Shown piece after piece: positions 1-64,000 of a stretch of 64,000 nucleotides of DNA. This DNA comes from a virus, in the IMG/VR virus record IMGVR_UViG_3300032224_000591, positions 62,001 to 126,000 of that record; one strand, given 5' to 3'. The position numbers and the translations under genes are program-made. The stretch's first letter is position 1, and every line of letters begins with the position of its first letter. The notes under the pieces were generated by a model. The model worked only from the letters and a program-made list of their open reading frames with translations, did no database searches and had not been told where the DNA came from.

Positions 1-1
1 T

Positions 2-859
2 GATTATGAATATGTTGTGTTATGTTACTCTGGTGGTATAGACTCTACTACAATACTTGAAGCCTTTTACTACAACAATATTCATATTGATGAGATATTA
101 GTAGTAGGTGCATTCTCTCAGGATAAGTTTGAAGGTGATGACACCAATCATAATGGTGACATCTACTACAATGTCTATCCTACGCTGAAGACAATGGATC
201 TTCCAAACACTAAAATTACCATTAAAGACTACACTGATTATTTTGTAGATCCTAATAACTTTAGTCTAATCAAAGAATATGGTGATGACTTTAGTAAATT
301 CTTAGGTTCATATACTAGTGTACACAATCTATTCTGGTATGACTTAAAGAAATTCATATCACTACCAGATAAGAAGGCTTGTTATATTATGGGGTCTGAT
401 AAACCTAGACTAGCATTTCATTATGAAAATAGAAAATTCTTTACTCAGATAAATGACAATGCTGTAACTGACTATGGTGCAGCTATGTTTGATGATAACT
501 TTACTAGGGTCAATTTCTATACACATCCAGATGCCCAAGAGATCATGCGTAAGCAGCTTCATATGATGATGCATTATTATATGCAGCAGGTCCTAGCAAC
601 TCAACGGATGACTCATGATGATTATGATAAACACTATATAGCTATAGCAGATGCAATAATATATAACCTTAGAAATCCTCTGCAATTTAAGTCAAAGAAG
701 TCTTCAATTGCATGCTTAAGTATAAGGGATACGTTTATACTAGATAAGCAAGACTCTAAAATGTTTCAGTTATATAAAGATTCATTGACTAGGATAGATA
801 AAAAAGTAGCTATACCTAGAACTGGATTTAGGACTAAAGCATATTACATCACGGAATGA
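2..859 (+). CDS. PP-loop ATPase, asparagine-synthase-like (5' truncated by window edge)
   Basis: The frame is open to the left edge, so the true start lies outside the window. Near the edge it reads YVVLCYSGGIDS, the SGGxDS pyrophosphate-binding loop of N-type ATP pyrophosphatases (asparagine synthase C-domain, QueC and relatives). These enzymes adenylate a carboxyl or carbonyl group before amine transfer. A second block, MGSDKPR at about residue 130, matches RGxEKP in the two longer paralogues at 3413 and 5930. No glutaminase domain is visible. It is the first of four PP-loop genes in 7 kb and is AT-rich. The superfamily is clear; the substrate is unknown. Confidence 0.7.
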   Translation, partial: DYEYVVLCYSGGIDSTTILEAFYYNNIHIDEILVVGAFSQDKFEGDDTNHNGDIYYNVYPTLKTMDLPNTKITIKDYTDYFVDPNNFSLIKEYGDDFSKFLGSYTSVHNLFWYDLKKFISLPDKKACYIMGSDKPRLAFHYENRKFFTQINDNAVTDYGAAMFDDNFTRVNFYTHPDAQEIMRKQLHMMMHYYMQQVLATQRMTHDDYDKHYIAIADAIIYNLRNPLQFKSKKSSIACLSIRDTFILDKQDSKMFQLYKDSLTRIDKKVAIPRTGFRTKAYYITE

Positions 860-862
860 GTT

Positions 863-1330
863 ATGGATTATCTTTTCTATTTCCTTTTATGGACATTCAT
901 GATATATTGGATGCATAGGTTAGTACATGTGGTTCCCTACGTAAGTAAGATCCATGGTGACCATCATGCCCAAGTATCACAGGAGACGATCCGTGGACTT
1001 CACTGGACGAACCTGTTTCTATTCTTTGATAGCTGGAAGAGTACTGCAGACCAATGGATCACTGAAGTTATTCCAACATTCATCTTGTGTTATATTACTG
1101 GACAGTGGTGGTTAATGATTTCTTACTATATCTGGGCAGCACTGATCCAAGAGTCTATTGAACACAATGAGAAGTTTGACTTGTACCCATTCATCACCAG
1201 TGGTAGATGGCATTTAATTCATCATAGAGATCCTAATTCAAACTATGGTGTATTCTTTCCTATTTGGGATGTATTATTTGGAACTTGGAAGGGAATAGAT
1301 GGCAACGTACAAAAATTGGTTCAGAAGTAA
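863..1330 (+). CDS. Fatty acid hydroxylase / sterol desaturase-superfamily membrane protein
   Basis: A 155-residue protein with a hydrophobic N-terminus and central membrane segments. The histidine clusters of the di-iron membrane hydroxylases are present: HRLVH near residue 19, HGDHH near 32, an isolated HN pair near 113 and HLIHH near 132. The family hydroxylates or desaturates lipids, carotenoids or sterols in the membrane with two irons. It is shorter than most members, about 200-300 residues, but the motif set looks complete. It starts 3 nt after the PP-loop gene and overlaps the next gene by 32 nt, so all three are probably cotranscribed. The substrate is unknown; host lipid A or envelope lipid is a possibility. 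Confidence 0.7.
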   Translation: MDYLFYFLLWTFMIYWMHRLVHVVPYVSKIHGDHHAQVSQETIRGLHWTNLFLFFDSWKSTADQWITEVIPTFILCYITGQWWLMISYYIWAALIQESIEHNEKFDLYPFITSGRWHLIHHRDPNSNYGVFFPIWDVLFGTWKGIDGNVQKLVQK

Positions 1331-2135
1331 TATCAGTGCGCGGACAGATCAAGCGTTTGACCTTGATGTTACTATAAAGAAGATTGATCAGTGGAACCTT
1401 GATACTCCATGGGATAAAGCTTCTGAGAACGTAGTAAAGCTTATAACTGACCTTGATAAGCCGATCTTTATTGGTTTAAGCGGTGGTATAGATTCAGAAT
1501 ATGTGTGTACTGTATTTGAAGAGGCTGAAGTCGATTATACTCCTGTACTCATTAGAACACAAGGTAATAAAGCCGAGTTAGAATATGCTTATAGCTTCTT
1601 AGGTAGATGGGGCCGATATGATAAGGCAGTAATAGTTGACAAGAAGAATGTCGACATGCTATCTACCTACTACTATAAATTACTTACCGGCTGTTTTGGT
1701 TATGGTTATAATTCTGTAGCAACGTATATGGTCGGTGAGTATGCAAAACAGAATGATGGTATATATGTTATGGCTGAACACCTGATTGATGATTATGATA
1801 CAGGTGGGTTTAAGGTAGGTTGTAATGAGTGGGACTTCTATAATGACTTGCTTTTAGGTGAGGACAATACACACTACTTCTTCAACTATACACCTGAGAT
1901 TAGTGCTGCTATGATTAGAGAATTCCCTGATTATAGTGATATACAGAAGTCTAAAGCAGAGTTCTATGGTCTAAAGTATAGACTAAAGATGCACTATGAA
2001 TATGATGAGCTTTATAATGATACATTAATGAAGCTTAGAAAGACTATAAAGCTTACACATAATCCAAATTATACATTTGGAACACCAAAAGAATACTTAA
2101 GAATGCTATCAGAGGTGCAAGATGAATCAACCTAA
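1299..2135 (+). CDS. PP-loop ATPase family protein
   Basis: 278 residues with a PP-loop GLSGGIDSEY at about residues 60-69, preceded by a short helical N-terminus. It has no glutaminase domain and is shorter than the paralogues at 3413 and 5930. A purine-rich GGAAGGGA precedes the ATG inside the end of the hydroxylase gene. It overlaps the next gene by 14 nt, indicating tight coupling. ATP-dependent activation of a substrate is inferred from the motif; the product is unknown. Confidence 0.65.
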   Translation: MATYKNWFRSNISARTDQAFDLDVTIKKIDQWNLDTPWDKASENVVKLITDLDKPIFIGLSGGIDSEYVCTVFEEAEVDYTPVLIRTQGNKAELEYAYSFLGRWGRYDKAVIVDKKNVDMLSTYYYKLLTGCFGYGYNSVATYMVGEYAKQNDGIYVMAEHLIDDYDTGGFKVGCNEWDFYNDLLLGEDNTHYFFNYTPEISAAMIREFPDYSDIQKSKAEFYGLKYRLKMHYEYDELYNDTLMKLRKTIKLTHNPNYTFGTPKEYLRMLSEVQDEST

Positions 2136-3006
2136 AGTACAAATAGGTAATGAGCAAACTCTACTGGAGACAAAGGAAAACCTTAAGTCATTAAGGGCAT
2201 ATAGTGCTGAGTATGCTTGGGGCAGTGACCTCTATACTGACTTTGAGAAAGCTTATGGTAAGTATCTATTAGTTCCATTTGATATTCCAAAGATTGTACC
2301 AAATGATACCAATAAATTTGTGTCATTCTGGTTCACCAGGGCCGCTAATGCTGTTAAGATTAAAACTGATATGCTTAGTAAAGATGGCGTTGGTACCGGT
2401 ACTAGTTCTCCATATCTACAGATAACTAGTACATCTGATAAGCATTCAGATGTCTGGAGCGATAATCCAGTCCCTGACATCTATACTGAGTTTCCGGAAA
2501 TCTTTGAGCAAGTGCATGAATATATGCCATTCATTACGCGCAAAGATTTTAAGTGGTATATGTGGTCATCAAACTGGAATGTGCCACCACACCGTGATTA
2601 TGGTTCACAGCTAGATTGTCCATCAGGTATTCGTATCATGTTGTTTGACAATAATCCAGAACCAACTTTAAGCATGACCGTATCACCTATAGGTAAGGTA
2701 TATGATCGTAAGTATCCTATTATTGTACCTGATGATACCAATAGTTTTGCTTGGAATAACCTTCGTCAGAAGCATGAGAGTGTATACAATAAAGGTCACC
2801 GAAAGGTGTTGTTTATTATCTCCCCAAAAGAGTTAACCTATTTTCTTAGCACTGTTGACAACAGAAAGACTATCAATAAATATGTTGATCTTCTGGACAG
2901 AAGCATAGCTAAATATAAAGATCATGTTATTGTAGATACAGATAATGACTATACAGACTACTTGGCATTGGATAAATCTGACCCAATAAATAGCATTATC
3001 AGATAG
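2122..3006 (+). CDS. Putative double-stranded beta-helix (2OG-Fe(II)-like) oxygenase, paralogue A
   Basis: 294 residues. The central PPHRDYG supplies an HxD pair, and about 70 residues later NSFAWNNLRQKHES followed by HRKVLF supplies a distal His and a basic residue, the order expected for an HxD...H cupin-type oxygenase. The protein at 57715-58503 is a clear paralogue, sharing the KxYGKYL.VP.D.PKI, FPEIFEQ..EYMP, DTNSFAWNNLR and KYVDLLDRS..KYKDH blocks. No family name is recognised, and the metal-site assignment is inference. AT-rich like its neighbours. Confidence 0.4.
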   Translation: MNQPKVQIGNEQTLLETKENLKSLRAYSAEYAWGSDLYTDFEKAYGKYLLVPFDIPKIVPNDTNKFVSFWFTRAANAVKIKTDMLSKDGVGTGTSSPYLQITSTSDKHSDVWSDNPVPDIYTEFPEIFEQVHEYMPFITRKDFKWYMWSSNWNVPPHRDYGSQLDCPSGIRIMLFDNNPEPTLSMTVSPIGKVYDRKYPIIVPDDTNSFAWNNLRQKHESVYNKGHRKVLFIISPKELTYFLSTVDNRKTINKYVDLLDRSIAKYKDHVIVDTDNDYTDYLALDKSDPINSIIR

Positions 3007-3017
3007 GAGATATATCA

Positions 3018-3395
3018 ATGGCTGTTTACATCCATCACTACATTCATAAGTCTTCAAACAATACCTTTAATGGTAGGCAAGAGATGAATGCCTCGCAGCA
3101 ACTCGCTTATACAAACTGGAATGAATACTGTGTTCAAGTTCAACCGGGTTGGGTATCAACCGACGGGCCTATCGATATTGATGAAAATACTAGAAAGATA
3201 ACATACACTATCGATATGCAATCATATGATTTTATTAATCCACATGTTACTGATTTTTGGAAGAATACTCATGATGAAAATAATCAATACTATGCTGCAT
3301 ATAAAGCAGCATTTTCAGGTAGACTAAATCATAAATTCAGAGTCACTATTGAAAAAGATGGTGTAGAGACAGACTTTATTCCTCTTCCAGCTTAG
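3018..3395 (+). CDS. Hypothetical protein
   Basis: 125 residues, soluble, with no signal peptide or membrane segment. It is rich in aromatic residues and Asn and is not recognised. AGGAGA lies upstream of the ATG at good spacing. It precedes the PP-loop gene at 3413 exactly as the 136-residue unknown at 5530 precedes the PP-loop gene at 5930, so it may be the first member of a repeated small protein/PP-loop/TctC cassette. Confidence 0.6.
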   Translation: MAVYIHHYIHKSSNNTFNGRQEMNASQQLAYTNWNEYCVQVQPGWVSTDGPIDIDENTRKITYTIDMQSYDFINPHVTDFWKNTHDENNQYYAAYKAAFSGRLNHKFRVTIEKDGVETDFIPLPA

Positions 3396-3412
3396 TAAAA
3401 TGTTAGTATATT

Positions 3413-4615
3413 ATGAATCAACTACATTGTGGTTACTATACGTATAATGATAAAATCTATATTTCAAGAAGATCACTTCTTGATGATATAATTGCAGATA
3501 AAAGAAATTATGGTCTAGAGCATGATGTTCAATTTAATTTTAATGATGAAGTATTCAGCAAGTTAGATTGGACAGTTGAACCAGAAATTCCTTTAAAGAC
3601 TCTCTATAAAGACAGAGCACAACAGCTTAGGGATACATACGAGTATCTTATTCTTAGCTATTCAGGTGGTTCTGATTCACATGAAGTATTAAATATATTC
3701 TTAGAGAATGGTATCTTCATCGATGAAATACAGGTGGTTCATCAGTATAAATTAGTCAAAGCTTTACCTAAGAGTGTAATGGATGAAGATCCAGCTCTTA
3801 GAATGTGGTTAGAATTTGAGAAAGTAGCAGCTCCCGCACTACTTAAAGTAAAACAAGTCAGTCCAAATACTAAGCTTACTCTACTCGATGCATCTGACTT
3901 TATTGTTGATGATCTTACTACAAAGAAGTATGCATTTCTTGGACTAGATAAATTTGATACAAATGCTACATTCCTTGTTAGTACTACTCCATTTGCTAGA
4001 AACTACTTTCAACATCAGCATAATAGTAAGGTAACTACTTCTAGTAAGAAGACAGGATTTATACGAGGAACAGAGAAACCAAATCTTAAGATGTATCGTA
4101 ATACATTAAAGTTTAGCTTTACTGATGCTACAATGCATGGTATTAATCTCCTTCAGAATAGGGATATGAATGAGATATATAATATTGAAAATTTCTTTTG
4201 GTCTCCGGATGTTCCGTTGATACCTATCAAACAATCACATATTATTAAGAATGTTCTTGAGAATGACTCGTTATTCTATGCTCAATTCATGATCGCTCAA
4301 GAAAAAGCAATCATGCATACTGAGACAAATAAAAGAGGTATGTCAGGAGAGCAAGACTTTCAAAGAAAATATATTAAGTATATCTACTCATATGGAGATG
4401 AAATTAAATTTATAGCTCCTAAGAGAACATTAATATCACCTGAATTTGTAGCTACTGGGATACTGTTTGGCGAGACATCACATCATGATGCTCTCAAAGA
4501 ACAAAAGACTTTCTACAATACTAAGTATAAATCGATCGATGATCCTCGACTTCTAAATAGATCTATAGACTCAACTCGTTATGAAATTGGAGAGATAAAT
4601 GCAAAATGGAATTAA
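3413..4615 (+). CDS. PP-loop ATPase, asparagine-synthase-like, long form
   Basis: 400 residues. N-terminal domain of about 75 residues, then the PP-loop LILSYSGGSDS at about 79-89. A TKLTLLDASDF block follows at about 160, RGTEKPN at about 220 and FFWSPDVPLIP.KQSH at about 262. The protein at 5930-7141 shares every block. This resembles the synthase half of asparagine synthetase without the glutaminase half, so it may use free ammonia or another amine. It overlaps the downstream TctC gene by 17 nt. Reaction and substrate are unknown. Confidence 0.65.
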   Translation: MNQLHCGYYTYNDKIYISRRSLLDDIIADKRNYGLEHDVQFNFNDEVFSKLDWTVEPEIPLKTLYKDRAQQLRDTYEYLILSYSGGSDSHEVLNIFLENGIFIDEIQVVHQYKLVKALPKSVMDEDPALRMWLEFEKVAAPALLKVKQVSPNTKLTLLDASDFIVDDLTTKKYAFLGLDKFDTNATFLVSTTPFARNYFQHQHNSKVTTSSKKTGFIRGTEKPNLKMYRNTLKFSFTDATMHGINLLQNRDMNEIYNIENFFWSPDVPLIPIKQSHIIKNVLENDSLFYAQFMIAQEKAIMHTETNKRGMSGEQDFQRKYIKYIYSYGDEIKFIAPKRTLISPEFVATGILFGETSHHDALKEQKTFYNTKYKSIDDPRLLNRSIDSTRYEIGEINAKWN

Positions 4616-5504
4616 GGGTGCAGTAGCTGGCTTGATGATGATTGGTTCTGCCTCGGCGGCAGAGCAGGTATCTATTATCACAAGCATTCCAACATCTGGG
4701 TCTGGTGGGCAGATCGGTGTCGGCATCACGCAGATTTTGAATAAGGTCCAAACAGAGCGTGAGTATAAGTTCTCACAGATTCCTGGAGCGCAGGGTGATA
4801 CATCAGCGCTAAAGGTATTAGTAGATGCTAAGCTTCAGAATGTAGTAATGTTCAACGGCATCTCCGTGACTACTACAAATCGATTGCTGAACCCAAACGC
4901 TGGATTCGATCGTGATAAGGACTTCATTCAGAGTGTAGGTATTGGTAAGAACTACTATGCCATTATGGTTAACCCTGACTCGCCTATCAAGAACGTTGAT
5001 GACCTAGTGAAGTCGATCAAGAGTAAACCAAAGGCTTTCTTCTCGACCACCCTCACTGCTCCAGGTTCCGTTATCATCAATGACATCTTCCTGAAGAGGT
5101 ATGGAATCACTGATAAGGTTGACTCTATCAATTATAAGTCACCTCAAGATATTATCCTTGCACTGAACAACAAAGAGTCAGACTATACCATCTTCACGGT
5201 TTCTGATATGACTAATCTGAAGGCTATCATGGTATCGTCAGAGAAGCGTTTGATCCAGTTCCCTGACGCACCTACAGCCAAGGAAGCCGGGTTTGATGCA
5301 TTCTCACTATCATCTATTCTGATGTTCTCTATTCCTAAAGAGCGTGCTAGTTTTCAGAAGACCTTTGAGGATGATATGAAGAAGGCTTGTGCTCACCCTG
5401 ACTATGAGCGTGTTGCCATGATTCGTGCTCCTTACAGGTCAGAGTGCATGACACCGGCTGATACTATGGCAACAGTTGTAAACGAACTTAAGACGATCAG
5501 ATAA
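4599..5504 (+). CDS. TctC/Bug-family periplasmic solute-binding protein
   Basis: 301 residues with a Sec signal peptide ending near SASA/AE at about residue 21. The mature part follows the tripartite tricarboxylate transporter receptor (Bug) pattern: PGAQGDTSALK near 63, NPDSPIKNVDDLVKSIK near 125, FPDAPTAKEAG near 225 and a C-terminal Cys pair. Bug proteins bind organic acids or amino-acid-like ligands in the periplasm and pass them to TctA/TctB, neither of which is present here. It is the first of three TctC-like genes in the window. GGAGAG precedes the ATG inside the PP-loop gene. Confidence 0.75.
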   Translation: MQNGIKGAVAGLMMIGSASAAEQVSIITSIPTSGSGGQIGVGITQILNKVQTEREYKFSQIPGAQGDTSALKVLVDAKLQNVVMFNGISVTTTNRLLNPNAGFDRDKDFIQSVGIGKNYYAIMVNPDSPIKNVDDLVKSIKSKPKAFFSTTLTAPGSVIINDIFLKRYGITDKVDSINYKSPQDIILALNNKESDYTIFTVSDMTNLKAIMVSSEKRLIQFPDAPTAKEAGFDAFSLSSILMFSIPKERASFQKTFEDDMKKACAHPDYERVAMIRAPYRSECMTPADTMATVVNELKTIR

Positions 5505-5507
5505 ATA
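5500..5507 (+). promoter_or_regulatory. Putative T4-type late promoter box (GATAAATA)
   Basis: An ATAAATA core sits 23 nt before the gene at 5530 and overlaps the stop region of the first TctC gene. It matches the boxes ahead of the capsid and tail genes and would start the second cassette (5530-8079). Confidence 0.5.
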
Positions 5508-5529
5508 TTATCAGAAATGGGGGATCTTC

Positions 5530-5940
5530 ATGGTAATTTTAAGACGAATTTATACTAAAAATGACGGTGAAGATTGGAGAGGTGTATGGGTACCAGGTGA
5601 ACATACTGACCCACGCGACTCTAGCATTTTTGATGAGACAGAAGTTCAGCATATTCGTCAATTTAATGATCCAAGAAACTTTGTAGGATATAGTAAATTC
5701 ATACGTAAGTATGCTACTGATAATGAGTTAGTGTTTGACCTATATTTTGACACCCTTGAAAATGCACGTGTGTATTATAAAGCGTGTAGAGATAACCTTA
5801 ATACACCACTTAACACACTTATTCATGAGAAAATTGTTGATAATATGATTCCAGTTTATCAGAAAATATGGAAATTATACAGTATTGAAAATAATATTGA
5901 ATTTGAGTTTCCATTGACCTCAAAAGGATATGTACCGTAA
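5530..5940 (+). CDS. Hypothetical protein
   Basis: 136 residues, soluble, no recognised domain. It begins with a beta-rich stretch (MVILRRIYTKNDG) and ends in a helical segment. It is the first gene after a late-type promoter box and leads the second cassette. Its stop overlaps the start of the following PP-loop gene. Confidence 0.6.
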   Translation: MVILRRIYTKNDGEDWRGVWVPGEHTDPRDSSIFDETEVQHIRQFNDPRNFVGYSKFIRKYATDNELVFDLYFDTLENARVYYKACRDNLNTPLNTLIHEKIVDNMIPVYQKIWKLYSIENNIEFEFPLTSKGYVP

Positions 5941-7141
5941 TATTATGAATCATGATTATGATCAGCTGCATCTAGGTTATTACATATATGATAACCAGAA
6001 GTTCTTAACCCGTGAGGGTGCTTTAGATATGATGTTAGCTAAAGAGGATTATGAAGGTAATATCCAATTTTATTATAATGATCATATCTTTGATAAGATG
6101 AATTGGCGTATAAATTCTTCAATTTCAATATCAACATTCTATAAAATGCGAGCGCAGCAGCTAAGAGACAAGTACAAGTATCTTATTCTGAGATACTCAG
6201 GTGGAAGTGATTCTACACAGGTGCTAGAATCATTCCTAAAGAATAAAATCTTCCTAGACGAGATAGTAGTCATTAACCATCAGAAAGCGATCAATAATCT
6301 AGATCGAACTATGATGCTTAATGACCCTACTCTTAGTGAGTATTTAGAGTATGAAATGGCTGTAGTACCACAGCTAAAGAGGGTTAAAGAGCTCAGCCCC
6401 AATACTAAGATTACTATATTGGATTCATCTGACAATTTAATTGATCAGTTGGGCAATAAAAAGTATGAGCATCTAGGTAAGAATGATGAGCCTCGATCTT
6501 TAAGATATGTTGTTGGTGGATTGATGAAGAACTGGACACCGGTGCTTATCAAGTATGAACAACAAACAGCAACTAAAGAAGGTGTAGCCGTTATCCGCGG
6601 TTTAGAGAAACCATATATTAAGATTACTGATAGAGGTAAAATTTTATTTTCTTTTTATGACATCACAATGACTGCTACACTGTCTATGCAAAAGTCTGGA
6701 TCACCATACACTATTGAAGACTTTTTTTGGTCACCTGACTATCCACTTATTCCAGCTAAACAGGCACATATGATCGTTGATGCTCTCTCTAAGAATGAGG
6801 CACTGTTCAATGAATGGAAATCTATAAAGGCTATGATTCATCAGGCATGGCTTGATCCTGAATTAAAAAGTTCACCTGGATATATCCTAGATAGATGGTA
6901 TAATAAAATCATCTATCCAGATTGGAATCCAACTACATACGTAGCACCAAAACCTACAAAAATAAGTGCTGATTCTAAACTAGTTAGTACATTAGGTATA
7001 CAACATAATACTTTAGACTTTACGATTGAGTATTCTGAATATAAAAAGAAGCGCTACGAGAAGATAGTAAATAAGCAGCTACTTAACAGGTATATCTTCT
7101 CAAGAACCTATTATCTGGGTGAATTTCAACCACAATTCTGA
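5930..7141 (+). CDS. PP-loop ATPase, asparagine-synthase-like, long form (second copy)
   Basis: 403 residues, a paralogue of 3413-4615 along its whole length: LHLGYY.YDNQ at the N-terminus, LILRYSGGSDST near residue 88, TKITILDSSD near 160, RGLEKPY near 223 and FFWSPDYPLIPAKQAH near 265. The first ATG has AAGGA only one base away. An in-frame ATG at 5945 gives an N-terminus closer to the paralogue, so the start is uncertain. The next TctC gene begins 8 nt after the stop, completing a second cassette. Confidence 0.65.
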   Translation: MYRNIMNHDYDQLHLGYYIYDNQKFLTREGALDMMLAKEDYEGNIQFYYNDHIFDKMNWRINSSISISTFYKMRAQQLRDKYKYLILRYSGGSDSTQVLESFLKNKIFLDEIVVINHQKAINNLDRTMMLNDPTLSEYLEYEMAVVPQLKRVKELSPNTKITILDSSDNLIDQLGNKKYEHLGKNDEPRSLRYVVGGLMKNWTPVLIKYEQQTATKEGVAVIRGLEKPYIKITDRGKILFSFYDITMTATLSMQKSGSPYTIEDFFWSPDYPLIPAKQAHMIVDALSKNEALFNEWKSIKAMIHQAWLDPELKSSPGYILDRWYNKIIYPDWNPTTYVAPKPTKISADSKLVSTLGIQHNTLDFTIEYSEYKKKRYEKIVNKQLLNRYIFSRTYYLGEFQPQF

Positions 7142-7149
7142 GGATTATA

Positions 7150-8079
7150 ATGAGAGCTTTAATACTTGCATTATCGATGATAGTGACAAATGCTGCATAT
7201 GCAGCCAAACAAATCGACATCTACTCTATGTTCTCGCCGGGTGCAGCGGGTACTATCATCGGTTACGAAGTAGTCAATAGGCTTAACACTGTACAGAGTG
7301 AGTATGAGTTTCGACTATCATCACTACCTGGTGCTGGTGGAGATATTGCCGCACTAAGAGTAATTGCACTAGCACGTACCGGTCAAGATGTTCTAATATG
7401 GCAGGGAACCGGTAGCTATACATTTGGTAAGTATACCTCTGCAAATATTAATGCATATGACCGTGATAATGATCTAGTACCTATTGCTTCATTCTCAGGT
7501 ACACCATTTCATTTAATGGTTGAACCAGATTCTGAGTTAAAAACATTAGCTGACCTAGTAAGTCAGTTTAATAAGAAGGACGTTGTTTACTTTGGTAGTA
7601 CAGCAACAAATCCGATAACACCATTCCTTAATGCTATCTTCATGAAGAGCAATGGCTTAAAGCCTTCGAAGGATCTAAACTATACAACACCATTTGATAT
7701 TACTAAAAGTGTCCTTAGTAAGGAATCTGAATATACTATATTCTCACCAACAGATGTTAGAGGTTTAAGATCACTAGTTATGTCAGGCCCAGAAAGATCT
7801 AGACTATATCCAAATGTACCTACAGGTAAAGAGCTTGGGATGAAAGACTTTGTCTTTACATCAACAATGCAGATTGCAGTTCCTAAGGAGAAGTCTGAGT
7901 TCGGTCTTAAGTTTACACGGATGATGCTTCAAATCTGCTATGACCAGAAGTTCAATGATGCTGTTGAAAAGATTGGATACGAAACAAAATGCCTCTCCGG
8001 CGATAAGCTAAAGAGCTCAATCAAAGAAGAGGCATTGATGATTAAAAAGTATGAAAACGATGTTGTCTGGAAGCCTTAA
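7150..8079 (+). CDS. TctC/Bug-family periplasmic solute-binding protein (second copy)
   Basis: 309 residues with a signal peptide ending near AYA/AK at residue 19. Bug-type blocks are PGAGGDIAALR near 62, EPDSELKTLADLV near 126 and YPNVPTGKELG near 222, with Cys in the C-terminal part as in the 4599 copy. It is clearly homologous to 4599-5504 but diverged. Its 3' end overlaps the convergent oxygenase gene at 8076 by 4 nt, and no terminator hairpin is visible between them. The ligand is unknown. Confidence 0.75.
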   Translation: MRALILALSMIVTNAAYAAKQIDIYSMFSPGAAGTIIGYEVVNRLNTVQSEYEFRLSSLPGAGGDIAALRVIALARTGQDVLIWQGTGSYTFGKYTSANINAYDRDNDLVPIASFSGTPFHLMVEPDSELKTLADLVSQFNKKDVVYFGSTATNPITPFLNAIFMKSNGLKPSKDLNYTTPFDITKSVLSKESEYTIFSPTDVRGLRSLVMSGPERSRLYPNVPTGKELGMKDFVFTSTMQIAVPKEKSEFGLKFTRMMLQICYDQKFNDAVEKIGYETKCLSGDKLKSSIKEEALMIKKYENDVVWKP

Positions 8080-8690
8080 ATAAACTTAGGTCCAACAACC
8101 CAAACCACGATCGACTTACGTGTTCCACTGGTTACTGGTGTAACACGGTGTCCAATAAATGAAGGGAAGAGAACACATCTTCCCTTTTTTCTTTCAATTG
8201 TAATTGGCTCATCTTGATTACCATCACATACCTGGAAATCACCACCCTCAAAATCATCATTCAGCATTAGTGTCAATGATAGTTTGCGCGTATCGTGCAT
8301 GTTTTGTGGCATATGTCCAAACCCCATATCCATATGCCAGTTATACTCACCTAATTCTGCTGCATCATATGTAGTGTATTGAAATGTTTCATAACCATTT
8401 AGATTAAAGTTATAGTACATCTCATTAATGCTTTGAACAACAAAATTCAACTTATCAAAGATCCAAGATGTTTCTGGATTTCTCATGTGAAATTTAATAT
8501 TTGACTTACGAACCTTTTCAGTAACTTCTTGATCACCTGAGAAAGTAGTACCTCGCTCTGTTCCTTGAGCATCACACCAAGCAATAAGTGTATTAAGCTC
8601 TTCTTCAGTAAATGCGTCATCCCAATATGTCCACGCATGTGTGATACGTGCACGGCGATATGGATCGTTATACAGTGTTGTATATGTCAT
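8076..8690 (-). CDS. PKHD-type 2OG-Fe(II) oxygenase
   Basis: 204 residues. The iron site reads HMDMG (HxD) near 119, followed by FPSFIGHRVTPVTSGTRKSI near 175, giving the distal His and the 2OG-binding Arg. This is the layout of PiuC/YbiX-like hydroxylases. Reaction class: Fe(II)- and 2OG-dependent hydroxylation of an unknown substrate. It is the last gene of a three-gene minus-strand operon, and its start overlaps the stop of the gene at 8687. Confidence 0.7.
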   Translation of the reverse strand: MTYTTLYNDPYRRARITHAWTYWDDAFTEEELNTLIAWCDAQGTERGTTFSGDQEVTEKVRKSNIKFHMRNPETSWIFDKLNFVVQSINEMYYNFNLNGYETFQYTTYDAAELGEYNWHMDMGFGHMPQNMHDTRKLSLTLMLNDDFEGGDFQVCDGNQDEPITIERKKGRCVLFPSFIGHRVTPVTSGTRKSIVVWVVGPKFI

Positions 8691-9376
8691 TTGCGGAAAA
8701 TTCTCCAGTTATATGATGGTTGAATACCGGTAGGCTTTGCCTCAATTTTTCTATAGGTAAAGAATATATCACCAGCAAGGCAGACACGCTTCTTCTTTAG
8801 ATCATCCAAACACTTACAGCCTTCATCAAGCTCTGAGTTGCCATAACCTACAGTATGATGGCTGAGTCTAGCTGGGAATACAAATAGATTGCCTTCACTT
8901 GGAGCAAATCCAGTGTCGTATGCGTTAAACTTATTCTTCTCTGTCGAGTTGAACCTAATCATGCCATAGTATGGGTCGTTCATATGTGGTGGTGTAGATG
9001 AGAAGACAATAGGCTTCTCTAACTGATCGGGTATATTAGCATAGTAGGTGAATGACAGATGAGCATCCTCATGACTGTGGAAAGGTGTATGTCTCTCCTT
9101 GGTAATATTCATCCATGTCTTGACAATGTTAATGTCAAATGTTTCAGGATCAATAGCAAGTGTATGAAGGTACTCCTCAACTACTCCTGTGATATATCCA
9201 AAAAGTGGTGCAAATGCTTCCTCATGATGAATATTGACATGTCCAGTATACTCATTCGAGTAACCTTCGATCGTCATATAGTTCATCAGCTTGCTTAGAA
9301 AGATAGGCTTAAACTTATCAGCATCCCTATACTGATCTTCAATAACGAGAGTTGGGAACAGCGCATGTCTAATCAT
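8687..9376 (-). CDS. 2OG-Fe(II) oxygenase-like protein (TIGR02466-like)
   Basis: 229 residues. PFHSHEDAHLSFTYYANIP near 99 and LFVFPARLSHHTVGY near 165 give the proximal and distal His groups of a phage oxygenase family that is often annotated as putative 2OG-Fe(II) oxygenase. The same pattern occurs at 52036. It overlaps both neighbours by 4 nt, so translation is coupled. Target unknown. Confidence 0.6.
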   Translation of the reverse strand: MIRHALFPTLVIEDQYRDADKFKPIFLSKLMNYMTIEGYSNEYTGHVNIHHEEAFAPLFGYITGVVEEYLHTLAIDPETFDINIVKTWMNITKERHTPFHSHEDAHLSFTYYANIPDQLEKPIVFSSTPPHMNDPYYGMIRFNSTEKNKFNAYDTGFAPSEGNLFVFPARLSHHTVGYGNSELDEGCKCLDDLKKKRVCLAGDIFFTYRKIEAKPTGIQPSYNWRIFRK

Positions 9377-10332
9377 CTATTTGCCTCATTCAACTTTTTC
9401 AGTTCACCTGCAAATTGGCCACCTATCTTAATTTGATACGTAACCAGTTTTTCTGCTTCATTATAATCAATCATATTCACTTCAACGTTCATCTTCATAG
9501 CCTCAGCTAGATAATCAGGGTCGGCTAGGGCTTTCTTGAATGCTTCACGTAGTTCATCTCTAGTCCATGGCGGAATACCCGGCGGCGCAACAAATGGTCT
9601 TAGCATTGAGTAGCTTGCCTCTACAATAGATAGTATTGTTTTGTCCATATCTGATTGTACTACCTCTGCAAGGGTTTGTACATCTTTATATTCAGGATGC
9701 CTATTAGTTCCATTGCCAAATTGCATGCATGCCTTAATACCTGAGTCTGGCTTTAACCAGTGTGGCTTTTGAGTCTTAATACCGACTAAGTTATAGACTA
9801 CGGCATCAACCTCTTTTCTCTCAAGTGCAAGTCTAGCATCACCGGTCGTAGCATAACCGGTGACGATCTTAGCATCTAGCTTAGCTAGGTCACGAACAAG
9901 GAAGGCTGGATTCACACCGGCATAGTTCTCAGAGCCGATGATCTTTGGATTATCAGTATTACACCATACGATGACCGCATCCTTACGGCCATCAACGTTA
10001 GATCCGATCCAGGTGAACTTACTAGCATCATACTGAACATTAGGTCCACCGAGAGCGCCGACTAATGGAATCTCTTTATAGAACGTACCAATGACTGATC
10101 CATCCTTAGGTGCGTGATTATATAGGTAGTTAGCTGCAACCATACTTGCTGCTCCAGGCATAGACTGGATAATAAGTGTAGGATGATTAGGGTGATGCTT
10201 AACTAGGTACTTACCGAGGACTCTGGCATTGATATTATAACTATCGTTGTCAGATGGGACAATAATCTTTAAGGTGTCTGCCGCAACTGATGTGACCATT
10301 AGGGTCAAAGCGAGGGCAATCGCTCGAAACAT
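9373..10332 (-). CDS. TctC/Bug-family periplasmic solute-binding protein (third copy)
   Basis: 319 residues with a signal peptide ending near SVAA/DT at residue 19. The MPGAASMVAANYLYN block near 57 is the Bug signature PGAgg..aan.l. Unlike the two + strand copies it keeps the APKDGSVIG segment typical of bacterial TctC, so it may be an independent acquisition. First gene of a minus-strand operon with two Fe/2OG oxygenases. GGAGA precedes the ATG, and a TATAAATA box lies 40 nt upstream on the minus strand. Confidence 0.75.
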   Translation of the reverse strand: MFRAIALALTLMVTSVAADTLKIIVPSDNDSYNINARVLGKYLVKHHPNHPTLIIQSMPGAASMVAANYLYNHAPKDGSVIGTFYKEIPLVGALGGPNVQYDASKFTWIGSNVDGRKDAVIVWCNTDNPKIIGSENYAGVNPAFLVRDLAKLDAKIVTGYATTGDARLALERKEVDAVVYNLVGIKTQKPHWLKPDSGIKACMQFGNGTNRHPEYKDVQTLAEVVQSDMDKTILSIVEASYSMLRPFVAPPGIPPWTRDELREAFKKALADPDYLAEAMKMNVEVNMIDYNEAEKLVTYQIKIGGQFAGELKKLNEANR

Positions 10333-10346
10333 TTACTTCTCCATGA

Positions 10347-10354
10347 GATAAATA
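10347..10354 (+). promoter_or_regulatory. Putative late promoter for the neck/terminase operon (GATAAATA)
   Basis: The late box lies 35 nt before gp13 in the 56-nt gap between divergent operons, and is the only promoter-like signal seen upstream of gp13-gp17. Confidence 0.6.
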
Positions 10355-10371
10355 ACAAAGAATCACGTTTG

Positions 10372-10379
10372 TATTTATA
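10372..10379 (-). promoter_or_regulatory. Putative late promoter for the minus-strand TctC operon (TATAAATA)
   Basis: The plus strand reads TATTTATA, so the minus strand carries the exact T4 late consensus, 40 nt before the TctC start at 10332. With the box at 10347 it forms a divergent late pair. Confidence 0.6.
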
Positions 10380-10388
10380 GGACCTCCA

Positions 10389-11129
10389 ATGGCCGCCATT
10401 TCATCAAGAGACGACTTTAAGAAATATTGCCTCCGTAAGCTAGGTGCACCCGTCATTGAGATCAATGTGGATGATGACCAGATCGAGGATCGTGTTACCG
10501 AAGCTATTAGCTACTATTGGGACTATCACTTTGATGGTGCCGAGAAGACTTACTACAAGGCACAGATTACCCGTACTGACATCACAAACAAATATATCAC
10601 AATCCCTGATAATATTATTGGTGTTGTCAACCTATTCCCAATTGGGAACTCATTGAATGTAAACAATCTCTTTAATATCCGTTATCAGATTGCATTAAAT
10701 GATCTATACACATTAACCTCTCAGAGCATGGTGCCATATGTTATGGCCATGCAACACATTCAGTTCCTAGAGCAGATCCTAGTTGGTCAGCAGCCTCTTC
10801 GCTATAACCGTATTATCGGTAAGTGTTACATCGATATGGATTGGACTATTGTCAATCCAGGCGACTTCTTAATCCTTGAAGCTTATCAAGTTGTTGATCC
10901 AGAGATATTCACCAAAGGCTATAATGAACGTTGGCTTCAGAACTATGCTACAGTCCTTATCAAGGAACAGTGGGGAGGTAATATGAAGAAGTTCGAAGGT
11001 ATGACTCTCCCAGGTGGACTAAAGTTTAACGGTCAGAAGATCTATGATGAAGCTCGTCAAGAGCGACTAGCAATGGAGCAAGAAATGATTACTGGCTTCA
11101 GCATGCCTGTTTACGATATGATCGGCTAA
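10389..11129 (+). CDS. 13: Neck protein gp13
   Basis: 246 residues; T4 gp13 is about 309. Together with gp14 it forms the neck that closes the filled head and receives the tail. The acidic N-terminus DDFKKYCLRKLGAPVIEINVDDDQIEDRVTEA and the YWDYHFDG block are typical of the T4-like gp13/cyanophage neck family. First gene of a tightly packed operon gp13-14-15-16-17, behind a late box. Confidence 0.8.
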   Translation: MAAISSRDDFKKYCLRKLGAPVIEINVDDDQIEDRVTEAISYYWDYHFDGAEKTYYKAQITRTDITNKYITIPDNIIGVVNLFPIGNSLNVNNLFNIRYQIALNDLYTLTSQSMVPYVMAMQHIQFLEQILVGQQPLRYNRIIGKCYIDMDWTIVNPGDFLILEAYQVVDPEIFTKGYNERWLQNYATVLIKEQWGGNMKKFEGMTLPGGLKFNGQKIYDEARQERLAMEQEMITGFSMPVYDMIG

Positions 11130-11130
11130 C

Positions 11131-11853
11131 ATGGCCACAAACTTTTTCTTCAATAACTTCAAGGCTAGTGGTGAGCAGAACCTCCTCGAGGATCTGATCG
11201 TTGAGTCGATCAGAATCTATGGTGAGGATATGACTTACATCCCCCGTAACTATGGAAATCCAGATGTTCTATATACGGCAGATGATCAATCATATTACAT
11301 GTCAACCTATTCGATTGAAATGTATATTAAGAGTGTCGATGGATTCTCCGGCGATGGCAGCTTCATGTCGAAGTTTGGCCTTGAGATTAGAGATCAGGTA
11401 ATCTTCTCTGTTGCACAACGTGTATTTGCAAATGAAATTGGATTTGAGACCGGATTTACCCGACCACGTGAAGGTGATCTGATATTTTTCCCATTGAATA
11501 AGAAGTGCTTCCAAATCAGATATGTCAATAAGTTTGAGATGTTCTACCAATTAGGCGCATTGCAGACATGGGAAATGACATGTGAACTGTTCGACTATTC
11601 ATCAGAAGTTATGAATACCGGTATACCTGAGATAGACATTCTCGAAGATAAGTTCAGCACAAATATCCTTCAATTTGCACTAAAGACTGAGGAGGATGAA
11701 TTTATGCTTGATCCTAGTGGTGACTATATTATGATTCACGATATAGCATATGATCCTATCGTTGGTAATGATGCGCCTAACGTATTTAATGCAGAGTCCA
11801 ATGACATTATAGACTTTAGCCAGGTCGACCCATTCAGTGAAGGTCATATCTAA
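11131..11853 (+). CDS. 14: Neck protein gp14
   Basis: 240 residues; T4 gp14 is 256. The N-terminus NFFFNNFKASGEQNLLEDLIVESIRIYG is the family hallmark. It starts one base after the gp13 stop and ends on the first base of gp15. Acts in the neck complex for head-tail joining. Confidence 0.85.
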   Translation: MATNFFFNNFKASGEQNLLEDLIVESIRIYGEDMTYIPRNYGNPDVLYTADDQSYYMSTYSIEMYIKSVDGFSGDGSFMSKFGLEIRDQVIFSVAQRVFANEIGFETGFTRPREGDLIFFPLNKKCFQIRYVNKFEMFYQLGALQTWEMTCELFDYSSEVMNTGIPEIDILEDKFSTNILQFALKTEEDEFMLDPSGDYIMIHDIAYDPIVGNDAPNVFNAESNDIIDFSQVDPFSEGHI

Positions 11854-12674
11854 TGTTCGGTCAAAATTTCTACTTCTCTACTCTTAGAAAATACGTAACA
11901 CTGTTTGGTACTCTTTTTGATGACATCACAATTATTCGTACGGATGCCGATCAAAATGTAAATGCAGTTATCAAGGTTCCGGTTACCTACTCATCAAATG
12001 ATAAGATGATAGCTCGTATGGAGCAGGATCCGGATATTGATAGACCGACGTCAGTGCCTACACTTCCTATTATGTCATTTGAAATGACTAATCTTACATA
12101 TGACAACACGCGCAAGCTAAACACTATTGGTAGAAGCGCAGTCAAGGCGACAGCAAATACAGAATTTTCTTATCAGTATAATCCAGTCCCGTATAATATC
12201 GGATTTAGACTCTATATCTATGTGAAAAATGCTGAAGATGGTACAAAGATTGTAGAGCAGATTCTTCCATACTTTACACCTGACTTTACGACGACACTAA
12301 AGCTTATCCCAGAGATGAATATTAACATGGATATTCCGACTGTGATGAACACGATCACACAGGAAGACAAATATACCGGTGACTTCAGAGAGCGCAGGGC
12401 AATCGTCTGGACACTAGACTTTACTATGAAGGGTTACATATATGGTCCAGTCAAGAAAGCTCCGATCATCCTGTTTGCCAATACTGTCTTCTATACACCA
12501 AAGGATATTAAAGACCTGGCTAACACTAACTACAGCAGTTATGTCTCAGTTCGTCCAGGCCTTACAGCTAACGGTCAACCTACATCAAACGCTGATCTTT
12601 CTATTAGCCCATATGATATTGTTGCTTCAGATGACTATGGATATATTATCGAGAAGGGTTATAACCAGACATGA
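11853..12674 (+). CDS. 15: Tail sheath stabilizer/completion protein gp15
   Basis: 273 residues, almost the same as T4 gp15 (272). Begins MFGQNFYFSTLRKYVTLFGTLF, as in T4-like gp15. The hexameric ring terminates the tail and binds the neck. TAATG overlap with gp14; ATGA overlap with gp16. Confidence 0.9.
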   Translation: MFGQNFYFSTLRKYVTLFGTLFDDITIIRTDADQNVNAVIKVPVTYSSNDKMIARMEQDPDIDRPTSVPTLPIMSFEMTNLTYDNTRKLNTIGRSAVKATANTEFSYQYNPVPYNIGFRLYIYVKNAEDGTKIVEQILPYFTPDFTTTLKLIPEMNINMDIPTVMNTITQEDKYTGDFRERRAIVWTLDFTMKGYIYGPVKKAPIILFANTVFYTPKDIKDLANTNYSSYVSVRPGLTANGQPTSNADLSISPYDIVASDDYGYIIEKGYNQT

Positions 12675-13096
12675 ACGCAAATAATGATCCGTTAGGCGCT
12701 GCGCTTAACCTGACTCCATTAGCTACTGATAATGCAGTTAAATCTATAGTCGCCAAAGCACATGATGATAGTGCAAAAAATGACTTCGAGATGGCACGAT
12801 CAAACATCCATGAAGTTATTCAGAATGGTACATATGCTATTGAGAAGCTATCACAGATTGCTGATCAGAGCCAGCATCCTAGAGCTTTTGAGGTTCTAGC
12901 AACACTCATGAAGACAATGCTTGATGCTAATAAGGACTTACTTGACCTACAGAAGAAGATCCGTGAAATCTCTTCTGCTGATGCACCAACCAATGAAGCA
13001 GCTAAACAAGTGACGAATAACCTATTTGTTGGTTCTACTGCAGACCTTCAGAAAGTCATTGAGGACATGAAGAATGGTGGATCTAAGACAGCTTAA
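12671..13096 (+). CDS. 16: Terminase small subunit gp16
   Basis: 141 residues; T4 gp16 is 164. Mainly helical, with a central coiled-coil region (residues about 35-105) suited to ring oligomers. Placed directly before gp17, which it overlaps by 23 nt. Recognises concatemeric DNA and regulates the motor. Identity rests on position and size as well as sequence. Confidence 0.8.
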   Translation: MNANNDPLGAALNLTPLATDNAVKSIVAKAHDDSAKNDFEMARSNIHEVIQNGTYAIEKLSQIADQSQHPRAFEVLATLMKTMLDANKDLLDLQKKIREISSADAPTNEAAKQVTNNLFVGSTADLQKVIEDMKNGGSKTA

Positions 13097-14720
13097 GGGC
13101 TATAACGGCAATAATAACTTAAAGCGATCACGACAGTCGATTGAGTGGACACCCGACCTGGTTAGCGAATACATTAAGTGTTCTGATGATCCGATCTACT
13201 TTATTGAAACCTATATGAAGATCATCAATATCAATGATGGTCTGGTAAGCTTCAAGCTATATGACTATCAGAAAGAGATGGTCTTAGCTATGAAGGAGAA
13301 TCGCTTCAATATCATCGCAACGGCTCGTCAGGCCGGTAAGTCGACGGTAACCTGCGGATTTATCCTTTGGTATATCATCTTTCATTCAGATAAGACCGTT
13401 GCACTGCTTGCTAACAAGGGTGAAACAGCTCGAGAGATTCTTGGCCGTGTTCAGTTGGCCTATGAGCATCTTCCCCGTTGGCTGCAGCATGGTGTTGTTG
13501 AGTGGAACAAGGGTTCATTTGAGCTTGAGAATAACTCGAGAGTTATCGCAGCAGCTACCTCTAAATCAGGTATTCGTGGTTACTCCATCAACCTACTATT
13601 CATCGATGAGGCTGCATTCATCGAGAACTGGGATGACTTCTTCACATCGGTATACCCTACCATCTCGTCTGGTAAAGAATCTAAAGTCATCCTCGTATCA
13701 ACACCAAATGGTTTGAATCACTTCTACTCTCTATGGATCAATGCCCGTGAGCAGAGAAATGGGTATAAACCTATTCAGGTTATGTGGGATGCTGTTCCTG
13801 GACGTGATGAACAATGGAGACAAGATACACTAGCCTCGATGAACTTTGACACAGAAAAGTTTGACCAGGAATATTGTGTTGAATTCATGGGTTCATCTGG
13901 CACACTTATCGCTGGTTGGAAGCTCAAGGAGCTTGTCCATCAGGTGCCTATCGTCTTAAAGCAAGGTCTATCACAATACGTCCTTCCTGAGAAGGGTCAC
14001 TCATATGTCATCATGGCAGACGTGTCCCGTGGTAAGGGATTAGACTACTCTGCTTTCCATATCATTGACGTCACAAAGATGCCATATAATCAGGTATGCG
14101 TCTATAGGAATAACTCAATTACGCCTTTAGACTACGCTGCTATTATCCATAAGATGGCCATGGCCTATAACCAAGCTTCTGTTATGGTTGAAATCAACGA
14201 CATTGGTGAGCAGGTTGGCCAATCACTACACTTTGATTACGAGTATGAAGGTGTCTTGTTGACTGAATCAGCTGGTAGAGCCGGCAAGAGAGTCACGCTT
14301 CGAAGCAGTGGACCATCAGTTGATTGGGGTATCAGAACAACAAAGAATGTTAAAGCTGCAGGTTGCTCTATCATTAAGCTGCTAATAGAACAGAATCAGT
14401 TGATCATTAATGACTTCCATACAATCGAGGAGCTAGCAACTTTCTCTCGTAAGCTTAACAGCTATGAGGCCGAAGAAGGTAAGCACGATGATCTTGTCAT
14501 GGGGCTTGTGCTGTTTGGTTGGTTATCCGATCAACAATACTTCAGAGAATACACAGACATAAATACACTACAGAGACTACGTGAGAAGTCAGAAGAAGAG
14601 ATCATGGATGATATGCTTCCATTCGGTTTCATCGATGACGGCAGAGACGACGTTATCGAACAACTCGAGTTGCCAAGGGGCAACTGGCTGGTGTCTGATA
14701 TAGAGAACGAGTTTTTATAA
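13074..14720 (+). CDS. 17: Terminase large subunit gp17 (packaging ATPase-nuclease)
   Basis: 548 residues; T4 gp17 is 610. ATPase domain: Walker A ARQAGKST near residue 85 and Walker B LLFIDEAAF near 180. RNase H-like nuclease: MADVSRGKGLDYSAF near 314 and HDDLVMGLVLFGW near 472, giving the acidic metal-binding residues. Drives DNA into proheads and cuts at headful. No intron or homing insert is seen. Confidence 0.95.
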   Translation: MVDLRQLKGYNGNNNLKRSRQSIEWTPDLVSEYIKCSDDPIYFIETYMKIININDGLVSFKLYDYQKEMVLAMKENRFNIIATARQAGKSTVTCGFILWYIIFHSDKTVALLANKGETAREILGRVQLAYEHLPRWLQHGVVEWNKGSFELENNSRVIAAATSKSGIRGYSINLLFIDEAAFIENWDDFFTSVYPTISSGKESKVILVSTPNGLNHFYSLWINAREQRNGYKPIQVMWDAVPGRDEQWRQDTLASMNFDTEKFDQEYCVEFMGSSGTLIAGWKLKELVHQVPIVLKQGLSQYVLPEKGHSYVIMADVSRGKGLDYSAFHIIDVTKMPYNQVCVYRNNSITPLDYAAIIHKMAMAYNQASVMVEINDIGEQVGQSLHFDYEYEGVLLTESAGRAGKRVTLRSSGPSVDWGIRTTKNVKAAGCSIIKLLIEQNQLIINDFHTIEELATFSRKLNSYEAEEGKHDDLVMGLVLFGWLSDQQYFREYTDINTLQRLREKSEEEIMDDMLPFGFIDDGRDDVIEQLELPRGNWLVSDIENEFL

Positions 14721-14723
14721 ATA
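14716..14723 (+). promoter_or_regulatory. Putative late promoter (TATAAATA) for gp18
   Basis: Exact T4 late consensus overlapping the gp17 stop, 46 nt before gp18, which has a strong GGGAGGAG ribosome site. Confidence 0.65.
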
Positions 14724-14768
14724 TCGTAGAATCTATAGCATACATTTTCCACTGGGAGGAGAACTCAA

Positions 14769-16913
14769 ATGCCTTTTCAACTAAGTCCTGGCGTAAACGT
14801 CACTGAGATCGATCTAACAACGGTCGTTCCTGCAGTCGCTACTTCAACAGGCGCTATCGCCGGTATCTTCAATTGGGGTCCGATCGGCGAGCGTGTCCTT
14901 ATCGACAATGAGACGAAGCTCTTAAATATCTTTGGTAAGCCTAATGCAAACAATGCAGAAACATGGTTTACTGCCGCTAACTTCCTAAGCTATACCAATA
15001 CCCTTTATGTTGTTCGTTCAGCAAATACGACATCGGCTGATGCTAACGTTGGTGCAACATGTGCTACCGGTAACCTTGGCCCAGTTGGATCAATTCTGAC
15101 GGAAGTTATTAAGTCTCAGGCACATTTTGATACTAAGTATATTCCTGCTAACAACTATAATGCATTTGATGCAAATACGCGCTGGGTTGCTAAGTATCCT
15201 GGTACTTTGGGCAACTCACTTTACGTTTCAGTGTGTGATAGCGCAGCCCAATATGTATCGAACATATATGCTAACGGTGCAGCAGTTAACTCAACTTACG
15301 CTAATACTGAAATGACAACAACGATTGTTATTGGCGGTAACGTTGCACAGATTTCTGTAAAGTCAACACAGGGTAACGTCGCTGCAAACATTGCAGCATC
15401 AAACGCATATCTTTCATATTCACTTGGTACAATTACTGTTGGTGATTACCTAATGGTAGGTAACTCGACTTCTGGTATTCAGTATCTTCAGATAACAGCC
15501 AATAGTGCTCTATCAACAAATAGTACACATACACTAGCTAACTTGTATTTTAGTGATAATTTTATGTTAGGTAGTGACTTCGTTTCTAACAATGCACAGA
15601 ATTCTACACTGACTCACTATTGGGAATTCTTTAATCTAGTTGGTGCTGCGCCATCTCAGACAGACTTTGTTGCTAACTTTGGCAACACAGCAGCTAATAC
15701 ATCTGATGGTATGCACGTTGTAATTCAAGACCGTAACGGTAAGTTTACCGGCGTCCCTGGCACAGTTCTAGAATCATACGAGAATCTTTCTCGTGCGACA
15801 GATGCTAAGACGACTGGTGGTGCTTCTAACTACTATAGAGATGTTATCAATCAGAACTCCAAGTATGTTTGGTCAGTTCGTGATCGTACAAATGCACCTT
15901 CGAATACAGCATTCAACGTTGCTAACTCTACATCAGCTAACGTCGCTCGCTACTTCTTCACCGGTGGTCAGGATGGTTATACTGAAGCTACGGCTCCTCT
16001 ATACATCCTATCTGACGGTTATGATAAGTTTGCTTCAGCTGAAGACGTCGATGTTTCCCTAATTCTTCAGGGTAAGCCAACTGGTGGTTCAACATCTTCT
16101 GGTGGTATGACTGTCAGTAAGTTTCAGCTAGCTAACTATCTGATTGATAATATCGCAGAGACAAGAAAAGATTGCGTTGTATTCGTCTCGCCTGATGATG
16201 GTGTTGTAACTAGCAATATGGGTAATGAAGCAACAGCTCTTGTTAACTGGCGTAACACGGTTCATGATAGTTCATACGCTGTTATTGATTCTGGTTATAA
16301 GTATCAGTATGATCGCTACAATGACGTGTATCGCTATCTGCCTTCAAATGGTGACGTAGCTGGCCTATGCGCACGCACAGACAATACACGTGATCCATGG
16401 TGGTCACCTGCGGGCTTTAATCGTGGTCAGCTCAAGAACATTGTTAAGGTTCGCTTTAACCCACGTAAGGCCGATCGTGATGCTCTTTATAGCAAGGGTA
16501 TCAACCCGATCGTTACCTTCCCTGGTCAGGGGACTGTATTGTTCGGCGATAAGACAGCTCAGACGAAGCCATCTGCATTCGATCACATCAACGTTCGTCG
16601 TCTGTTCATTGTCCTTGAGAAGGCCATTGCAACTGCTGCGAAGTTTACCCTGTTCGAGTTCAATGACGAGTTCACAAGAGCACAGTTCAAGAACCTAGTA
16701 ACTCCTTTCCTACGTGACGTTCAAGGTCGCCGTGGTATCACTGACTTCCTAGTGGTCTGCGATGCAACTAACAACACACCGGAGAGAGTGGATCGTAACG
16801 AGTTCTGGGGCGACATCTATATCAAGCCTGCACGTTCTATCAACTATATCCAGTTGAACTTCGTTGCGGTTAGAACCGGTGTTCAGTTCTCTGAAGTCGT
16901 TGGTCAGTTCTAA
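14769..16913 (+). CDS. 18: Tail sheath protein gp18
   Basis: 714 residues; T4 gp18 is 659. N-terminus SPGVNVTEIDLTTVVPAVATSTGAIAG and C-terminal RDVQGRRGITDFLVVCDATNNTPE plus RSINYIQLNFVAVRTGV are classic contractile-sheath signatures. The middle (about 100-340) is Asn/Thr/Ala-rich and likely forms the variable exposed domain. GGGAGGAG ribosome site. Confidence 0.95.
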   Translation: MPFQLSPGVNVTEIDLTTVVPAVATSTGAIAGIFNWGPIGERVLIDNETKLLNIFGKPNANNAETWFTAANFLSYTNTLYVVRSANTTSADANVGATCATGNLGPVGSILTEVIKSQAHFDTKYIPANNYNAFDANTRWVAKYPGTLGNSLYVSVCDSAAQYVSNIYANGAAVNSTYANTEMTTTIVIGGNVAQISVKSTQGNVAANIAASNAYLSYSLGTITVGDYLMVGNSTSGIQYLQITANSALSTNSTHTLANLYFSDNFMLGSDFVSNNAQNSTLTHYWEFFNLVGAAPSQTDFVANFGNTAANTSDGMHVVIQDRNGKFTGVPGTVLESYENLSRATDAKTTGGASNYYRDVINQNSKYVWSVRDRTNAPSNTAFNVANSTSANVARYFFTGGQDGYTEATAPLYILSDGYDKFASAEDVDVSLILQGKPTGGSTSSGGMTVSKFQLANYLIDNIAETRKDCVVFVSPDDGVVTSNMGNEATALVNWRNTVHDSSYAVIDSGYKYQYDRYNDVYRYLPSNGDVAGLCARTDNTRDPWWSPAGFNRGQLKNIVKVRFNPRKADRDALYSKGINPIVTFPGQGTVLFGDKTAQTKPSAFDHINVRRLFIVLEKAIATAAKFTLFEFNDEFTRAQFKNLVTPFLRDVQGRRGITDFLVVCDATNNTPERVDRNEFWGDIYIKPARSINYIQLNFVAVRTGVQFSEVVGQF

Positions 16914-16919
16914 TAAATA
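16912..16919 (+). promoter_or_regulatory. Putative late promoter (AATAAATA) for gp19
   Basis: Late box overlapping the gp18 stop, 25 nt before gp19; AAGGAG ribosome site follows. Confidence 0.55.
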
Positions 16920-16943
16920 GATCAAAGGACAAGGAGTAATCAA

Positions 16944-17540
16944 ATGGCCTCAGGTTTCAATATCAGCACATTCAAGGCAAGAGGTCTAACCTCTGGTGGC
17001 GCACGCCCCTCGCTCTTCGAAGTGTATCTAACAATCCCGAGCTTCGTAGCAGCCGCTACGGGCTCGGACACAAAGTTCCGCTTTACCTGCCGCGCAGCAG
17101 CGATCCCGGCAGCAACAATCGGTACGGTCAATGTTCCATACTTTGGTCGTACAATTAAGCTAGCTGGCGACAGAACATTTGCTGACTGGACAGTCACAAT
17201 CATGAACGACGAAGACTTCATCGTTCGTGCAATGTTCGAGAAGTGGTCTAACGAACTTAATAAGCTTCAGGCTAACGTTCGTAAGGCTTATAACTCAGAG
17301 AATGACTATAAGGCAATCCTTAACGTCATTCAGTACAGCAAGGACGGCATTCCGATTCGTTCATACGATATTATCGGTGCGTTCCCAACTTCGGTTGATG
17401 CCATCACTCTTGACTGGGATACTACAAACCAGATCGAGCAGTTCGGTGTTACGTTTGCCTACGACTATTGGCTGCCAACCATTGGTTCAGAGTTAGTTAA
17501 CTCTTACTATGGTGATGCCGTTAGCCCAGTAGCGACCTAA
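16944..17540 (+). CDS. 19: Tail tube protein gp19
   Basis: 198 residues; T4 gp19 is 163. RPSLFEVYLTIPS..., CRAAAIPAATIGTVNVPYFGR.IKLAGDR.F.DWTVTIMND and a C-terminal FGVTFAYDYW block match the T4-like tube family. Polymerises into the inner tube. Followed by a strong terminator. Confidence 0.95.
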   Translation: MASGFNISTFKARGLTSGGARPSLFEVYLTIPSFVAAATGSDTKFRFTCRAAAIPAATIGTVNVPYFGRTIKLAGDRTFADWTVTIMNDEDFIVRAMFEKWSNELNKLQANVRKAYNSENDYKAILNVIQYSKDGIPIRSYDIIGAFPTSVDAITLDWDTTNQIEQFGVTFAYDYWLPTIGSELVNSYYGDAVSPVAT

Positions 17541-17559
17541 TATCCTGATTGGTTATTGA

Positions 17560-17586
17560 GGGGGAGCTAGTCTCCCCCATTTTTTG
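17560..17586 (+). terminator. Rho-independent terminator after gp19
   Basis: Seven-pair stem GGGGGAG/CTCCCCC (17560-17566 with 17572-17578), five-base loop, then ATTTTTT. Confidence 0.8.
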
Positions 17587-17601
17587 AAAAAAGGAAAATA
17601 G

Positions 17602-19386
17602 ATGGCAGAACTATTTGGTTTCGAGTTTAAACGCAAGGTTGCAGAAGATATTGCGCCCTCCTTCTCCCCAAAAGAGAATGAAGATGGCGCGCTTGTCGTT
17701 GCAGCTGGCGGTTCCTTTGGAACGTACGTTGACCTTGACGGTACCGTACGTACAGAGGCAGAACTCGTAACAAAGTATCGCGATATGGCTCTTCAGCCAG
17801 AATGTGATGCAGCTATTGATGAAATTATCAATGAGATGATTGCTCTTGATGAGAAAGAACTTGTTAAGATTGATATTGATGGGTTAGATATTCCATCTAA
17901 TCTTAAGAAGGCTATTACAGAAGAGTTCAAGAATTGCTTGAACATTTTAGATTTTCGCCGCCATGCCTACGAGATTATTCGTCGCTGGTATATCGATGGC
18001 AGATTATACTATCATAAGATTATTGATGAGACGGATCCTAAGGCTGGTATCAAGGAGCTTCGCTACATTGATCCACGTAAGATTCGTAAAGTTCGTGAGG
18101 TAGTAAGAAAAAGAGTTCGTGGTGGTCAGCAGGGCGAACCTGTCATGACTAAGACACAGAATGAATATTACCTGTTTAATGATAAAGGCTTCTCCTTTAG
18201 CAATAGATCCACAGCGCCTGCGACTGCAGGCTTAAAGATTGCTAAAGACACTATTCTACATGTGACATCAGGTTTAACTGACACAAATGGCGCTATGGTG
18301 CTGTCACATCTACATAAGGCTATTAAGCCTCTTAATCAGCTGCGTACACTTGAAGATGCTCTTGTCATCTATCGTCTTGCCCGCGCGCCTGAGCGTCGCG
18401 TATGGTATATCGACGTTGGCAACCTTCCTAAGATGAAGGCAGAGCAGTACATCCGTGATATGATGGTTAAGCATAAGAATCGATTAATCTACGATGCTGA
18501 GTCCGGCAACGTTAGAGATGACCGCAAGTTCATGACCATGCTAGAGGACTATTGGCTAGCTCGTCGTGACGGAGGCAAGGGTACGGAGGTTACTACTCTT
18601 GCTGGCGGTCAGAATCTTAGTCAGATGGATGACGTTCTGTACTTTCAGAAAAGATTCTATGGTACACTAAATGTACCTATCAACAGAATTAACTCCGATG
18701 CATTGTTCTCCCTTGGAAGAGCAACCGAAGTTACCAGAGACGAGCTGAAATTCTCACGCTTCATCTCAAGAATGCGCGGAAAGTTCGCTATCCTATTCAC
18801 GAAGATGTTAGAGACTCAGCTCGTACTAAAACAGATTATGACTATTGAAGACTTTCATAATATTGCTGCTGATATTAAGTATGACTTTGCTAAGGACAAC
18901 TACTTCGCTGAACTTAAAGACGGTGAGATTGCTGATAATCGTATCAATCTTGCACGTAATATGCAGGATATGGTTGGCAAGTATTACTCACACGAGTGGC
19001 TTCGTAAGAATATCCTTCAGCAGTCGGATGATGATATTGAAGAGATGGATGAAGAGATTATCGCAGAGAATGAATCTGGTGATCCTCGTTGGATTAATCC
19101 AGCCATCCTACAGAATGAGCAGATGGAACAGCAGATGAACGCACCTATTGGTCCAGATGGTCAACCGGTACCGGGTGGCCAACCTGGTGATCCAACCGGC
19201 GGTACTGATCAACAGCCTTTGACTGATGACGATGGTGCAGCAGTAAGCGCTCAAAATGATCAACAGACCGCTAAGATGCAGACCGCACAATCAACTTATA
19301 ATTTGCTCATCAGCAAAAGAAATAGAACATTAGCTGATGAAGCTAAATTAAAATCAGCTACTCAGATCTTAGCTAAGAATAAATAA
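17602..19386 (+). CDS. 20: Portal vertex protein gp20
   Basis: 594 residues; T4 gp20 is 524. YVDLDGTVRTEAELV.KYRDMA, ECDAAIDEIINEMI, LRYIDPRKIRKVREV, LPKMKAEQYIRDMM and FSRFISRMRGKF are portal blocks. The tail after about residue 495 is Gln/Gly/Pro/Asp-rich low complexity. The dodecamer forms the packaging and tail-attachment vertex. AAAGGAAAATAG precedes the ATG. Confidence 0.95.
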   Translation: MAELFGFEFKRKVAEDIAPSFSPKENEDGALVVAAGGSFGTYVDLDGTVRTEAELVTKYRDMALQPECDAAIDEIINEMIALDEKELVKIDIDGLDIPSNLKKAITEEFKNCLNILDFRRHAYEIIRRWYIDGRLYYHKIIDETDPKAGIKELRYIDPRKIRKVREVVRKRVRGGQQGEPVMTKTQNEYYLFNDKGFSFSNRSTAPATAGLKIAKDTILHVTSGLTDTNGAMVLSHLHKAIKPLNQLRTLEDALVIYRLARAPERRVWYIDVGNLPKMKAEQYIRDMMVKHKNRLIYDAESGNVRDDRKFMTMLEDYWLARRDGGKGTEVTTLAGGQNLSQMDDVLYFQKRFYGTLNVPINRINSDALFSLGRATEVTRDELKFSRFISRMRGKFAILFTKMLETQLVLKQIMTIEDFHNIAADIKYDFAKDNYFAELKDGEIADNRINLARNMQDMVGKYYSHEWLRKNILQQSDDDIEEMDEEIIAENESGDPRWINPAILQNEQMEQQMNAPIGPDGQPVPGGQPGDPTGGTDQQPLTDDDGAAVSAQNDQQTAKMQTAQSTYNLLISKRNRTLADEAKLKSATQILAKNK

Positions 19387-19398
19387 TGGAGATGACAA

Positions 19399-19653
19399 AT
19401 GACTGAAGTACAATACTCTGTCCAAGACTTAATTTCTACAGCGTTCGATCAAAAGCCCGTCGATTTCGAGAATGCGTTTAGTTCGCTTATTGTTGATCGT
19501 CTAGCGGCTGCTGTAGAAACAAGAAAGATTGAAGTAGCCCAGGCGATGTTTGGTGATCAAGCATCAAGCGAGGACTACTCATCTGATGAAACAGAGGAAG
19601 AATCAGAGGTCGAAACAGAACAAGAGGAAGAGCAAGATGGCGAAGTCGCTTAA
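19399..19653 (+). CDS. 67: Prohead core protein gp67-like
   Basis: 84 residues; T4 gp67 is 80. The last third is almost all Glu/Asp/Ser, like the acidic core peptide of T4. Position directly after the portal is the T4 order 20-67-68-21. It overlaps the next gene by 17 nt. Likely degraded by gp21 during head maturation. Confidence 0.65.
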   Translation: MTEVQYSVQDLISTAFDQKPVDFENAFSSLIVDRLAAAVETRKIEVAQAMFGDQASSEDYSSDETEEESEVETEQEEEQDGEVA

Positions 19654-21391
19654 CGATATTCTGAAAGTAGCACACGATAGAATCAGAGGCGTGCACTCTT
19701 CTACTACTTCCGACCTTTCAACAGGTAAGGATCCTGGTGTAGACTATGCACCTAGAGCTGCTGGTGAGCAAGATTTTATTGCAAAGCATTCTGTACAGAA
19801 GTGGGATGAGCCTGAGGGTAATCCTAACTATGCTGATAAGTTAAAGTATTCTCTTGATAAAGAGACACGCCATGGCTATACAGAGCCAAAGGCCAAGAAA
19901 GTCAATGAGTCAAAAAAAGCCGAGGACACTAAGTGCAATAAAACTCCAGGCCAAACTTGGTGTCCGCTTCATGAGATGGCCGACTGCTCTAAGTCGACTA
20001 CAATTAAAGAAGATTCTGAATATGGTATGGCTCGTAATGAGCTTGCTACAGCTTCGCGTGCTATCGATAGATTAAATGCTAAGATGGGTAAGGGCGAAGG
20101 CGAGCTTGAGGCTTGGGTCCAGGCTAAAATTACTAAGGCTTCTGATTACTTAGACACTGTAGCTGACTATATGGAAAGCGGCACTATTAAAGAAGCCTAT
20201 GATGACAACAGCACTAAGGTAAGTGACTGGTCAGATAAGAAGCTGAAGTGGCATGCTAGTGATGATAGAAAGCATTCATCATCACATGTGCCGGCATGGT
20301 CAGAGCTTAAGCGCCGCGCCAAGACTTCAGCACCGAAGAAAACTAATGAAGAAGTAGAAGAGATTGAAGAACTTTCATCCGCACTTCTTTATAGAGCTAA
20401 ACAGTCTGCTCAAAAGAAAGCTGGCTGGTTAATGCCAGGTGATGGTGGCAAGGGTGACAAAGCATGGAACAGAGTTAAGAAGTTCCGTGATGCTGGCGTA
20501 GCAAAAGAAAAGCAAGAAAAAGCTGCTGTCAAGGAAGAAGTCCTCGATGAGAAGATGACAGATATGCAGAAGAAAACAGTTAAAGCTATTCAGACTTATA
20601 GAGATAAGGCTGGTATTGCTAAGCCGTCTATTACTGACACTAAGCGTTCTATTAAGTTCGTAAAGCAGAATGAAGAAGTAGAGCAGATTGATGAGCTTTC
20701 ACCTGCAACTCTTACTTCATATAAGGCTAAAGCTGCAGGTTCAGAGAAGGCATTAACAGATAAGTCTTCTACACTTTCTGTTCCTGCAAAGGACCGTAAT
20801 GTCGCTGCTGCAAAAGCTAACCAGCGCAGACAAGGTATGAATCTTGCTACCAAGAAACTTGGTGAAGAAGCTATCGATGAGATTTCGAAAGATCTTACTA
20901 AGAGCTATATTAGAAAAGCAACTCAGGATGTGGATAATACTCCAGAGGATGATGATAATGCAACAAGGAAGCTTAACAATCGTGAGAGCGGTATTCGTAC
21001 TGCTTCGATGAAGAAGAATGCTTCGAAGTATGTTAAAGTGCCGGCAACTGAAGAAGTAGTTAGTGAAGTTTTAACTAAATCAACAACTGCTGATAAAACT
21101 ATTGATGACTTTGTTCATTCAAAGAATCCACAGTTTGCTGGTAAGTCAAAAGAGAAGCGTAAGCAAATGGCTCTTGCAGCTTACTATGCTAAGCAGCGTA
21201 ACGAAGAGACTGATCCCGGTTTTAAGGAAGGTCATGTCCCTGATCATCAGCCGAAGCTTGCTCCAAAGGATGCTTCTACAATGTCAAAGGTTGCAGCTAT
21301 GATGGCTAAAGAGAGAGAATCTTTTCGTCAAAGGCAAGCAGGTAACACTGCTAAGCTAGTAGCCGCAAATAAGTCTGGGAAGGATTCCTAA
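19637..21391 (+). CDS. Large prohead-core-like protein (gp68 position) with repeated EE(V/I)xEIxELS motif
   Basis: 585 residues from the ATG at 19637; the frame is open further upstream, but this start has AAGAGGAAG before it. Lys/Glu/Ala-rich and helical. Four repeats recur: EEVEEIEELSSALLYRAKQ (about 266), EEVEQIDELSPATLTSYKAKA (about 365), EEAIDEISKDLTKSYIRKA (about 415) and EEVVSEVL (about 478). These contain I/L-x-E triplets, the cleavage pattern of T4-type prohead protease. T4 gp68 is only 141 residues, so this is greatly expanded. The core/scaffold role is inferred from position and composition. Confidence 0.55.
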   Translation: MAKSLNDILKVAHDRIRGVHSSTTSDLSTGKDPGVDYAPRAAGEQDFIAKHSVQKWDEPEGNPNYADKLKYSLDKETRHGYTEPKAKKVNESKKAEDTKCNKTPGQTWCPLHEMADCSKSTTIKEDSEYGMARNELATASRAIDRLNAKMGKGEGELEAWVQAKITKASDYLDTVADYMESGTIKEAYDDNSTKVSDWSDKKLKWHASDDRKHSSSHVPAWSELKRRAKTSAPKKTNEEVEEIEELSSALLYRAKQSAQKKAGWLMPGDGGKGDKAWNRVKKFRDAGVAKEKQEKAAVKEEVLDEKMTDMQKKTVKAIQTYRDKAGIAKPSITDTKRSIKFVKQNEEVEQIDELSPATLTSYKAKAAGSEKALTDKSSTLSVPAKDRNVAAAKANQRRQGMNLATKKLGEEAIDEISKDLTKSYIRKATQDVDNTPEDDDNATRKLNNRESGIRTASMKKNASKYVKVPATEEVVSEVLTKSTTADKTIDDFVHSKNPQFAGKSKEKRKQMALAAYYAKQRNEETDPGFKEGHVPDHQPKLAPKDASTMSKVAAMMAKERESFRQRQAGNTAKLVAANKSGKDS

Positions 21392-21636
21392 TGTCTAATA
21401 TTGTAAAGCCAACAGCTAATCAAATCTCACTAACAACAGCTAATACTGTTTACGGTTCACAGATCGTTTATATCGCTGCCACAACAGCTGCTGTAATTAC
21501 TACAGCTAATTCATCTGGTCAAATTGGTTCGTTTACACTTCCTGCTAATCAGTGGGTATTTGTTGCTAAAAATGCAACTGATACTATTGCCGCTAACGTA
21601 GCAGTATTTGCAACAGCTGCATCGTTTAGAGGGTAA
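21391..21636 (+). CDS. Small putative structural protein
   Basis: 81 residues, Thr/Ala/Asn-rich and beta-like, ending in repeated FVAKNATDTIAANV. It lies between the core protein and protease genes with a TAATG overlap at its start, so it is probably expressed with the head genes. Family not recognised; could be a head decoration or core component. Confidence 0.5.
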   Translation: MSNIVKPTANQISLTTANTVYGSQIVYIAATTAAVITTANSSGQIGSFTLPANQWVFVAKNATDTIAANVAVFATAASFRG

Positions 21637-21637
21637 C

Positions 21638-22315
21638 ATGAAGCTCATCACAGAACTTTTCGAGGGTGTAGATTATCTTTCTGAAGCTAAGGAAACTGGC
21701 GAGAAGGAACACTATATCCATGGTATCTTCATGCAAGCTAATATGCGTAATAAGAATGGTCGTGAGTATCCACATGACATTATGGAACCAGCAGTTAACA
21801 AGTATGTCAATGAGCAGGTTATGAATAACCGCGCTTATGGTGAACTAGGTCATCCTGCTGGTCCGTCTATTAATCTTGATCGTGTATCGCATCTTATCGT
21901 GTCACTTCACTTCGAAGGTCACAATGTCATTGGTAAGGCAAAACTTACCAATACGCCAATGGGTAATATTGCTAGAGGTCTATTAGAGTCAGGTGCAAAC
22001 CTAGGTGTTTCATCACGTGGTCTTGGCACACTAACAGCCGGTAAAGATGGAGTGATGGTTGTTGGTCGCGACTTCCATATTGCTACAGCAGCTGATATTG
22101 TAGCGGATCCTTCTGCACCTCATGCATTTGTGAAGGGTATCATGGAAAATGCTGAATGGGTATATGATCCTGTTAAGGATACATGGCATGAAGAAAGACT
22201 AGACAATATTAAGAAGGGTGTACATAAGATGTCAAAAAGACAGCTTGAGGAAAGCAATCTTCGCATCTTTGAGAACTATCTGAGTTCACTTGCTTTCAAG
22301 AATAAATCTATATAA
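21638..22315 (+). CDS. 21: Prohead core protease gp21
   Basis: 225 residues from the ATG at 21638, one base after the previous stop and preceded by GAGGG; T4 gp21 is 212. The herpes-assemblin-like Ser/His protease is recognised by GELGHPAGPSINLDRVSH (His) and GANLGVSSRGLG (Ser). Processes capsid, core and scaffold proteins after I/L-x-E. Confidence 0.9.
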   Translation: MKLITELFEGVDYLSEAKETGEKEHYIHGIFMQANMRNKNGREYPHDIMEPAVNKYVNEQVMNNRAYGELGHPAGPSINLDRVSHLIVSLHFEGHNVIGKAKLTNTPMGNIARGLLESGANLGVSSRGLGTLTAGKDGVMVVGRDFHIATAADIVADPSAPHAFVKGIMENAEWVYDPVKDTWHEERLDNIKKGVHKMSKRQLEESNLRIFENYLSSLAFKNKSI

Positions 22316-22318
22316 ATA
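22311..22318 (+). promoter_or_regulatory. Putative late promoter (TATAAATA) for gp22
   Basis: Exact consensus overlapping the gp21 stop, 30 nt upstream of gp22; GGGGGAG ribosome site follows. Confidence 0.65.
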
Positions 22319-22347
22319 ATTGTAAATCAAAGGGGGAGACCTTTCAA

Positions 22348-23382
22348 ATGACAGATCAAGTACAAAACGACATTGAAGAGGGCACGACTGCTGCTGACTC
22401 ACTTCATCCTGCTTCTCAGTCAGGCGGTTCTGATGAGGATTCCAAGTTTAGTGTAATCGCAAAGGCTATCGGTGCGATGCATGCCATGCGCAAGGAAGAC
22501 CTTGTTAAGTGGTTCGATCAGCAGCAAGCTGTATTCGGTCCTGGTAAGGATTATGGTGTCGGCGACAAGTCTGGTGCAAACCAGTCATCAATTGACATGG
22601 CAGCAGGCGCTGGTCCTAAGACACGTGACCCAATGCCGAAGCTCTCTGTCAAGGAAGATGTCGAGGAGATGTTCTCTGGTTCTGACCTTACTGAAGAGTT
22701 TAAGGAGAAGGCATCAACTCTATTCGAAGCAGCTCTCCATGCGCGCGTTATCGCTGAGACAGTACGTCTTGAGGAAGAGTTCGATGCTCGCCTTGAAGAG
22801 GCAGTTTCTGAAATCAATGAAGAGCTAACAACTAAGGTCGATTCCTATCTTGACTATGTAGTCGAGAGCTGGATGGAAGAGAACGCAGTTGCAATTGAGT
22901 CTACACTTCGTAACGAAGTTATGGATGAGTTCATTGAAGGCCTTAAGGGTCTATTCAACGAGCATTATATCAATATTCCTGAGAACAAGATTGACGTCCT
23001 TGAGTCCCTAGCTGACAAGGTACAAGAGCTCGAGGCACAGCTTGATGATTCAATCAACGAGAACATCGAAATCAAGCAGGCTTTTGTTGAAGCTGAAAAG
23101 GAAAATGTGTTCGAGTCGTTTGTTGATAGTCTAGCACTATCTCAACAGGAAAAGTTTAAGGCCCTCGCTGAGGGTATTACTTTCGACGGCGACGTTGAAA
23201 CATACGCTAAGAAGCTTTCCATCATTAAGGAAAAGTATTTCAACGGCGAGAAGACTGCACCCGTCTCAACTAATATCGAAGAAGAGACATTCGAGGGTGG
23301 AGAGACGCTTACAGAGTCAGTGTATGTTGACCCATCTGTAAACAGATATGTGCAGGCTATTTCGAGAACCCTTAAGAAGTAA
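22348..23382 (+). CDS. 22: Prohead scaffolding core protein gp22
   Basis: 344 residues; T4 gp22 is 269. Strongly acidic and helical, with a long coiled coil between about 125 and 290. Placed between protease and major capsid as in T4. Forms the internal scaffold and is later proteolysed. Confidence 0.85.
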   Translation: MTDQVQNDIEEGTTAADSLHPASQSGGSDEDSKFSVIAKAIGAMHAMRKEDLVKWFDQQQAVFGPGKDYGVGDKSGANQSSIDMAAGAGPKTRDPMPKLSVKEDVEEMFSGSDLTEEFKEKASTLFEAALHARVIAETVRLEEEFDARLEEAVSEINEELTTKVDSYLDYVVESWMEENAVAIESTLRNEVMDEFIEGLKGLFNEHYINIPENKIDVLESLADKVQELEAQLDDSINENIEIKQAFVEAEKENVFESFVDSLALSQQEKFKALAEGITFDGDVETYAKKLSIIKEKYFNGEKTAPVSTNIEEETFEGGETLTESVYVDPSVNRYVQAISRTLKK

Positions 23383-23387
23383 GTCCT

Positions 23388-23395
23388 AATAAATA
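23388..23395 (+). promoter_or_regulatory. Putative late promoter (AATAAATA) for gp23
   Basis: Late box 32 nt before the major capsid gene; AAAGGAGA ribosome site follows. Confidence 0.6.
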
Positions 23396-23426
23396 ATATA
23401 CAACCAGAAACACAAAGGAGACACAA

Positions 23427-24854
23427 ATGTTTCTAGCTGAGGAAATTCAAAAGAAGTGGGCACCAGTCCTTGATCACGAAGGTCTTGGTGCTATTAAGGA
23501 TCAGACCCGTCGTTCAGTAACGGCAGTCGTCCTCGAGAATACAGAGCGCGCTCTTCGTGAGGCCGGCTCTCATGGTCAGTACCAGACACTTTCAGAGGCG
23601 CCTACAGCTGCTTCTGTAATTCCTGCGAACTTCATGGGCGGCTCGTCTTCAACAGCAGCAGCTGGCGGTATCGATACGTTCGATCCTGTTCTTATCTCTC
23701 TAGTCCGCCGTGCAATGCCTAACCTCATTGCATACGACATCTGCGGCGTTCAGCCGATGACTGGCCCAACCGGCCTGATCTTCGCAATGCGCAGCAAGTA
23801 TACAAACCAGGCTAACGGCAACAGCGGTTATACTGGCAACCAGAACAATGAAACTTTCTACAACGAAGTTAACACTGCGTTCTCGACTGTTTCTGGCAAC
23901 GTCACTACCTCAGCTGTTGGCTTTGGTCAGGGTAACACCACACAAGGTGCATTCACTGGTACAATCCCAGGTGCTTCTAACACATCTCCTCTATCAGCTG
24001 TTGGTACATACAACACTGGTACTGGAATGTCAACAGCACAGGCTGAAGCTCTTGGTACTTACAACAACTCAGACTTTGCTCAGATGGCATTCAGCATTGA
24101 GAAGGTTACCGTCACTGCAAAGTCACGTGCCCTTAAGGCTGAGTACTCAATGGAGCTAGCACAGGATCTTAAGGCCATTCACGGTCTAGATGCTGAGACA
24201 GAGCTTGCAAACATTCTTTCGGCTGAAATCCTTGCAGAAATCAACCGTGAAGTTGTTCGTACAATCAACATCACTGCTGTTGCCGGTGCTACCGACAATA
24301 CAACAACATCTGGCGTATTCGATCTTGATACAGATTCCAACGGTCGTTGGTCTGTTGAAAAGTTCAAGGGTCTTATGTTCCAGCTTGAGCGTGAAGCTAA
24401 CCAGATTGCTAAGCAGACTCGTCGCGGTAAGGGTAACATTGTTATCTGCTCTTCAGACGTTGCTTCAGCTCTTCAGATGGCCGGCGTTCTTGACTACACA
24501 CCTGCTCTTGCTAGCAACAACCTTCAGGTTGACGACACTGGCAACACCTTCGCTGGTGTTCTTAACGGTCGCCTAAAGGTCTATATCGATCCATACGCAA
24601 TCGGCGGTAACTACCTAGTGGTTGGTTATAAGGGCGCTTCAGCATTCGATGCTGGTCTCTTCTACTGCCCATACGTTCCGCTTCAGATGGTCCGCGCTGT
24701 TGACCAGTCAAGCTTCCAGCCTAAGATTGGTTTCAAGACTCGTTACGGAATGGTTGCAAACCCATTCGCAGAGGGTCTGAACCAGGGTTCTGGTGCTCTG
24801 ACAATCAACACCAACAAGTACTATCGTCGCGTTATCGTCAACAACCTGATGTAA
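23427..24854 (+). CDS. 23: Major capsid protein gp23
   Basis: 475 residues; T4 gp23 is 521. Hallmarks: IKDQTRRSVTAVVLENTERALREA near 23, DPVLISLVRRAMPNLIAYDICGVQPM near 90, RSKYT, KSRALKAEYSMELAQDLKAIHGLDAE near 232 and IGFKTRYGMV.NPFAEG near the C-terminus. A TLSE/APT sequence at E57 fits gp21 cleavage; T4 cuts after E65. Codon use is less AT-rich than in the accessory genes, as expected for a highly expressed gene. Confidence 0.97.
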   Translation: MFLAEEIQKKWAPVLDHEGLGAIKDQTRRSVTAVVLENTERALREAGSHGQYQTLSEAPTAASVIPANFMGGSSSTAAAGGIDTFDPVLISLVRRAMPNLIAYDICGVQPMTGPTGLIFAMRSKYTNQANGNSGYTGNQNNETFYNEVNTAFSTVSGNVTTSAVGFGQGNTTQGAFTGTIPGASNTSPLSAVGTYNTGTGMSTAQAEALGTYNNSDFAQMAFSIEKVTVTAKSRALKAEYSMELAQDLKAIHGLDAETELANILSAEILAEINREVVRTINITAVAGATDNTTTSGVFDLDTDSNGRWSVEKFKGLMFQLEREANQIAKQTRRGKGNIVICSSDVASALQMAGVLDYTPALASNNLQVDDTGNTFAGVLNGRLKVYIDPYAIGGNYLVVGYKGASAFDAGLFYCPYVPLQMVRAVDQSSFQPKIGFKTRYGMVANPFAEGLNQGSGALTINTNKYYRRVIVNNLM

Positions 24855-24890
24855 TTCAGGAAAGAAGACGGTTTCAAGCCGCAAACTTTA

Positions 24891-24915
24891 AGGGCAGCTT
24901 CGGCTGCCCTTTTTT
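24891..24915 (+). terminator. Rho-independent terminator after gp23
   Basis: Stem AGGGCAGC/GCTGCCCT with a UUCG tetraloop (24891-24910) followed by TTTTT. Confidence 0.9.
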
Positions 24916-24919
24916 AGTA

Positions 24920-24948
24920 TGTACATCTGAGTCTATCTGCTGTATAAT
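24920..24948 (+). promoter_or_regulatory. Putative early/middle sigma-70-type promoter
   Basis: TGTACA (24920-24925), 17-nt spacer, TATAAT (24943-24948). Same -35 variant as other early promoters here. Followed 19 nt later by a late box, so the gene at 24998 may have both. Confidence 0.6.
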
Positions 24949-24966
24949 AGCTATATCAGGGACAAC

Positions 24967-24974
24967 GATAAATA
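24967..24974 (+). promoter_or_regulatory. Putative late promoter (GATAAATA)
   Basis: 24 nt before the gp3-like gene; fits late expression of a tail component. Confidence 0.55.
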
Positions 24975-24997
24975 GGTAACCAATATGGAGACCTTGC

Positions 24998-25522
24998 ATG
25001 GCAGCCACTGATAACACCCCAACAAATAAGAACTTTCTAAGTCCGTTGAACTTTAAGTTCCTTCTGAAGAGAGCGCCTCATATTAATTTCTTTGTAGTCA
25101 AGGCTAATATCCCATCTATCTCACTTCCTGTGATTGATATTCCTAACGTCTTTATTGATATTCCTACCACTCAGACACATCTTAAATATGGCATATTCTC
25201 GATTACCTTTCAGGTTGATGAGGATATGCTGAACTATATGGAAATCCATGATTGGATCCGTGCACTCGGTTTCCCTGATAATTTCGATGAGTATAAGAAG
25301 CTGACTATGGTTCCTCAGTACACGGGCGAGGGACTACGCTCTGATATTGGATTAGTTATTCTCAACTCCACAAAGACACCAAACTTCGAGTTTGCCTTTC
25401 GTGATGCCTTCCCAACATATTTGTCAGATGTTACTTTTGACACGACCCTTCAAGATGTACAGTATATCACGGCTACGGCTGAGTTTGCATATACTATGTA
25501 CGATGTCACTCGACCTGACTAA
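24998..25522 (+). CDS. 3: Probable tail completion protein gp3
   Basis: 174 residues, matching T4 gp3 (176). N-terminal LNFKFLLKRAPHINFFVVKANIPSISLPV and a central FQVDEDMLNYMEIHDWIRALGFP block have a tail-tube-like beta layout. Its place between gp23 and uvsY is where cyanophages carry gp3. Caps the tail tube at the neck end. Assigned mostly from position, length and late promoter; it could be another tube-fold virion protein. Confidence 0.5.
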   Translation: MAATDNTPTNKNFLSPLNFKFLLKRAPHINFFVVKANIPSISLPVIDIPNVFIDIPTTQTHLKYGIFSITFQVDEDMLNYMEIHDWIRALGFPDNFDEYKKLTMVPQYTGEGLRSDIGLVILNSTKTPNFEFAFRDAFPTYLSDVTFDTTLQDVQYITATAEFAYTMYDVTRPD

Positions 25523-25529
25523 AAACTAG

Positions 25530-25558
25530 TTTACATTCACTGAAATCTGTGGTATAAT
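25530..25558 (+). promoter_or_regulatory. Putative sigma-70-type promoter for uvsY-uvsW-55-47-46
   Basis: TTTACA (25530-25535), 17-nt spacer ending TGTGG, TATAAT (25553-25558). 28 nt before uvsY, with CAGGATG near the start. Confidence 0.65.
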
Positions 25559-25586
25559 TAAACCTCAGAATAAGTCAGGATGTATT

Positions 25587-26021
25587 ATGAAGCTAGAAGA
25601 CATTTATGAAGAGTGGAAGAAAGACTCAGACATCGACAAGACAGAGCTCGGTGATGAGGCATTAAAGATCCCCAAACTCCATCATAAGTACTATCAGATG
25701 TTCACACATGAGCGTCTGCTTCTTCGTAAATACGAGGCTGATTTCAAGAACCTCAAACTCTCTAAGTATGAGTTCTATACTATGGGGCCGACTGAGGAAT
25801 CTAGGGATAAAGGTTGGCAGCTACCTGCGCGCGGTATGATCCTTAAATCGGATCTACCTATGTACATGGAAGCTGATAAAGATATTGTTGACATGTCGCT
25901 ACGAATTGGTATGCAGCAGGAGAAGATTGAGCTCCTAGAGTCTATCATCAAGAGCCTTGTTAATAGAGGGTTTCAAATTAAGTCTGCAATTGAGTGGACA
26001 AAATTCACCATGGGTGCTTGA
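25587..26021 (+). CDS. uvsY: Recombination mediator UvsY
   Basis: 144 residues; T4 UvsY is 137. MKLEDIYEEWKKDS.ID and RGMILKSDLPMYMEAD plus a C-terminal helical block fit the family. Loads UvsX on gp32-coated ssDNA. First gene of an operon whose members overlap by a few bases. Confidence 0.85.
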   Translation: MKLEDIYEEWKKDSDIDKTELGDEALKIPKLHHKYYQMFTHERLLLRKYEADFKNLKLSKYEFYTMGPTEESRDKGWQLPARGMILKSDLPMYMEADKDIVDMSLRIGMQQEKIELLESIIKSLVNRGFQIKSAIEWTKFTMGA

Positions 26022-27475
26022 TGGAAATAATTGAGATCAGTCGATCTGATCACATATATAATAAGATTAGTGCTGAACCTAGTATCATGATGGAGCTCAA
26101 TGAGCACTTCACATTTGAGGTACCAGGTGCAAAGTTTATGCCATCCTATAAGAGTAAGTTCTGGGATGGTAAGATTCGTTTGTTTAATCCAATGACTGGA
26201 CTATTGTATGCCGGACTTAACTCTAAGGTAGAGAAGTTCGCCAACAGCCGTAACTATCAAATCATCTATACGTCAGACTTCTCGCAGGCAGAGTTCTCTC
26301 TAAAAGAGGCCAATGACTTTATTGACACACTAGGTATCCCCGATAAATACGAGCGTAGAGACTATCAAGTTCAAGCCTTTGCTCACGCAGTACGTAATCA
26401 TAGAGCCTTGATGCTATCGCCGACGGCTTCTGGTAAGTCGTTTATCATATACCTATTAGTGAGATACTATCATGCACGCACTCTTATTATTGTGCCAACT
26501 ACTTCTCTGGTTAGTCAACTTGCCTCTGACTTTGCTGACTATGGTTTTGTATCTGATCGGTTCGTTCATCGAATCTTTGCTGGACAAGATAAACAAACGG
26601 ATAAACCGGTTACCATCTCAACCTGGCAGTCCATATATAAGATGCCTAAAGAGTACTTCCAACAATTTGATGTGGTCGTAGGTGATGAAGCTCACCTCTT
26701 TAAAGCAAAGAGTCTTACTTCTATTATGTCTAAGCTTAGCGGTTGCGCATATCGTTTTGGTTTCACTGGTACTCTTGACGGCGCCGAGACGAACGAACTC
26801 GTGCTTCAGGGTCTCTTCGGCGATGTTAAAAGAGTTACAACAACCTCAGAACTGATCGAGCAGAAACATCTATCAGACTTTAGAATCAAGATCATAGTGC
26901 TCAAGTACTCTGATGAGATTAAGAAGTCGCTGAAGGATACTGACTATCAGGCTGAGATGGACTTCTTAGTCAGGAACGAAGCGCGTAACAACTTTATTAA
27001 GAATCTAGCGTTATCACTTGAGGGTAACACACTTTTGCTGTTTCAATTTGTTGAAAAGCATGGTATAATGTTACATAATGAAATTAAGAAGGCTACAAAT
27101 AAGCCTGTTCACTTTGTCTATGGAGGTGTTGATGGGGATGATCGTGAAGCAATACGTAAGCTCGTGGAAGAGTCGACATCCAGTATTATCGTCGCTTCTT
27201 ACGGAACTTTCTCTACCGGTGTCAACATTCGTAATCTGCATAACGTTATATTTGCAAGTCCTTCAAAATCTAAAATAAGAAACTTACAGTCCATTGGACG
27301 CGGTCTAAGGAAAGCCGAGTCGAAGGAGGAAGCTGTACTCTACGATATAGCCGACGATCTTACGTGGAAGACACGTAAGAACTTTACACTACTTCATTTG
27401 GCAGAACGTGTCAAGATCTACAACGAGGAAGGGTTCGACTACAAGATCTACCAAGTCGCCCTCAAGGAATCATAA
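26021..27475 (+). CDS. uvsW: DNA helicase UvsW
   Basis: 484 residues from ATG 26021 (TGATG overlap with uvsY); T4 UvsW is about 500. SF2 motifs: MLSPTASGKSF (Walker A) near 130, VVGDEAHLF near 218, FTGTL near 247, and motif VI QSIGRGLRKAE near 420. Unwinds branched DNA and R-loops, supporting recombination-dependent replication. Confidence 0.92.
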   Translation: MEIIEISRSDHIYNKISAEPSIMMELNEHFTFEVPGAKFMPSYKSKFWDGKIRLFNPMTGLLYAGLNSKVEKFANSRNYQIIYTSDFSQAEFSLKEANDFIDTLGIPDKYERRDYQVQAFAHAVRNHRALMLSPTASGKSFIIYLLVRYYHARTLIIVPTTSLVSQLASDFADYGFVSDRFVHRIFAGQDKQTDKPVTISTWQSIYKMPKEYFQQFDVVVGDEAHLFKAKSLTSIMSKLSGCAYRFGFTGTLDGAETNELVLQGLFGDVKRVTTTSELIEQKHLSDFRIKIIVLKYSDEIKKSLKDTDYQAEMDFLVRNEARNNFIKNLALSLEGNTLLLFQFVEKHGIMLHNEIKKATNKPVHFVYGGVDGDDREAIRKLVEESTSSIIVASYGTFSTGVNIRNLHNVIFASPSKSKIRNLQSIGRGLRKAESKEEAVLYDIADDLTWKTRKNFTLLHLAERVKIYNEEGFDYKIYQVALKES

Positions 27476-28047
27476 TGGAAACATATGTTAAACCTAAAGC
27501 TAAAAAGCACTATGTAAATAATAAGGACCTCTACCTTGCTATGGTAGCATGGAAGGAGAAGGTCGAGTTAGCTAAAACTCAAGACAGGCAACAACCTATT
27601 ATTCCAGATTATGTAGGCACGTGCTTTATGTTGATTTGCAATAAGCTATCAACCAAGCCAAACTTTATGAACTACTCTTATAGAGATGAGATGGTAGCTG
27701 ATGCGATCGAGAATTGTGTTGCAGCGGCACACAGCTTTGATCCAGCCAAATCAACCAACCCATTTGCATACTTTACGCAGATTGCATGGAATGCAATGTT
27801 GAGACGTATTGCTAAAGAGAAGAAGCAGTCATACGTCAAGCATAAGAACTTTGAGCATATCAATATGTTTGGCGAATTATCTGCTGAAGTCAACCATGGT
27901 CAGAAACTACACAACGAGTACTCTGAGGATCTAATTAGAAACTTTGAGGAAAAGCTTTTAAAGAACTCTAAGAAGGCTAAAGAAGCCGGTCTTGATAAGT
28001 TTATCGAGGAAGTGAAAAATGAAGAACCTACATCTAGTGCCAGTTAA
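27475..28047 (+). CDS. 55: Late-transcription sigma factor gp55
   Basis: 190 residues; T4 gp55 is 185. RDEMVADAIENCVAAAHSFDP...NPFAYFTQIAWNAMLRRI is the shrunken sigma region 2 of the gp55 family. It directs host RNA polymerase to ATAAATA boxes, many of which are visible in this window. No gp33-like co-activator gene was recognised here. Overlaps uvsW by one base. Confidence 0.88.
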   Translation: METYVKPKAKKHYVNNKDLYLAMVAWKEKVELAKTQDRQQPIIPDYVGTCFMLICNKLSTKPNFMNYSYRDEMVADAIENCVAAAHSFDPAKSTNPFAYFTQIAWNAMLRRIAKEKKQSYVKHKNFEHINMFGELSAEVNHGQKLHNEYSEDLIRNFEEKLLKNSKKAKEAGLDKFIEEVKNEEPTSSAS

Positions 28048-28207
28048 TATCCAAGACCTCGTCGAGAAGATGATGGACAAGAACACAAGAGATAACGAGA
28101 AGTATAACTATACTATTCGTGTAGAGGCTATTCGTGACTTTTGTAGTGAGGCAATTCGACAGACAGAGAATAAGATCTCTGCTCAGAAGAAGTTCGTTCG
28201 TAAATGA
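28019..28207 (+). CDS. Small conserved-position protein between gp55 and gp47
   Basis: 62 residues, charged and helical, overlapping gp55 by 29 nt and gp47 by 4 nt. The packing supports a real gene. Function unknown. Confidence 0.6.
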   Translation: MKNLHLVPVNIQDLVEKMMDKNTRDNEKYNYTIRVEAIRDFCSEAIRQTENKISAQKKFVRK

Positions 28208-29268
28208 AGATAGCGCTGATCACTGATACACATTGGGGTGTTCGTAATGATAACATTGCGTTCATGGACAACAGTAAGAAGTTCCTAGATGATATTTTCT
28301 TCCCATATCTGGATCAACACCATATTACCACTGTATGTCACCTGGGCGACCTGGTTGATAGGCGTAAGTACATTAACTACAATACTGCTTTCCGCCTTAG
28401 GCAAGATTTTCTCGCTCCAATTTTTGAGCGTGGCATCGATCTACACATTATTGCTGGCAACCATGATACTTATTTCAAGAACACTAATAGAGTCAATGCT
28501 CTAGATGAACTTGTAAGAGGTCGTTACAAGTTCAATGTTTACGACCAGATTCCACGTGAGGTGGAGTTTGATGACTGTACTGTTCTAATGCTACCATGGA
28601 TATGTGATGAGAATAGAGAAATCTGCCTACAAAAAGTCCGCACAACTCCTGCTTCAATCGTTATGGGACATCTCGAGCTTGCTGGTTTTGAAATGTACAG
28701 AGGCTCTATGGTCTCTCATGGAGATGATCGCAGTCCTTTTGATCGTTTTAATATGGTTCTTAGTGGTCACTATCACCATCGTTCCTCTGACGGCACTATC
28801 TATTATTTGGGAAGCCATGCGGAGTTCACGTGGTCAGACTACGACGATCCGAAAGGATTCCATATCCTAGACACTGATACAAAAAAGTTGGAGTTTATCA
28901 AAAATCCATTTTCAATGTTCGAGAAAGTGTGGTATAATGATACTGATCCTGGAAAAGAACCACAAGGTATTGATCTAAGTTACTTGAAGGGTAAGATCGT
29001 CAAGGTCATCGTCACTAGTAAGTCTAATCCATATCTGTTCGATAAGTTTATTGAGCAGATTGAGAAGGTTGGTGTTCTCGAGATGCAGATCGTTGATGAT
29101 CATATGAACCTTGGATTAGTGAATGATGATGACATCGTGAATGAGGCAGAGTCAACTATTGACATCTTCAAGACATACATATCCGGTATGGAGGTGCAGA
29201 ACGTTGACAAGCGTCGCCTCGAGAATACTATCACTGAACTTTACAATGAAGCGTTGACAATCGAATGA
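28204..29268 (+). CDS. 47: Recombination nuclease subunit gp47 (SbcD/Mre11-like)
   Basis: 354 residues; T4 gp47 is 339. Calcineurin-like phosphoesterase motifs in order: ITDTHWGVRND, HLGDLVDRR, IAGNHDT, VMGHLEL and LSGHYHHR. With gp46 it resects DNA ends for recombination and host DNA breakdown. Confidence 0.95.
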   Translation: MKIALITDTHWGVRNDNIAFMDNSKKFLDDIFFPYLDQHHITTVCHLGDLVDRRKYINYNTAFRLRQDFLAPIFERGIDLHIIAGNHDTYFKNTNRVNALDELVRGRYKFNVYDQIPREVEFDDCTVLMLPWICDENREICLQKVRTTPASIVMGHLELAGFEMYRGSMVSHGDDRSPFDRFNMVLSGHYHHRSSDGTIYYLGSHAEFTWSDYDDPKGFHILDTDTKKLEFIKNPFSMFEKVWYNDTDPGKEPQGIDLSYLKGKIVKVIVTSKSNPYLFDKFIEQIEKVGVLEMQIVDDHMNLGLVNDDDIVNEAESTIDIFKTYISGMEVQNVDKRRLENTITELYNEALTIE

Positions 29269-30974
29269 TCCTTTTCAAAACCCTGAGATGGAAGAATATC
29301 CTTAGTACTGGGAATATCTTCACCGAGGTTGACTTAAACAAATCTAATACAACGTTGATCGTCGGGGAGAATGGAGCTGGAAAGTCCACAATCCTCGACG
29401 CTTTGACGTACGCTTTGTTTGGTAAACCATTCCGTAAAATCACGAAGCCACAGCTTGTAAACTCTATCACTCGTAAGGACATGGTTGTAGAGATTGAGTT
29501 TGCTATTGGCCGTAATGAGTACATAATTCGTCGTGGCATGAAGCCTAACCTGTTTGAGGTATACCAGAATGGTACCATGCTCAATCAGTCTGCTGAGATG
29601 CGTGACTATCAAGAGTATCTTGAGAAGCATATCCTGAAGCTGAACCTTAAGTCATTCTGTCAGGTTGTCGTACTTGGTTCTGCAACATTTCAACCATTCA
29701 TGCAGCTTGCAGCAGCGCAGCGCAGAGAGATTATTGAGGACCTATTGGACCTACAGATCTTTACAACAATGAATACTCTGTTGAAGGATCGTGTCGCAAA
29801 GAATAATGAAGAGGTATCTGATGCCAATACTGACCAGAAACTTATCCTTGAGAGAATCAAGCTTTTCCATGAAGCCATGGCGGAGAAGCAAAATAGTAAT
29901 GAGAAAATCATTGCTGACAAAGTGGAGCGTATTGAGGAGACGAATCAAAAAGTCGAGTCTCTTAACGAACAATACTGGGAATTTGACAAAAAGATACAAA
30001 GCGGTCGCGAATCTACTGGGGACATGGATTCCATAAACAAGAAGATCACACAGCTCTCACAACTAAAGCATAAGATCGAAGCAAGGAAGTCATTGCTACT
30101 CAATGATGTTCGCTTCTTTGAAGAGCATGATGGTTGTCCTACATGTAAGCAAGAGATTGATGCATACTTTAAGGATGAAACTCTAAAGTCGAAGAAGAGT
30201 GAGATTCAAACTATCGATGGTGGGCTTGAAGAGCTGGTCAATCAGTACAACGCAACTAATCAGCGTCTATCTGATATTATGGATATTCACTCTCAGATCA
30301 ATAATGATAGTATGTCACAGTACAAGATTAAGAGCAATATCGACGCTCTCATCAAGTATCGTGAACAGCTTGAGAGAGACATCAGCCAAATCAATAGTGT
30401 TCAAGCTATTGATGAGGACTATAAGATCTCTGAGCTTGAGCAAGCACTATCTGCATCAACTGATGCGCTGACAAAATTGCTTGAGCAGAAGCAGGTATAT
30501 GTTGCAGCATCTGCCCTGTTGAAGGATGGTGGTATCAAGGCAAGGATTATCAAGCAGTATGTTCCTGTTATTAATAAGCTCATCAATAAATATCTTAGTT
30601 CTATGGATTTCTTTGTGCAGTTCGAACTCGATGAAGAGTTTAATGAAACAATCAAGTCCAGGTTTAGAGATGCCTTTTCTTATGCTTCCTTCTCTGAAGG
30701 GGAAAAGATGCGCATTAACCTTGCGATCCTGTTTACTTGGCGTGCTGTTGCTAAACTCCGCAATTCAGTTAGCACTAATCTACTCATTCTCGATGAGATA
30801 ATGGATAGCTCGCTTGATAACAATGGTACCGAGGAGTTCCTGAAGATTCTTCTTCAGTTCACAAAGGATACTAACACCTTCATCATCAGTCATAAGACAG
30901 ACCAACTTGTCGATAAGTTTGAGTCGGTGCTTAAGTTTGAGAAGAAGCAAAACTTTAGTAAGGTAGCTGCGTGA
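29265..30974 (+). CDS. 46: Recombination nuclease subunit gp46 (SbcC/Rad50-like)
   Basis: 569 residues; T4 gp46 is 560. Walker A GENGAGKSTIL near 34, long coiled coils flanking the zinc hook CPTC near 292, signature FSEGEKMRINLAI near 478 and Walker B LLILDEIMDSSLD near 505. ATPase partner of gp47. Confidence 0.95.
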   Translation: MILFKTLRWKNILSTGNIFTEVDLNKSNTTLIVGENGAGKSTILDALTYALFGKPFRKITKPQLVNSITRKDMVVEIEFAIGRNEYIIRRGMKPNLFEVYQNGTMLNQSAEMRDYQEYLEKHILKLNLKSFCQVVVLGSATFQPFMQLAAAQRREIIEDLLDLQIFTTMNTLLKDRVAKNNEEVSDANTDQKLILERIKLFHEAMAEKQNSNEKIIADKVERIEETNQKVESLNEQYWEFDKKIQSGRESTGDMDSINKKITQLSQLKHKIEARKSLLLNDVRFFEEHDGCPTCKQEIDAYFKDETLKSKKSEIQTIDGGLEELVNQYNATNQRLSDIMDIHSQINNDSMSQYKIKSNIDALIKYREQLERDISQINSVQAIDEDYKISELEQALSASTDALTKLLEQKQVYVAASALLKDGGIKARIIKQYVPVINKLINKYLSSMDFFVQFELDEEFNETIKSRFRDAFSYASFSEGEKMRINLAILFTWRAVAKLRNSVSTNLLILDEIMDSSLDNNGTEEFLKILLQFTKDTNTFIISHKTDQLVDKFESVLKFEKKQNFSKVAA

Positions 30975-31558
30975 TGTTTGAAACACTGGTTATTGATGAT
31001 GTACTAGATAGAGTGTATGCGCGTGATCTACATACTATGATCATGCGTGATGCGACATGGAAGTTTCTTAATGATGTGAGCGGAGCCGAGAACCAGTCAT
31101 TTCCATCACATGGGTTTTCCCATCTGATGAAGCATCCTGATGCTGATAATGTCAGCAATCTATATAAACCGGTAACTGGTCTTTTTACTGATGTTTTTAA
31201 GAGCTTTGATCTTAGTGACATCTATCATACGCGTATCTTCCTTCAGTTGCCATTGGCTGAACCTTATATGAAGGAACATAATGGTGTGCATGTGGATCTT
31301 CCTGCGACAATGCCCCATGTTGCTGCAGTTTACTATGTAAATGGCAGCGATGGTGAGACGATCATCTATGAACAAACGTCTGATGCTGTTGTAGGTGGTG
31401 CAAATGTAAAGCTTGACGAGCATGCAAGAGTAAAACCTAAGCGTGGTCGTATGGTACTATTCGACGGCTTACGCTATCATTGCAGTTCACAACCAAAGAT
31501 CAACTATCGCTGTATCATCAACTTCGACCTATTAAAGGGTGAAAATGCTTCTAGTTAA
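30974..31558 (+). CDS. 2OG-Fe(II) oxygenase (prolyl-hydroxylase-like)
   Basis: 194 residues from ATG 30974, overlapping the gp46 stop as TGATG. HVD near 100, a distal His in YHCSSQP near 176 and an Arg in NYRCIIN complete the HxD...H...R set. Cyanophage-like T4 phages carry similar small oxygenases of unknown target. In operon with gp46 and the deformylase. Confidence 0.65.
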   Translation: MFETLVIDDVLDRVYARDLHTMIMRDATWKFLNDVSGAENQSFPSHGFSHLMKHPDADNVSNLYKPVTGLFTDVFKSFDLSDIYHTRIFLQLPLAEPYMKEHNGVHVDLPATMPHVAAVYYVNGSDGETIIYEQTSDAVVGGANVKLDEHARVKPKRGRMVLFDGLRYHCSSQPKINYRCIINFDLLKGENASS

Positions 31559-32051
31559 ACACACTGATCCTATTCTGCATGAAACATGCAAACCATTTGA
31601 CTTCTCGAATCCACCTATGGATTCAGTACAATTAGCTAAAGACATGGTTCACTTTATGTACGAAGTCAATGGTATCGGCTTAGCTGCAAATCAGGTTGGA
31701 CTTCCTTATCGAGTTTTTGCTATGCGTGGCCACCCTGAAAACTTTGTATGTTTCAATCCAAAGATTGTACATTTCGGTGACACCGTGGTACAATTAGAAG
31801 AAGGTTGCGTTACGTATCCTGGTATGATAGTCAAAGTCAAGCGACCGCAGTCTATCAGAGTTAGGTACCATATGGCAAATGGTGATGTGCGCACTGATAC
31901 CTTTACCGGTATGTCGGCTAGAATCTTTCAGCATGAGCTAGACCATCTAGATGGCATCATGTTCTACGAAAGAGCTAATCGATACCATCGCGAATTGGCA
32001 ATGAAGAAGTGGAAGCGAAATGAAGTACTCGTTAGTTCGTCAGGGGGATAG
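31545..32051 (+). CDS. def: Peptide deformylase
   Basis: 168 residues. Motif 1 GIGLAANQVG near 43, motif 2 EGCVTYPG near 86 (bacterial EGCLS), motif 3 QHELDHLDG near 127: all Zn/Fe ligands (Cys, two His) and the catalytic Glu are present. Removes N-formyl from nascent proteins. The 3' tail is longer than in many phage PDFs, which lack the C-terminal helix. An in-frame GTG at 31539 is an alternative start. The same window encodes an initiator tRNA. Confidence 0.93.
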   Translation: MLLVKHTDPILHETCKPFDFSNPPMDSVQLAKDMVHFMYEVNGIGLAANQVGLPYRVFAMRGHPENFVCFNPKIVHFGDTVVQLEEGCVTYPGMIVKVKRPQSIRVRYHMANGDVRTDTFTGMSARIFQHELDHLDGIMFYERANRYHRELAMKKWKRNEVLVSSSGG

Positions 32052-32304
32052 AAGCGCTGGTGATTCTGGACCTATGTCTGAAATCCTAGATGCTGAAAGC
32101 TATCAGCCAATTCCAGGAGAGGTGTATCCTCGAGTTGGTTGTGGCATTCGAGTTGGTTCACCGTATGGTCGCACCTACTCAGCACAAGATTATTGGCAGA
32201 CCACACCTATCACAGAAATTACCGATGAATGGGTTGATGAAAATGGATTCAGCCATGTCAGGTTTAAGACTAAGAATTCTGTGTATATCTGGAAGGAGTT
32301 TTGA
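32020..32304 (+). CDS. Hypothetical protein
   Basis: 94 residues, soluble, Gly/Tyr-rich in the middle, overlapping the deformylase by 32 nt and ending on the start of the next gene. No domain recognised. Confidence 0.55.
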   Translation: MKYSLVRQGDRSAGDSGPMSEILDAESYQPIPGEVYPRVGCGIRVGSPYGRTYSAQDYWQTTPITEITDEWVDENGFSHVRFKTKNSVYIWKEF

Positions 32305-32873
32305 TGAATATCTTTTATGTAGATCGTGACCCCGTAGTTGCGGCTCAGTGTCTAGTTGATAAGCATGTAGTCAAGATGATCCTCGAGAGCGCTCAGTTGC
32401 TCTCGACGGCTCATCGTATCCTTGATGGTGAGGAACGTGTTCAACAACGTTTAATACCTGGCACACTAGAGAATCCCATGTATCGTAAGCATCGTACGTG
32501 GAAGCTTCCCGACTCTCGGGATGATACGATGTATCAGGCTACGCATGTCAATCATCCATCTGCTGTGTGGTGCCGAACTTCGATAGAGAACTATAATTGG
32601 CTGGCAGATCACTTCCATGCTCTGCTGTGCGAGTATACGTATCGCTACGGAAAGATCCACAAGTGTGCACTAGATATTAGCTATCTGCTTATGTCCCCTC
32701 CACTAGAGTTGAAGGAGTGGGACATGACTACGATGCCGAGCTGTATGCCTGATGAGTACAAAGTTTCTGATGACCCATGTACAAACTATCGAATGTACTA
32801 TACAATAGGTAAATCAAAGTTGCACAAGTGGACTAAGCGCCAACCTCCGGAGTGGATTAATGGAAACGACTAA
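32304..32873 (+). CDS. Conserved phage protein of unknown function
   Basis: 189 residues from ATG 32304 (TGATG overlap; AAGGAG upstream). Begins NIFYVDRDPVVAAQCLVDKHVVKMILESAQLLSTAHR, a pattern I recall from uncharacterised proteins of T4-like marine phages. Many His and Trp; the C-terminus has YTIGKSKLHKW. A faint likeness to the T4 endonuclease V C-terminus (YYGK) is too weak to name it. Confidence 0.6.
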   Translation: MNIFYVDRDPVVAAQCLVDKHVVKMILESAQLLSTAHRILDGEERVQQRLIPGTLENPMYRKHRTWKLPDSRDDTMYQATHVNHPSAVWCRTSIENYNWLADHFHALLCEYTYRYGKIHKCALDISYLLMSPPLELKEWDMTTMPSCMPDEYKVSDDPCTNYRMYYTIGKSKLHKWTKRQPPEWINGND

Positions 32874-33063
32874 AGTAGCAGATAGAATGGCAGAGCTCAT
32901 GCTGCCAGTAGATGAGCAGATCATGATGTGTGATGGTGCTGAGGACGTTATGATGATGGCTTGTGCCATGCTTCAGAGGGTCACTGAGATGCTTGATGCA
33001 ACTATGGGTGTAGAAGGTCGTATGCAGCTTCTTAAAGAAATGGCAAATGGAGAGATTCAATGA
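32860..33063 (+). CDS. Small helical protein
   Basis: 67 residues, Met-rich and acidic, overlapping both neighbours by a few bases. Function unknown. Confidence 0.5.
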   Translation: METTKVADRMAELMLPVDEQIMMCDGAEDVMMMACAMLQRVTEMLDATMGVEGRMQLLKEMANGEIQ

Positions 33064-33263
33064 GCCGATTTGAATGGGACTGGTTTATTGGATGGACATG
33101 CGCGACAGTTACAATTTTAGGGATTGTAACTGCAATTTATTTTGGTGTTCAGGATACTAACGCTAAGTATTATGCATCTATGGATAAGTGCACTACTGCT
33201 GGTGGTTCATTTATTCCTCAGAGTCAAGGTAGCGCAATTTGTATGATGGGAGTTAAGCAATGA
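33060..33263 (+). CDS. Small membrane protein
   Basis: 67 residues with one transmembrane segment (about 8-30, WFIGWTCATVTILGIVTAIYF) and two Cys in the exported or C-terminal part. ATGA overlaps with both neighbours. Unknown role. Confidence 0.55.
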   Translation: MSRFEWDWFIGWTCATVTILGIVTAIYFGVQDTNAKYYASMDKCTTAGGSFIPQSQGSAICMMGVKQ

Positions 33264-33658
33264 GTCGTGATTGGGTAAGAGACATCTTTACGATGCATAG
33301 CCATTATAAGCAACATAATGCTTTTGATAATATGGACAAGGAGAAGCTACAGAAGTTTCTTGAGTTCCGTATCAACTTCCTTCAGGAAGAACTTGATGAG
33401 ATGAAGAATGCTAAGAATGCGGACAATGTTGTGGATGCTCTTATTGATCTATGTGTGGTGGCTATCGGCACACTTGATGCGTATAATGTAGATGCATACA
33501 AAGCATGGGATGAAGTCCTGGATGCTAATATGAAGAAGGAAGTTGGTATCAAGGAAGGTCGACCTAATCCTCTTGGATTGCCTGACCTAATGAAGCCAGC
33601 TGGTTGGACTGCACCCTCACACATTGGCAATGAAGGCAAACTTAAAGAGATCTTCTAA
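33260..33658 (+). CDS. MazG-like NTP pyrophosphohydrolase
   Basis: 132 residues, all-alpha. FLQEELDEMKNA near 32 and VVDALIDLCVVAIGT near 56 give the ExxE...D metal site of the MazG/PRA-PH family. Hydrolyses (d)NTPs to monophosphates, which suits the nucleotide-modification genes downstream, where it could remove unmodified nucleotides. Single-domain size as in phage members. Confidence 0.7.
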   Translation: MSRDWVRDIFTMHSHYKQHNAFDNMDKEKLQKFLEFRINFLQEELDEMKNAKNADNVVDALIDLCVVAIGTLDAYNVDAYKAWDEVLDANMKKEVGIKEGRPNPLGLPDLMKPAGWTAPSHIGNEGKLKEIF

Positions 33659-34260
33659 TGTCTATCCATGATTATGCGAAGCTGCTTATGCCAAAGAATA
33701 GCTTCATCCTTGAAAAGACACCTGAGCTCAGAGACTTTATTGCCCATAAGGCACATGAAATCTTCCATAATAAAAAGCCTGGTGATAAAAGAACTGTAAC
33801 GCAAGTTTTCTGGGATACAGAAAATTCTGCACCAGAATTTATCATGCATCAAATCAATCCTAACTTTGTTAAAAATCCATGGAATGAAAATTTTAACTCC
33901 AGGGATCCTAAAACTTTTGCTTGGGATGTAAACTATGGTGACGATACTTTTGAACTGAAGCGTTGGCCAGATGATGATCGAACATCATGGTTTAGCTATT
34001 CAAAAGAACATCTTGGGACTATGCTAAAATATATCAACCTTATTGACTACGTAGTTTGTCCTAGGACTATCAAGCATGATGATGTATATGAGGTTTATTT
34101 TCCACTGATCGCTAGGGCTAAATCATTTAGTCGGTATCTAAAGCGATCAAATTACCAACATAAGGTGTACACGGATCAAGAAATAGTGTATTATAATCAC
34201 TTCTTTGCCGAACGAGACGGCGACTGTGTATTCGACCTTAACATAAAACATCGGAGCTAA
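33658..34260 (+). CDS. Hypothetical protein, possible nuclease-like
   Basis: 200 residues. WDVNYGDDTFELKRW near 90 places an Asp and an ExK, as in PD-(D/E)xK nucleases, but the spacing is not decisive and no family is recognised. Starts on the last base of the MazG-like gene and precedes the DUF1599 gene by one base. Confidence 0.5.
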   Translation: MSIHDYAKLLMPKNSFILEKTPELRDFIAHKAHEIFHNKKPGDKRTVTQVFWDTENSAPEFIMHQINPNFVKNPWNENFNSRDPKTFAWDVNYGDDTFELKRWPDDDRTSWFSYSKEHLGTMLKYINLIDYVVCPRTIKHDDVYEVYFPLIARAKSFSRYLKRSNYQHKVYTDQEIVYYNHFFAERDGDCVFDLNIKHRS

Positions 34261-34261
34261 T

Positions 34262-34618
34262 ATGGCAATTCTTGGACCTGGAATCGAGCGTACTTCTGTA
34301 ACCGTTCTTCGTGAGTGTATGGATCTTCAAATCAAGAAGTCCCAAGACTATCAGAACCCTAACTCGAATGTAGTGCAGGCAATGCACTATCGTCGTGGCA
34401 TTGACTCTATCCATGATATTATGCAAGGCAAGATGTATCGCGCACAGTCGTTGCTTGAGTCGGGTCGTGCTGAGGTTGCTAACTTTGAATCCCTTGAAGA
34501 TACCTATAAAGACCTGATCAACTATGCTTCATTCGCCGTTGCATGGTTGCGCGGTGGTATCGAAGGTCAGCAACCTGGCTATGACATCTTTAATAAGAAG
34601 ATCGGGCCGAAAGAATGA
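34262..34618 (+). CDS. DUF1599-like (nucleotide-modification-associated) protein
   Basis: 118 residues. KKSQDYQNPNSNV near 24, RGIDSIHDIMQGKMYRAQSLLESG in the middle and ESLEDTYKDLINYASFAVAW near 78 match the small helical DUF1599 family linked in the literature to phage base modification. Immediately upstream of, and overlapping, the hydroxymethylase-like gene. Confidence 0.65.
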   Translation: MAILGPGIERTSVTVLRECMDLQIKKSQDYQNPNSNVVQAMHYRRGIDSIHDIMQGKMYRAQSLLESGRAEVANFESLEDTYKDLINYASFAVAWLRGGIEGQQPGYDIFNKKIGPKE

Positions 34619-35292
34619 TTCGTCGTAACTATGTTGAACAGATCCGTGAAGAGTTCCGCTACCTAAAGCAGCAAGGACTCTATATCACTGATAAGACTGG
34701 TGTTAAGATGCTCGAGATTCGAGGTGCATCATTTGTTGCTGATGCACCTGCAATCTTTGGTACAGTCAACCAGGACTATGTCGATCGTGAGCTCGCATGG
34801 TATCAATCCATGTCACTGAATGTGTTTGATATTCCCGGTGGTCCTCCTGCTATCTGGAAGCAGGTAGGTGATAAAGAAGGCTTTATCAACTCCAACTATG
34901 GTTGGGCTATCTGGTCTGGTCAAAACGAATATCAGTATGAGAACGTGTTGTGTGAACTCCTGAAGAACCATGAGTCACGTCGCGCGACCATGATCTATAC
35001 ACGACCGACCATGTGGACAGACTACAACAAGAATGGTCGTAGTGATTTTATGTGTACTAACGCTGTACAGTATATGATTCGTTATGGTAAGCTTGAAGCG
35101 GTAGTTCAGATGCGTTCGAACGATGTTGTGTTTGGTTATAAGAATGACTATGCATGGCAGAAGCATGTGCTTGATACTCTTGCTACCGACCTATCAGAAG
35201 CTGAAGGTGGTATTGATGTAGTGCCAGGTACGATTCATTGGAATGTTGGGAGCTTGCACGTATATGAGAGACACTTTAATCTCATTGACTAG
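34615..35292 (+). CDS. Thymidylate-synthase-family enzyme, probable dCMP hydroxymethylase
   Basis: 225 residues; T4 gp42 is 246. Catalytic Cys in DFMCTNAVQY near 144 and phosphate/substrate loop MRSNDVVFGYKNDYAWQ near 164. Counting from the Gly of that loop, Asp stands where thymidylate synthases have the dUMP-specifying Asn; T4 dCMP hydroxymethylase (GFPYD) has Asp there too. This suggests dCMP, converted to hydroxymethyl-dCMP with methylene-THF. dUMP as substrate cannot be excluded without biochemistry. Confidence 0.75.
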   Translation: MIRRNYVEQIREEFRYLKQQGLYITDKTGVKMLEIRGASFVADAPAIFGTVNQDYVDRELAWYQSMSLNVFDIPGGPPAIWKQVGDKEGFINSNYGWAIWSGQNEYQYENVLCELLKNHESRRATMIYTRPTMWTDYNKNGRSDFMCTNAVQYMIRYGKLEAVVQMRSNDVVFGYKNDYAWQKHVLDTLATDLSEAEGGIDVVPGTIHWNVGSLHVYERHFNLID

Positions 35293-35782
35293 ATGGGACT
35301 ATCGATACCTCAACCTAGCTAAAGAGGTATCGACTTGGTCCAAAGATCCTAGTACTCAAGTTGGTGCTGTTATAGTCGGTGATAAGGGTCAAATCTTATC
35401 ACAGGGCTATAACGGCTTTCCTCGTGGTATTAAGGATAGTAAGAATCGCCTGAACGATCGACCAACTAAGTTAAAGCTGGTCGTTCATGCTGAGATGAAC
35501 TGTATCTATAATGCTTCATTCTCTGGTGTATCGCTGGAGAACTCAACCGTATATGTGCATGGATTGCCTGTATGCTCTGAATGTGCCAAGGGTGTTATCC
35601 AAGTTGGCATTAAACGCGTGATCATGTGTTACCCAATCGATATAGATGACAAGTGGAAAGATGCATTTGATGACACACAAAGAATGTTTGACGAAGCCGA
35701 CATCTCGTATACGAGTCTTAGTAGTGGGTATAAATCCAAGCAAGGGCTCAACGCGATCGAAGACTTTAGATCGACTATCTAA
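35264..35782 (+). CDS. cd: dCMP deaminase
   Basis: 172 residues from ATG 35264; T4 Cd is 193. Zinc site HAE in VVHAEMNC near 71 and PVCSEC near 97; N-terminal SKDPSTQVGAVIV is typical. Makes dUMP from dCMP. It overlaps the hydroxymethylase gene by 29 nt. Confidence 0.9.
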   Translation: MRDTLISLTRWDYRYLNLAKEVSTWSKDPSTQVGAVIVGDKGQILSQGYNGFPRGIKDSKNRLNDRPTKLKLVVHAEMNCIYNASFSGVSLENSTVYVHGLPVCSECAKGVIQVGIKRVIMCYPIDIDDKWKDAFDDTQRMFDEADISYTSLSSGYKSKQGLNAIEDFRSTI

Positions 35783-36080
35783 ATGGGCTGAGAAGCTTGG
35801 TATCGAGTACTTCTCATTTGTCAACTGCGTACACATAACAGGTGTGTACAAACCGGTTGATATAGATTATAATACACTTATGGATTGTGCACAACTGCAT
35901 GATAAAGTGCTTGCGCTAGGTAACTTCCCGTCTCGTGCGTTGGAGATACTTGGTATCGAGCACTTTGTGCTGCCTCATCCGTCCGGACTAAATAGAAAAC
36001 TAAATGATCCGGAGTATGAGAAGCAGAAACTAAGTGAGGCTAAGAGGTACATTGATGGAAACCACAGAGTATTACGATGA
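35670..36080 (+). CDS. Uracil-DNA-glycosylase-superfamily protein
   Basis: About 136 residues. VLVVGINPSKG (GxNP motif) and LPHPSGLNRKL (HPSxxN motif) are the two ends of the UDG fold active site; LALGNFPSRALEIL lies between. Overlaps dCMP deaminase by about 113 nt. ATG 35670 has GGAAAG 9 nt upstream, while 35646 is also open, so the start is uncertain. In a phage that may carry modified pyrimidines it could be a base-binding or modifying relative rather than a repair enzyme. Confidence 0.6.
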   Translation: MTHKECLTKPTSRIRVLVVGINPSKGSTRSKTLDRLSKWAEKLGIEYFSFVNCVHITGVYKPVDIDYNTLMDCAQLHDKVLALGNFPSRALEILGIEHFVLPHPSGLNRKLNDPEYEKQKLSEAKRYIDGNHRVLR

Positions 36081-37200
36081 GTACCTGCGTTACTTCACTC
36101 TGGCTAAGACACAACAAGAGAGATGCAATCTCGGGTCTATCCCCTATCTTGAATCGAGAATGGGCGACGACCTCCTCGAGCATGTTGAACTCTACGATGT
36201 TGTCGAGCGAAAGTTTGCTGGATTTTCGCAAATCATGCATGACTGCTACCATGGATGGACACCCTCCCACCCATACTGGACAAAGATGGAAAGAGGCATC
36301 CACTCTCGATACAGAGAAGTTGTAGCAAAGAACTGGACAGGCAAGCATAGTGATTTTGGACTAGCTGAGTGGCTTTATGTTTTCATCGTTCATCGTGTTA
36401 CCGGTTCAGGCATTAATTATGCTGTGAAGCCATCTGGCTATCACAACAGTATCCTATTCTCTTTGCATGAGTCAAAGACGATTGAGGATATGGTGAAGAT
36501 TATTAAGAACTATCAGTTCCCATTCTATACATCTGTAGGTTACCAGTTCCCTCAGTTTCCAAAGCCTGAGGGTGGCTACAAGAAGGGTGGCGACTACTAT
36601 CTTGGTGAGTTCGCACCCCGCCTCGCACGTGATTTGGCTGACTTCCTTGAGAAAGGTCGTGGGCGTGATCTTCGTGAGATTGGTAGTTTCATGCTCAATT
36701 GGAATACACGTAATGGGTTAAAGCAGTATCACTTTCAGTATGCGGCTATTGTTGCAGACATTGCTGATTGGTACCCATGCTATGTGAACCCACGCAGTCC
36801 ATTCTATTATGGATCAAATGCCAAAGAGTGTATCTCATATCTTGCTATCAACACACAAAAGAAAAAGCAGATCGACTTCCTTGATGACGTGATGGAACGC
36901 ATCTATGAGGATACCAACTCTTTTCCATATAATGCCGAGGACGTATGTTGTGACTTCATTCGTTGGGTTGAGAACTTTGTTAAGCCGGGTGCTTCCTATG
37001 ACCACCTTGATCGCGATGCTATCTGGTCATCCTGTAGAATCAAGGATCACCCGTTTGGCAGACAAAGGGCGATGCTTCAACTTGGTCTGGTTGATTCGTT
37101 CAACAACATGAATCATCATCCATCTGATAGCTATGTATTAGATATGAATGGCATCAGCGTGGTAGAGTACAAGAGGAAAGTAAACGAACTTGTCGCATGA
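36055..37200 (+). CDS. Putative amino-acid:DNA transferase (aGPT-pyrophosphorylase-like)
   Basis: 381 residues from ATG 36055, which has AAGAGG at good spacing. EWLYVFIVHRVTGSGINYAVKPSGYHNSI near 105 and NPRSPFYYGSNAKECISYL near 242 resemble the alpha-glutamyl/putrescinyl-thymine pyrophosphorylase family of hypermodified-base phages. These enzymes replace a pyrophosphate on hydroxymethyl-pyrimidine DNA with an amine or amino acid. It is flanked by hydroxymethylase and PLP-enzyme genes, as in known hypermodification clusters. Assignment is from memory of family patterns; moderate. Confidence 0.5.
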   Translation: METTEYYDEYLRYFTLAKTQQERCNLGSIPYLESRMGDDLLEHVELYDVVERKFAGFSQIMHDCYHGWTPSHPYWTKMERGIHSRYREVVAKNWTGKHSDFGLAEWLYVFIVHRVTGSGINYAVKPSGYHNSILFSLHESKTIEDMVKIIKNYQFPFYTSVGYQFPQFPKPEGGYKKGGDYYLGEFAPRLARDLADFLEKGRGRDLREIGSFMLNWNTRNGLKQYHFQYAAIVADIADWYPCYVNPRSPFYYGSNAKECISYLAINTQKKKQIDFLDDVMERIYEDTNSFPYNAEDVCCDFIRWVENFVKPGASYDHLDRDAIWSSCRIKDHPFGRQRAMLQLGLVDSFNNMNHHPSDSYVLDMNGISVVEYKRKVNELVA

Positions 37201-38092
37201 TTATCACGTACTAGATGGACATAATAAAGACTTACGCATGATGGATTGGGAGCAAGCGAAGGAGTATTATCTTTCGCTTACAGCTGGTTGGACTCCATAC
37301 AATCCTGACCCAGTTGTGATCGAACATGAGGGTGTTCGAGTAGTTAGAGATGACCTGATCGTTGGTACGAAAACTCGTGCCGGCGATCTTCTAGCTGCTA
37401 AAACAAACTACAAGACGTTGGTGTACGTACAGCCACGAACTGGATTGGCTGGTGTATCACTAAACGAGGTTGCGCGTATACATAACAAGGATGTTGTGTT
37501 ATTCATGCCTTCATCGAAGCGTATCTCCCTGCATCAGGCGTGTTGCATTGAGCAAGGTGCAAAACCTATCTTCGAACGTATCGCTGCAATGCCTATTCTA
37601 AATATTATGGCTAAAGAGTGGGCAGAGAAGAATGATGCTTTCTTCATCCCACTCGGTTTGAAGCATGAGCTTGCAACTGCTGGTATCGTGCACGCTGCAA
37701 GTAAGATCGATCCACCCGATGAGGTATATGTAGCCATATCAACAGGTGTTCTATCACGTGCTCTGCAGATTGCTTGGCCTAAAGCTAAGTTTCATTGTGT
37801 TGCAGTATCACGTAACTTAAAGGCCGGTGAACTTGGTAGAGCTGAGGTTATCTCTGATCCTCTTGCGTTTCAAACACCAGAACCATATCTTCCACCTTTC
37901 CCAACAGTTGCAACGTATGATGCAAAGGTGTGGAAGTATATCCCGAAGAACACAGGTCGTAACATCCTAATGTGGAACGTTGGGACCGAGCCTGTACTAA
38001 AAGATGAGACGATCTATGATCGCGTAGATTCATATCGTGATTGGAAAAAGAATGAAAGCACTCGTAGTAACTCCCTTCACTCCTTTATCTAA
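37190..38092 (+). CDS. PLP-dependent enzyme, fold type II (tryptophan-synthase-beta-like)
   Basis: 300 residues from a TTG start with AGAGGAAAG upstream; an in-frame ATG at 37238 has no ribosome site. GTKTRAGDLL near 65 supplies the Schiff-base Lys in the K.R.gdLl context of ACC-deaminase/cysteine-synthase relatives. VYVAISTGVLSRALQIAW near 184 looks like the phosphate-binding Gly-rich region. Related PLP enzymes act on amino acids attached to phage DNA bases. It overlaps the transferase gene by 11 nt. Confidence 0.6.
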   Translation: MSHDYHVLDGHNKDLRMMDWEQAKEYYLSLTAGWTPYNPDPVVIEHEGVRVVRDDLIVGTKTRAGDLLAAKTNYKTLVYVQPRTGLAGVSLNEVARIHNKDVVLFMPSSKRISLHQACCIEQGAKPIFERIAAMPILNIMAKEWAEKNDAFFIPLGLKHELATAGIVHAASKIDPPDEVYVAISTGVLSRALQIAWPKAKFHCVAVSRNLKAGELGRAEVISDPLAFQTPEPYLPPFPTVATYDAKVWKYIPKNTGRNILMWNVGTEPVLKDETIYDRVDSYRDWKKNESTRSNSLHSFI

Positions 38093-39101
38093 GAACTTAG
38101 CATCGCATCGCTCTGCACAAGGAGCGATCTATGCTGATCAGCTTGAGTTCTCAGGTATCAATATCGATCTAGCTATGACCGGCAATATTCCTGATGATTA
38201 CAATGAGTATGACGCTCTGTATGTCTATCATGGTAATGATTGGGGTGGCACACTCAATATGTTTGGTGGCGTCAAGAATTATGCTAACATTGATAGTGTA
38301 ATAAAGATGTCAAAATTCAAGAAAAGGGTGTATAGTATAGGTATTGAATATCCTGACTATCATGGTATGCTACGCACTAGACTTGATAAAACACCTGATG
38401 CACATCCTGACTGGAACCTGGTTGATTGGGAAGGCTTGAACATCATCAAACATCGTAGCACAGTCATGAATCCTAATGACCTGTTCCATGACTATCCTGC
38501 GATCGCTGTTGGCGACTCGCACGCTATTAGTTTGTACCGTCCTGGTTGGTTAAATGTGTCTGTACCTTTCAAGACACTACATGGTGCATTGAGCGCTGGA
38601 CTTGAGTCCTTCCTGCCTAAGGATCAAAAGTTTACAGAGATCGACTTCTACTTTGGCAACATCGATATTCGTCATCATCTTTGTAGGTTCCCCGATCCTG
38701 TTGCATCAACGCTCAAGCTCGTCAGCACATACGTAAAACAGGCTAACATGCTAGCTGAGAAGTATGATGCAACTGTAAATCTATATGAGCCATTGCCTAT
38801 TGAGAATGAGTCACGTAAGATTCCTCAGACTGGCTACTACAAAGGTAAGCCATTCCATGGTACATGGGAAGAGCGTGAACGTGTTCGTCTTTGGTTTAGA
38901 TCACATCTACAAATGGAAGCCGCAAATACCAAGCGCGTCTGGATTAAGAGATGGGTTGATGGATTCAAGAATGAAGCTGGTGAGTTAGACTTTAAGTATA
39001 TGGAGAAGCCACAGTCAGTGCATCTATCGCGTGAGTATTATCCTTATTGGCAGGGATTGAAGTGGAATGGGATTTCATCATTGAAAGGATTTATGGAATG
39101 A
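38052..39101 (+). CDS. Hypothetical protein with GDSH motif (SGNH-hydrolase-like?)
   Basis: 349 residues from ATG 38052; overlaps the PLP-enzyme gene by 41 nt. AIAVGDSHAISLYRPGW near 155 and DFYFGNIDIRHHLCR near 204 recall blocks I and III of SGNH hydrolases/acyltransferases. If so it could acylate or deacylate the modified base, but the family is not certain. Same operon as the putative hypermodification genes. Confidence 0.45.
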   Translation: MKALVVTPFTPLSKNLASHRSAQGAIYADQLEFSGINIDLAMTGNIPDDYNEYDALYVYHGNDWGGTLNMFGGVKNYANIDSVIKMSKFKKRVYSIGIEYPDYHGMLRTRLDKTPDAHPDWNLVDWEGLNIIKHRSTVMNPNDLFHDYPAIAVGDSHAISLYRPGWLNVSVPFKTLHGALSAGLESFLPKDQKFTEIDFYFGNIDIRHHLCRFPDPVASTLKLVSTYVKQANMLAEKYDATVNLYEPLPIENESRKIPQTGYYKGKPFHGTWEERERVRLWFRSHLQMEAANTKRVWIKRWVDGFKNEAGELDFKYMEKPQSVHLSREYYPYWQGLKWNGISSLKGFME

Positions 39102-39445
39102 ATTCTGACGACCTAAAATATTTGGAAAATATAAAATATTTGGAAAATGTTATGAATAAATTGGATGAGAAGAATATTAAATACAAGTTTAATGAAGAGC
39201 AACTCGTTGCAGAACTGAAGGCATATATAGATGGTACCTACACATCTCATTATGTTGGCACTGACAACGTCCAGGCATTCGAGCTTATTGCAGCCGCAGG
39301 CCATGGAATGGGATTCACAATTGGCGACATTATTAAGTACGCTTCTCGCTACGGCAAGAAGGGTGGTCGCAACCGCCAAGATCTTTTGAAGATCCTTCAC
39401 TATACTATTTTAGCACTGTACGTGCATGACAAGGAGACTAAGTAA
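39098..39445 (+). CDS. DUF3310-like small protein
   Basis: 115 residues from ATG 39098 (ATGA overlap). The second half, QAFELIAAAGHGMGFTIGDIIKYASRYGKKGGRNRQDLLKILHY, is the phage DUF3310 nucleotide-kinase-associated pattern. The N-terminus contains a tandem KYLEN(I/V) repeat encoded by an AT-rich 18-nt DNA repeat at about 39115-39150. Confidence 0.6.
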   Translation: MNSDDLKYLENIKYLENVMNKLDEKNIKYKFNEEQLVAELKAYIDGTYTSHYVGTDNVQAFELIAAAGHGMGFTIGDIIKYASRYGKKGGRNRQDLLKILHYTILALYVHDKETK

Positions 39446-40440
39446 TGGAAATTAAGTTTGAGTTCGACAAGCTTCAGAAGCAGAAGCTATTTGTCGCCAC
39501 TCCTATGTATGGTGGTGCTTGCGCTGGTATGTTTACCAAGTCATGTACCGACCTTTCAGCGTTCTGTGCTGCTCATAACATCCCGCTGCAGTTCTACTTC
39601 CTGTTCAACGAGTCGCTGATCACACGCGCACGTAACTACTGTGTAGACGAGTTCATGCGTTCGGGTGCTGACCATCTGATGTTCATTGACTCTGACATTG
39701 GGTTCAATGCTCAGGACATTATCGCCATGATGGTGATGCAGGGCAATGAGCCTGAAAAATACCAAATCATTGGTGGACCGTATCCTAAGAAGTGCATCTC
39801 ATGGGAGAAGATCAAGAAGGCTGTCGATAAGGGCGTAGCTGATACAGATCCGAACGTCCTTGAGCGCTTTGTTGGTGACTATGTCTTCAACCCTAAGGGT
39901 GGTTCACAGACTATTCAGATCAGCGAGCCATGCGAAGTTCTTGAGATTGGCACTGGCTTTATGATGGTTCATCGTACTGCCATGCAAAAGTTCTATGATA
40001 CTTTCCCGCAGTATATGTACAAGCCTGATCATGTTCGTACTGAACACTTTGATGGTACTCGTGAGATCATGCAGGCCTTCCAGGCTGAAGTCGATCAGCT
40101 TGACTTTAAGTCATACTACGAGCAGGAGATGAAGCGCGTCTCTGAGATGAAGCTTAATGATCCTGAAGCTATTCAGGCTGAAATTGAGAAGGTGCTTGCT
40201 ACTGCGCAAGAAATCAATAGCAAGAAGTCAAAGCGTTATCTGTCTGAAGACTACTGGTTCTGTCAGAAGGCACAGGAAGCTAACATTAAAACCTGGTTCT
40301 GCCCATGGATGCGTCTGCAGCATGTTGGCAGCTATATCTTCGGTGGCTCATTAGCCGATCTTGCAGCTATTGGTGCATCTGCTACCGCTGATCCAAGCGC
40401 GCTTGGAAAAACTAAAGTGAATCGCAAGCCTGAGCGATAA
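39445..40440 (+). CDS. GT-A-type glycosyltransferase
   Basis: 331 residues. Opens with VATPMYGGACAGMF; NESLITRARNYCVDEFM near 54 and the metal-binding DSD in HLMFIDSDIGF near 82 define a family-2-like nucleotide-sugar transferase. Acidic helical insert at 205-265. Its place at the end of the modification block makes glycosylation of a modified base a candidate role; cell-surface or capsid glycosylation is an alternative. Confidence 0.65.
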   Translation: MEIKFEFDKLQKQKLFVATPMYGGACAGMFTKSCTDLSAFCAAHNIPLQFYFLFNESLITRARNYCVDEFMRSGADHLMFIDSDIGFNAQDIIAMMVMQGNEPEKYQIIGGPYPKKCISWEKIKKAVDKGVADTDPNVLERFVGDYVFNPKGGSQTIQISEPCEVLEIGTGFMMVHRTAMQKFYDTFPQYMYKPDHVRTEHFDGTREIMQAFQAEVDQLDFKSYYEQEMKRVSEMKLNDPEAIQAEIEKVLATAQEINSKKSKRYLSEDYWFCQKAQEANIKTWFCPWMRLQHVGSYIFGGSLADLAAIGASATADPSALGKTKVNRKPER

Positions 40441-40466
40441 TTGAACCTTACATTATGGAGTATATT

Positions 40467-41135
40467 ATGCAGAACATGAAGCTTGACACACGTACTACGA
40501 ATATCCTGAAGAACTTCTCTTCTATCAACCCTTCGTTGCTCTTTACACCGGGCAGCACACTCAAGACGCAGTCGCCAACATCTTCTATCTTGGCGACTGC
40601 GACCATCACGCAGAACTTTGACTCACAGTTCGCTATCTATGAGCTGTCGCGTCTGCTTGGTGTCATGTCCTTGTTCAAGGAGCCTGAACTTCAGATTGAT
40701 GAGAAGTTCCTTGTCATCAAGGATAGCAATGGTCAGAAGCGTGTGAAGTACACGTTTACCGATCCTTCAAACATCATCGCCCCTAAGGCAGATGTTAAGG
40801 TTCGTATGCCTGAGACTCTTGCTGAAGTTAAGGTGACTTCTGACGTATTGAATGATGTGCTTCGTGCGGCTGCTCTCTTGAAGCATCCTGACGTTGCATT
40901 CATCGGTCAAGATGGTCAGCTGACGCTGTCGACTATCGACTCTTCGAAGAAGAGTAAGGACTCTTATGACATCACTATCGGTACGACTGAGCATACGTTT
41001 CAAGTGATCTTTAAGCTTGAGACGCTAAAGCTGCTTCCAGGTGACTATGACGTCACAGTAGCAAAGGGACTTGCCTTCTGGAAAGGTGAAGACGTCGAGT
41101 ACTACACGGGCGCTGAATCAAACTCTTCATTCTAA
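40467..41135 (+). CDS. 45: Sliding clamp gp45
   Basis: 222 residues from ATG 40467 (TGGAG upstream; the ATG at 40455 is part of the ribosome site); T4 gp45 is 228. LDTRTTNILKNFSSINPSLLFTPG and the LSRLLGVMSLFKEPEL block are family-typical. Trimeric processivity ring for gp43 and co-activator of late transcription with gp55. Confidence 0.92.
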   Translation: MQNMKLDTRTTNILKNFSSINPSLLFTPGSTLKTQSPTSSILATATITQNFDSQFAIYELSRLLGVMSLFKEPELQIDEKFLVIKDSNGQKRVKYTFTDPSNIIAPKADVKVRMPETLAEVKVTSDVLNDVLRAAALLKHPDVAFIGQDGQLTLSTIDSSKKSKDSYDITIGTTEHTFQVIFKLETLKLLPGDYDVTVAKGLAFWKGEDVEYYTGAESNSSF

Positions 41136-41146
41136 GGGAGTTTGAT

Positions 41147-42082
41147 ATGCTTGAGCAATTTCTGTGGGTAGAGAAGTATCGTCCGAAGACGATTGCTGAT
41201 ACGATCCTGCCTTCTGATTTGAAGGCAACGTTTCAGCAGTTCGTCGACCAAAAGAACATTCCAAACTTGATCTTGTCTGGTACGGCTGGCGTGGGTAAAA
41301 CCACGGTAGCTCGTGCTATGCTCGAAGAGCTGGCGTGTGATTATGTTGTAATCAATGGATCTATGAATGGTAACATCGACACACTCCGTAATGACATCAT
41401 GCAGTTCGCAAGTTCTATCAGCTTCACGGGTGGACGTAAGTACGTCATTCTTGACGAGGCAGATTACCTCAATCCAAACTCTACGCAGCCGGCACTCCGC
41501 AATTTCATGGAAGAGTTCTCCAGAAATTGTGGTTTCATTCTCACCTGCAACTTTAAGTCTAGAATCATTGAACCGCTTCATTCTAGGTGCTCTGTCATAG
41601 ATTTTAAGATTACGCCGAAGGACAACGCAAAGCTTGCGATGCAGTTCTTCAAGCGTGTGCAGGGTATCCTTGATAGGGAAGAGATTCAGTATGATAAGGC
41701 TGTAGTGGCTGAAGTCATTCAGAAGCACTTCCCCGACTGGCGCCGCGTGCTTAATGAGTTGCAGCGCTACTCGGCTACTGGCAAGATCGATACTGGTATC
41801 CTTGTCAACCTTGATGAGGAAGCGTTCAATCAGTTGGTTGGTCTACTTAAGGACAAGAACTTTACGAGCATGCGCAAGTGGGTAGATAGCAACACTATCG
41901 ATCAGACTGCCATGTTCCGTAAGTTCTATGATACTGCAGCTAGCTATATGACGCCAGGTGGCGTAGCACAACTCGTTATGCTACTTGGTAAGTATCAGTA
42001 TCAAGCTGCATTTGCTGCTGATCCAGTGATCAACTTCACTGCCTTCCTGACTGAGGTCATGACCAAGTGTGAGTTCGAGTAA
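41147..42082 (+). CDS. 44: Clamp loader large subunit gp44
   Basis: 311 residues; T4 gp44 is 319. WVEKYRPKTI, Walker A SGTAGVGKTT near 46, Walker B ILDEADYLNP near 103 and the SRCSVIDF sensor. AAA+ ATPase that opens gp45. Confidence 0.95.
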   Translation: MLEQFLWVEKYRPKTIADTILPSDLKATFQQFVDQKNIPNLILSGTAGVGKTTVARAMLEELACDYVVINGSMNGNIDTLRNDIMQFASSISFTGGRKYVILDEADYLNPNSTQPALRNFMEEFSRNCGFILTCNFKSRIIEPLHSRCSVIDFKITPKDNAKLAMQFFKRVQGILDREEIQYDKAVVAEVIQKHFPDWRRVLNELQRYSATGKIDTGILVNLDEEAFNQLVGLLKDKNFTSMRKWVDSNTIDQTAMFRKFYDTAASYMTPGGVAQLVMLLGKYQYQAAFAADPVINFTAFLTEVMTKCEFE

Positions 42083-42459
42083 TGGCATATGATTGGCGAT
42101 ACGAGAACAGCATCAACTCCACCAAGGACTATCAGGATCCGGATGGGAATGAGCACAAGTACTCCGCATGGCGTACAAACTCGTCCCTGTCATACTTCCC
42201 TGATACTGTACTCTATGCCAATGATATGAACATGCTTCATCATCTGGATGACAAGCCACAATACGACTACCTCTTCTTCTCCATCCGCCAGAAGAAGAGG
42301 TTCTTTAAGAGGGACAAGAAGCAGGACAAAGACAGCAACTTCGCTTTAGTTCAGGACCACTATAAATATAATAATACGAGAGCAAGGGAAGCACTGCAGA
42401 TTCTTACGGAGAAGCAGCTCGATATTATTCGACAAAAAGAAGAAAAAGGTGGAACATGA
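42082..42459 (+). CDS. 62: Clamp loader small subunit gp62
   Basis: 125 residues, shorter than T4 gp62 (187) but like cyanophage forms. PQYDYLFFSIRQKKRFFK and the C-terminal AREALQILTEKQLDIIRQ fit. Overlaps gp44 by one base and regA by 4 nt. Confidence 0.8.
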   Translation: MAYDWRYENSINSTKDYQDPDGNEHKYSAWRTNSSLSYFPDTVLYANDMNMLHHLDDKPQYDYLFFSIRQKKRFFKRDKKQDKDSNFALVQDHYKYNNTRAREALQILTEKQLDIIRQKEEKGGT

Positions 42460-42854
42460 ACTTAATCGAATCACTGGTTGAAGTGAGAATCGCTGAGGAA
42501 GAGGACTTCCTAAAGATCAAGGAAACTCTGACACGTATTGGCGTTGCATCTCGTAAGGATCAAAAGCTTTATCAGTCCTGTCATATCCTGCACAAACAGG
42601 GTAAGTACTATATCGTCCATTTCAAAGAGCTCTTTGCCCTAGATGGGAAGCCTTCGGACTTCACACCTGAGGACAAGGGAAGACGTAACACTATTGCTTT
42701 GCTCCTAGAGGAGTGGGGGCTGGTGAAGGTTGTAGAACCAGAGAGAATCGCAGAGCCTAAGGCACCGATGAGTCAGGTGAAGATCCTGCCTCATAAGGAA
42801 AAGGATAACTGGATTCTGGAAGCAAAGTACAATATCGGCAGAAAGAAGAAATAG
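42456..42854 (+). CDS. regA: Translational repressor RegA
   Basis: 132 residues; T4 RegA is 122. Begins LIESLVEVRIAEEEDFLKIKETLTRIGVAS, and carries LYQSCHILHKQGKYYIVHFKELFALDGK. Binds ribosome sites of early mRNAs. Position after gene 62 is as in T4. Confidence 0.93.
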   Translation: MNLIESLVEVRIAEEEDFLKIKETLTRIGVASRKDQKLYQSCHILHKQGKYYIVHFKELFALDGKPSDFTPEDKGRRNTIALLLEEWGLVKVVEPERIAEPKAPMSQVKILPHKEKDNWILEAKYNIGRKKK

Positions 42855-42856
42855 GC

Positions 42857-43228
42857 ATGAAATTTTTTGGTATGAAGGGCAAACGCCCTGCAAAGCCGAT
42901 CGTTACTAAAACGCCGGCTGAAGTGAAGTTGGATATGATCAGGGACATCCTGTTCCCGCCGAGCGAATCCCATATCGATAAAGACGGAAGAAAGTTTCTA
43001 GTCGACTTCTCAGCTGACTTGAATCTTGACTCCGCCTTGTCGGACCTAGAAGATGGTTACAATGACAAGGCTTGTCAGCAGACCATCAAGAAAATCTCTA
43101 ATCGTATTTTCGAGGTCCGAAAGATCCTCGAGGCCCATCAAGAAATCACCGACGCAGAGTACCTGATCGTCGACGACCTTGCGGAGGAAGCTTATGAAAA
43201 AGTTCAGGCGTCAGATAGAGAGCATTGA
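42857..43228 (+). CDS. Hypothetical protein
   Basis: 123 residues, basic N-terminus then acidic helical region. Starts 2 nt after regA and overlaps the next small gene. Position resembles cyanophage unknowns after regA. Function unknown. Confidence 0.55.
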   Translation: MKFFGMKGKRPAKPIVTKTPAEVKLDMIRDILFPPSESHIDKDGRKFLVDFSADLNLDSALSDLEDGYNDKACQQTIKKISNRIFEVRKILEAHQEITDAEYLIVDDLAEEAYEKVQASDREH

Positions 43229-43409
43229 CAAGTTCATCGAGTCTCTAGAGGAGATGATCGATGCCCGCGATGATATGTGGCAGGAGGAGAAGTTCTGCAA
43301 CTACAAGCAGGCCGAAAAGATCCGCGTGGCTCGATACGAACCAGCTAGAGCTAGGCTAAAGGAAGCACTCACCGACCACATTGTTGAGGTCGTGGAGGAA
43401 GAGGACTAG
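43194..43409 (+). CDS. Small coiled-coil protein
   Basis: 71 residues from ATG 43194 (GGAGGAAG upstream). Charged, helical throughout. Last gene before a strong terminator. Unknown function. Confidence 0.55.
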   Translation: MKKFRRQIESIDKFIESLEEMIDARDDMWQEEKFCNYKQAEKIRVARYEPARARLKEALTDHIVEVVEEED

Positions 43410-43487
43410 CCAGAACCACATCCACCGGCCATGCCCAGAGCGCGTGTGGTGGACGATTGCCGATCGGATGCTGGATTCCATACCCCC

Positions 43488-43522
43488 GGGGACTGTGACA
43501 AAAAAGTCACAGTCCCCTTTTT
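43488..43522 (+). terminator. Rho-independent terminator of the clamp-regA operon
   Basis: Twelve-pair stem GGGGACTGTGAC/GTCACAGTCCCC with an A6 loop, then TTTTT. Confidence 0.92.
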
Positions 43523-43533
43523 GTTAGCCCCGG

Positions 43534-43589
43534 GCCGCATTTTCTAGTGTACTCTGCCGCCGGTTGCTATATAATAGGCCTATCAAATG
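43534..43589 (+). promoter_or_regulatory. Early promoter cassette copy 1
   Basis: 56-nt element: TGTACT (43548-43553), 16-nt spacer, TATAAT (43570-43575), then TAGGCCTATCAAATG. Nearly identical to 43835-43890 and related to 44218-44272. Confidence 0.75.
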
Positions 43590-43613
43590 GTAACCAACCA
43601 CTGGAGCTTAGCA

Positions 43614-43799
43614 ATGACCAAGGTTCACCAATTCATCACCCGCTATCCCACCGTCGATGGCTACGAACTCATCTGCTTCGTCGAGGCATACGGCCGGCTT
43701 CTCAGAACCTCTGTTGACCTGCTCCTATCCGAAGGGCTAGAGTCCGACCAGACTGCTCGATTCTATATCGAGTGCATCGGCCGCATGAAGGGTGTGTGA
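43614..43799 (+). CDS. Small early protein
   Basis: 61 residues from ATG 43614 with TGGAG upstream. The earlier ATG at 43587 belongs to the conserved promoter element. Soluble, unknown. Its stop lies in a hairpin GTGTGAC/GTCACAC with an A6 loop (43794-43813). Confidence 0.55.
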   Translation: MTKVHQFITRYPTVDGYELICFVEAYGRLLRTSVDLLLSEGLESDQTARFYIECIGRMKGV

Positions 43800-43834
43800 C
43801 AAAAAAGTCACACGGTACGGCAATCGAGTCTGAG

Positions 43835-43890
43835 GCCGCATTTTGCGGTGTACTTTCCGGCCAGCTGCTGTATAATAGGCCTATCAAATG
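43835..43890 (+). promoter_or_regulatory. Early promoter cassette copy 2
   Basis: TGTACT (43849-43854), 16-nt spacer, TATAAT (43871-43876), followed by the same AGGCCTATCAAATG tail as copy 1. Confidence 0.75.
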
Positions 43891-43921
43891 CAGATTGACT
43901 GCAGACAACTGGAGCTAGACT

Positions 43922-44173
43922 ATGAAGTTCAGCAAGGCTGATTTCGACTACCACGGTGGCTACCTGACCTACGGTGCAGACCGTAAGTTTGTTGCCCGGT
44001 TTAAGTATCGCGGTAGCGTCGGCAAAGCTGCCTTCGTCCGACTCTTGACGAAGTACTACACCGTTGAGGACTACTTTGCTAAGCTTAAGCATAGTGCTCC
44101 TTTCAAGATCCTCATGGATGATGGTTTTGTGACTGTCGATACAGTCAACCATCGTATTCTTGTGGCCAAGTAA
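43922..44173 (+). CDS. Small early protein
   Basis: 83 residues, basic, with TGGAG before the ATG. Unknown. An imperfect GTGTG/CACAC hairpin follows the stop. Confidence 0.55.
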   Translation: MKFSKADFDYHGGYLTYGADRKFVARFKYRGSVGKAAFVRLLTKYYTVEDYFAKLKHSAPFKILMDDGFVTVDTVNHRILVAK

Positions 44174-44217
44174 GGGTGTGTCTTTTTTATCACACTGACC
44201 AGCTATCGAGTTTGACA

Positions 44218-44272
44218 TCGCATTTTGTGATGTACATAGCCGGCCAGCGTGATATAATGGTCATATCAAATA
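44218..44272 (+). promoter_or_regulatory. Early promoter cassette copy 3
   Basis: TGTACA (44231-44236), 16-nt spacer, TATAAT (44253-44258), ATATCAAATA tail; same layout as copies 1 and 2 but more diverged. Confidence 0.7.
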
Positions 44273-44293
44273 CGGAATGACAGGAACTTGACT

Positions 44294-44407
44294 ATGGACT
44301 ACGTGATCTTTGGAATCGTCTTTGTTATCGGCTGCTCGATCGCTTGGGCTGTCGGTGTTCGTCAAGGTGCTGCTTATGCGGCACGTGCTATCATCGAGGG
44401 TATCTAA
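44294..44407 (+). CDS. Tiny membrane protein (37 aa)
   Basis: ATG 44294 to TAA 44407. One hydrophobic segment (VIFGIVFVIGCSIAWAVGV) and a short basic tail. CAGGAAC upstream; the next tiny ORF starts on the last base of the stop. Unknown, possibly an inhibitor of a host membrane process. Confidence 0.5.
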   Translation: MDYVIFGIVFVIGCSIAWAVGVRQGAAYAARAIIEGI

Positions 44408-44505
44408 TGTCTAGCTATGAAACGTTCCTTGTGTTCTCGCCCCTTCTTGCTCTTGTTGCGGTCATGCTGATTGGCCTCATCGCGGTTGACTATATCGGAG
44501 AATGA
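44407..44505 (+). CDS. Tiny membrane protein (32 aa)
   Basis: ATG 44407 to TGA 44505; hydrophobic core FSPLLALVAVMLIGLIAV. Overlaps the previous stop (TAATG). Operon with 44294 and 44508. Confidence 0.45.
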   Translation: MSSYETFLVFSPLLALVAVMLIGLIAVDYIGE

Positions 44506-44507
44506 TC

Positions 44508-44837
44508 ATGCGCCGTTCGACTCAGTATCGTGCCACCGTCACGACTCTCAATGATCCGCTTGTCGGGATCCTTAAACACCTTACTAAGGTGCTGAATCAT
44601 CGGCAGAAGATGCTCGAGCTTGACGGCAAGGGCAAGGTTAAGGACTACTTTGGTGATACCTATGTGACTCGCTATCGGATGATCCCCCGTGGTCGTCTCG
44701 GCAAGCACAATGTCCATGCACCTCTCTACGCGGTTGATGGACCACTCCATCGTGATGCTGCCCAGACCATTCGGCCTGAGCATGCAAGTCGATTTGATCT
44801 GTACGTGTCTGCCTACTCACAGAAGGTGAAGTCATAA
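44508..44837 (+). CDS. Hypothetical early protein
   Basis: 109 residues from ATG 44508 (GGAG at 7 nt; ATG 44502 is too close to the ribosome site). Basic, soluble. Unknown. Confidence 0.5.
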   Translation: MRRSTQYRATVTTLNDPLVGILKHLTKVLNHRQKMLELDGKGKVKDYFGDTYVTRYRMIPRGRLGKHNVHAPLYAVDGPLHRDAAQTIRPEHASRFDLYVSAYSQKVKS

Positions 44838-45004
44838 TGGATGCTTTGATCGAAGAACTCCTCACCCGTGTCCAGCGCTCGTATGAGCTGCTCGAGGCTT
44901 ATGAAGCTCAAGGTGCTGCTCTATCTGATCGTGAGATAGGCTATGCCCAAGGTATCCGCGAGGAGATCGGCTTCTTAGAGCGTATGCTAGAGCGTTTCGT
45001 ATAA
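44837..45004 (+). CDS. Small helical protein (55 aa)
   Basis: Starts on the last base of the previous stop (TAATG). Glu/Leu-rich amphipathic helix. Unknown. Confidence 0.5.
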   Translation: MDALIEELLTRVQRSYELLEAYEAQGAALSDREIGYAQGIREEIGFLERMLERFV

Positions 45005-45005
45005 G

Positions 45006-45034
45006 TGTACAAGCGTCCGTGAATGTGGTATAAT
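45006..45034 (+). promoter_or_regulatory. Early sigma-70-type promoter
   Basis: TGTACA (45006-45011), 17-nt spacer ending TGTGG, TATAAT (45029-45034). Confidence 0.7.
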
Positions 45035-45056
45035 ATTCCTACAGTGGAGATTGACT

Positions 45057-45248
45057 ATGAGCATCAACGAAGCCCTTGACTATGCCGAACGTTTCGACCT
45101 CATGATCATGCGCTCTGAGGCTGAGGGTTGGACTCCGTCTGACTTTCGCTCTGAGTTGCTGATTCTCAATCGTGAATTCCTTGAGGAGGCCGAACGTATC
45201 GATCGAATGTTCGAAGCCGAGCACCGCTATCAGCAGGCGACTGCCTAA
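45057..45248 (+). CDS. Small acidic helical protein
   Basis: 63 residues from ATG 45057 with GTGGAGA upstream. Unknown function; the next gene starts on its stop. Confidence 0.5.
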   Translation: MSINEALDYAERFDLMIMRSEAEGWTPSDFRSELLILNREFLEEAERIDRMFEAEHRYQQATA

Positions 45249-45610
45249 TGACGATGCATCTGCTGCCGGCGTTCGTCACCTCGACGAACATGAACCAGAG
45301 AAAGGTCAAGCCTAAACAGCTTGACCAGCATGACGTATGGCTGCTGAAGCGCGGGCTTCATCCAGAGCAGATCCGACTTAAGAAGATTGGTGATCCTAAC
45401 TGGAAGCAGGCATACACAGAGTCTTTGCGTACCGACCGATCTAGTTATCATTCGGCAGGCATGGGTTCTGGCAAAACATCTAAAGCTGCACCCAAGGTGT
45501 ATTCCGGCGAGCGCAAGCTTCTCGGCATCGCCACGATGCATAAGTCTAATATGGTACCTGTTTTTGCTAAGCAGGATGCCGAGGATATTGCTAGGATGAG
45601 GAGAGGCTGA
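45248..45610 (+). CDS. Hypothetical protein
   Basis: 120 residues, basic. Contains GMGSGKTSK near 72, which looks like a P-loop but lacks any surrounding NTPase pattern. The C-terminus, LLGIATMHKSNMVPVF, recalls unnamed short phage proteins. Unknown. Confidence 0.5.
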   Translation: MTMHLLPAFVTSTNMNQRKVKPKQLDQHDVWLLKRGLHPEQIRLKKIGDPNWKQAYTESLRTDRSSYHSAGMGSGKTSKAAPKVYSGERKLLGIATMHKSNMVPVFAKQDAEDIARMRRG

Positions 45611-45783
45611 TGGATAGTGTTATGATACAGGCTCGGGATACGACAGGCAACTGGCGTACCTATCTGATCGTCATGAACGATCCTCAGCGAATTTTGAGTG
45701 AGATGCGTTCGTTGCAGTCTCGCTACCCGAGCTATCGCATTCGTGCGGTGGATGGGCATGATCGAGTGATTGACATGCTCTAA
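45610..45783 (+). CDS. Small protein (57 aa)
   Basis: ATG overlaps the previous TGA. Ends YRIRAVDGHDRVIDML. Soluble, unknown. Confidence 0.45.
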   Translation: MDSVMIQARDTTGNWRTYLIVMNDPQRILSEMRSLQSRYPSYRIRAVDGHDRVIDML

Positions 45784-45792
45784 AAATAGTGA

Positions 45793-45821
45793 TGTACAAT
45801 GCCTGAAAAACAGTGTACTAT
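45793..45821 (+). promoter_or_regulatory. Weak early promoter candidate
   Basis: TGTACA (45793-45798), 17-nt spacer, TACTAT (45816-45821). Precedes the wHTH-like gene. Confidence 0.4.
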
Positions 45822-45867
45822 ATACAAGATGACAAATTGTCGTCTACTCAACATGGAGATAGTGACT

Positions 45868-46116
45868 ATGACGAATAAGACCGCAGCTCTTGTCGAAGCC
45901 TTTAAGTCCGGCAAGGAGCTCACCGCTGATCAGATCGCCTCTAAGTATGGCCTCGTCAACCCGACCGCTTCGGTCACTGCGTTGCGCAAGGCAGGCTATC
46001 CGATCTATCTGAATACTCGCAAGGGTGTTTCCAAGTATCGCCTTGGTACTCCTACGCGTAAGATGATCGCCGCTGGTTATGCTGCGCTTGGCGCACAGGC
46101 CGCTGGCCTCGTCTGA
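45868..46116 (+). CDS. Small winged-helix-like DNA-binding protein
   Basis: 82 residues from ATG 45868 (TGGAGA upstream). AFKSGKELTADQIASKYGLVNPTASVTALRKAGYPIYL reads as a helix-turn-helix with a basic wing. Likely a phage regulator or a DNA-coating protein. The last 15 residues are Ala/Gly-rich. Confidence 0.55.
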   Translation: MTNKTAALVEAFKSGKELTADQIASKYGLVNPTASVTALRKAGYPIYLNTRKGVSKYRLGTPTRKMIAAGYAALGAQAAGLV

Positions 46117-46566
46117 AAATAATTTCGCTGGAGCGGGTTTATTGCTCGCTCCAGTGCATAAATAGGTCGCTGTTTGAAATTGTTAATGGACGCTTCGGCG
46201 TCCACTTTAGTCTGCGCCACTTGTTGTCGCATTCTAATGTGGACTTGAAGTGTCTCTTCATGGATATACAGAGCGACGCAAGATACCTTAGTGGTTGTCG
46301 GCATAACATGCGATCTTGGTAGTGTTATGTACTGTAGGCATACAGGCTGTATATCTTTGTAGAGACAACTTATTAGGTGTGGTGTTATGGAAAACTCCAG
46401 TGTTCCTGGATAGCGCACAGTCAATGGGTCCACTGTCTGCAGGCACGGCCAATACTGAGTTGTAACTGAAAATTGGGGTTGCTCCCATGCATAAGGTTAC
46501 AGAGTAAAGCGAACGGTATGGCGGTCTATCCATATCCATAACATGACATCACTCCTAATAGGTTAA
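46117..46566 (+). other. 450-nt non-coding leader of the tRNA array
   Basis: No credible ORF. It holds a hairpin CTGGAGCG/CGCTCCAG (46128-46154), a CATAAATA late-type box (46157-46164) and a UUCG hairpin TGGACGC/GCGTCCA (46187-46204), then several weak stem-loops. May be the transcribed leader of the tRNA operon. Confidence 0.4.
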
Positions 46567-46641
46567 TGGCGCATAGCTCAGTGGTAGAGCACTGTCCTGA
46601 TAAGACAGGGGTCGATGGATCGTAACCATCTGTGCCAACCA
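46567..46641 (+). tRNA. tRNA-Ile(GAT)
   Basis: Acceptor TGGCGCA/TGTGCCA, D-stem GCTC/GAGC, anticodon stem CTGTC/GACAG with loop CTGATAA, T-stem GATGG/CCATC, A73, encoded CCA. The T-loop starts AUCG rather than UUCG. Confidence 0.85.
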
Positions 46642-46791
46642 GAGTGTGGTTGCTGGTGACTCGTTGTGGAACCAGCAAACTTATCAATAGTAGTGGTTCG
46701 AAACGCTGCTATCTGAGAATACACCGGTGCGCTACGTACTCGGCGAAACACCAAAAGGGTGGGGTAAGAGCCCCAATGAGTATGGAAATTC

Positions 46792-46867
46792 GGACCGTTA
46801 GCTCAGCTGGTAGAGCAGGAGACTCTTAATCTCTTTGTCGTAGGTTCGATCCCTACACGGTTCACCA
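46792..46867 (+). tRNA. tRNA-Lys(CTT)
   Basis: Acceptor GGACCGT/ACGGTTC, anticodon loop CTCTTAA, T-arm GTAGG-TTCGATC-CCTAC, A73, encoded CCA. Confidence 0.92.
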
Positions 46868-46877
46868 AATAGAATAT

Positions 46878-46953
46878 GGGGACATAGCTCAGTTGGGAGA
46901 GCGTCTGATTTGCATTCAGAAGGTCTGCGGTTCGATCCCGCATGTCTCCACCA
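46878..46953 (+). tRNA. tRNA-Ala(TGC)
   Basis: Acceptor GGGGACA/TGTCTCC, anticodon stem TCTGA/TCAGA with loop TTTGCAT, A73, encoded CCA. The Ala identity pair G3-U70 is present. Confidence 0.93.
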
Positions 46954-46960
46954 AGTTCAG

Positions 46961-47050
46961 GACTAACAGAGGAAGCAAATGGTTACCCTCTGTGAATGAC
47001 AATAAGATGCTGGGAAACCCGATAAATCCAACCATGGAGTGCATCTAGTC
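46961..47050 (+). ncRNA. Structured spacer RNA candidate (three-way junction)
   Basis: Nested complementarity: GACT/AGTC (46961 and 47047), ACAGAGG/CCTCTGT (46966 and 46987), AGATGC/GCATCT (47005 and 47041). Between tRNA-Ala and tRNA-Thr; no ORF. Confidence 0.3.
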
Positions 47051-47179
47051 AAGATTCTGAAACAGTGTGTGGTTACTGGTGACACTCCTAAGCTGTAGGA
47101 ACCTTACTAACTATAGAGTCGCGTACGGGATGGTGTGGCTTGGCGAGGCCTGTGTACACAACATCATCCCAACTAATTC

Positions 47180-47255
<76 letters not shown>

Positions 47256-47262
47256 AAGGCAA

Positions 47263-47338
47263 ATAGCATCAGGTTCCAACCTGATCCAAGGGATTCGCGA
47301 GTCCCTGCTCAACGGTTGTCAGTGACGATGGGTGCTAT
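47263..47338 (+). ncRNA. Cloverleaf-like structured spacer RNA candidate
   Basis: A closing stem ATAGCA/TGCTAT (47263 and 47333) encloses hairpins ATCAGG/CCTGAT, AGGGA/TCCCT and a weaker GTC/GAC. About tRNA length, but without tRNA consensus in the D or T positions. Lies between tRNA-Thr and initiator tRNA. Confidence 0.35.
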
Positions 47339-47357
47339 CGGAACTGTCAAAGTTTAT

Positions 47358-47432
47358 CGCGGAGTGGAGAAGCAGAATCTCGTTTGGCTCATACCCAAAA
47401 GATCGTCGGTGCAATTCCGACCTCCGCAACCA
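47358..47432 (+). tRNA. Initiator tRNA-fMet(CAT)
   Basis: C1-A72 mismatch (CGCGGAG against CTCCGCA), D-stem GAGA/TCTC, loop CTCATAC, T-stem GTCGG/CCGAC, A73, CCA. Closely follows the bacterial initiator pattern; the anticodon stem has two of the three G-C pairs. Confidence 0.9.
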
Positions 47433-47454
47433 ATATAGAAGACAGGAGATTGAT

Positions 47455-47754
47455 ATGCTTAAAGTTGTAGTAGTAGCTACGGTGAGTGCAATTGCACTTG
47501 CTGGTTGTACAGCACGAGAGCAACAGCTGCTTGCAGCGGGCGCCGTAGGTGCAGTTGCTGGTGCGGTTGTTGCTAGCGAGGTGTCTCAGCCTCGTCCATA
47601 CTATGTGCAGGAACGCCCATATTATGTACAGCCCCGTCCTGCATATTATGAAGAGCGTCGCCCAATCTATGTGCAACCTCATCGTCGTCCTCAATGTTTC
47701 TCCACATGGGAAAACACCCATCGTGGTATGGTAGAACGTCGCGTCTGCCGTTAA
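47455..47754 (+). CDS. Small lipoprotein with Pro/Tyr repeats
   Basis: 99 residues from ATG 47455 (AGGAGA upstream). Signal peptide with lipobox LAGC, so the mature N-terminus is Cys at about residue 20. Gly/Ala helix, then repeated RPYYVQ/RPAYYEE/RPIYVQ units, and a C-terminal Cys-rich CFSTWENTHRGMVERRVC. It resembles small surface-antigen-like lipoproteins of alphaproteobacteria. Between initiator and Asn tRNAs. May alter the host envelope late in infection or block superinfection (inference). Confidence 0.7.
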   Translation: MLKVVVVATVSAIALAGCTAREQQLLAAGAVGAVAGAVVASEVSQPRPYYVQERPYYVQPRPAYYEERRPIYVQPHRRPQCFSTWENTHRGMVERRVCR

Positions 47755-47761
47755 GGTTTGA

Positions 47762-47837
47762 TTCCCGATAGCTCAGCTGGTAGAGCGTCTGACTGTTAAT
47801 CAGAATGTCCGTGGTTCGAGCCCACGTCGGGGAGCCA
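47762..47837 (+). tRNA. tRNA-Asn(GTT)
   Basis: Acceptor TTCCCGA/TCGGGGA, loop CTGTTAA, T-arm CGTGG-TTCGAGC-CCACG, G73, CCA. Confidence 0.92.
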
Positions 47838-47841
47838 ATTC

Positions 47842-47960
47842 GTAGGGGTTGAGATCCTACAAATCACCACCTGTTCCGGGTTCAAGCGGTCATGGTGGAT
47901 ATAGGCTAGGGCTGCCTGAAGTGTCCCTGTTTCTTGGACCGTCTTCATCTCGGAACCTAC
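47842..47960 (+). ncRNA. Structured spacer RNA candidate
   Basis: GTAGG/CCTAC hairpin (47842-47860), then GTTCCG/CGGAAC (47873 and 47951) stacked on GGTTCAAG/CTTGGACC (47879 and 47933), giving a 14-pair two-part helix around a 46-nt loop. No ORF. Confidence 0.4.
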
Positions 47961-48008
47961 TCCGCGTAAAGGGAGAATGCTGGATGGCAGTAACCAGCGG
48001 CGAAATTT

Positions 48009-48083
48009 GATCCCATCGATTATCGGTTAAGTCACCTGCCTGTCACGCAGGAGTGAGGGGTTCGATTCCCCTTGGGATCGCCA
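48009..48083 (+). tRNA. tRNA-Asp(GTC)
   Basis: Acceptor GATCCCA/TGGGATC, stem CCTGC/GCAGG, loop CTGTCAC, G73, CCA. Confidence 0.93.
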
Positions 48084-48242
48084 TCTTTGTGGTAAGGAAA
48101 GCCTATGGAATACCACTCGCTGCAGCAGCGTGTATGATAGGATCGGAGTAATTGACCGATAAAAGGAGAATGGGCAAGTCAAAGGCCTTGAAACCAATGA
48201 CCAGATACCTCACCTGCCATAATTTAATATAGAGGATAGTAG

Positions 48243-49190
48243 ATGAAACCTATTGCAGTATTTTGTAAAGATCCTGAACTATCTGTCTATTGGACTCTTA
48301 CAGATTTCTGTAATTTTAGTTGTAACTACTGTCCAGCTTTTCTTCATAGTGGCGAATATCATAAAGGTATATCCAAGGGTTTTCCAACAGATGAACAGAT
48401 AATTTCTTTTGTTGATAAATTAGAAGAGTTGTCTAAAACTAGAAAGCTTGAGGTTACACTAAGCGGTGGAGAGCCTACTCTTCATCCTATGTTACCCTAT
48501 ATCATAGATAGACTACGGGGCAAATGCATATTATGCATAACATCTAATGGTTCAAGAGGAAATAACTTTTGGAACACAATTCTTCCTGTGTCTACTGTTC
48601 AATTATCTCTTCATCCAGAGTTTACAAAAGCTAATAAAATCAATAGTCTCTCTAGAGTTATTATTGATAGTGGCACTGTTCTGAGATATAATTTATCATG
48701 TGATCCCAATAACTGGGAAAAAGTATTAGCTCTATATGATTCTATAGATGATGAGTTTAAACCTTTTATTACCCCAAGAGTTCTACAACATTGGGGTACT
48801 CAATCTGATGTAAAGCGTATATCTCTAACATATAGTCAAGAGCAATCTGCTTGGATTAAAGAGACGTTATTTAAGCATAGGCCATTGAATCCAGTAAACA
48901 AGTCTGATTATAAGATGTTTTTCTCTGATGGTTCATCTATATCAGCCCATAAAATGGGTGTTATAATAGTGAATGAATGGAATGATTTCAAAGGATGGAA
49001 ATGTTATGCTGGGTCACAATCTATCAATGCAACCTATTCAGGTGATGTGTTTGCTGGAGTGTGTGGATCAAAATTTCTAGGTAAGATTGATAATTTCGAA
49101 TTATTCAATGATCACATTATTTGTGAGAGACACCGATGTGTCTGTCTACCAGATATTAGAGCTAACAAACAATTAATCATTCCGGAATAG
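48243..49190 (+). CDS. Radical SAM protein
   Basis: 315 residues. 4Fe-4S site CNFSCNYC near residue 24, and TLSGGEPTLHP near 77 (SAM-binding GGE). The C-terminal half keeps Cys residues (WKCYAGSQ, GVCGSKF, CERHRCVC), which could hold an auxiliary cluster as in SPASM proteins. Strongly AT-rich compared with the tRNAs around it, so probably a recent insert. Its last four codons and TAG stop lie in tRNA-Gln (stop at tRNA positions 8-10). Substrate unknown; base or peptide modification are candidates. Confidence 0.8.
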   Translation: MKPIAVFCKDPELSVYWTLTDFCNFSCNYCPAFLHSGEYHKGISKGFPTDEQIISFVDKLEELSKTRKLEVTLSGGEPTLHPMLPYIIDRLRGKCILCITSNGSRGNNFWNTILPVSTVQLSLHPEFTKANKINSLSRVIIDSGTVLRYNLSCDPNNWEKVLALYDSIDDEFKPFITPRVLQHWGTQSDVKRISLTYSQEQSAWIKETLFKHRPLNPVNKSDYKMFFSDGSSISAHKMGVIIVNEWNDFKGWKCYAGSQSINATYSGDVFAGVCGSKFLGKIDNFELFNDHIICERHRCVCLPDIRANKQLIIPE

Positions 49191-49256
49191 TTCAGCTGGT
49201 AGAACATCAGACTCTGAATCTGAGTGTCGGTGGTTCGAGTCCATCTTCCGGATCCA
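49181..49256 (+). tRNA. tRNA-Gln(CTG)
   Basis: Acceptor TCCGGAA/TTCCGGA, stem TCAGA/TCTGA, loop CTCTGAA, U73, CCA. The first 10 nt overlap the radical SAM gene. Confidence 0.9.
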
Positions 49257-49260
49257 ATAT

Positions 49261-49351
49261 GCGTGGGCTGCAGAGACGGTGGTTCTGCGACGGACTGTAA
49301 ATCCGTTCCCTAAGGGTAACATTGTAGGTTCGAATCCTTCCCCACGCACCA
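49261..49351 (+). tRNA. tRNA-Tyr(GTA)
   Basis: Type II with long variable arm; acceptor GCGTGGG/CCCACGC, stem ACGGA/TCCGT, loop CTGTAAA, A73, CCA. Confidence 0.92.
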
Positions 49352-49377
49352 CTACAGGCTAGTTTTATGGTTCTCGA

Positions 49378-49385
49378 GATAAATA
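49378..49385 (+). promoter_or_regulatory. Late-type box (GATAAATA) inside the tRNA array
   Basis: In the spacer before tRNA-Cys. Could restart transcription of the array late in infection. Confidence 0.35.
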
Positions 49386-49484
49386 AAGCTAGGATTGTCA
49401 TCGGACCGTGCCCTACTGTGCGGCTGCCGATGTAAAAGAAGCCGCGTGGCGAGTCAGGAGCCAGTTAACGGTGGGATAGTTTAA

Positions 49485-49559
49485 GTTGCCTGGGCTAGAC
49501 GGTAAGGCGCGGGTCTGCAAAACCTTGAGAATCCGGTTCGACTCCGGAAGGTAACTCCA
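49485..49559 (+). tRNA. tRNA-Cys(GCA)
   Basis: Acceptor GTTGCCT/AGGTAAC, loop CTGCAAA, T-arm TCCGG-TTCGACT-CCGGA, U73, CCA. Confidence 0.88.
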
Positions 49560-49576
49560 AACAAAAGGAATATAAT

Positions 49577-49690
49577 ATGCAAACAGAACATGGTGATTTT
49601 GTTTATAGGCTTTGTGGTTGGATGTATGTCTACATGAAACGTGTTGGTGAAGCATATCACTATTACATTTCACACTCAAAGCTTCACTAA
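49577..49690 (+). CDS. Tiny protein (37 aa) in the tRNA array
   Basis: ATG 49577 to TAA 49690 with AAAGGAA upstream. Tyr/His-rich (YRLCGWMYVYMKRV). Fills the gap between tRNA-Cys and tRNA-Arg. Unknown. Confidence 0.4.
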   Translation: MQTEHGDFVYRLCGWMYVYMKRVGEAYHYYISHSKLH

Positions 49691-49693
49691 TAC

Positions 49694-49771
49694 GTTTCGG
49701 TAGCTCAACTGGATGAGAGCATCGCGCTACGAACGCGAAGGTTGGGGGTTCGAATCCCTCTCGGAACACCA
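49694..49771 (+). tRNA. tRNA-Arg(ACG)
   Basis: Acceptor GTTTCGG/TCGGAAC, stem TCGCG/CGCGA, loop CTACGAA, A73, CCA. Confidence 0.92.
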
Positions 49772-49775
49772 ATTC

Positions 49776-49850
49776 GCCGATGTAGCTCAGCGGTAGAGCA
49801 CTCGCTTCATACGCGAAGGGTCGTAGGTTCAAGTCCTACTTTCGGCACCA
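49776..49850 (+). tRNA. tRNA-Met(CAT), elongator-type
   Basis: Acceptor GCCGATG/TTTCGGC with weak inner pairs, loop TTCATAC, T-stem GTAGG/CCTAC, A73, CCA. Position 1-72 is G-C, so it is not an initiator; a lysidine-type tRNA-Ile cannot be excluded. Confidence 0.85.
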
Positions 49851-49855
49851 ATAAT

Positions 49856-49932
49856 CGGAGATTAGCGCAGTCTGGTAGCGTGGCTGGTTTGGAACCAGTA
49901 GGTCGCAGGTTCGAACCCTGCATCTCCGACCA
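49856..49932 (+). tRNA. tRNA-Pro(TGG)
   Basis: Acceptor CGGAGAT/ATCTCCG, loop TTTGGAA, T-stem GCAGG/CCTGC, A73, CCA. Confidence 0.93.
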
Positions 49933-49938
49933 CCTCTT

Positions 49939-50013
49939 GCGGAGGTAGCTCAGTGGTAGAGCTTCTGCTTGCCAAGCAGACGGTCGTGGGTTCGATCCCC
50001 ATTCTCCGCTCCA
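49939..50013 (+). tRNA. tRNA-Gly(GCC)
   Basis: Acceptor GCGGAGG/TCTCCGC, stem TCTGC/GCAGA, loop TTGCCAA, U73, CCA. Confidence 0.92.
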
Positions 50014-50018
50014 TTAAT

Positions 50019-50095
50019 GCCCTCGTAGTCCAACTGGCAGAGGCGCCGGTCTTAGAAACCGGATGTTGTAAGTTCGAATCTTACCGGGGGCACCA
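50019..50095 (+). tRNA. tRNA-Leu(TAG) with short variable loop
   Basis: Acceptor GCCCTCG/CGGGGGC, stem CCGGT/ACCGG, loop CTTAGAA, T-stem GTAAG/CTTAC, A73, CCA. Only 5 nt between anticodon and T stems, whereas bacterial Leu tRNAs have a long arm. Confidence 0.85.
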
Positions 50096-50099
50096 TATT

Positions 50100-50236
50100 C
50101 GATGAGCAGAATCGCATCCGATCTGAGAGTAAGCCACTATGTGGACCGTCTTTTCTCAGGTGAGCTCGGGGTAAGACATCTTACATAAGCTTGGTAACCC
50201 GGATTCTGAAAAGAGGGTCGACACTCGTCCTCATCG
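50100..50236 (+). ncRNA. Structured spacer RNA candidate
   Basis: CGATGAG/CTCATCG (50100 and 50230) stacked on CAGAATC/GATTCTG (50107 and 50202): a 14-pair two-part helix enclosing about 88 nt. Between tRNA-Leu and tRNA-Val; no ORF. Confidence 0.45.
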
Positions 50237-50310
50237 GACCTAATAGCACGCAGGGACCCTTGCTTTTATAGCATCGGTTCTTATTCCATAGTGAGTGTAA
50301 TGCGTGTCTC

Positions 50311-50385
50311 GCATCCTTAGCTTAGCGGTAGAGCGTTCCCTTGACATGGGAGAGGTCGTTGGTTCGATCCCAGCAGGATGCACCA
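50311..50385 (+). tRNA. tRNA-Val(GAC)
   Basis: Acceptor GCATCCT/AGGATGC, loop TTGACAT, T-arm GTTGG-TTCGATC-CCAGC, A73, CCA. Confidence 0.92.
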
Positions 50386-50387
50386 TT

Positions 50388-50464
50388 GCCCATATAGCCA
50401 AACTGGTAAAGGCGGCAGTCTCAAAATCTGTAATCTGTAGGTTCAAATCCTACTGTGGGCACCA
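50388..50464 (+). tRNA. tRNA-Leu(CAA) with short variable loop
   Basis: Acceptor GCCCATA/TGTGGGC, loop CTCAAAA, T-stem GTAGG/CCTAC, A73, CCA. 5-nt variable loop as in the Leu(TAG) gene; the last anticodon-stem pair is a mismatch. Confidence 0.78.
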
Positions 50465-50465
50465 T

Positions 50466-50542
50466 GATTACGTAGCTCAGCAGGATAGAGCATCGGTTTC
50501 CTAAACCGAGGGTCGCATGTTCGAGTCATGCCGTGATCACCA
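50466..50542 (+). tRNA. tRNA-Arg(CCT)
   Basis: Acceptor GATTACG/CGTGATC, stem TCGGT/ACCGA, loop TTCCTAA, A73, CCA. Confidence 0.9.
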
Positions 50543-50543
50543 T

Positions 50544-50619
50544 GCTGTCTTAGTGTAACTGGTAAGCACGTGAGATTGTGAATCTCGAGGTTTTGGTTCG
50601 AACCCAGAAGGCAGTACCA
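50544..50619 (+). tRNA. tRNA-His(GTG), alphaproteobacterial type
   Basis: Acceptor GCTGTCT/AGGCAGT with G1-U72, A73 and no G-1; stem TGAGA/TCTCG, loop TTGTGAA, encoded CCA. G1-U72 plus A73 is the histidine identity set known from alphaproteobacteria such as Caulobacter. Confidence 0.9.
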
Positions 50620-50631
50620 TATAAATATGGC

Positions 50632-51279
50632 ATGAGGACAATTGCGCTATTCATCGACGAGTCGTCTGACGCCGCCGCAGAGTGTGGCGATGGAATAGTT
50701 GAAGCCCTATCTCCTCATTTTCATATCAAAAGATTCACCGAGGAAGAGTGTACTGCATCCACATTCAAGGGTGTGGATATGATTGCTTTTCCCGGTGGCG
50801 TTGGTGAGTCGGAAGACTATAACTATTTCTTTCGTCGAAAGAGAGAGATGGCTGTAGTCGAGTACCTTGCCAACGGTGGTAGTTATCTAGGAATCTGTGT
50901 CGGCGCTTATTGGGCCGGCTCGCATTATTTTGATGTACTTGATGGAGTGGATGCTGTACAATACATAAAGCGTCCAACAGCAGACATAAAACGAAGCTAC
51001 AATAAAGCTATCCCAGTCACATGGAATAGCAAACCTGAGCGGATGTTTTTTAGAGATGGCTGTGCCTTCATAGGAGATCAAACGAAGTTCGAAACTGTCG
51101 CTCGCTATGCAAATGGCGATCCGATGGCAATCATACAGGGCAAGATTGGCCTGATAGGTGCTTGTCCTGATTCATTACGTTCATGGTACATAGAACCATA
51201 CAACAAACCATTTTGGCATGATGGTGCACATCATCAGTTGCTACTAGAGTTCGTAAACAAAGTTGGAGCTTTCGTCTAG
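50632..51279 (+). CDS. Class I glutamine-amidotransferase-like / BPL_N-type protein
   Basis: 215 residues. DMIAFPGGVGESEDYN near 50 and GGSYLGICVGAYWAGSHYF near 82 (nucleophile-elbow Cys in GICVGAY) resemble the N-terminal domain of eukaryote-type biotin ligase (BPL_N) and related amidotransferase-fold proteins. A catalytic His may be in HDGAHHQ near 200. The last 15 nt, including the TAG stop, are inside tRNA-Glu. It sits 13 nt after tRNA-His with a TATAAATA-like stretch at 50620, too close to the ATG for a normal leader. Function unknown. Confidence 0.6.
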   Translation: MRTIALFIDESSDAAAECGDGIVEALSPHFHIKRFTEEECTASTFKGVDMIAFPGGVGESEDYNYFFRRKREMAVVEYLANGGSYLGICVGAYWAGSHYFDVLDGVDAVQYIKRPTADIKRSYNKAIPVTWNSKPERMFFRDGCAFIGDQTKFETVARYANGDPMAIIQGKIGLIGACPDSLRSWYIEPYNKPFWHDGAHHQLLLEFVNKVGAFV

Positions 51280-51341
51280 CGGTTCAGGACATCGCCCTCT
51301 CACGGCGAAGATCACGGGTTCGAATCCCGTAAGCTCTACCA
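51265..51341 (+). tRNA. tRNA-Glu(CTC)
   Basis: Acceptor GGAGCTT/AAGCTCT, stem TCGCC/GGCGA, loop CTCTCAC, A73, CCA. Overlaps the preceding CDS by 15 nt. Confidence 0.9.
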
Positions 51342-51346
51342 AATAA

Positions 51347-51423
51347 CCCGTGTTCTTCTAAAGGCCTAGGAAAACTCGCTTTCAATGAGTGTAATGTCGG
51401 TTCGACTCCGTCACACGGGACCA
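51347..51423 (+). tRNA. tRNA-Glu(TTC)
   Basis: Acceptor CCCGTGT/ACACGGG, stem ACTCG/TGAGT, loop CTTTCAA, A73, CCA. Confidence 0.88.
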
Positions 51424-51427
51424 ATTC

Positions 51428-51503
51428 GCCTTCTTTGTATAGCTGGTGCGTACGCTGGTCTGAAGAACCAGAGGACTCCGTTCGATTCTGAGAGAAGGCA
51501 CCA
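51428..51503 (+). tRNA. tRNA-Phe(GAA)
   Basis: Acceptor GCCTTCT/AGAAGGC, stem CTGGT/ACCAG, loop CTGAAGA, A73, CCA; one mismatch in the T stem. Confidence 0.88.
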
Positions 51504-51509
51504 TAAATA

Positions 51510-51599
51510 GGAGAGTTGGCCGAGAGGCTTAAGGCACACGTTTGCTAAATGTGCGAACCCTAACCGGTTCCGTGAGTTCGAATCTCACACTCTCCGCCA
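51510..51599 (+). tRNA. tRNA-Ser(GCT)
   Basis: Type II with long variable arm; acceptor GGAGAGT/ACTCTCC, loop TTGCTAA, G73, CCA. Confidence 0.9.
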
Positions 51600-51603
51600 C
51601 TAT

Positions 51604-51677
51604 ATCGGTAAAGTGTTACGGTAGCACGATGGTCTCCAAAACCGCAAGCCTGGGTTCGACTCCTAGTACCGGTGCCA
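51604..51677 (+). tRNA. tRNA-Trp(CCA)
   Basis: Acceptor ATCGGTA/TACCGGT, D-stem GTGT/GCAC, loop CTCCAAA, T-arm CTGGG-TTCGACT-CCTAG, G73, CCA. Confidence 0.85.
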
Positions 51678-51734
51678 AACATATATAGTTCGTCTGCCAC
51701 GGAATGTCAGTCGGAATAATAGTTAGTAGCTAGT

Positions 51735-51838
51735 CACTGCAACTACCGAGCCAACCGTGCCTCTAGATCTTGTTATATCAGACTGGTATAACTTAGGGAG
51801 TGACTTCCGAGATTGGCTGGATAGAGGGCGCTGCAGTG
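51735..51838 (+). ncRNA. Structured spacer RNA candidate
   Basis: Nested stems CACTGCA/TGCAGTG (51735 and 51832), AGCCAA/TTGGCT (51749 and 51813) and GTTATA/TATAAC (51772 and 51787). Between tRNA-Trp and tRNA-Ser; no ORF. Confidence 0.4.
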
Positions 51839-51880
51839 GGGCAGCAGGCAAGTAGCGGAGAGCTACACCCACAAGAATTA

Positions 51881-51964
51881 GGAGGGTAGCGTCTAAGGTA
51901 GACACACAGTCTTGAAAACTGCGCCACCTCACGGTTGATGGTTCGATTCCTTTACCCTCCGCCA
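51881..51964 (+). tRNA. tRNA-Ser(TGA)
   Basis: Type II; acceptor GGAGGGT/ACCCTCC, loop CTTGAAA, long variable arm, G73, CCA. Confidence 0.88.
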
Positions 51965-51981
51965 TTATACGGTTAGTCGCG

Positions 51982-51988
51982 CTAAATA
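51982..51988 (+). promoter_or_regulatory. Late-type box (CTAAATA)
   Basis: Weaker variant of the late box, 48 nt before the oxygenase gene at 52036. Confidence 0.3.
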
Positions 51989-52035
51989 GACTCGTGTGGG
52001 CCACGGTTAGCCCACGACTTCAATTGGAGTTTATT

Positions 52036-52614
52036 ATGCAATTCATGAACTTATGGGCAACTCCTGTTGCCATCTTTCAAAATAGAGACTATAGAGATAT
52101 TAACGCTGAGATCCTTAAGCACGAGGAACTTAGGGGTTGCACGTTTCTTAATAAGAAGGATGTGTGGGACTATAGAGATACTGTCCCAGCCTTACAAACA
52201 CTATATGATTGGATGCTGGAATGCACGGCCAAGTACGCTGAAGAGTGTTTTGGTATGGAGTATACGCCAGAGATTTTCTATCATGGCCATGGTTCAATGA
52301 ACTTTCGTGGCAAGGGTGAAGAGGCACTTCTGCATACTCATCGCCTCACTACTGTGGTGATGACGTATTATATCGACGTCCATGACAATTGCGGCGACAT
52401 CAGACTCCTAGACCCCAGGAGCACGCTAGGTTGGATCAGCCGTAATGACGGCAGACCTTATAATCAGTACACACATAGTCCTAACAATGGTGAGCTTATC
52501 ATGTTCCCTGGTTGGGTTACACATATGGTTGCTCAGAACCAAACTGACAAGGAGCGTGTCGCTCTTACGTCAAACGTATATCTTAAGGATGAGCACAAGG
52601 ATAAAGTGTACTGA
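52036..52614 (+). CDS. 2OG-Fe(II) oxygenase-like protein
   Basis: 192 residues from ATG 52036 (TTGGAGT upstream). LLHTHRLTTVVMTYYIDV near 98 and LIMFPGWVTHMVAQN near 156 with KERVAL after it give the His pair and Arg of the TIGR02466-like oxygenases, similar in layout to 8687-9376. Overlaps the next oxygenase gene by one base. Target unknown. Confidence 0.65.
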   Translation: MQFMNLWATPVAIFQNRDYRDINAEILKHEELRGCTFLNKKDVWDYRDTVPALQTLYDWMLECTAKYAEECFGMEYTPEIFYHGHGSMNFRGKGEEALLHTHRLTTVVMTYYIDVHDNCGDIRLLDPRSTLGWISRNDGRPYNQYTHSPNNGELIMFPGWVTHMVAQNQTDKERVALTSNVYLKDEHKDKVY

Positions 52615-53099
52615 TGGATAGATTCTATGTAATTGACGATGTCTTTGACGAGCGTATTCGCCTCAAGATTCGTGACTTTGAATATGGTCCTGCATCACCA
52701 CAGAAGTGGTATGACTTGGGTTCTAATCCAGATCATGAGAAGATCTTTGACATTGCGGTCGAGCTTGGGTTTGGATTTATTCATGGCGCCGGTATCATTG
52801 GCTATGAGATGTGGTGCAACACCAGGGCTGTTGGTTGGCATTACGATCATGATGAGGTAGCCTCGCGTGAGGCTGGTAAGCTCATCACTCCTATCTTTGC
52901 TGCTGTATACTATGCCGAGGTGGCAAACCTAGAGGGTGGTGACCTAGTGACAGAGTCACATCGTATCACACCAAAGACTAATCGTCTTGTCATCATGAGC
53001 GGTGGTTTGAAGCATGCTGTGTATCCGTATGCAGGTACACGTAAGGCCATCACAATCAATCCATGGGATCATAAAATAATCAATGCGGGTGTGGTATAA
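52614..53099 (+). CDS. 2OG-Fe(II) oxygenase (prolyl-4-hydroxylase-like)
   Basis: 161 residues. WHYDHDE near 81 (HxD), GGDLVTESHRITP near 108, then GGLKHAVYPYAGTRKAI near 130 (distal His, 2OG Arg). Complete iron site. The 3' end overlaps tRNA-Gly by 15 nt, with TAA at tRNA positions 13-15. Confidence 0.72.
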   Translation: MDRFYVIDDVFDERIRLKIRDFEYGPASPQKWYDLGSNPDHEKIFDIAVELGFGFIHGAGIIGYEMWCNTRAVGWHYDHDEVASREAGKLITPIFAAVYYAEVANLEGGDLVTESHRITPKTNRLVIMSGGLKHAVYPYAGTRKAITINPWDHKIINAGVV

Positions 53100-53159
53100 G
53101 GGTTGTGCCTTAGCCTTCCAAGCTAATGAAGACTGGTTCGAGTCCAGCCATCCGCTCCA
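53085..53159 (+). tRNA. tRNA-Gly(TCC)
   Basis: Acceptor GCGGGTG/CATCCGC, stem TTAGC/GCTAA, loop CTTCCAA, T-arm ACTGG-TTCGAGT-CCAGC, U73, CCA. Its 5' end is inside the preceding CDS. Confidence 0.88.
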
Positions 53160-53171
53160 TTAAGGTACATA

Positions 53172-53912
53172 ATGTTCACATTCTTCCATCGTAAAAAGAG
53201 AGTGACGGTCGATTGCTTCACCTGCATTCCGGCAGTTCACGAGTATACACCAATCGTAAGAGCGTCTAAGACGATTCCCGATTGGTGGAAGAACTTGCCT
53301 AAAGTTGGGCCTCTTAAACGTGACGATGATGGAATATTTCAACTAGACAATAACATGCGTCGGTGCTATGGTTTTCTAGAGCTCTACAAGCGTGGAGCTA
53401 TCATTGAATCATGGACCGATGCGCACTTTGAGATAGCACCCGATACATATAGGTTCCATGTTACAATTGGTGATAAGCCTACATGGCATCTGAAAGAACA
53501 GTTCAAAGGTGGTTTCGATAACTATCATCATATTAAGTTAATGAGTCCTTGGCATTTCCGTGAGAAATCCGGAATGCCCTTTTTATTCATGGGAGCCGAA
53601 TGGTCTATTGAGTTTCCATTTAAGGTTCTACCCGGAGTTGTTGAGTACCAGAACGTATCAGGTACTCACATCAATATGATGGCTCCTAAGTATACTGATC
53701 CATACGAGATGACAATCAAGCTTGGGCAACCTCTTGTACATGTTATCCCATTACAGGACGATGTGCATGTAGACTTTAAGTCACATCTACTGACAAAGCC
53801 TGAGTTTGATAAGGTTACTCTTCACGGAGGTATATCATACGACGGTCTTCGAGGTATGGTAGGTATGCGTAAAAGGAATGCTGAGAGGAAGTGTCCGTTT
53901 GGCTTCGGATAA
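53172..53912 (+). CDS. Conserved phage protein of unknown function (DUF6065-like?)
   Basis: 246 residues. RASKTIPDWWKNLPK near 32, MRRCYGFLELYKRGAIIESWTDAHFEI near 63 and DPYEMTIKLGQPLVHVIPL near 178 match proteins common in marine T4-like phages. No catalytic motif seen. A short leader follows tRNA-Gly. Confidence 0.5.
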   Translation: MFTFFHRKKRVTVDCFTCIPAVHEYTPIVRASKTIPDWWKNLPKVGPLKRDDDGIFQLDNNMRRCYGFLELYKRGAIIESWTDAHFEIAPDTYRFHVTIGDKPTWHLKEQFKGGFDNYHHIKLMSPWHFREKSGMPFLFMGAEWSIEFPFKVLPGVVEYQNVSGTHINMMAPKYTDPYEMTIKLGQPLVHVIPLQDDVHVDFKSHLLTKPEFDKVTLHGGISYDGLRGMVGMRKRNAERKCPFGFG

Positions 53913-53915
53913 ATA
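53908..53915 (+). promoter_or_regulatory. Putative late promoter (GATAAATA)
   Basis: Overlaps the previous stop, 68 nt before the autotransporter-like gene at 53983. Confidence 0.5.
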
Positions 53916-53982
53916 AACACATGAACGCATCGTTATGAAATCCTGATGATTGGTAATCCTCAATTTCATAACGGAGTTTCAG

Positions 53983-55809
53983 ATGAAGAGATTTTTAGTA
54001 GCCCTAATTGGGCTATGCGCATTTACGTGTGCAGCCGTAGCACAGAACCTACCAGCCGGTTCGTTAGGAATCGTCAATAACAATACGCCAAACACATGGC
54101 AGACATTTACCTACTCGTTCACACCATCGACAACAGGTGCTAATTTCGTAGGTTTTGCATTTCGTCAGGATCCAGCATTCTGGACTTTCGACAATGTCAG
54201 ACTAACAGCAGCTGGTTCATCAACCAACCTGCTAACTAACGGTGCCTTTGATACAGGCGGACAGTTCAGTGTAACAACCACTAACGGTCCTTCCTCTATG
54301 CAGGCACCAACTAATTGGGGCGTATGGTATCAAAATGGAACATATCCTGCTGCCGCTGGCACTTGGACTAACGTTGGGGGGACTCATGGTGGCGTATGGT
54401 ATGACGGAGCTGTTGGCTCGTTCGACGGTATCTATCAAGGCGTGGCTCTCCAGGCGGGCACCACTTACACAATTTCTTTTGAAGTTAGCGGGAATCACGC
54501 TGCTGACAATGGTGCTGTTCAGCTTGGCATTTATGGCGGCGCTTGCGCAACTGTAAGTATTGCACCTAATCAGTGCACGATCCCACCATCCGCCGGATTC
54601 ACTACGCTTGCTACACCTGCTCAAGGTGCAGCTGCTGGTGGACCTGCAGTTCCTACTATCGTAAGTGAATTGCCTGGAACTCCTAGTGTATCATCATCTA
54701 GCGCCCCTGGCACATTAGTAACCACAACAGCAAGCACAAGAGGCACTTCAACAACGGCAATCGCCCGTTCAGATGCTGCTGCTAGATCCGTTAACAATAT
54801 CAATATAACAAGAACTACTGTGACCACAGTTACGACGCCGGTCACAACTGTTACCACGCGTACAACTCCTATCGTCACAACGACAACGACTATACCTAGA
54901 ACAGTCACAACGTGGAGCGATGGTACCACAACGACAACTGATGGAACACCGGTTGTCACACGCACAACAACCAATCAGATTGTCACATCATCAGCAATAG
55001 CTAACGATGTACAGTCGACAACGGGAACACAATCACAGTCTGTTAGCTCTAATGGTGCTAAGAGTGCTGTGTCTTATCGTAACAATAATCCATTCATTGT
55101 CGACACACTAAGTCAGAAAGATGGTGCATGGATCAGTCCATCGGCTAGCTACTACAAGTCAGTAGGTAGCATGTCATCAGGTGGCATCGCTGCTGGTTAT
55201 CAATGGACTGTTGAGAATAACACGTTCGGTACTGCATTTGCATACAACAGTGCAAAGAGTGGTGGACTAGTTGGATCTGATGTTCAAGCTGTCACCTACG
55301 ATGGTGTTGCATATGCACTTAGCAAGCAGGATGGTGTTTGGTTCAAGGGAACCATTGGCTATGGTTATGGTGACTACACAACCAACACATCGATCCCACT
55401 ATTTGCCCTGTACAATACGGGTAAGATGAAGCAAAAGTCATACGTAGCTGACCTGACTCTTTACAGTGCAGCAGACTACATAGGCTTCCGTCCACTGATT
55501 GGCGCTACGATCAATAAGAGCCAGATTGAGGCTTCTGCTGCTGGTAGTCCACTATTAGACACTACGGGTGACATCAAGTCTACAACTACGGTAAATCCAT
55601 ATGTAGGTGCTAGATATGACTTCACAGATAGTGTGGGTATCGAGATGAGAGCCACACAGACTAAGGACTTCAAAACAGTCGGTGGAATCCGCGCTGTTGC
55701 CAAGACTGAGCTGTTTGATGGTGTGTTCCTGAATGCTACGGTAGGACTAGATAAGGGAACAGGCTATCAAGCAGCCTCCGGAACACTAGGTATCAAGGTC
55801 GCCTTTTAA
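53983..55809 (+). CDS. Secreted autotransporter-like outer-membrane protein
   Basis: 608 residues from ATG 53983 (GGAGTTTC upstream). Signal peptide to about AVAQ/N at residue 21. Residues 25-190 form a beta-rich domain with FDNVRL and GTTYTISFEVSG, like carbohydrate-binding or DUF642/PEP-CTERM-type modules. Then a Thr/Val repeat linker (about 240-340). The last 270 residues have alternating aromatic/polar strands ending in Phe (LGIKVAF), the signal for outer-membrane barrel insertion. A phage-encoded surface protein; could mask receptors or be a captured host gene. Confidence 0.6.
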   Translation: MKRFLVALIGLCAFTCAAVAQNLPAGSLGIVNNNTPNTWQTFTYSFTPSTTGANFVGFAFRQDPAFWTFDNVRLTAAGSSTNLLTNGAFDTGGQFSVTTTNGPSSMQAPTNWGVWYQNGTYPAAAGTWTNVGGTHGGVWYDGAVGSFDGIYQGVALQAGTTYTISFEVSGNHAADNGAVQLGIYGGACATVSIAPNQCTIPPSAGFTTLATPAQGAAAGGPAVPTIVSELPGTPSVSSSSAPGTLVTTTASTRGTSTTAIARSDAAARSVNNINITRTTVTTVTTPVTTVTTRTTPIVTTTTTIPRTVTTWSDGTTTTTDGTPVVTRTTTNQIVTSSAIANDVQSTTGTQSQSVSSNGAKSAVSYRNNNPFIVDTLSQKDGAWISPSASYYKSVGSMSSGGIAAGYQWTVENNTFGTAFAYNSAKSGGLVGSDVQAVTYDGVAYALSKQDGVWFKGTIGYGYGDYTTNTSIPLFALYNTGKMKQKSYVADLTLYSAADYIGFRPLIGATINKSQIEASAAGSPLLDTTGDIKSTTTVNPYVGARYDFTDSVGIEMRATQTKDFKTVGGIRAVAKTELFDGVFLNATVGLDKGTGYQAASGTLGIKVAF

Positions 55810-55811
55810 GG

Positions 55812-55840
55812 TGTACAAACTCTCTCCATCGTGGTATAAT
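55812..55840 (+). promoter_or_regulatory. Early sigma-70-type promoter
   Basis: TGTACA (55812-55817), 17-nt spacer ending CGTGG, TATAAT (55835-55840); 24 nt before the gene at 55864. Confidence 0.72.
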
Positions 55841-55863
55841 ACTTAAATGATGGAGAGAGACAC

Positions 55864-56094
55864 ATGACTGAAGTTATCCAGTTCCCACTGCAATCTAGAG
55901 ATGCTACGATTATCCAGGGAGTAGCAACTCAGCGGCCTTATAACAAGGCTAAGTACGTTGCCCTCATCGAGAGGTTCTTGACTGAGGATGATTTCGATTT
56001 TGTGATGAGAGCCATTGAGGAACCATTCCTCTATGCTGCTCTTGAGCCTCAACTGCAAAAGATCGTTGACTGTTACTTTAGTTACGATTCTTGA
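55864..56094 (+). CDS. Small early protein
   Basis: 76 residues, mostly helical and acidic (RFLTEDDFDFVMRAIEEPFL). GGAGAGA precedes the ATG. Unknown. Confidence 0.55.
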   Translation: MTEVIQFPLQSRDATIIQGVATQRPYNKAKYVALIERFLTEDDFDFVMRAIEEPFLYAALEPQLQKIVDCYFSYDS

Positions 56095-56096
56095 TG

Positions 56097-56104
56097 TATA
56101 AATA
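56097..56104 (+). promoter_or_regulatory. Putative late promoter (TATAAATA)
   Basis: Exact late consensus 27 nt before the ArfA-like gene; also suited to tRNA-Lys. Confidence 0.6.
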
Positions 56105-56130
56105 AACTTACGAACACGCAAAGGTGCACC

Positions 56131-56259
56131 ATGACTAAGCAGATTACACATCGTAATCCAGTTGCTAAGGCTCTGAAGAGCCAGTCTTGCCGTGCGCGTG
56201 TGGTCGCTGCTAAACGCGGCAAGGGTTCCTACAAACGTCAGAGCTTCAAAAAGTTCTGA
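56131..56259 (+). CDS. ArfA-like ribosome-rescue peptide (42 aa)
   Basis: Very basic 42-residue peptide with NPVAKAL, CRARVV and AKRGKGSYKRQ. The last block matches KNKKGKGSYMRK of bacterial ArfA, which brings RF2 to ribosomes stalled on mRNAs without stop codons. E. coli ArfA is about 55-72 residues; this copy ends soon after the KGKGSY block. It has its own late promoter and lies just before tRNA-Lys. Function is inferred from the motif. Confidence 0.55.
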   Translation: MTKQITHRNPVAKALKSQSCRARVVAAKRGKGSYKRQSFKKF

Positions 56260-56265
56260 GGTCAC

Positions 56266-56342
56266 GGATCCTTAGCTCAGTAGGTTAGAGCAGCGGTCTT
56301 TTAAACCGACGGTCCCGGGTTCGAATCCCGGAGGATCCACCA
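56266..56342 (+). tRNA. tRNA-Lys(TTT)
   Basis: Acceptor GGATCCT/AGGATCC, stem CGGT/ACCG, loop CTTTTAA, T-arm CCGGG-TTCGAAT-CCCGG, A73, CCA. Confidence 0.95.
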
Positions 56343-56367
56343 TTATTCTTATTCAAAGTTTTATATC

Positions 56368-56466
56368 ATGTGCAATCTACGTGACTTTATTATGGTAGTG
56401 ATTATGTGCAACTTGATTGCAATCTTAGCATCTTGTGTTATAATTGCATTGAGTTATTGGAATTAG
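56368..56466 (+). CDS. Possible tiny membrane peptide (32 aa)
   Basis: ATG 56368 to TAG 56466; hydrophobic throughout. No ribosome site, and it overlaps the promoter at 56417, so it may be fortuitous. Confidence 0.2.
   Translation: MCNLRDFIMVVIMCNLIAILASCVIIALSYWN
56417..56444 (+). promoter_or_regulatory. Sigma-70-type promoter for the outer-membrane protein gene
   Basis: TTGCAA (56417-56422), 16-nt spacer, TATAAT (56439-56444), then AAGGAGC before 56488. Confidence 0.5.
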
Positions 56467-56487
56467 AAACAAACAAGGAGCAATAAA

Positions 56488-57039
56488 ATGCAAAAGACTA
56501 TCATTACGGCGCTTGTTCTTCTTGCGTCGACAGCAGTGGCTTCGGCTACTGATCTGCCAAGCAAGACGAAGGCACCGTCTCTACCCACTCTAGCTCAGTC
56601 AACAGACTTCTACGCTGGTGTGAATGCAGGCGGTAACTTCAACGATGCACGCGTCTATTCTGGTGGTGCTGTTGCTGGCTGGAACGTCCTACCGTTCCTC
56701 GCAGTAGAAGGTACATACGACTTTTCTGTTCCACAGAATAAGATCAAGGGTGATTACAACTACCAGAATACGGTTGCTGTAAACGCTGTACCGCAGTACA
56801 AGGTTCCCGCTCTTCCAGTCACTGTCTATGCACTAGGCGGCGCTGGCTATCGCTGGAACACTGCAGCTACCGTAGCGGATATTTCCGTTTATAACTTCGG
56901 TGCTGGTGCTAAGTATGAGTTTGCTAAGGGGATCGAAATCGATGGTCGCTACCGTCGTATTGATGCCATTGAGTCAAAGAACCGTACTTCGACTTCGGCC
57001 GAAGATCGTGCTACGATTGGTGTGAACGCAAAGTTCTAA
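56488..57039 (+). CDS. Omp25/31-like outer-membrane beta-barrel protein
   Basis: 183 residues. Signal peptide to about SATDLPS near 22; the ATDLPSKTKAPSLP start of the mature protein is typical of Rhizobiales OM proteins. FYAGVNAGGNFND near 47, alternating strands and a terminal NAKF indicate an 8-stranded barrel. Probably taken from a host; may alter the envelope or exclude other phages. Followed by a strong hairpin. Confidence 0.75.
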   Translation: MQKTIITALVLLASTAVASATDLPSKTKAPSLPTLAQSTDFYAGVNAGGNFNDARVYSGGAVAGWNVLPFLAVEGTYDFSVPQNKIKGDYNYQNTVAVNAVPQYKVPALPVTVYALGGAGYRWNTAATVADISVYNFGAGAKYEFAKGIEIDGRYRRIDAIESKNRTSTSAEDRATIGVNAKF

Positions 57040-57051
57040 TCTAGTACTAAG

Positions 57052-57088
57052 CTCAGGCGCAGTGATCACAGATACTGCGCCTGAGTTG
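57052..57088 (+). terminator. Hairpin after the OM protein gene, probable terminator
   Basis: Twelve-pair stem CTCAGGCGCAGT/ACTGCGCCTGAG (57052-57063 and 57074-57085); only a short TTG follows, so it may also serve as an RNA 3' stabiliser. Confidence 0.6.
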
Positions 57089-57102
57089 TATGCAAATAGC
57101 AG

Positions 57103-57130
57103 TGTACAAACCTGACCGGCGTGATATAAT
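57103..57130 (+). promoter_or_regulatory. Early sigma-70-type promoter
   Basis: TGTACA (57103-57108), 16-nt spacer, TATAAT (57125-57130); 30 nt before 57160. Confidence 0.72.
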
Positions 57131-57159
57131 ATACTAATGAATAAGACGAGGTTAACACT

Positions 57160-57516
57160 ATGAATGATTTCAACACAGCACTGACTAAAAACTATACGAA
57201 GTTGTCGCTCATCACGGTAGCTTCATTATCGAGTACCCTTGGTCTTCGTACCGAGTTAGCTATCATCCTGAATGATATGGCCATGGCTACGTGGATCTCT
57301 ATCATGTGGGTTTTTATCATCATCGCCGTCTTGGCCTACTACAAGTCTAAAGCTGATGTTGAGTTGGAAAAGTTTCGCGAGGGCGAGAAAAATCGCATCT
57401 TGATGGGTCTAAAACCACTCTCCACGTATACATACACAGGCCAGTCTGAACAGGTGATTGGCAAGGAAACATTGGATCGCCTAAACTCAGTGGATACTAA
57501 AGTTAGGGAGAAGTGA
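57160..57516 (+). CDS. Membrane protein of unknown function
   Basis: 118 residues with hydrophobic segments at about 15-35 and 43-60, then a charged coiled-coil tail. First gene of an early operon (57160-60463). Unknown. Confidence 0.6.
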   Translation: MNDFNTALTKNYTKLSLITVASLSSTLGLRTELAIILNDMAMATWISIMWVFIIIAVLAYYKSKADVELEKFREGEKNRILMGLKPLSTYTYTGQSEQVIGKETLDRLNSVDTKVREK

Positions 57517-57517
57517 A

Positions 57518-57718
57518 ATGAACCGCTTTATCGTAAAGTACGACATTAAGCATACCGAGCGTTCGTCTCTTTTGAGTGGTGTGCTCATGCCTGAGCAGTG
57601 CAAGTTTGTTAATCTGCAGGATGCGATCAAGTTCGTTCGTGCGATGCGTGGTCATCGCACTCCTAAGTACGAGGTTGTTGGCATGCCTGTCATCGAGCAC
57701 ATCTCTAACTTCTCATGA
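57518..57718 (+). CDS. Small hypothetical protein
   Basis: 66 residues, basic, soluble; GGGAGAAG precedes the ATG. Its stop overlaps the next start (ATGA). Unknown. Confidence 0.55.
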   Translation: MNRFIVKYDIKHTERSSLLSGVLMPEQCKFVNLQDAIKFVRAMRGHRTPKYEVVGMPVIEHISNFS

Positions 57719-58503
57719 GCGACTGGGAAACTAAAGAAAACCTCACTAGAATGCGTAGCGGTGAAGCTATCGCTGCTTTTGACTCTGATGTATATAGTGA
57801 ACTTGAGAAAACGTATGGAAAATATCTCTATGTGCCATATGATGTGCCAAAGATACTTCCATACGACATCAACAAGTTTGTAGACTTCTACTTCCGCAAT
57901 GCTAAGTTCTCCCAGAAATTGAGAGAGGACATTGCGGAAGGTATCCCACCAAAGTATGAGACTACACCCTATCTGTCTGTTGATGGCGATGAAACCAATA
58001 AGAACTCAGTGTGGAGTAAGAACAGGGTACCAGAGATCTTCACGGAATTTCCGGAAATCTTTGAGCAGATAAATGAGTATATGCCATGGGTGAATGGTCC
58101 ACAGAGTTTGTCGTGGACGATGTGGTCCAGCGCTAAGGACATACTACCTCATCGTGACCTAAAGTCTATGTTGGATATGCCTATCAGGGTACGAATAAAG
58201 TTATTCGATAGTAATCCTGTGGAGACATTGAGTGTTCAACTTGCACCGGTCGAAAAGGATCAGGGTGAGTTCATTCCGCTAAGCATTCCAAGTGATACTA
58301 ACTCGTTCGCCTGGAATAATCTGAGGACGCGTCATAGGAGTTTGTTTACTCCTCCATATAGGAAAATACTGATGATCTTCTTTGCTAACTACAAAGGAGT
58401 GTCGATGAATAAGTACGTAGACATGCTTGATAGAAGTGTCCACAAATACAAGGATCATCTGATTGTAGACAATCAGACAACAGCGAAGGATTATATATTA
58501 TGA
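57715..58503 (+). CDS. Putative double-stranded beta-helix oxygenase, paralogue B
   Basis: 262 residues, paralogous to 2122-3006 throughout (EKTYGKYLYVPYDVPKI, FPEIFEQINEYMP, DTNSFAWNNLR..H, KYVDMLDRS.HKYKDH). The HxD site is LPHRD near 143, the distal His is in RTRHRS near 205. Sits 55 kb away in an early operon, less AT-rich than paralogue A. Catalytic role is inference. Confidence 0.45.
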   Translation: MSDWETKENLTRMRSGEAIAAFDSDVYSELEKTYGKYLYVPYDVPKILPYDINKFVDFYFRNAKFSQKLREDIAEGIPPKYETTPYLSVDGDETNKNSVWSKNRVPEIFTEFPEIFEQINEYMPWVNGPQSLSWTMWSSAKDILPHRDLKSMLDMPIRVRIKLFDSNPVETLSVQLAPVEKDQGEFIPLSIPSDTNSFAWNNLRTRHRSLFTPPYRKILMIFFANYKGVSMNKYVDMLDRSVHKYKDHLIVDNQTTAKDYIL

Positions 58504-59000
58504 TGAAGTTTGTGATCGTCCCAGCTATGGCTCTTGCTCTGGCTGGCTGCAACATGGAACCTTCTAGTGATCGCCAACAGCGTGAGCAGCAGGAAGCAAT
58601 TTCGAAACAAAGCCATATGGCCGTAGGCATGCCTGCTATCACTCGCTTCTCTGAGAAGCGTATGATGAAAGACATCCTAGAGATGCGTGATCAGATGCAT
58701 CCTACCTACACGTACCTTGTCGGTGAACAGGCCGGTGTGATTGGTGAGAAGGTTTGTGACTCACTTGGTTATGGCCTCAACGGCGCTACGCAGTATACTA
58801 ATCCTCAGAAAATGACATACTCTGATGGTGGTGGACATGTGCTAGTTCTCCCTCAGGCTGATCCTAATGGTTTGTTCTCACCCGCTACCACCGAAGGTAC
58901 GTGGGTGATGTGTAAGGTTCCTGGTACTGATAAGATCTTGCCTCAGTATATCGAGCCTCGTGTTATTGTGCTGACATTCCCCAAAGAAGCGAGGAAGTGA
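58500..59000 (+). CDS. Lipoprotein
   Basis: 166 residues with signal peptide and lipobox LAGC at about residue 17. The body is soluble, with NPQKMTYSDGGGHVLVLPQ in the middle. Translationally coupled to the genes on both sides. Unknown; a periplasmic anchored factor of the phage. Confidence 0.6.
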   Translation: MMKFVIVPAMALALAGCNMEPSSDRQQREQQEAISKQSHMAVGMPAITRFSEKRMMKDILEMRDQMHPTYTYLVGEQAGVIGEKVCDSLGYGLNGATQYTNPQKMTYSDGGGHVLVLPQADPNGLFSPATTEGTWVMCKVPGTDKILPQYIEPRVIVLTFPKEARK

Positions 59001-59194
59001 TGAAAAAGCTGAGTGAATATAATAGAGATAAGGGCGAAAGTTCGAAACCCTCTATCGGTTATGCAAATGTGAAATGCGATGATTGTGATGTTGAAATGTA
59101 CTATGACAATCCATATGTTGCTCTTGCAAGTTTGCCAATGCAGCAATCAGTTGTTTGTCCTAAATGCAACAAACGTGACTATAAGGTGCTGTGA
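59000..59194 (+). CDS. Small zinc-ribbon-like protein
   Basis: 64 residues from ATG 59000 (TGATG overlap). Two Cys pairs, CDDC and CPKC, about 30 residues apart, fit a zinc ribbon. Unknown partner. Confidence 0.55.
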   Translation: MKKLSEYNRDKGESSKPSIGYANVKCDDCDVEMYYDNPYVALASLPMQQSVVCPKCNKRDYKVL

Positions 59195-59550
59195 TGAGCT
59201 ATAAGAATGATGCAAAAGAAGTCGCCCAGTTCTTTTCCCTGTTTGGGTTTGGTGTTTGGGGAATAGTGTTGGTACTCCTGCCGCTGATTGGTGGTCTTGG
59301 ATATATTTCCTACCTTGCGTATTCGTTCTATGCTCCCAAGTATGAGCAGGTTCGCTATGATACGTTCAAGCAGAGTCAGACGTACAATGATGGTATGCTC
59401 CGTGACCTGCAGGATCTGCAGATGGAGTACATGAAGGCTAACGACGAACAGAAGGCTGCTATGAAGGCAATCATCCTTCACCGCTTTGCTGTCTATGACG
59501 TTAATCGTCTGCCAATCGACCTTCGTTCATTCTATCAGAGTATCCGATAA
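59194..59550 (+). CDS. Membrane protein
   Basis: 118 residues from ATG 59194. One or two membrane segments (about 12-47, GVWGIVLVLLPLIGGLGYISYLAY), then a helical cytoplasmic or periplasmic tail. Operon with neighbours. Unknown. Confidence 0.55.
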   Translation: MSYKNDAKEVAQFFSLFGFGVWGIVLVLLPLIGGLGYISYLAYSFYAPKYEQVRYDTFKQSQTYNDGMLRDLQDLQMEYMKANDEQKAAMKAIILHRFAVYDVNRLPIDLRSFYQSIR

Positions 59551-59795
59551 TGAATCTCGAGGGTGGAGAGATTTATAAGAAGTTTATGGATGAGGGTAAG
59601 CTAATGCAGTTTATGGTTAAGCATCAGAAGTCACTGCAGTATGAGATTGACTATCTGAAGACTCAGCTAAAGGATCATGACACTGGTCATATCCGTACCG
59701 CTATCTCTGTGCTAGAGGAGCGTGTAGTTGAGATTCAGAAGTATATCGACAGTGTACACGATATGATTATTAGAGCGCAGGCGGTGCTAGGATGA
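59550..59795 (+). CDS. Small coiled-coil protein
   Basis: 81 residues, helical with heptads between about 20 and 75. TAATG overlap with the previous stop; ATGA overlap with the next gene. Unknown. Confidence 0.55.
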   Translation: MNLEGGEIYKKFMDEGKLMQFMVKHQKSLQYEIDYLKTQLKDHDTGHIRTAISVLEERVVEIQKYIDSVHDMIIRAQAVLG

Positions 59796-60463
59796 AAGTA
59801 AACATTGGTCCCTATTTGACTTGGTACGGTCCTTATCAGATCGCTGATATGATTTTCTTTTGGATTAAGACCAGGGGCATTTATCTGAAGGATGATGACC
59901 CGCTCAATGAGCGTTGGGACTATGTAGCAAAAGAAAAGTTTGGTGACTGGCTGGCTGATACTTGGGTTGCTAATTTCTGTAACTGGATCCAGGATAAGCG
60001 TAAGCGCACAGAAAAGGTTGAGATTCATCATTATGACGTATGGTCCATGGATCACACGCTCGCGCTTATCATTCATCCTATGCTGGTAAAGCTAAAGGAA
60101 CAGAAACATGGGGCTCCCTTTACCGAGGATAAAGATGTTCCAGAGCATTTGCGCTCTACCTCTGCACCTCCGCTGACTGAAGATGAAAAAAACTGTGGTT
60201 CTACTGATAAGCTGTTCTTCGATCGCTGGGAATATATTCTTAATGAGATGATTTGGGCTTTCTATCAAGCTGCAAAAGACGATCCGGACGCGCCTGAACA
60301 ACCTAAATTCTATACGCGCAAGCTGCTTGACAATGATTTCGATGATTCTCCTGATAACGTTGAAGCTTGGAAAAACTATCAAGTGGAAAATGTCAAGTTT
60401 GAGAAGCGTAAAGAGAACGGTTATTTGCTATTTGGTAAATACTATCGTGGGCTGTGGGACTGA
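59792..60463 (+). CDS. Conserved phage protein of unknown function
   Basis: 223 residues. HHYDVWSMDHTLALIIHPMLVKLKEQKHGAPFTEDKDVPEHLR near 80 is a block I recall from many large myophages. A tail of acidic residues and KYYRGLWD end it. Function not known. tRNA-Gln begins 5 nt after the stop. Confidence 0.6.
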   Translation: MKVNIGPYLTWYGPYQIADMIFFWIKTRGIYLKDDDPLNERWDYVAKEKFGDWLADTWVANFCNWIQDKRKRTEKVEIHHYDVWSMDHTLALIIHPMLVKLKEQKHGAPFTEDKDVPEHLRSTSAPPLTEDEKNCGSTDKLFFDRWEYILNEMIWAFYQAAKDDPDAPEQPKFYTRKLLDNDFDDSPDNVEAWKNYQVENVKFEKRKENGYLLFGKYYRGLWD

Positions 60464-60467
60464 TTGA

Positions 60468-60542
60468 TCGGGGTTAGTTTAATAGGTAGAACGAAGGACT
60501 TTGAATCCTTTGGTCGAGGTTCGAGTCCTTGCCCCCGAGCCA
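60468..60542 (+). tRNA. tRNA-Gln(TTG)
   Basis: Acceptor TCGGGGT/CCCCCGA (innermost pair mismatched), stem AAGGA/TCCTT, loop CTTTGAA, G73, CCA. Confidence 0.85.
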
Positions 60543-60555
60543 ACGTTGGAGATAT

Positions 60556-60753
60556 ATGATGAACGATAAGTTGATAGCAGAGCTTGTCAATAAAGACAAA
60601 ATTATTGATGATTTGAAGGCAACGATGCGGGACGCAATGTTTCAAATCAATTGTGAAGACCCTTGGCAAGCCTACGAAATTCTTGAAGAAGCGGTACAAA
60701 AAAACAACGGCGATTGGGAAAAATTAGATGTTGTTCTTCAGCAAGAATGTTGA
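60556..60753 (+). CDS. Small acidic protein
   Basis: 65 residues; ATG at 60556 or 60559 with TTGGAGA upstream. Helical. Overlaps the next ORF by 26 nt. Unknown. Confidence 0.5.
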   Translation: MMNDKLIAELVNKDKIIDDLKATMRDAMFQINCEDPWQAYEILEEAVQKNNGDWEKLDVVLQQEC

Positions 60754-60937
60754 GAAACGAATTGCTTGGAAGATTGAGATTGATGGTATTACCACAGAAG
60801 GTAAACCAATCTATCACGTTTACAAAGCAAGAGCACCTTATGGCATGGATTTAGTTTGTGAGTTCCATGACTATGATATGGCAAAACGATTTGTAGAAAA
60901 GCACATCGACTTTCCTGTCTATTTCTACGAGGATTAG
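60728..60937 (+). CDS. Small hypothetical protein
   Basis: 69 residues, Tyr/Phe-rich, ending FPVYFYED. Weak ribosome site; start uncertain. Unknown. Confidence 0.45.
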   Translation: MLFFSKNVEKRIAWKIEIDGITTEGKPIYHVYKARAPYGMDLVCEFHDYDMAKRFVEKHIDFPVYFYED

Positions 60938-60940
60938 CAA

Positions 60941-61225
60941 ATGCCTTTTGGTGGATATAACCCATTAGATGATGGCGAGTATGAAGATTTTTCGCCATGG
61001 TTCAAACCTGAAAGAAAAGTGGAAAAAGTAGTGACAGAGACTTTAACATTCACCTGCAAAGAACTATACGACCTCTATAAGTGGATTGATGCTATGGATC
61101 CAAAGCCGCATCTTATTAAGATCTATAGCACGCAGACCGGCATCGGTCCATCTCTGCGTGCTGAGATTGATAACGGTGAAGGTGAAGGGATCTATAAGGA
61201 CTTTACCGACTATGAGAGTTGGTAA
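60941..61225 (+). CDS. Hypothetical protein
   Basis: 94 residues, acidic, soluble. Starts 3 nt after the previous stop; tRNA-Val follows 10 nt after its stop. Unknown. Confidence 0.5.
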   Translation: MPFGGYNPLDDGEYEDFSPWFKPERKVEKVVTETLTFTCKELYDLYKWIDAMDPKPHLIKIYSTQTGIGPSLRAEIDNGEGEGIYKDFTDYESW

Positions 61226-61235
61226 ATAGAGTAAT

Positions 61236-61311
61236 GCCCGGTTAGCTCAGCGGTAGTAGCATTTCCTTTACACGGAAAATGTCGGCGGTTCGATCCCGTC
61301 ACCGGGTACCA
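61236..61311 (+). tRNA. tRNA-Val(TAC)
   Basis: Acceptor GCCCGGT/ACCGGGT, loop TTTACAC, T-arm GGCGG-TTCGATC-CCGTC, A73, CCA. Abuts the stop of the convergent o-spanin gene. Confidence 0.88.
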
Positions 61312-61602
61312 CTACTCTTTCTTAGAAGCCTCAGTGGTCTTCTTTGCACCATCCAAGAACTGATAGATCGAGTTGATGTTCTTCTGACACTGTGTATTAT
61401 TGGTGTGCAGTTGAACAAGCAGCTTTGAAACTTCTACGTCCGTTAATGATTCCGGATTCGGAAACTTGCGGACGTTTGGACAATTGAACAAGCTTTTGTC
61501 TGGCATGATCACAACCTGTTCAGTCTTGGTCAGTACCTGAGGAGGAAGTGGCTTAGCGCAACCGACTACGATGAATGGAAGGAGTAGTACTAGCTTCTTC
61601 AT
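61312..61602 (-). CDS. Outer-membrane spanin lipoprotein (o-spanin-like)
   Basis: 96 residues with signal peptide and lipobox VVGC at about residue 15, followed by a Pro-rich start (AKPLPPQ) and two more Cys. Small outer-membrane lipoprotein downstream of, and overlapping, a single-pass coiled-coil membrane protein: the layout of an Rz/Rz1-type spanin pair. Would join inner and outer membranes at lysis. Confidence 0.6.
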   Translation of the reverse strand: MKKLVLLLPFIVVGCAKPLPPQVLTKTEQVVIMPDKSLFNCPNVRKFPNPESLTDVEVSKLLVQLHTNNTQCQKNINSIYQFLDGAKKTTEASKKE

Positions 61603-61946
61603 TTCGGTGCATCCTTTAGCTTGGTCACTGTCATCTTCAATACCTCAGAGGCAGGACGATCTAGCTTCTTTGTCTCTGCTGCAGACAGATAATCATCTGC
61701 CGCTTTCATCTTAGCATCGAAAGCATCTTTCTCAGCCTTATTTTTCTTAATAATCTCTTCTTGAGAGGCTTGGATGGCTTCCATCTTGGCCTTAAACTCT
61801 TGCTGGTCCTTAATGGCCTGTTCGATTTGTTTTTGATTGTATTCCATAAGAGCTTCACGTTCGATGCTTGAACGCCACCCATAATAGCCTGCAGTGAGTG
61901 CTCCGAAGAACATCAACCCACCGATAATGATAATGTACAGACGCAT
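61599..61946 (-). CDS. Inner-membrane spanin (i-spanin-like)
   Basis: 115 residues: N-terminal membrane anchor (about 3-24), then a long Lys/Glu/Ala coiled coil in the periplasm (25-95). Overlaps the lipoprotein gene by 4 nt. Preceded by a late promoter box on the minus strand. Role assigned from topology and pairing. Confidence 0.6.
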   Translation of the reverse strand: MRLYIIIIGGLMFFGALTAGYYGWRSSIEREALMEYNQKQIEQAIKDQQEFKAKMEAIQASQEEIIKKNKAEKDAFDAKMKAADDYLSAAETKKLDRPASEVLKMTVTKLKDAPK

Positions 61947-61967
61947 GATAACCTCCGTGTTCTGGTC

Positions 61968-61979
61968 TATTTATAAATA
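61968..61979. promoter_or_regulatory. Palindromic divergent late promoter (TATTTATAAATA)
   Basis: Contains TATAAATA on both strands (minus 61968-61975; plus 61972-61979). Faces the spanin operon on the left and the gene at 62000 on the right. Confidence 0.6.
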
Positions 61980-61999
61980 TGACGTATCAGGAGGTTTAT

Positions 62000-62224
62000 A
62001 TGAGACAAGTTCCACTAATAGGTAATATGCAAATCGTCCCTGAAGAGATTGTCGAGTACTGTGCCAATCAACTTCCAAAAGACGAGGATAATAACTTTTC
62101 AATGTTTCTAAAGGTTGCTAAGCAGCTTAGGCACGCCGGTCTGACACCGATATTCCTGTGTTCGCAGGACCTAAGGGATCTATACGTAACGTCAGAAGAG
62201 AAACTTCAAAAAAAGTTCCACTGA
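62000..62224 (+). CDS. Small hypothetical protein
   Basis: 74 residues from ATG 62000, which has CAGGAGG upstream; the ATG at 61979 is inside the promoter. Soluble. Unknown. Confidence 0.5.
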   Translation: MRQVPLIGNMQIVPEEIVEYCANQLPKDEDNNFSMFLKVAKQLRHAGLTPIFLCSQDLRDLYVTSEEKLQKKFH

Positions 62225-62319
62225 CCATGTAAATTTTGTGCGTGAGCACATATATAGGATTGTGAGATGCCATCCGGGTCTTATGATAAACCAACTAACT
62301 CGCTTAATAGGAGATAGAC

Positions 62320-62832
62320 ATGACTACTACACCTTGGCCTACATATAAGTTCGATCATACGTTCGCAGACTTTAACAAGTTTGACAAGTACTTCGTTGGA
62401 GCCGACAAGTTCTTCGATCGTCTCAAAGAGACACACGATCTGATCGCTAACACTGCTGCCGTAACATACCCTCCATTCAACCTCAAGAAGACAGATGATA
62501 ACGTATATGTCCTTGAGATGGCTGTTGCAGGTTTTGCTAAGCAAGACATCGAGCTTACACTCGAGGACAACAAGCTGAAGATTGCTGGTAAGGTTGAGGG
62601 TGACGATGCAGTGACTGATGAGTACCTGCATAAGGGTATCTCAGCCCGTCCGTTCCAGCGCTCATTCGTTCTGAATGATAATGTCGTTGTCAACAACGCA
62701 CAATACTTTAATGGATTGCTGAAGATCTGGCTTGAGCATATCATCCCCGATGATAAGAAGCCTAAGAAGATTAATATCGAGGATACCGACTCTCCTGCTC
62801 CTAAGGGCAAGAAGCAGTTCCTCGCAGAGTAA
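62320..62832 (+). CDS. Small heat-shock protein (Hsp20)
   Basis: 170 residues. Alpha-crystallin domain about 48-145: YPPFNLKKTDDNVYVLEMAVAGFAKQDIELTLEDNKLKIAGK and a terminal GLLKIWLEHIIP.D.KPKKI. T4-like cyanophages carry similar Hsp20 genes. ATP-independent holdase, perhaps for capsid assembly. AGGAGATA upstream. Confidence 0.9.
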   Translation: MTTTPWPTYKFDHTFADFNKFDKYFVGADKFFDRLKETHDLIANTAAVTYPPFNLKKTDDNVYVLEMAVAGFAKQDIELTLEDNKLKIAGKVEGDDAVTDEYLHKGISARPFQRSFVLNDNVVVNNAQYFNGLLKIWLEHIIPDDKKPKKINIEDTDSPAPKGKKQFLAE

Positions 62833-62862
62833 TTCCCCGCCAGTAGATACGTCGATTGGCCC

Positions 62863-62882
62863 CTCCCGGCTCCGGCCGGGAG
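62863..62882 (+). terminator. Hairpin after hsp20, probable terminator
   Basis: Stem CTCCCGGC/GCCGGGAG with TCCG loop; followed by ACTTCTATT, so the T-run is weak. Confidence 0.6.
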
Positions 62883-62905
62883 ACTTCTATTCAAGGAATA
62901 AGAAA

Positions 62906-63085
62906 ATGACAAATCTAATATCAACTTTCAGCAGCTGGCTGAAGGGTACATCATACTATTATAATACAATTTACGAACTATCTAGATTGACGGATAGAGA
63001 GCTACAGGACATCGGGCTTACACGTAATGAAATCATCCATATTGCAAATGAGCAATATATCAAGCGGATGATAAATAATTCGTGA
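62906..63085 (+). CDS. DUF1127 small protein
   Basis: 59 residues from ATG 62906 (AAGGAATAAG upstream). YELSRLTDRELQDIGLTRNEI is the DUF1127 signature. These small proteins are abundant in alphaproteobacteria, and some bind RNA and affect sRNA or phosphate regulation. Probably a host-derived gene used for RNA regulation. Confidence 0.75.
   Translation: MTNLISTFSSWLKGTSYYYNTIYELSRLTDRELQDIGLTRNEIIHIANEQYIKRMINNS
63070..63077 (+). promoter_or_regulatory. Putative late promoter (GATAAATA) for endolysin
   Basis: Inside the end of the DUF1127 gene, 33 nt before the endolysin start; GGAG follows. Confidence 0.55.
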
Positions 63086-63109
63086 TCCACTCACATTTAT
63101 GGAGTTACA

Positions 63110-63724
63110 ATGTCGATTACACTAGAACAACTCATTAATTTCTTCGAAGACACTGACGACTTCGTACTAGAGAAATATGTTGAGCCTCTCAACAAGACTT
63201 TCGAAAAGTTCGAAATCAATACACCAGATCGTATTGCTATGTTCCTTGCACAGGTTGGACATGAGTCCGGCGGTCTTACTAAGATTCAAGAGAACCTAAA
63301 CTACAAGCCGGCTCGTCTGGCACAAATCTTTCCCAAATATTTTAGAGATGTTGATCCTGATGACTACGGTGGCAAGCCTGAAATGATTGCTAATCGTGTC
63401 TATGCCAGTCGCATGGGTAATGGTGATGAAGATTCTGGTGATGGTTATCGATTCCGTGGTCGTGGTTTGATTCAGCTGACTGGTCGTAATAACTATGAGT
63501 CATTTGCTGAGGACATGGAGATGGATCTAGATGCTGCTGTTGAGTATCTAGGTACACCAGAGGGCGCGTGTATGTCTGCAGGTTGGTTCTGGGATCAGAA
63601 TGACTTGAATGACCTGGCTGACAAGGGTGACATCACGCGATGCACTAAGAAGATCAATGGTGGTACCATCGGTCTTGAAGAGCGTACTGAGCTCTTCGAA
63701 GAGGCAAAGACAATTTTTGCCTGA
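63110..63724 (+). CDS. Endolysin, glycoside hydrolase family 19
   Basis: 204 residues. FLAQVGHESGG near 46 (catalytic Glu), YRFRGRGLIQLTGRNNY near 115 and a C-terminal CTKKINGG block: GH19 chitinase-like muramidase. No signal peptide, so a separate holin is needed; none was recognised here. Late box upstream; near the spanin genes. Confidence 0.92.
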   Translation: MSITLEQLINFFEDTDDFVLEKYVEPLNKTFEKFEINTPDRIAMFLAQVGHESGGLTKIQENLNYKPARLAQIFPKYFRDVDPDDYGGKPEMIANRVYASRMGNGDEDSGDGYRFRGRGLIQLTGRNNYESFAEDMEMDLDAAVEYLGTPEGACMSAGWFWDQNDLNDLADKGDITRCTKKINGGTIGLEERTELFEEAKTIFA

Positions 63725-63740
63725 CTCTAGAACCGAGTCA

Positions 63741-63769
63741 TTTACTTTTACGTGAAATTATTGTATAAT
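63741..63769 (+). promoter_or_regulatory. Early sigma-70-type promoter for gp43
   Basis: TTTACT (63741-63746), 17-nt spacer, TATAAT (63764-63769). GGAGG ribosome site precedes the ATG. Confidence 0.65.
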
Positions 63770-63789
63770 GTACCTACAATGGAGGTCAG

Positions 63790-64000
63790 ATGACTCGGTT
63801 CTACACACACGTCTATATGCGCGGCAACAAGATCTACGTCCGCGGTTACCAGAATGGCAAGCCCTTCAAGGAAGAAGAGCACTATCAGCCGTATCTGTTT
63901 GAGTACGTTCCCAACCAGAACTCGAAGTACAAGTCACTCGATGGGCGTCCAGTCCGTCGACGTGACTTTCGTAGTATCAAAGAGGCGCGTGACTATGTGA
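63790..64000 (+). CDS. 43: DNA polymerase gp43 (N-terminus, cut by window edge)
   Basis: First 70 codons only. FYTHVYMRGNKIYVRGYQNGKPFKEE, SKYKSLDGRPV and SIKEARDYV match the N-terminal domain of T4-type family B polymerase, closer to cyanophage than T4 forms. The rest lies beyond the window. Confidence 0.85.
   Translation, partial: MTRFYTHVYMRGNKIYVRGYQNGKPFKEEEHYQPYLFEYVPNQNSKYKSLDGRPVRRRDFRSIKEARDYV

Follow-up and report, generated by a model that had tools for sequence, protein, structure and literature searches.

The window analysed here, a stretch of 64,000 nucleotides within a 167,756-base viral record, carries two consecutive gene cassettes at positions 3018-8079, each with the order small protein, PP-loop protein of about 400 residues and TctC-type binding protein, and all six of the open reading frames claimed for this region in the original prediction were recovered in place. 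The cassettes and the genes that surround them are as follows.

1..859, plus strand: PP360, third PP-loop gene of the PP_A/PP_B family, overlapping the window start (record position G000:C1:61813-62856)
863..1330, plus strand: fatty-acid-hydroxylase-superfamily protein, 155 aa (PF04116, E 4e-17)
1299..2135, plus strand: PP280, PP-loop protein of a separate family, 278 aa (SGGIDS)
2122..3006, plus strand: U294, conserved island protein (ORF)
3018..3395, plus strand: SM1, cassette A, 125 aa (ORF)
3413..4615, plus strand: PP_A, PP-loop ATP-pyrophosphatase-like protein, cassette A, 400 aa (SGGSDS and predicted fold)
4599..5504, plus strand: Bug_A, TctC/Bug-type solute-binding protein with Sec leader, cassette A, 301 aa (PF03401)
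5530..5940, plus strand: SM2, cassette B, 136 aa (ORF, AlphaFold2 model)
5930..7141, plus strand: PP_B, PP-loop ATP-pyrophosphatase-like protein, cassette B, 403 aa (SGGSDS, likeness to PP_A)
7150..8079, plus strand: Bug_B, TctC/Bug-type solute-binding protein with Sec leader, cassette B, 309 aa (PF03401)
8076..8690, minus strand: 2OG-Fe(II) oxygenase, 204 aa (PF13640, E 2e-16)
8687..9376, minus strand: 2OG-Fe(II) oxygenase family 5, 229 aa (PF13759, E 1e-9)
9373..10332, minus strand: Bug_C, more distant TctC-like exported protein, 319 aa (PF03401, E 1.3e-5, below cut-off)
10389..11129, plus strand: gp13 neck-protein gene, right island border (position and likeness to T4-like phages)

The cassettes are part of a variable island in a T4-like phage, whose terminase (13074-14720) shows 57% identity to Sinorhizobium phage phiN3. 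The island is bounded on the left by a Gly-rich tail-fibre adhesin (L004 17745-19313), with PP360 starting at about L004:19789, and on the right by gp13, which is the conserved downstream neighbour in 15 loci; the fatty-acid-hydroxylase-superfamily gene is a constant member of the island, and its family is present in 26 loci. Neighbouring cassette genes overlap by 17 nt (PP_A/Bug_A) and by 11 nt (SM2/PP_B). The PP-loop/TctC gene set is larger than originally predicted, including also PP360, PP280 (weak matches to NAD synthetase/GMP synthase), Bug_C and a fourth PP-loop gene that adjoins a porin elsewhere in the genome. An HxD...H pattern, judged by eye only, suggests that U294 is a hydroxylase, and the U294 homologue of L010 gave no Pfam match. 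As for transcription, the putative late-promoter element TATAAATA upstream of Bug_C (minus strand, 10379-10372) is confined to the window and two relatives, L010 and L011, and sigma-70-like sites were no more frequent than in shuffles.

The SGGSDS loop is present in both PP_A (residues 84-89) and PP_B, and across 92 relatives the residues S84, G85, G86, D88, D104 and K222 (PP_A numbering) are invariant, while S89 of the loop is kept in at least 90% of the sequences. The AlphaFold2 model of PP_A (pLDDT 94.0, pTM 0.93) has mainly ATP-pyrophosphatases as its top PDB matches, comprising GMP, Asn, NAD and carbapenam synthetases and LarE; these matches are weak (best E 8e-4, TM at most 0.34), and for this reason the chemistry of the enzyme is not readable from the fold. 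Neither PP_A nor PP_B reached a Pfam, NCBIfam or PADLOC family above cut-off, no glutaminase domain was detected in the PP-loop proteins, and the PP profile found no match among PDB sequences. Because no Pfam family was reached, the assignment is built on the SGGSDS motif together with the predicted fold; on these grounds PP_A and PP_B are placed in the PP-loop ATP-pyrophosphatase superfamily, and the fold originally claimed is borne out by the confident model (pLDDT 94) and the intact SGGxDS loop. The modelled enzyme, which is virus-specific, probably activates small molecules using ATP.

With the Pfam cut-off for PF03401 (TctC) at 27 bits, Bug_A (49.0 bits) and Bug_B (43.7 bits) score above it and Bug_C (21.5 bits) below. 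The leader of Bug_A ends SASA-AEQ, and Sec-type leaders with an AxA-type site are found on all full-length TctC proteins of the set, as judged from hydropathy and by eye rather than with SignalP. Bug_A and Bug_B retain GAxG, one of the two carboxylate-binding loops of the family. An exported TctC-type protein of this sort probably catches small acids. Bug_A is under strong purifying selection, with a dN/dS of 0.056 relative to L010; a homologue of a host uptake gene is, in other words, kept by selection on a T4-like phage genome (terminase, neck genes), as expected of a virus-borne auxiliary metabolic gene for nutrient uptake. A place for TctC in the virion, raised in the original prediction, or in the tail would draw on the structural genes in the neighbourhood only. 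T4-like virions assemble in the cytoplasm, and since all full-length TctC proteins carry export signals, and members of the family are found both at several sites in the genome and in contigs of 100-374 kb, a virion role is unsupported and is considered very improbable.

The small proteins SM1 and SM2 show no likeness to one another by BLAST, and the profiles of their families match (hhalign probability 94%, E 2e-7), identifying the two as apparent remote homologues. Relatives of SM1 are found beside PP_A/Bug_A in L010 and L011 and after the Bug gene in L015-L021. The AlphaFold2 model of SM2 (pLDDT 83) has mostly ABM, NIPSNAP, LsrG and SnoaB folds as its best PDB matches (E 0.004 and weaker), and SM2 is thus probably a dimeric alpha+beta-barrel with a fold like that of antibiotic-biosynthesis monooxygenases.

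The two cassettes were originally described as a duplication. The paralogy of both pairs is confirmed by identities of 39% over 402 aa for PP_A and PP_B (E 3e-81) and 31% over 296 aa for Bug_A and Bug_B (E 3e-49), and the repeated order likewise stands. A recent tandem copying in place is, however, ruled out by the gene relationships, because A and B represent deep lineages and cassette B is common, as a unit, to phages with a different backbone. Thus, PP_B is 69% and 63% identical to its counterparts in L038 and L028, yet only 38-39% identical to the second PP protein of L010 and L011, and Bug_B shares 80% identity with L038 and 48% with L028.

The search for PP-loop genes beside TctC in other phages, proposed with the original prediction, showed that many further phage contigs have the pairing. 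With this result and the confidently predicted PP-loop fold, neither of the refuting conditions set with the original prediction came about. Of 60 TctC genes in 49 viral records, 39 lie within 600 bases of a PP gene, compared with 6.7 under random placement (maximum of 15 in 1000 placements); in records of at least 50 kb the figure is 19 of 32 (2.0 by random placement). Starting from the phage TctC genes instead, a PP gene directly adjoins in 17 of 18 loci, the eighteenth being cut at a contig end. Overlaps occur in 44 of the 59 same-strand pairs and, although gene order and orientation vary between phages, the PP/TctC pair remains joined. The PP tree is in agreement with the TctC tree (Spearman 0.79 for 47 pairs; permutation maximum 0.23), with a shared nearest neighbour in 27 of the 47 pairs (permutation mean 1). 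The PP-loop gene and that of the exported solute-binding protein therefore form a conserved, often overlapping and co-inherited unit in many uncultivated water-borne phages, the phage of the window included. That unrelated cargo genes were juxtaposed by chance is practically negligible as an explanation: islands of this kind do gather cargo, according to a pelagimyophage study (PMC7029224), but reciprocal adjacency, matching trees and joint inversion and exchange all argue otherwise, and PP360 provides a negative control within the island, the sister subfamily that it represents having a transporter or envelope neighbour in 0 of 13 non-redundant relatives.

In contrast to PP360, 72 of the 114 non-redundant PP400-like genes have an immediate uptake or envelope neighbour (TctC 53, Porin_2 6, small OMP 5, DctP 4, ABC permease 3, TctA 1). 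No TctA or TctB gene was found in the 167,756-base record of the window, and in this respect the original statement that a TctA/B permease is lacking holds; it fails for the relatives, two of which (records G035 and G038) have TctA adjoining the PP gene or its TctC. TctA is found beside PP in L078 and together with TctC, Porin_4 and PP in L108, an NMT1-type receptor and an ABC permease lie beside PP in L150/L144, and a porin gene overlaps the PP gene in the genome of the window and in L102. DctP-type proteins, present in 12 records and mostly near PP genes, lack a signal peptide, which makes them a poor fit to simple uptake. These partners (porins, outer-membrane barrels, TRAP, ABC, TctA) are parts of the Gram-negative entry path for small solutes.

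The variety of partners bears on two further explanations. If the PP-loop enzyme placed an amide-type modification on a co-encoded exported protein or on the collagen-like adhesin, this would account for how very tightly a single cytoplasmic enzyme is coupled to a single exported protein, and likewise for the radical SAM-SPASM proteins and 2OG oxygenases near the cassettes, both of which are often protein-modifying. The partner folds are, however, unrelated (TctC, porin, eight-strand OMP, permease, DctP), and no common terminal motif was found among the partner N- and C-termini listed, so that protein maturation of this type appears improbable. Still more doubtful is a sensor, in which the binding protein would report on a solute in order to time lysis or lysis inhibition, with the PP-loop protein responsible for making the signal or clearing it. 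Orphan TctC proteins have been proposed to serve in sensing besides transport (PMC5994714), and most records are without a permease, but the cassette has no sensor partner, and the permeases and porins of the relatives indicate transport.

Much as originally suggested, the best reading is considered to be one that ties the binding of a small molecule to its handling, with each cassette a phage-encoded module for the capture and activation of a solute, a proposal that is quite plausible, if a little short of probable. During infection, TctC would be exported to the periplasm, where it would bind a small carboxylate and pass it to a TTT or similar permease of the host; a few relatives would supply their own. 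A host partner would be needed because most records, that of the window included, carry no permease. The cytoplasmic PP-loop enzyme would then adenylate the same molecule with ATP, leading to an amide, thioamide or similar bond, and the ABM-fold small protein and the neighbouring oxygenases would perhaps act on that compound as well. For a phage with two cassettes, two ligands would be expected. Inheritance of the enzyme and binding protein as a unit suggests that these phages supply a nutrient-scavenging step themselves. Besides the lack of a permease in most records, the signal-less DctP proteins and the weak PDB matches of the PP model, the points weighed against a capture module are the second conserved ligand loop of classical Bug proteins, YKG, which reads YKS in Bug_A and YTT in Bug_B, and the position of the island, which matches that of a pelagimyophage island tied to host recognition and coinfection avoidance (PMC7029224).

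The same position underlies the alternative of envelope remodelling, in which phage porins, OMPs and binding proteins would replace or jam host envelope proteins needed by other phages, and some compound at the surface would be the substrate that the enzymes (PP-loop, 2OG, hydroxylase) modify. The island adjoins tail-fibre adhesin and neck genes, its pelagimyophage counterpart lies between VrlC and gp14, and porins or OMPs stand in for TctC beside PP in several phages. Periplasmic TctC, TctA, ABC permeases and cytosolic DctP are nevertheless no obvious receptors, and the constant ATP-pyrophosphatase-type partner is left unexplained, making this alternative rather unlikely.

Within the searches made, the PP-loop family appears to be nearly restricted to viruses. 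Among the 50,697 deposited phage records of INPHARED, tblastn found no relative of PP_A, Bug_A or Bug_C, nor of the L062 PP or TctC, the fourth PP or the porin, and a canonical phage TctC (L147) matched only two unannotated faecal contigs at 24-25%. A PP profile scan of 84,980 cellular genomes, using a single degenerate pattern that distant cellular relatives could escape, gave one match, L097, a 3-kb contig of a metagenome-assembled genome that holds three PP genes, whole or in fragments, together with a DctP lacking a signal peptide, and that is possibly viral carry-over. PADLOC gave no defence match for ten proteins including PP_A, PP_B, Bug_A, SM1 and SM2, and no description of the PP-loop/TctC pairing was found in the literature. 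More broadly, and only tentatively, the virus-specific PP-loop branch may be the constant core of a wide-ranging, exchangeable system among aquatic phages, both T4-like and jumbo-sized; in each case it would be coupled to the route by which one solute enters (TTT, TRAP, ABC, porin) and would make an activated compound outside described phage pathways.

If the capture and activation module is real, aquatic phages would scavenge particular dissolved organic molecules in the course of infection and process them chemically, a common unannotated viral gene family without a match in deposited phage genomes would gain a function, and the ligand of each receptor would predict the substrate of the adjoining enzyme. 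Known phage uptake genes are mostly single, host-like and for phosphate or nitrogen. Like other members of the TctC/Bug family, Bug_A and Bug_B exceed the PF03401 cut-off and have a Sec leader and the GAxG loop, but they are distant from the solved structures (best E 2e-13, over the C-terminal two thirds) and differ in the altered second ligand loop and the fixed PP-loop gene partner. A complete tripartite tricarboxylate transporter would include the TctA and TctB partners that the window's record lacks, and in alpha- and beta-proteobacteria it is normal for TctC receptors to be orphans, with no TctA/B (PMC5994714). The PP proteins share the SGGxDS loop and a Rossmann-like core with Asn, beta-lactam/carbapenam and GMP synthetases and with LarE, differing from these named enzymes in the lack of a detectable glutaminase domain or Pfam/NCBIfam family and in the weak fold scores. 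The island, which runs from tail-fibre to neck genes and is a hypervariable site of cargo, resembles the host recognition cluster of pelagimyophages and cyanomyophages, for which the terms searched gave no mention of PP-loop/TctC cassettes (PMC7029224). In two further reports, tctA or tricarboxylate-transport genes are noted in passing on SUP05 viral contigs (PMC6359870) and on a nirK/norB myovirus scaffold (PMC8115048), as single TTT-type genes with no PP-loop partner described in the passages concerned. Phage-encoded PstS is a periplasmic receptor that could feed a host uptake system (PMC6359870), and AmtB is known from viral contigs together with PII and a porin (PMC8115048). The cassettes resemble PstS-type auxiliary metabolic genes in that the phage codes for a solute receptor or transporter; unlike the PstS and AmtB cases, the receptor is of an organic-acid type and is accompanied by a virus-restricted PP-loop enzyme, and the enzyme family is constant across varying partners (TTT, TRAP, ABC, porin). 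A viral enzyme and organic-acid receptors are inherited jointly and exchanged between phages as cassettes.

The six open reading frames of the two cassettes were recovered from a single strand at the positions originally predicted for them, in a record of 167,756 bases, of which the window takes up 62001-126000. The phage is considered T4-like because its large terminase shares 57% identity with those of the Sinorhizobium phages phiN3 and phiM12. The surrounding island comprises the following features (positions in the window, except for those given for L004, another locus of this genome).

L004 17745-19313: left border of the island, glycine-rich, collagen-like adhesin gene
3018-3395, 3413-4615 and 4599-5504 (+): cassette A, small protein SM1, PP-loop ATP-pyrophosphatase-like PP_A, TctC-type solute-binding Bug_A
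5530-5940, 5930-7141 and 7150-8079 (+): cassette B, SM2, PP_B, Bug_B
8076-9376: two 2OG-Fe(II) oxygenases
9373-10332 (-): Bug_C, a third, more distant TctC-like gene
10389: right border, neck gene gp13
Also in the island: PP360, third PP-loop gene of the PP_A/PP_B family
Also in the island: PP280, a further PP-loop gene
Also in the island: fatty-acid-hydroxylase-family gene
Also in the island: conserved 294-aa protein

The arrangement at the centre of the original prediction, a PP-loop gene beside TctC, recurs in other phage genomes. Scanning IMG/VR, whose contigs may be chimeric or misassigned, with the PP family returned 217 relatives, and among the best 80 of these, which were studied, TctC almost always adjoins PP in the close relatives; adjacency is retained in loci whose pair runs opposite to the remainder of the island (L026-L031) and in those with the order of the two genes swapped (L033-L037). 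Of 60 TctC genes in 49 viral records, 39 have a PP gene no more than 600 bases away, where random placement would give 6.7 (maximum 15 in 1000 trials); restricting the count to records of 50 kb or longer gives 19 of 32, against 2.0 expected. With neighbour families assigned by profiles made from few sequences, an uptake or envelope gene is the immediate neighbour of 72 of the 114 non-redundant PP400-like genes and of none of the 13 members of the PP360 subfamily in the same islands. A scan with phage TctC sequences, biased toward relatives of paired TctC by queries taken from paired loci, yielded 18 loci, with PP directly beside TctC in 17 and the remaining locus cut on that side; its new contigs, some exceeding 340 kb, represent about six separate lineages. 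Furthermore, the genes overlap in 44 of 59 same-strand pairs, and distances in the PP tree correlate with those in the TctC tree (47 pairs, Spearman 0.79, no permutation above 0.23), with the same nearest neighbour in both trees for 27 pairs, against about one by permutation. Common descent of the phages contributes to this agreement, but cassette B shows PP and TctC moving jointly against the backbone.

The cassettes were predicted to be duplicated, and their proteins are indeed related, at 39% identity for PP_A and PP_B and 31% for Bug_A and Bug_B, but duplication in place is disfavoured by the trees and by the contrast with gp13. In the PP and TctC trees alike, cassette B groups with the relatives L038 and L028, and the trees show both cassettes to be old lineages. 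PP_B is 69% and 63% identical to its L038 and L028 counterparts, against 38-39% for the second PP genes of the close relatives L010 and L011, and Bug_B is 80% and 48% identical, against 29% and 42%. Because cassette B thus resembles L038 and L028, while the gp13 backbone resembles L010 (89%) and L011 (87%) rather than L028 (53%), exchange of whole cassettes between phages is the simplest reading. SM1 and SM2 show no likeness by BLAST; their family profiles match (hhalign probability 94%, E 2e-7), and the SM2 model (pLDDT 83) has weak-scoring similarity to ABM/NIPSNAP/LsrG-type proteins, which are dimeric alpha+beta-barrels. The Bug_A start lies inside PP_A (17-nt overlap) and the PP_B start inside SM2 (11 nt). 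In one close relative (L011:8907-10187), a radical SAM-SPASM-like gene, recognised by likeness to an annotated gene of this genome (L006, outside the window), sits exactly between cassettes A and B.

The expected ATP-pyrophosphatase fold is upheld by the PP_A model (pLDDT 94, pTM 0.93), which in the PDB matches GMP synthetase, carbapenam synthetase, asparagine synthetase and LarE, all of them ATP-pyrophosphatases; the matches are weak, and the family is therefore placed as a distinct branch. SGGxD, D104 and K222 are invariant in all 92 family sequences. The best viral matches are uncharacterised proteins from uncultured phages, and the PP proteins reached no curated family. No member was found in 50,697 deposited phage records, and 84,980 cellular genomes held one locus, in a metagenome-assembled genome, on a contig of 3 kb. 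Every full-length TctC protein carries a predicted Sec-type leader, as assessed by hydropathy. By a simple counting method, with synonymous sites saturated in several pairs, dN/dS is 0.056 for Bug_A, similar to gp13 (0.047), and 0.18 for PP_A; selection is thus estimated as strong for Bug_A and weaker for PP_A.

TctC is one of several transport partners of the PP family. An alphaproteobacterial-type porin overlaps a fourth PP gene in this genome and in L102, and suggests an alphaproteobacterial host:

L006:13689-18013 (G000:C1:15689-20013): Porin_2 (E 5e-45), 1-nt overlap with the fourth PP-loop gene, then DUF2061 and a radical SAM-SPASM gene

L102 repeats the layout, as do several of L121-L129 with a radical SAM gene close by. 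Small outer-membrane barrels replace the porin beside PP in L103, L104 and others, a TctA permease gene adjoins PP in L078, and TctA occurs together with TctC and a porin in L108. An NMT1-type receptor and ABC permease precede PP, with overlapping ends, in L150 and L144. Twelve of the 49 records have TRAP-type DctP proteins, mostly close to PP genes; so far as their start sites allow a judgement, these nearly always lack a signal peptide. Such homologues near PP or TctC (L062:10184-11155, L147:7209-8156, L097:505-1461 and others) seem to be cytosolic forms of a periplasmic receptor. Tryptophan-halogenase-family genes lie directly after or near PP (L144:6128-7705, L105:2506-4110), and other PP neighbourhoods contain radical SAM, Rieske, ATP-grasp and nitronate-monooxygenase-like genes; all of these neighbours look as if they were parts of small-molecule pathways.

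Computation establishes the linkage between the genes as well as the export signals, the fold and the selection. In the most likely mechanism, the exported TctC protein would bind a small acid, which would enter through a permease of the host or, in rare cases, of the phage, and be activated with ATP by the PP-loop enzyme for amide- or thio-type bond formation; the SM protein and nearby oxygenases may also process this compound. The chief rival is remodelling of the envelope against coinfection, a coinfection-related role having been put forward for the equivalent island in pelagimyophages (PMC7029224). Solute capture with enzymatic activation is preferred mainly because varied transport partners accompany one enzyme family; what it chiefly leaves uncovered is the existence of DctP proteins without signal peptides.

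The adhesin (L004:17745-19313) consists of GXY repeats followed by a polyglycine-rich part, and shares its island with the two oxygenases (8076-9376); one idea is that these may hydroxylate it. A T4-late-promoter-like TATAAATA lies ca. 40 bases before Bug_C (10372-10379, minus strand), common to L010 and L011 and absent from more distant relatives. In the window, 29 tRNA genes (46567-61311) cover most amino acids. In the relative L009 (12947-15900), CsgF and CsgG (curli secretion) and curlin-repeat and FecR-domain proteins directly follow the island, and CsgF/CsgG-like families are present in 7 loci; curli genes were previously known in pelagimyophages and Melnitz (PMC7029224, PMC9004378).

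Orphan TctC receptors are frequent in alpha- and beta-proteobacteria (PMC5994714). Viral contigs have been recorded as carrying tctA or tricarboxylate-transport genes (PMC6359870, PMC8115048). Literature searches found neither the PP-loop partner nor its pairing with TctC described, and the enzyme side has a fair chance of proving categorically new. Among phage-borne uptake genes, pstS and amtB are already known (PMC6359870, PMC8115048); the present cassettes likewise place candidate uptake genes on phages, together with a PP-loop partner.

Follow-up and report, generated by a model that had tools for sequence, protein, structure and literature searches.

The hypermodified thymidine of Pseudomonas phage M6 is 5-(2-aminoethyl)dU, and in the genome of this phage the gene of a PLP enzyme follows directly after that of the amino-acid:DNA transferase (ADDT). 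The pathway of Salmonella phage ViI includes a radical SAM enzyme. On the cytosine side, the T4 beta-glucosyltransferase (BGT) acts on 5hmC in DNA. To our knowledge, hypermodification with an amino acid starting from a hydroxymethylated base has been described for thymine only. In the known thymidine systems a DNA kinase phosphorylates 5hmdU in DNA before further transfer (PMC6449724), and a carboxymethylcytosine-glycine system, CmoX/CmoY, has been described for Synechococcus phage S-B43 (PMC12783734).

Here, a 64,000-nt window (positions 62,001-126,000 of the IMG/VR record IMGVR_UViG_3300032224_000591) was analysed; coordinates refer to this window unless a locus is named. The contig belongs to an uncultivated T4-like virus, comprises 167,756 bp and carries, among other T4-like genes, those of a gp43-like polymerase and a late sigma factor. 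The only matches in the genome collection searched were four contigs, which fall in MAGs of unrelated phyla, and therefore no host is indicated. We propose, with a probability of roughly 60%, that the region 34262-39101 is a module that hypermodifies 5hmC post-replicatively, adding a group derived from an amino acid, and that in this module three proteins, here called A, P and G, take part and G acts on 5hmC itself. If this is true, a cytosine counterpart of the thymine systems is present in at least 212 IMG/VR loci and in no searched phage record, which would amount to an extensive kind of DNA chemistry that has so far escaped notice, and a BGT-like/SGNH protein would be able to enter base hypermodification.

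Gene organization and selection

The compact run of nine genes reported in the preliminary description of this DNA was confirmed, with all nine ORFs on the plus strand between 34262 and 40440. With the starts placed at 36055 and 38052, following the relatives, successive ORFs overlap by 4, 50, 137, 26, 11, 41, 55 and 1 nt, so that the range of 4-113 nt given earlier was slightly off. This gene order was found again in more than 100 IMG/VR loci and thus is not due to chance. In comparison with one close relative (L001), dN/dS was 0.12 for the hydroxymethylase, 0.07 for A, 0.04 for the PLP enzyme P, 0.08 for the GDSH protein G, 0.20 for the dCMP deaminase and, outside the overlap, 0.15 for the UDG-like gene. 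The module genes are under purifying selection (0.04-0.20), and these values mark them as functioning genes, the overlapping ones included.

The assignments made earlier for DUF1599, the ThyA/hydroxymethylase, the dCMP deaminase and DUF3310 were backed by Pfam and PHROGs. DUF1599 (nucleotide modification associated domain 1; 34262-34618; PF07659, E=5e-7) is the usual first gene of the module and occurs in 36 of the 42 distinct relatives with 5 kb of sequence upstream of A. The dCMP deaminase (35243-35782; PF00383, E=3e-19) and the UDG-superfamily-like protein (35646-36080; GINPS...HPSGLNR) are optional members, present in 21 and 20 of these relatives, respectively; for the latter, the superfamily name is supported, with a weak Pfam match below the cut-off (PF03167, E=9e-4). 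The DUF3310 protein (39047-39445; PF11753, E=2e-11) is often present and is common in other phages too. Just upstream of the run, on the same strand, a MazG-like nucleotide pyrophosphohydrolase is encoded (33260-33658; phrog_671, E=2e-19), which is a possible dCTPase substitute. Homologues of T4 gp1 and gp56 were not detected in the contig, which may be incomplete; their absence counts, though not as proof, against the proposed 5hmC module.

Hydroxymethylase of the cytosine type

The second gene (34615-35292) encodes a dCMP hydroxymethylase of the T4 gp42 type (phrog_160, E=5e-51), with 60% identity to T4 gp42 over 219 aa. The catalytic Cys ('FMCTN') and the cytosine-specifying Asp ('GYKND') of ThyA-family dCMP hydroxymethylases are both present and are kept in the relatives shown, and the ViI enzyme differs. 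The Asp, at the position that sets T4 gp42 apart within the family, occurs in every relative shown, in agreement with the cytosine type suggested previously. From its sequence, the enzyme is expected to form 5-hydroxymethyl-dCMP. The locus thus starts, like the M6 and ViI systems, from a hydroxymethylated pyrimidine, but its hydroxymethylase is of the cytosine type and not a uracil-type hydroxymethyl-dUMP synthase. A pathway on 5hmU in the style of M6 and ViI, driven by a side activity of the hydroxymethylase, would account for the presence of a dCMP deaminase and an M6-type PLP enzyme; it is nevertheless extremely improbable in view of the cytosine-type Asp in all relatives shown, the roughly half of the clusters without a detected dCMP deaminase and the 5-hmdU DNA kinase that was not found in the contig.

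Proteins A and P

The fold-type-II PLP enzyme P (37190-38092) proved to be genuinely homologous to the PLP enzyme that adjoins the M6 amino-acid:DNA transferase (hhalign E=7e-20, prob 99, 220 columns); the alignment spans the length of P, and the remaining families in the same hhalign matrix scored no better than 0.027. In PHROGs it matched phrog_7093 (E=2e-36), the match to the Pfam fold-II PLP family was weak, and the PDB matches were cysteine synthases (E=3e-4). The PLP Lys, K61, is found in 105/105 sequences.

Protein A (36055-37200) lies in an ORF that is open from 36034, and 36055 is the start in the relatives. Neither a Pfam family at E<=0.1 nor any match in PHROGs or PDB sequence searches was obtained for A; the Pfam ADDT (PF18724) and HMUDK_hel profiles did not match, hhalign against both was not significant, and the alignment with a second A-like protein, B, was suggestive only (E=0.006). 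The AF2 model of A (pLDDT 78.6, pTM 0.80) was matched by Foldseek to AADT-named proteins, aGPT-PPlase1 and the SP10 5-hmdU DNA kinase. The top match, 96% identical to A, carries a name that UniProt assigned automatically, and the best PDB match is the DNA glycosylase OGG (prob 0.84). A G-[S/T]-N-A motif is present in 99/99 sequences. Because profile methods miss the relationship, A is placed by fold, motif and context: it is predicted, by structure only, to have the amino-acid:DNA-transferase superfamily fold and is regarded as a divergent, aGPT-pyrophosphorylase-like protein and putative side-chain installer. The earlier naming of A after these families accordingly stood at the level of the fold, but not at that of sequence profiles, which placed it with neither ADDT nor HMUDK_hel. 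Taken together, the AADT/aGPT-PPlase fold of A and the homology of P connect the locus to M6/ViI thymidine hypermodification, from which it is set apart by the missing ADDT profile match, the missing 5-hmdU DNA kinase helical domain and the added protein G.

Distribution and linkage of the module genes

BLAST searches of 50,697 phage records gave no match for A, and B likewise had none in phage records; relatives of A were found in 212 IMG/VR loci. Among 67 distinct environmental virus loci, non-identical and with enough downstream sequence, 64 encode P and G behind A on one strand, and a hydroxymethylase gene lies at most 5 kb upstream of A in 37 of the 42 loci with 5 kb upstream. In one exceptional lineage the hydroxymethylase is encoded elsewhere in the genome. 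A few relatives (L052, L069) carry A and G with no recognised P, which counts against the proposed module. The gene of B is present in 40/67 loci and a C5-cytosine-methyltransferase-like gene in 14/67, 13 of them alongside B; both were searched for in the contig of the window and neither was found.

It is quite improbable that the role of A, P and G is a different one, in tRNA, cell-surface or nucleotide metabolism, and that only early-gene clustering has brought them near the hydroxymethylase. The placement of A in no DNA-modification family by profile and the richness of the window in tRNA genes would be in line with such a purpose; it is opposed by the close relationship between P and the enzyme whose gene adjoins that of ADDT in M6, by the BGT-like domain in G and by a linkage to the hydroxymethylase that is kept over many loci.

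The C5-methyltransferase-like protein of the relatives keeps the catalytic Cys and the ENAP, QxRxR and QNVP motifs, and its motif I looks degenerate. The SPPC motif of the CmoX type is absent from it in the relatives. CmoA, which might have explained this gene, was not found in the contig or in the relatives tested. The predicted module of the window and CmoX/CmoY of S-B43 are alike in that an amino acid would be placed on a C5-modified cytosine of phage DNA, but the S-B43 system relies on an amide ligase and on a carboxymethyltransferase whose substrate is carboxy-SAM (PMC12783734).

Protein G and the sister clusters

Protein G (38052-39101) is the constant core of the module. Its ORF is open from 38037, and 38052 was taken as the start, as in the relatives; the ORF from 38037 matched no Pfam family at E<=0.1. 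The PDB matches of G were 2hsj, a PAF-AH-like protein (E=4e-7), and T4 BGT 1nzd (E=2e-4), and SGNH acyltransferases such as PatB were among its structural matches. The GDSH motif noted previously thus belongs to a protein with an SGNH fold, as judged from the predicted structure (AF2, pLDDT 89.2) against the PDB. The GDS(H) Ser, the block III Gly-Asn and the block V His are all present together with the fold, and S156, H157, G202 and H324 are essentially invariant among 144 sequences. The Asp of the block V DxxH is missing, as the residue at H324-3 is not Asp, and this counts against the proposed role of G; instead, E318 is conserved.

Residues 25-113 of G aligned with residues 23-114 of the T4 beta-glucosyltransferase (hhalign E=1e-5; the other 17 families gave 0.077 or worse). 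The T4 BGT model PF09198 was the commonest Pfam match among relatives of G (14/30, best E=0.0033), and D or E occupies the position equivalent to BGT D100 in 120/144 sequences. The locus therefore shares with T4 glucosylation of 5hmC a gp42-type hydroxymethylase and, in G, a BGT-like N-terminal domain, whereas the C-terminal half of G is SGNH and not the UDP-sugar-binding half.

G was also retained in sister clusters with a conserved gene order, in which A and P are swapped for an inositol-1-phosphate synthase and an HMUDK_hel-like protein. The order in L247, L251 and L303 is DUF1599, hydroxymethylase, deaminase, UDG, [inositol-1-phosphate synthase], HMUDK_hel-like protein, G, C5-methyltransferase-like protein, DUF3310 and GT. 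The synthase (PF01658) was seen together with the HMUDK_hel-like and GDSH genes in hydroxymethylase clusters of L247, L248, L251, L255, L264, L303 and others of L246-L305. It is present in 58/61 loci with G and the HMUDK_hel-like protein and in 0/144 loci with A, counts in which part of the loci share a contig, and it was not found in the contig of the window. Among 60 IMG/VR loci with the HMUDK_hel-like protein, G is separate in 58 and fused in one. Stenotrophomonas phages and Caulobacter phage Cr30 likewise encode the synthase, but no HMUDK_hel-like protein was found in them.

ORF233c of Aeromonas phage 44RR is a fusion of G with an HMUDK_hel-like C-terminal part, which aligned with the 5-hmdU DNA kinase helical domain (hhalign E=6e-7; one relative meets the Pfam cut-off). 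Neither ORF233c nor the sister clusters have a function in the annotations examined. The 44RR and environmental clusters resemble the locus in the window in the G homologue, the hydroxymethylase and a partly identical gene order, but have an HMUDK_hel-like protein and the inositol-1-phosphate synthase instead of A and P; in 44RR the synthase was not found, and an SSF symporter gene adjoins the fusion in this cultured phage (L015:6408-10388). Since G is kept in both cluster types and in the 44RR fusion, it is the part that stays the same, and the genes that supply the group to be attached appear to be interchangeable, being either of the amino-acid type (A/P) or of the inositol type. Even apart from A and P, the pairing or fusion with the HMUDK_hel-like protein associates G with proteins that modify bases. 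From their gene content, the sister clusters suggest a cytosine modified by linkage to inositol. The shared protein G is already accessible through cultured members of the 44RR group of Aeromonas phages; the cultured Aeromonas phages 44RR and 31 both carry G.

The adjacent glycosyltransferase

The last gene of the run encodes a GT-A-like protein (39445-40440; phrog_1574, E=2e-55). Its earlier assignment to a GT-like family was confirmed, but its inclusion in the pathway was not: genes of the same family lie beside that of the gp45 sliding clamp in Sinorhizobium phage phiM12 and Stenotrophomonas phage DLP6, which have no close hydroxymethylase. As a general gp45 neighbour that also occurs in phages of this kind, the GT was ruled out as a module member and is probably outside the pathway. 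Glucosylation of 5hmC by this GT in the manner of T4, with A, P and G being peripheral, could be read from its position next to the cluster and from a weak match to the beta-glucosyl-HMC-alpha-glucosyltransferase family (E=0.02). Given the gp45 neighbourhood in phiM12 and DLP6 and the lack of a T4 BGT homologue in the contig, such glucosylation is very unlikely.

Proposed reaction sequence

For the favoured amino-acid module on 5hmC, product chemistry and step order are predicted as follows. 5hmC would enter the DNA at replication, G would recognise it there and carry out an acyl-type step on 5hmC, possibly acylating the hydroxymethyl group and thereby creating a leaving group, which would make up for the DNA kinase that was not found. 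An amino acid would then be attached by A and subsequently trimmed or rearranged by P in the fashion of M6. This would yield a bulky cytosine, probably with an amine, that shields the phage DNA from nucleases. The GT, DUF3310, dCMP deaminase and UDG would be accessory or general phage genes, and in some relatives B and the C5-methyltransferase-like gene may add further steps.

The 5-hmdU DNA kinase helical domain (PF18723), a profile that matches ViI and M6, had no match in the contig, which may be incomplete. The missing kinase, on which the preliminary description was silent, leaves a gap for the activation step. An action of G on 5hmC first is the most economical proposal because G combines a BGT-like domain with an acyl-transfer-type fold and no kinase domain was found; it is also the least certain step of the mechanism. 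Its fully specified form is a kinase-independent route to an amino-acid-derived cytosine: G would esterify the hydroxymethyl group of 5hmC in DNA with an acyl group, an amino acid would replace this ester through the action of A, and P would process the product, with an inositol-based group placed on the same activated 5hmC in the sister clusters. This form is tentative and rather doubtful. Alternatively, G could act last and O-acylate or deacylate 5hmC or the finished side chain, with A relying on a host-made activation of the hydroxymethyl group. The SGNH acyltransferases, such as PatB, among the structural matches of G speak for this order. However, G is found with different partners in the two types of cluster, as would be expected more of an early step on 5hmC common to both than of tailoring, and the base itself is the target suggested by its BGT-like domain; a late action of G is therefore unlikely.

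Further observations in the window and in related loci

The window contains 29 tRNA genes between 46567 and 61311 with an almost complete amino-acid set. Inside this array, 8 kb from the run, a radical SAM protein is encoded (48243-49190), and two neighbouring 2OG-Fe(II) oxygenase-like genes (51994-53099) also lie among the tRNA genes.

Members of the C5-methyltransferase-like family linked to hydroxymethylase clusters were located at L003:12072-13271, L011:13101-14294, L023:11986-13203 and L024:5363-6580, and members were also seen in cyanophage S-TIM5 and Pseudoalteromonas phage XG4. The latter has an unannotated cluster (L024:100-6580) with a hydroxymethylase, a nucleotidyltransferase-kinase fusion, the C5-methyltransferase-like gene and two weakly matched glycosyltransferases, and is predicted to make glycosylated 5hmC. 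In Aeromonas phage 25 (L016:5776-9047) the GDSH gene adjoins genes of a UDP-galactopyranose mutase and a putative glycosyltransferase.
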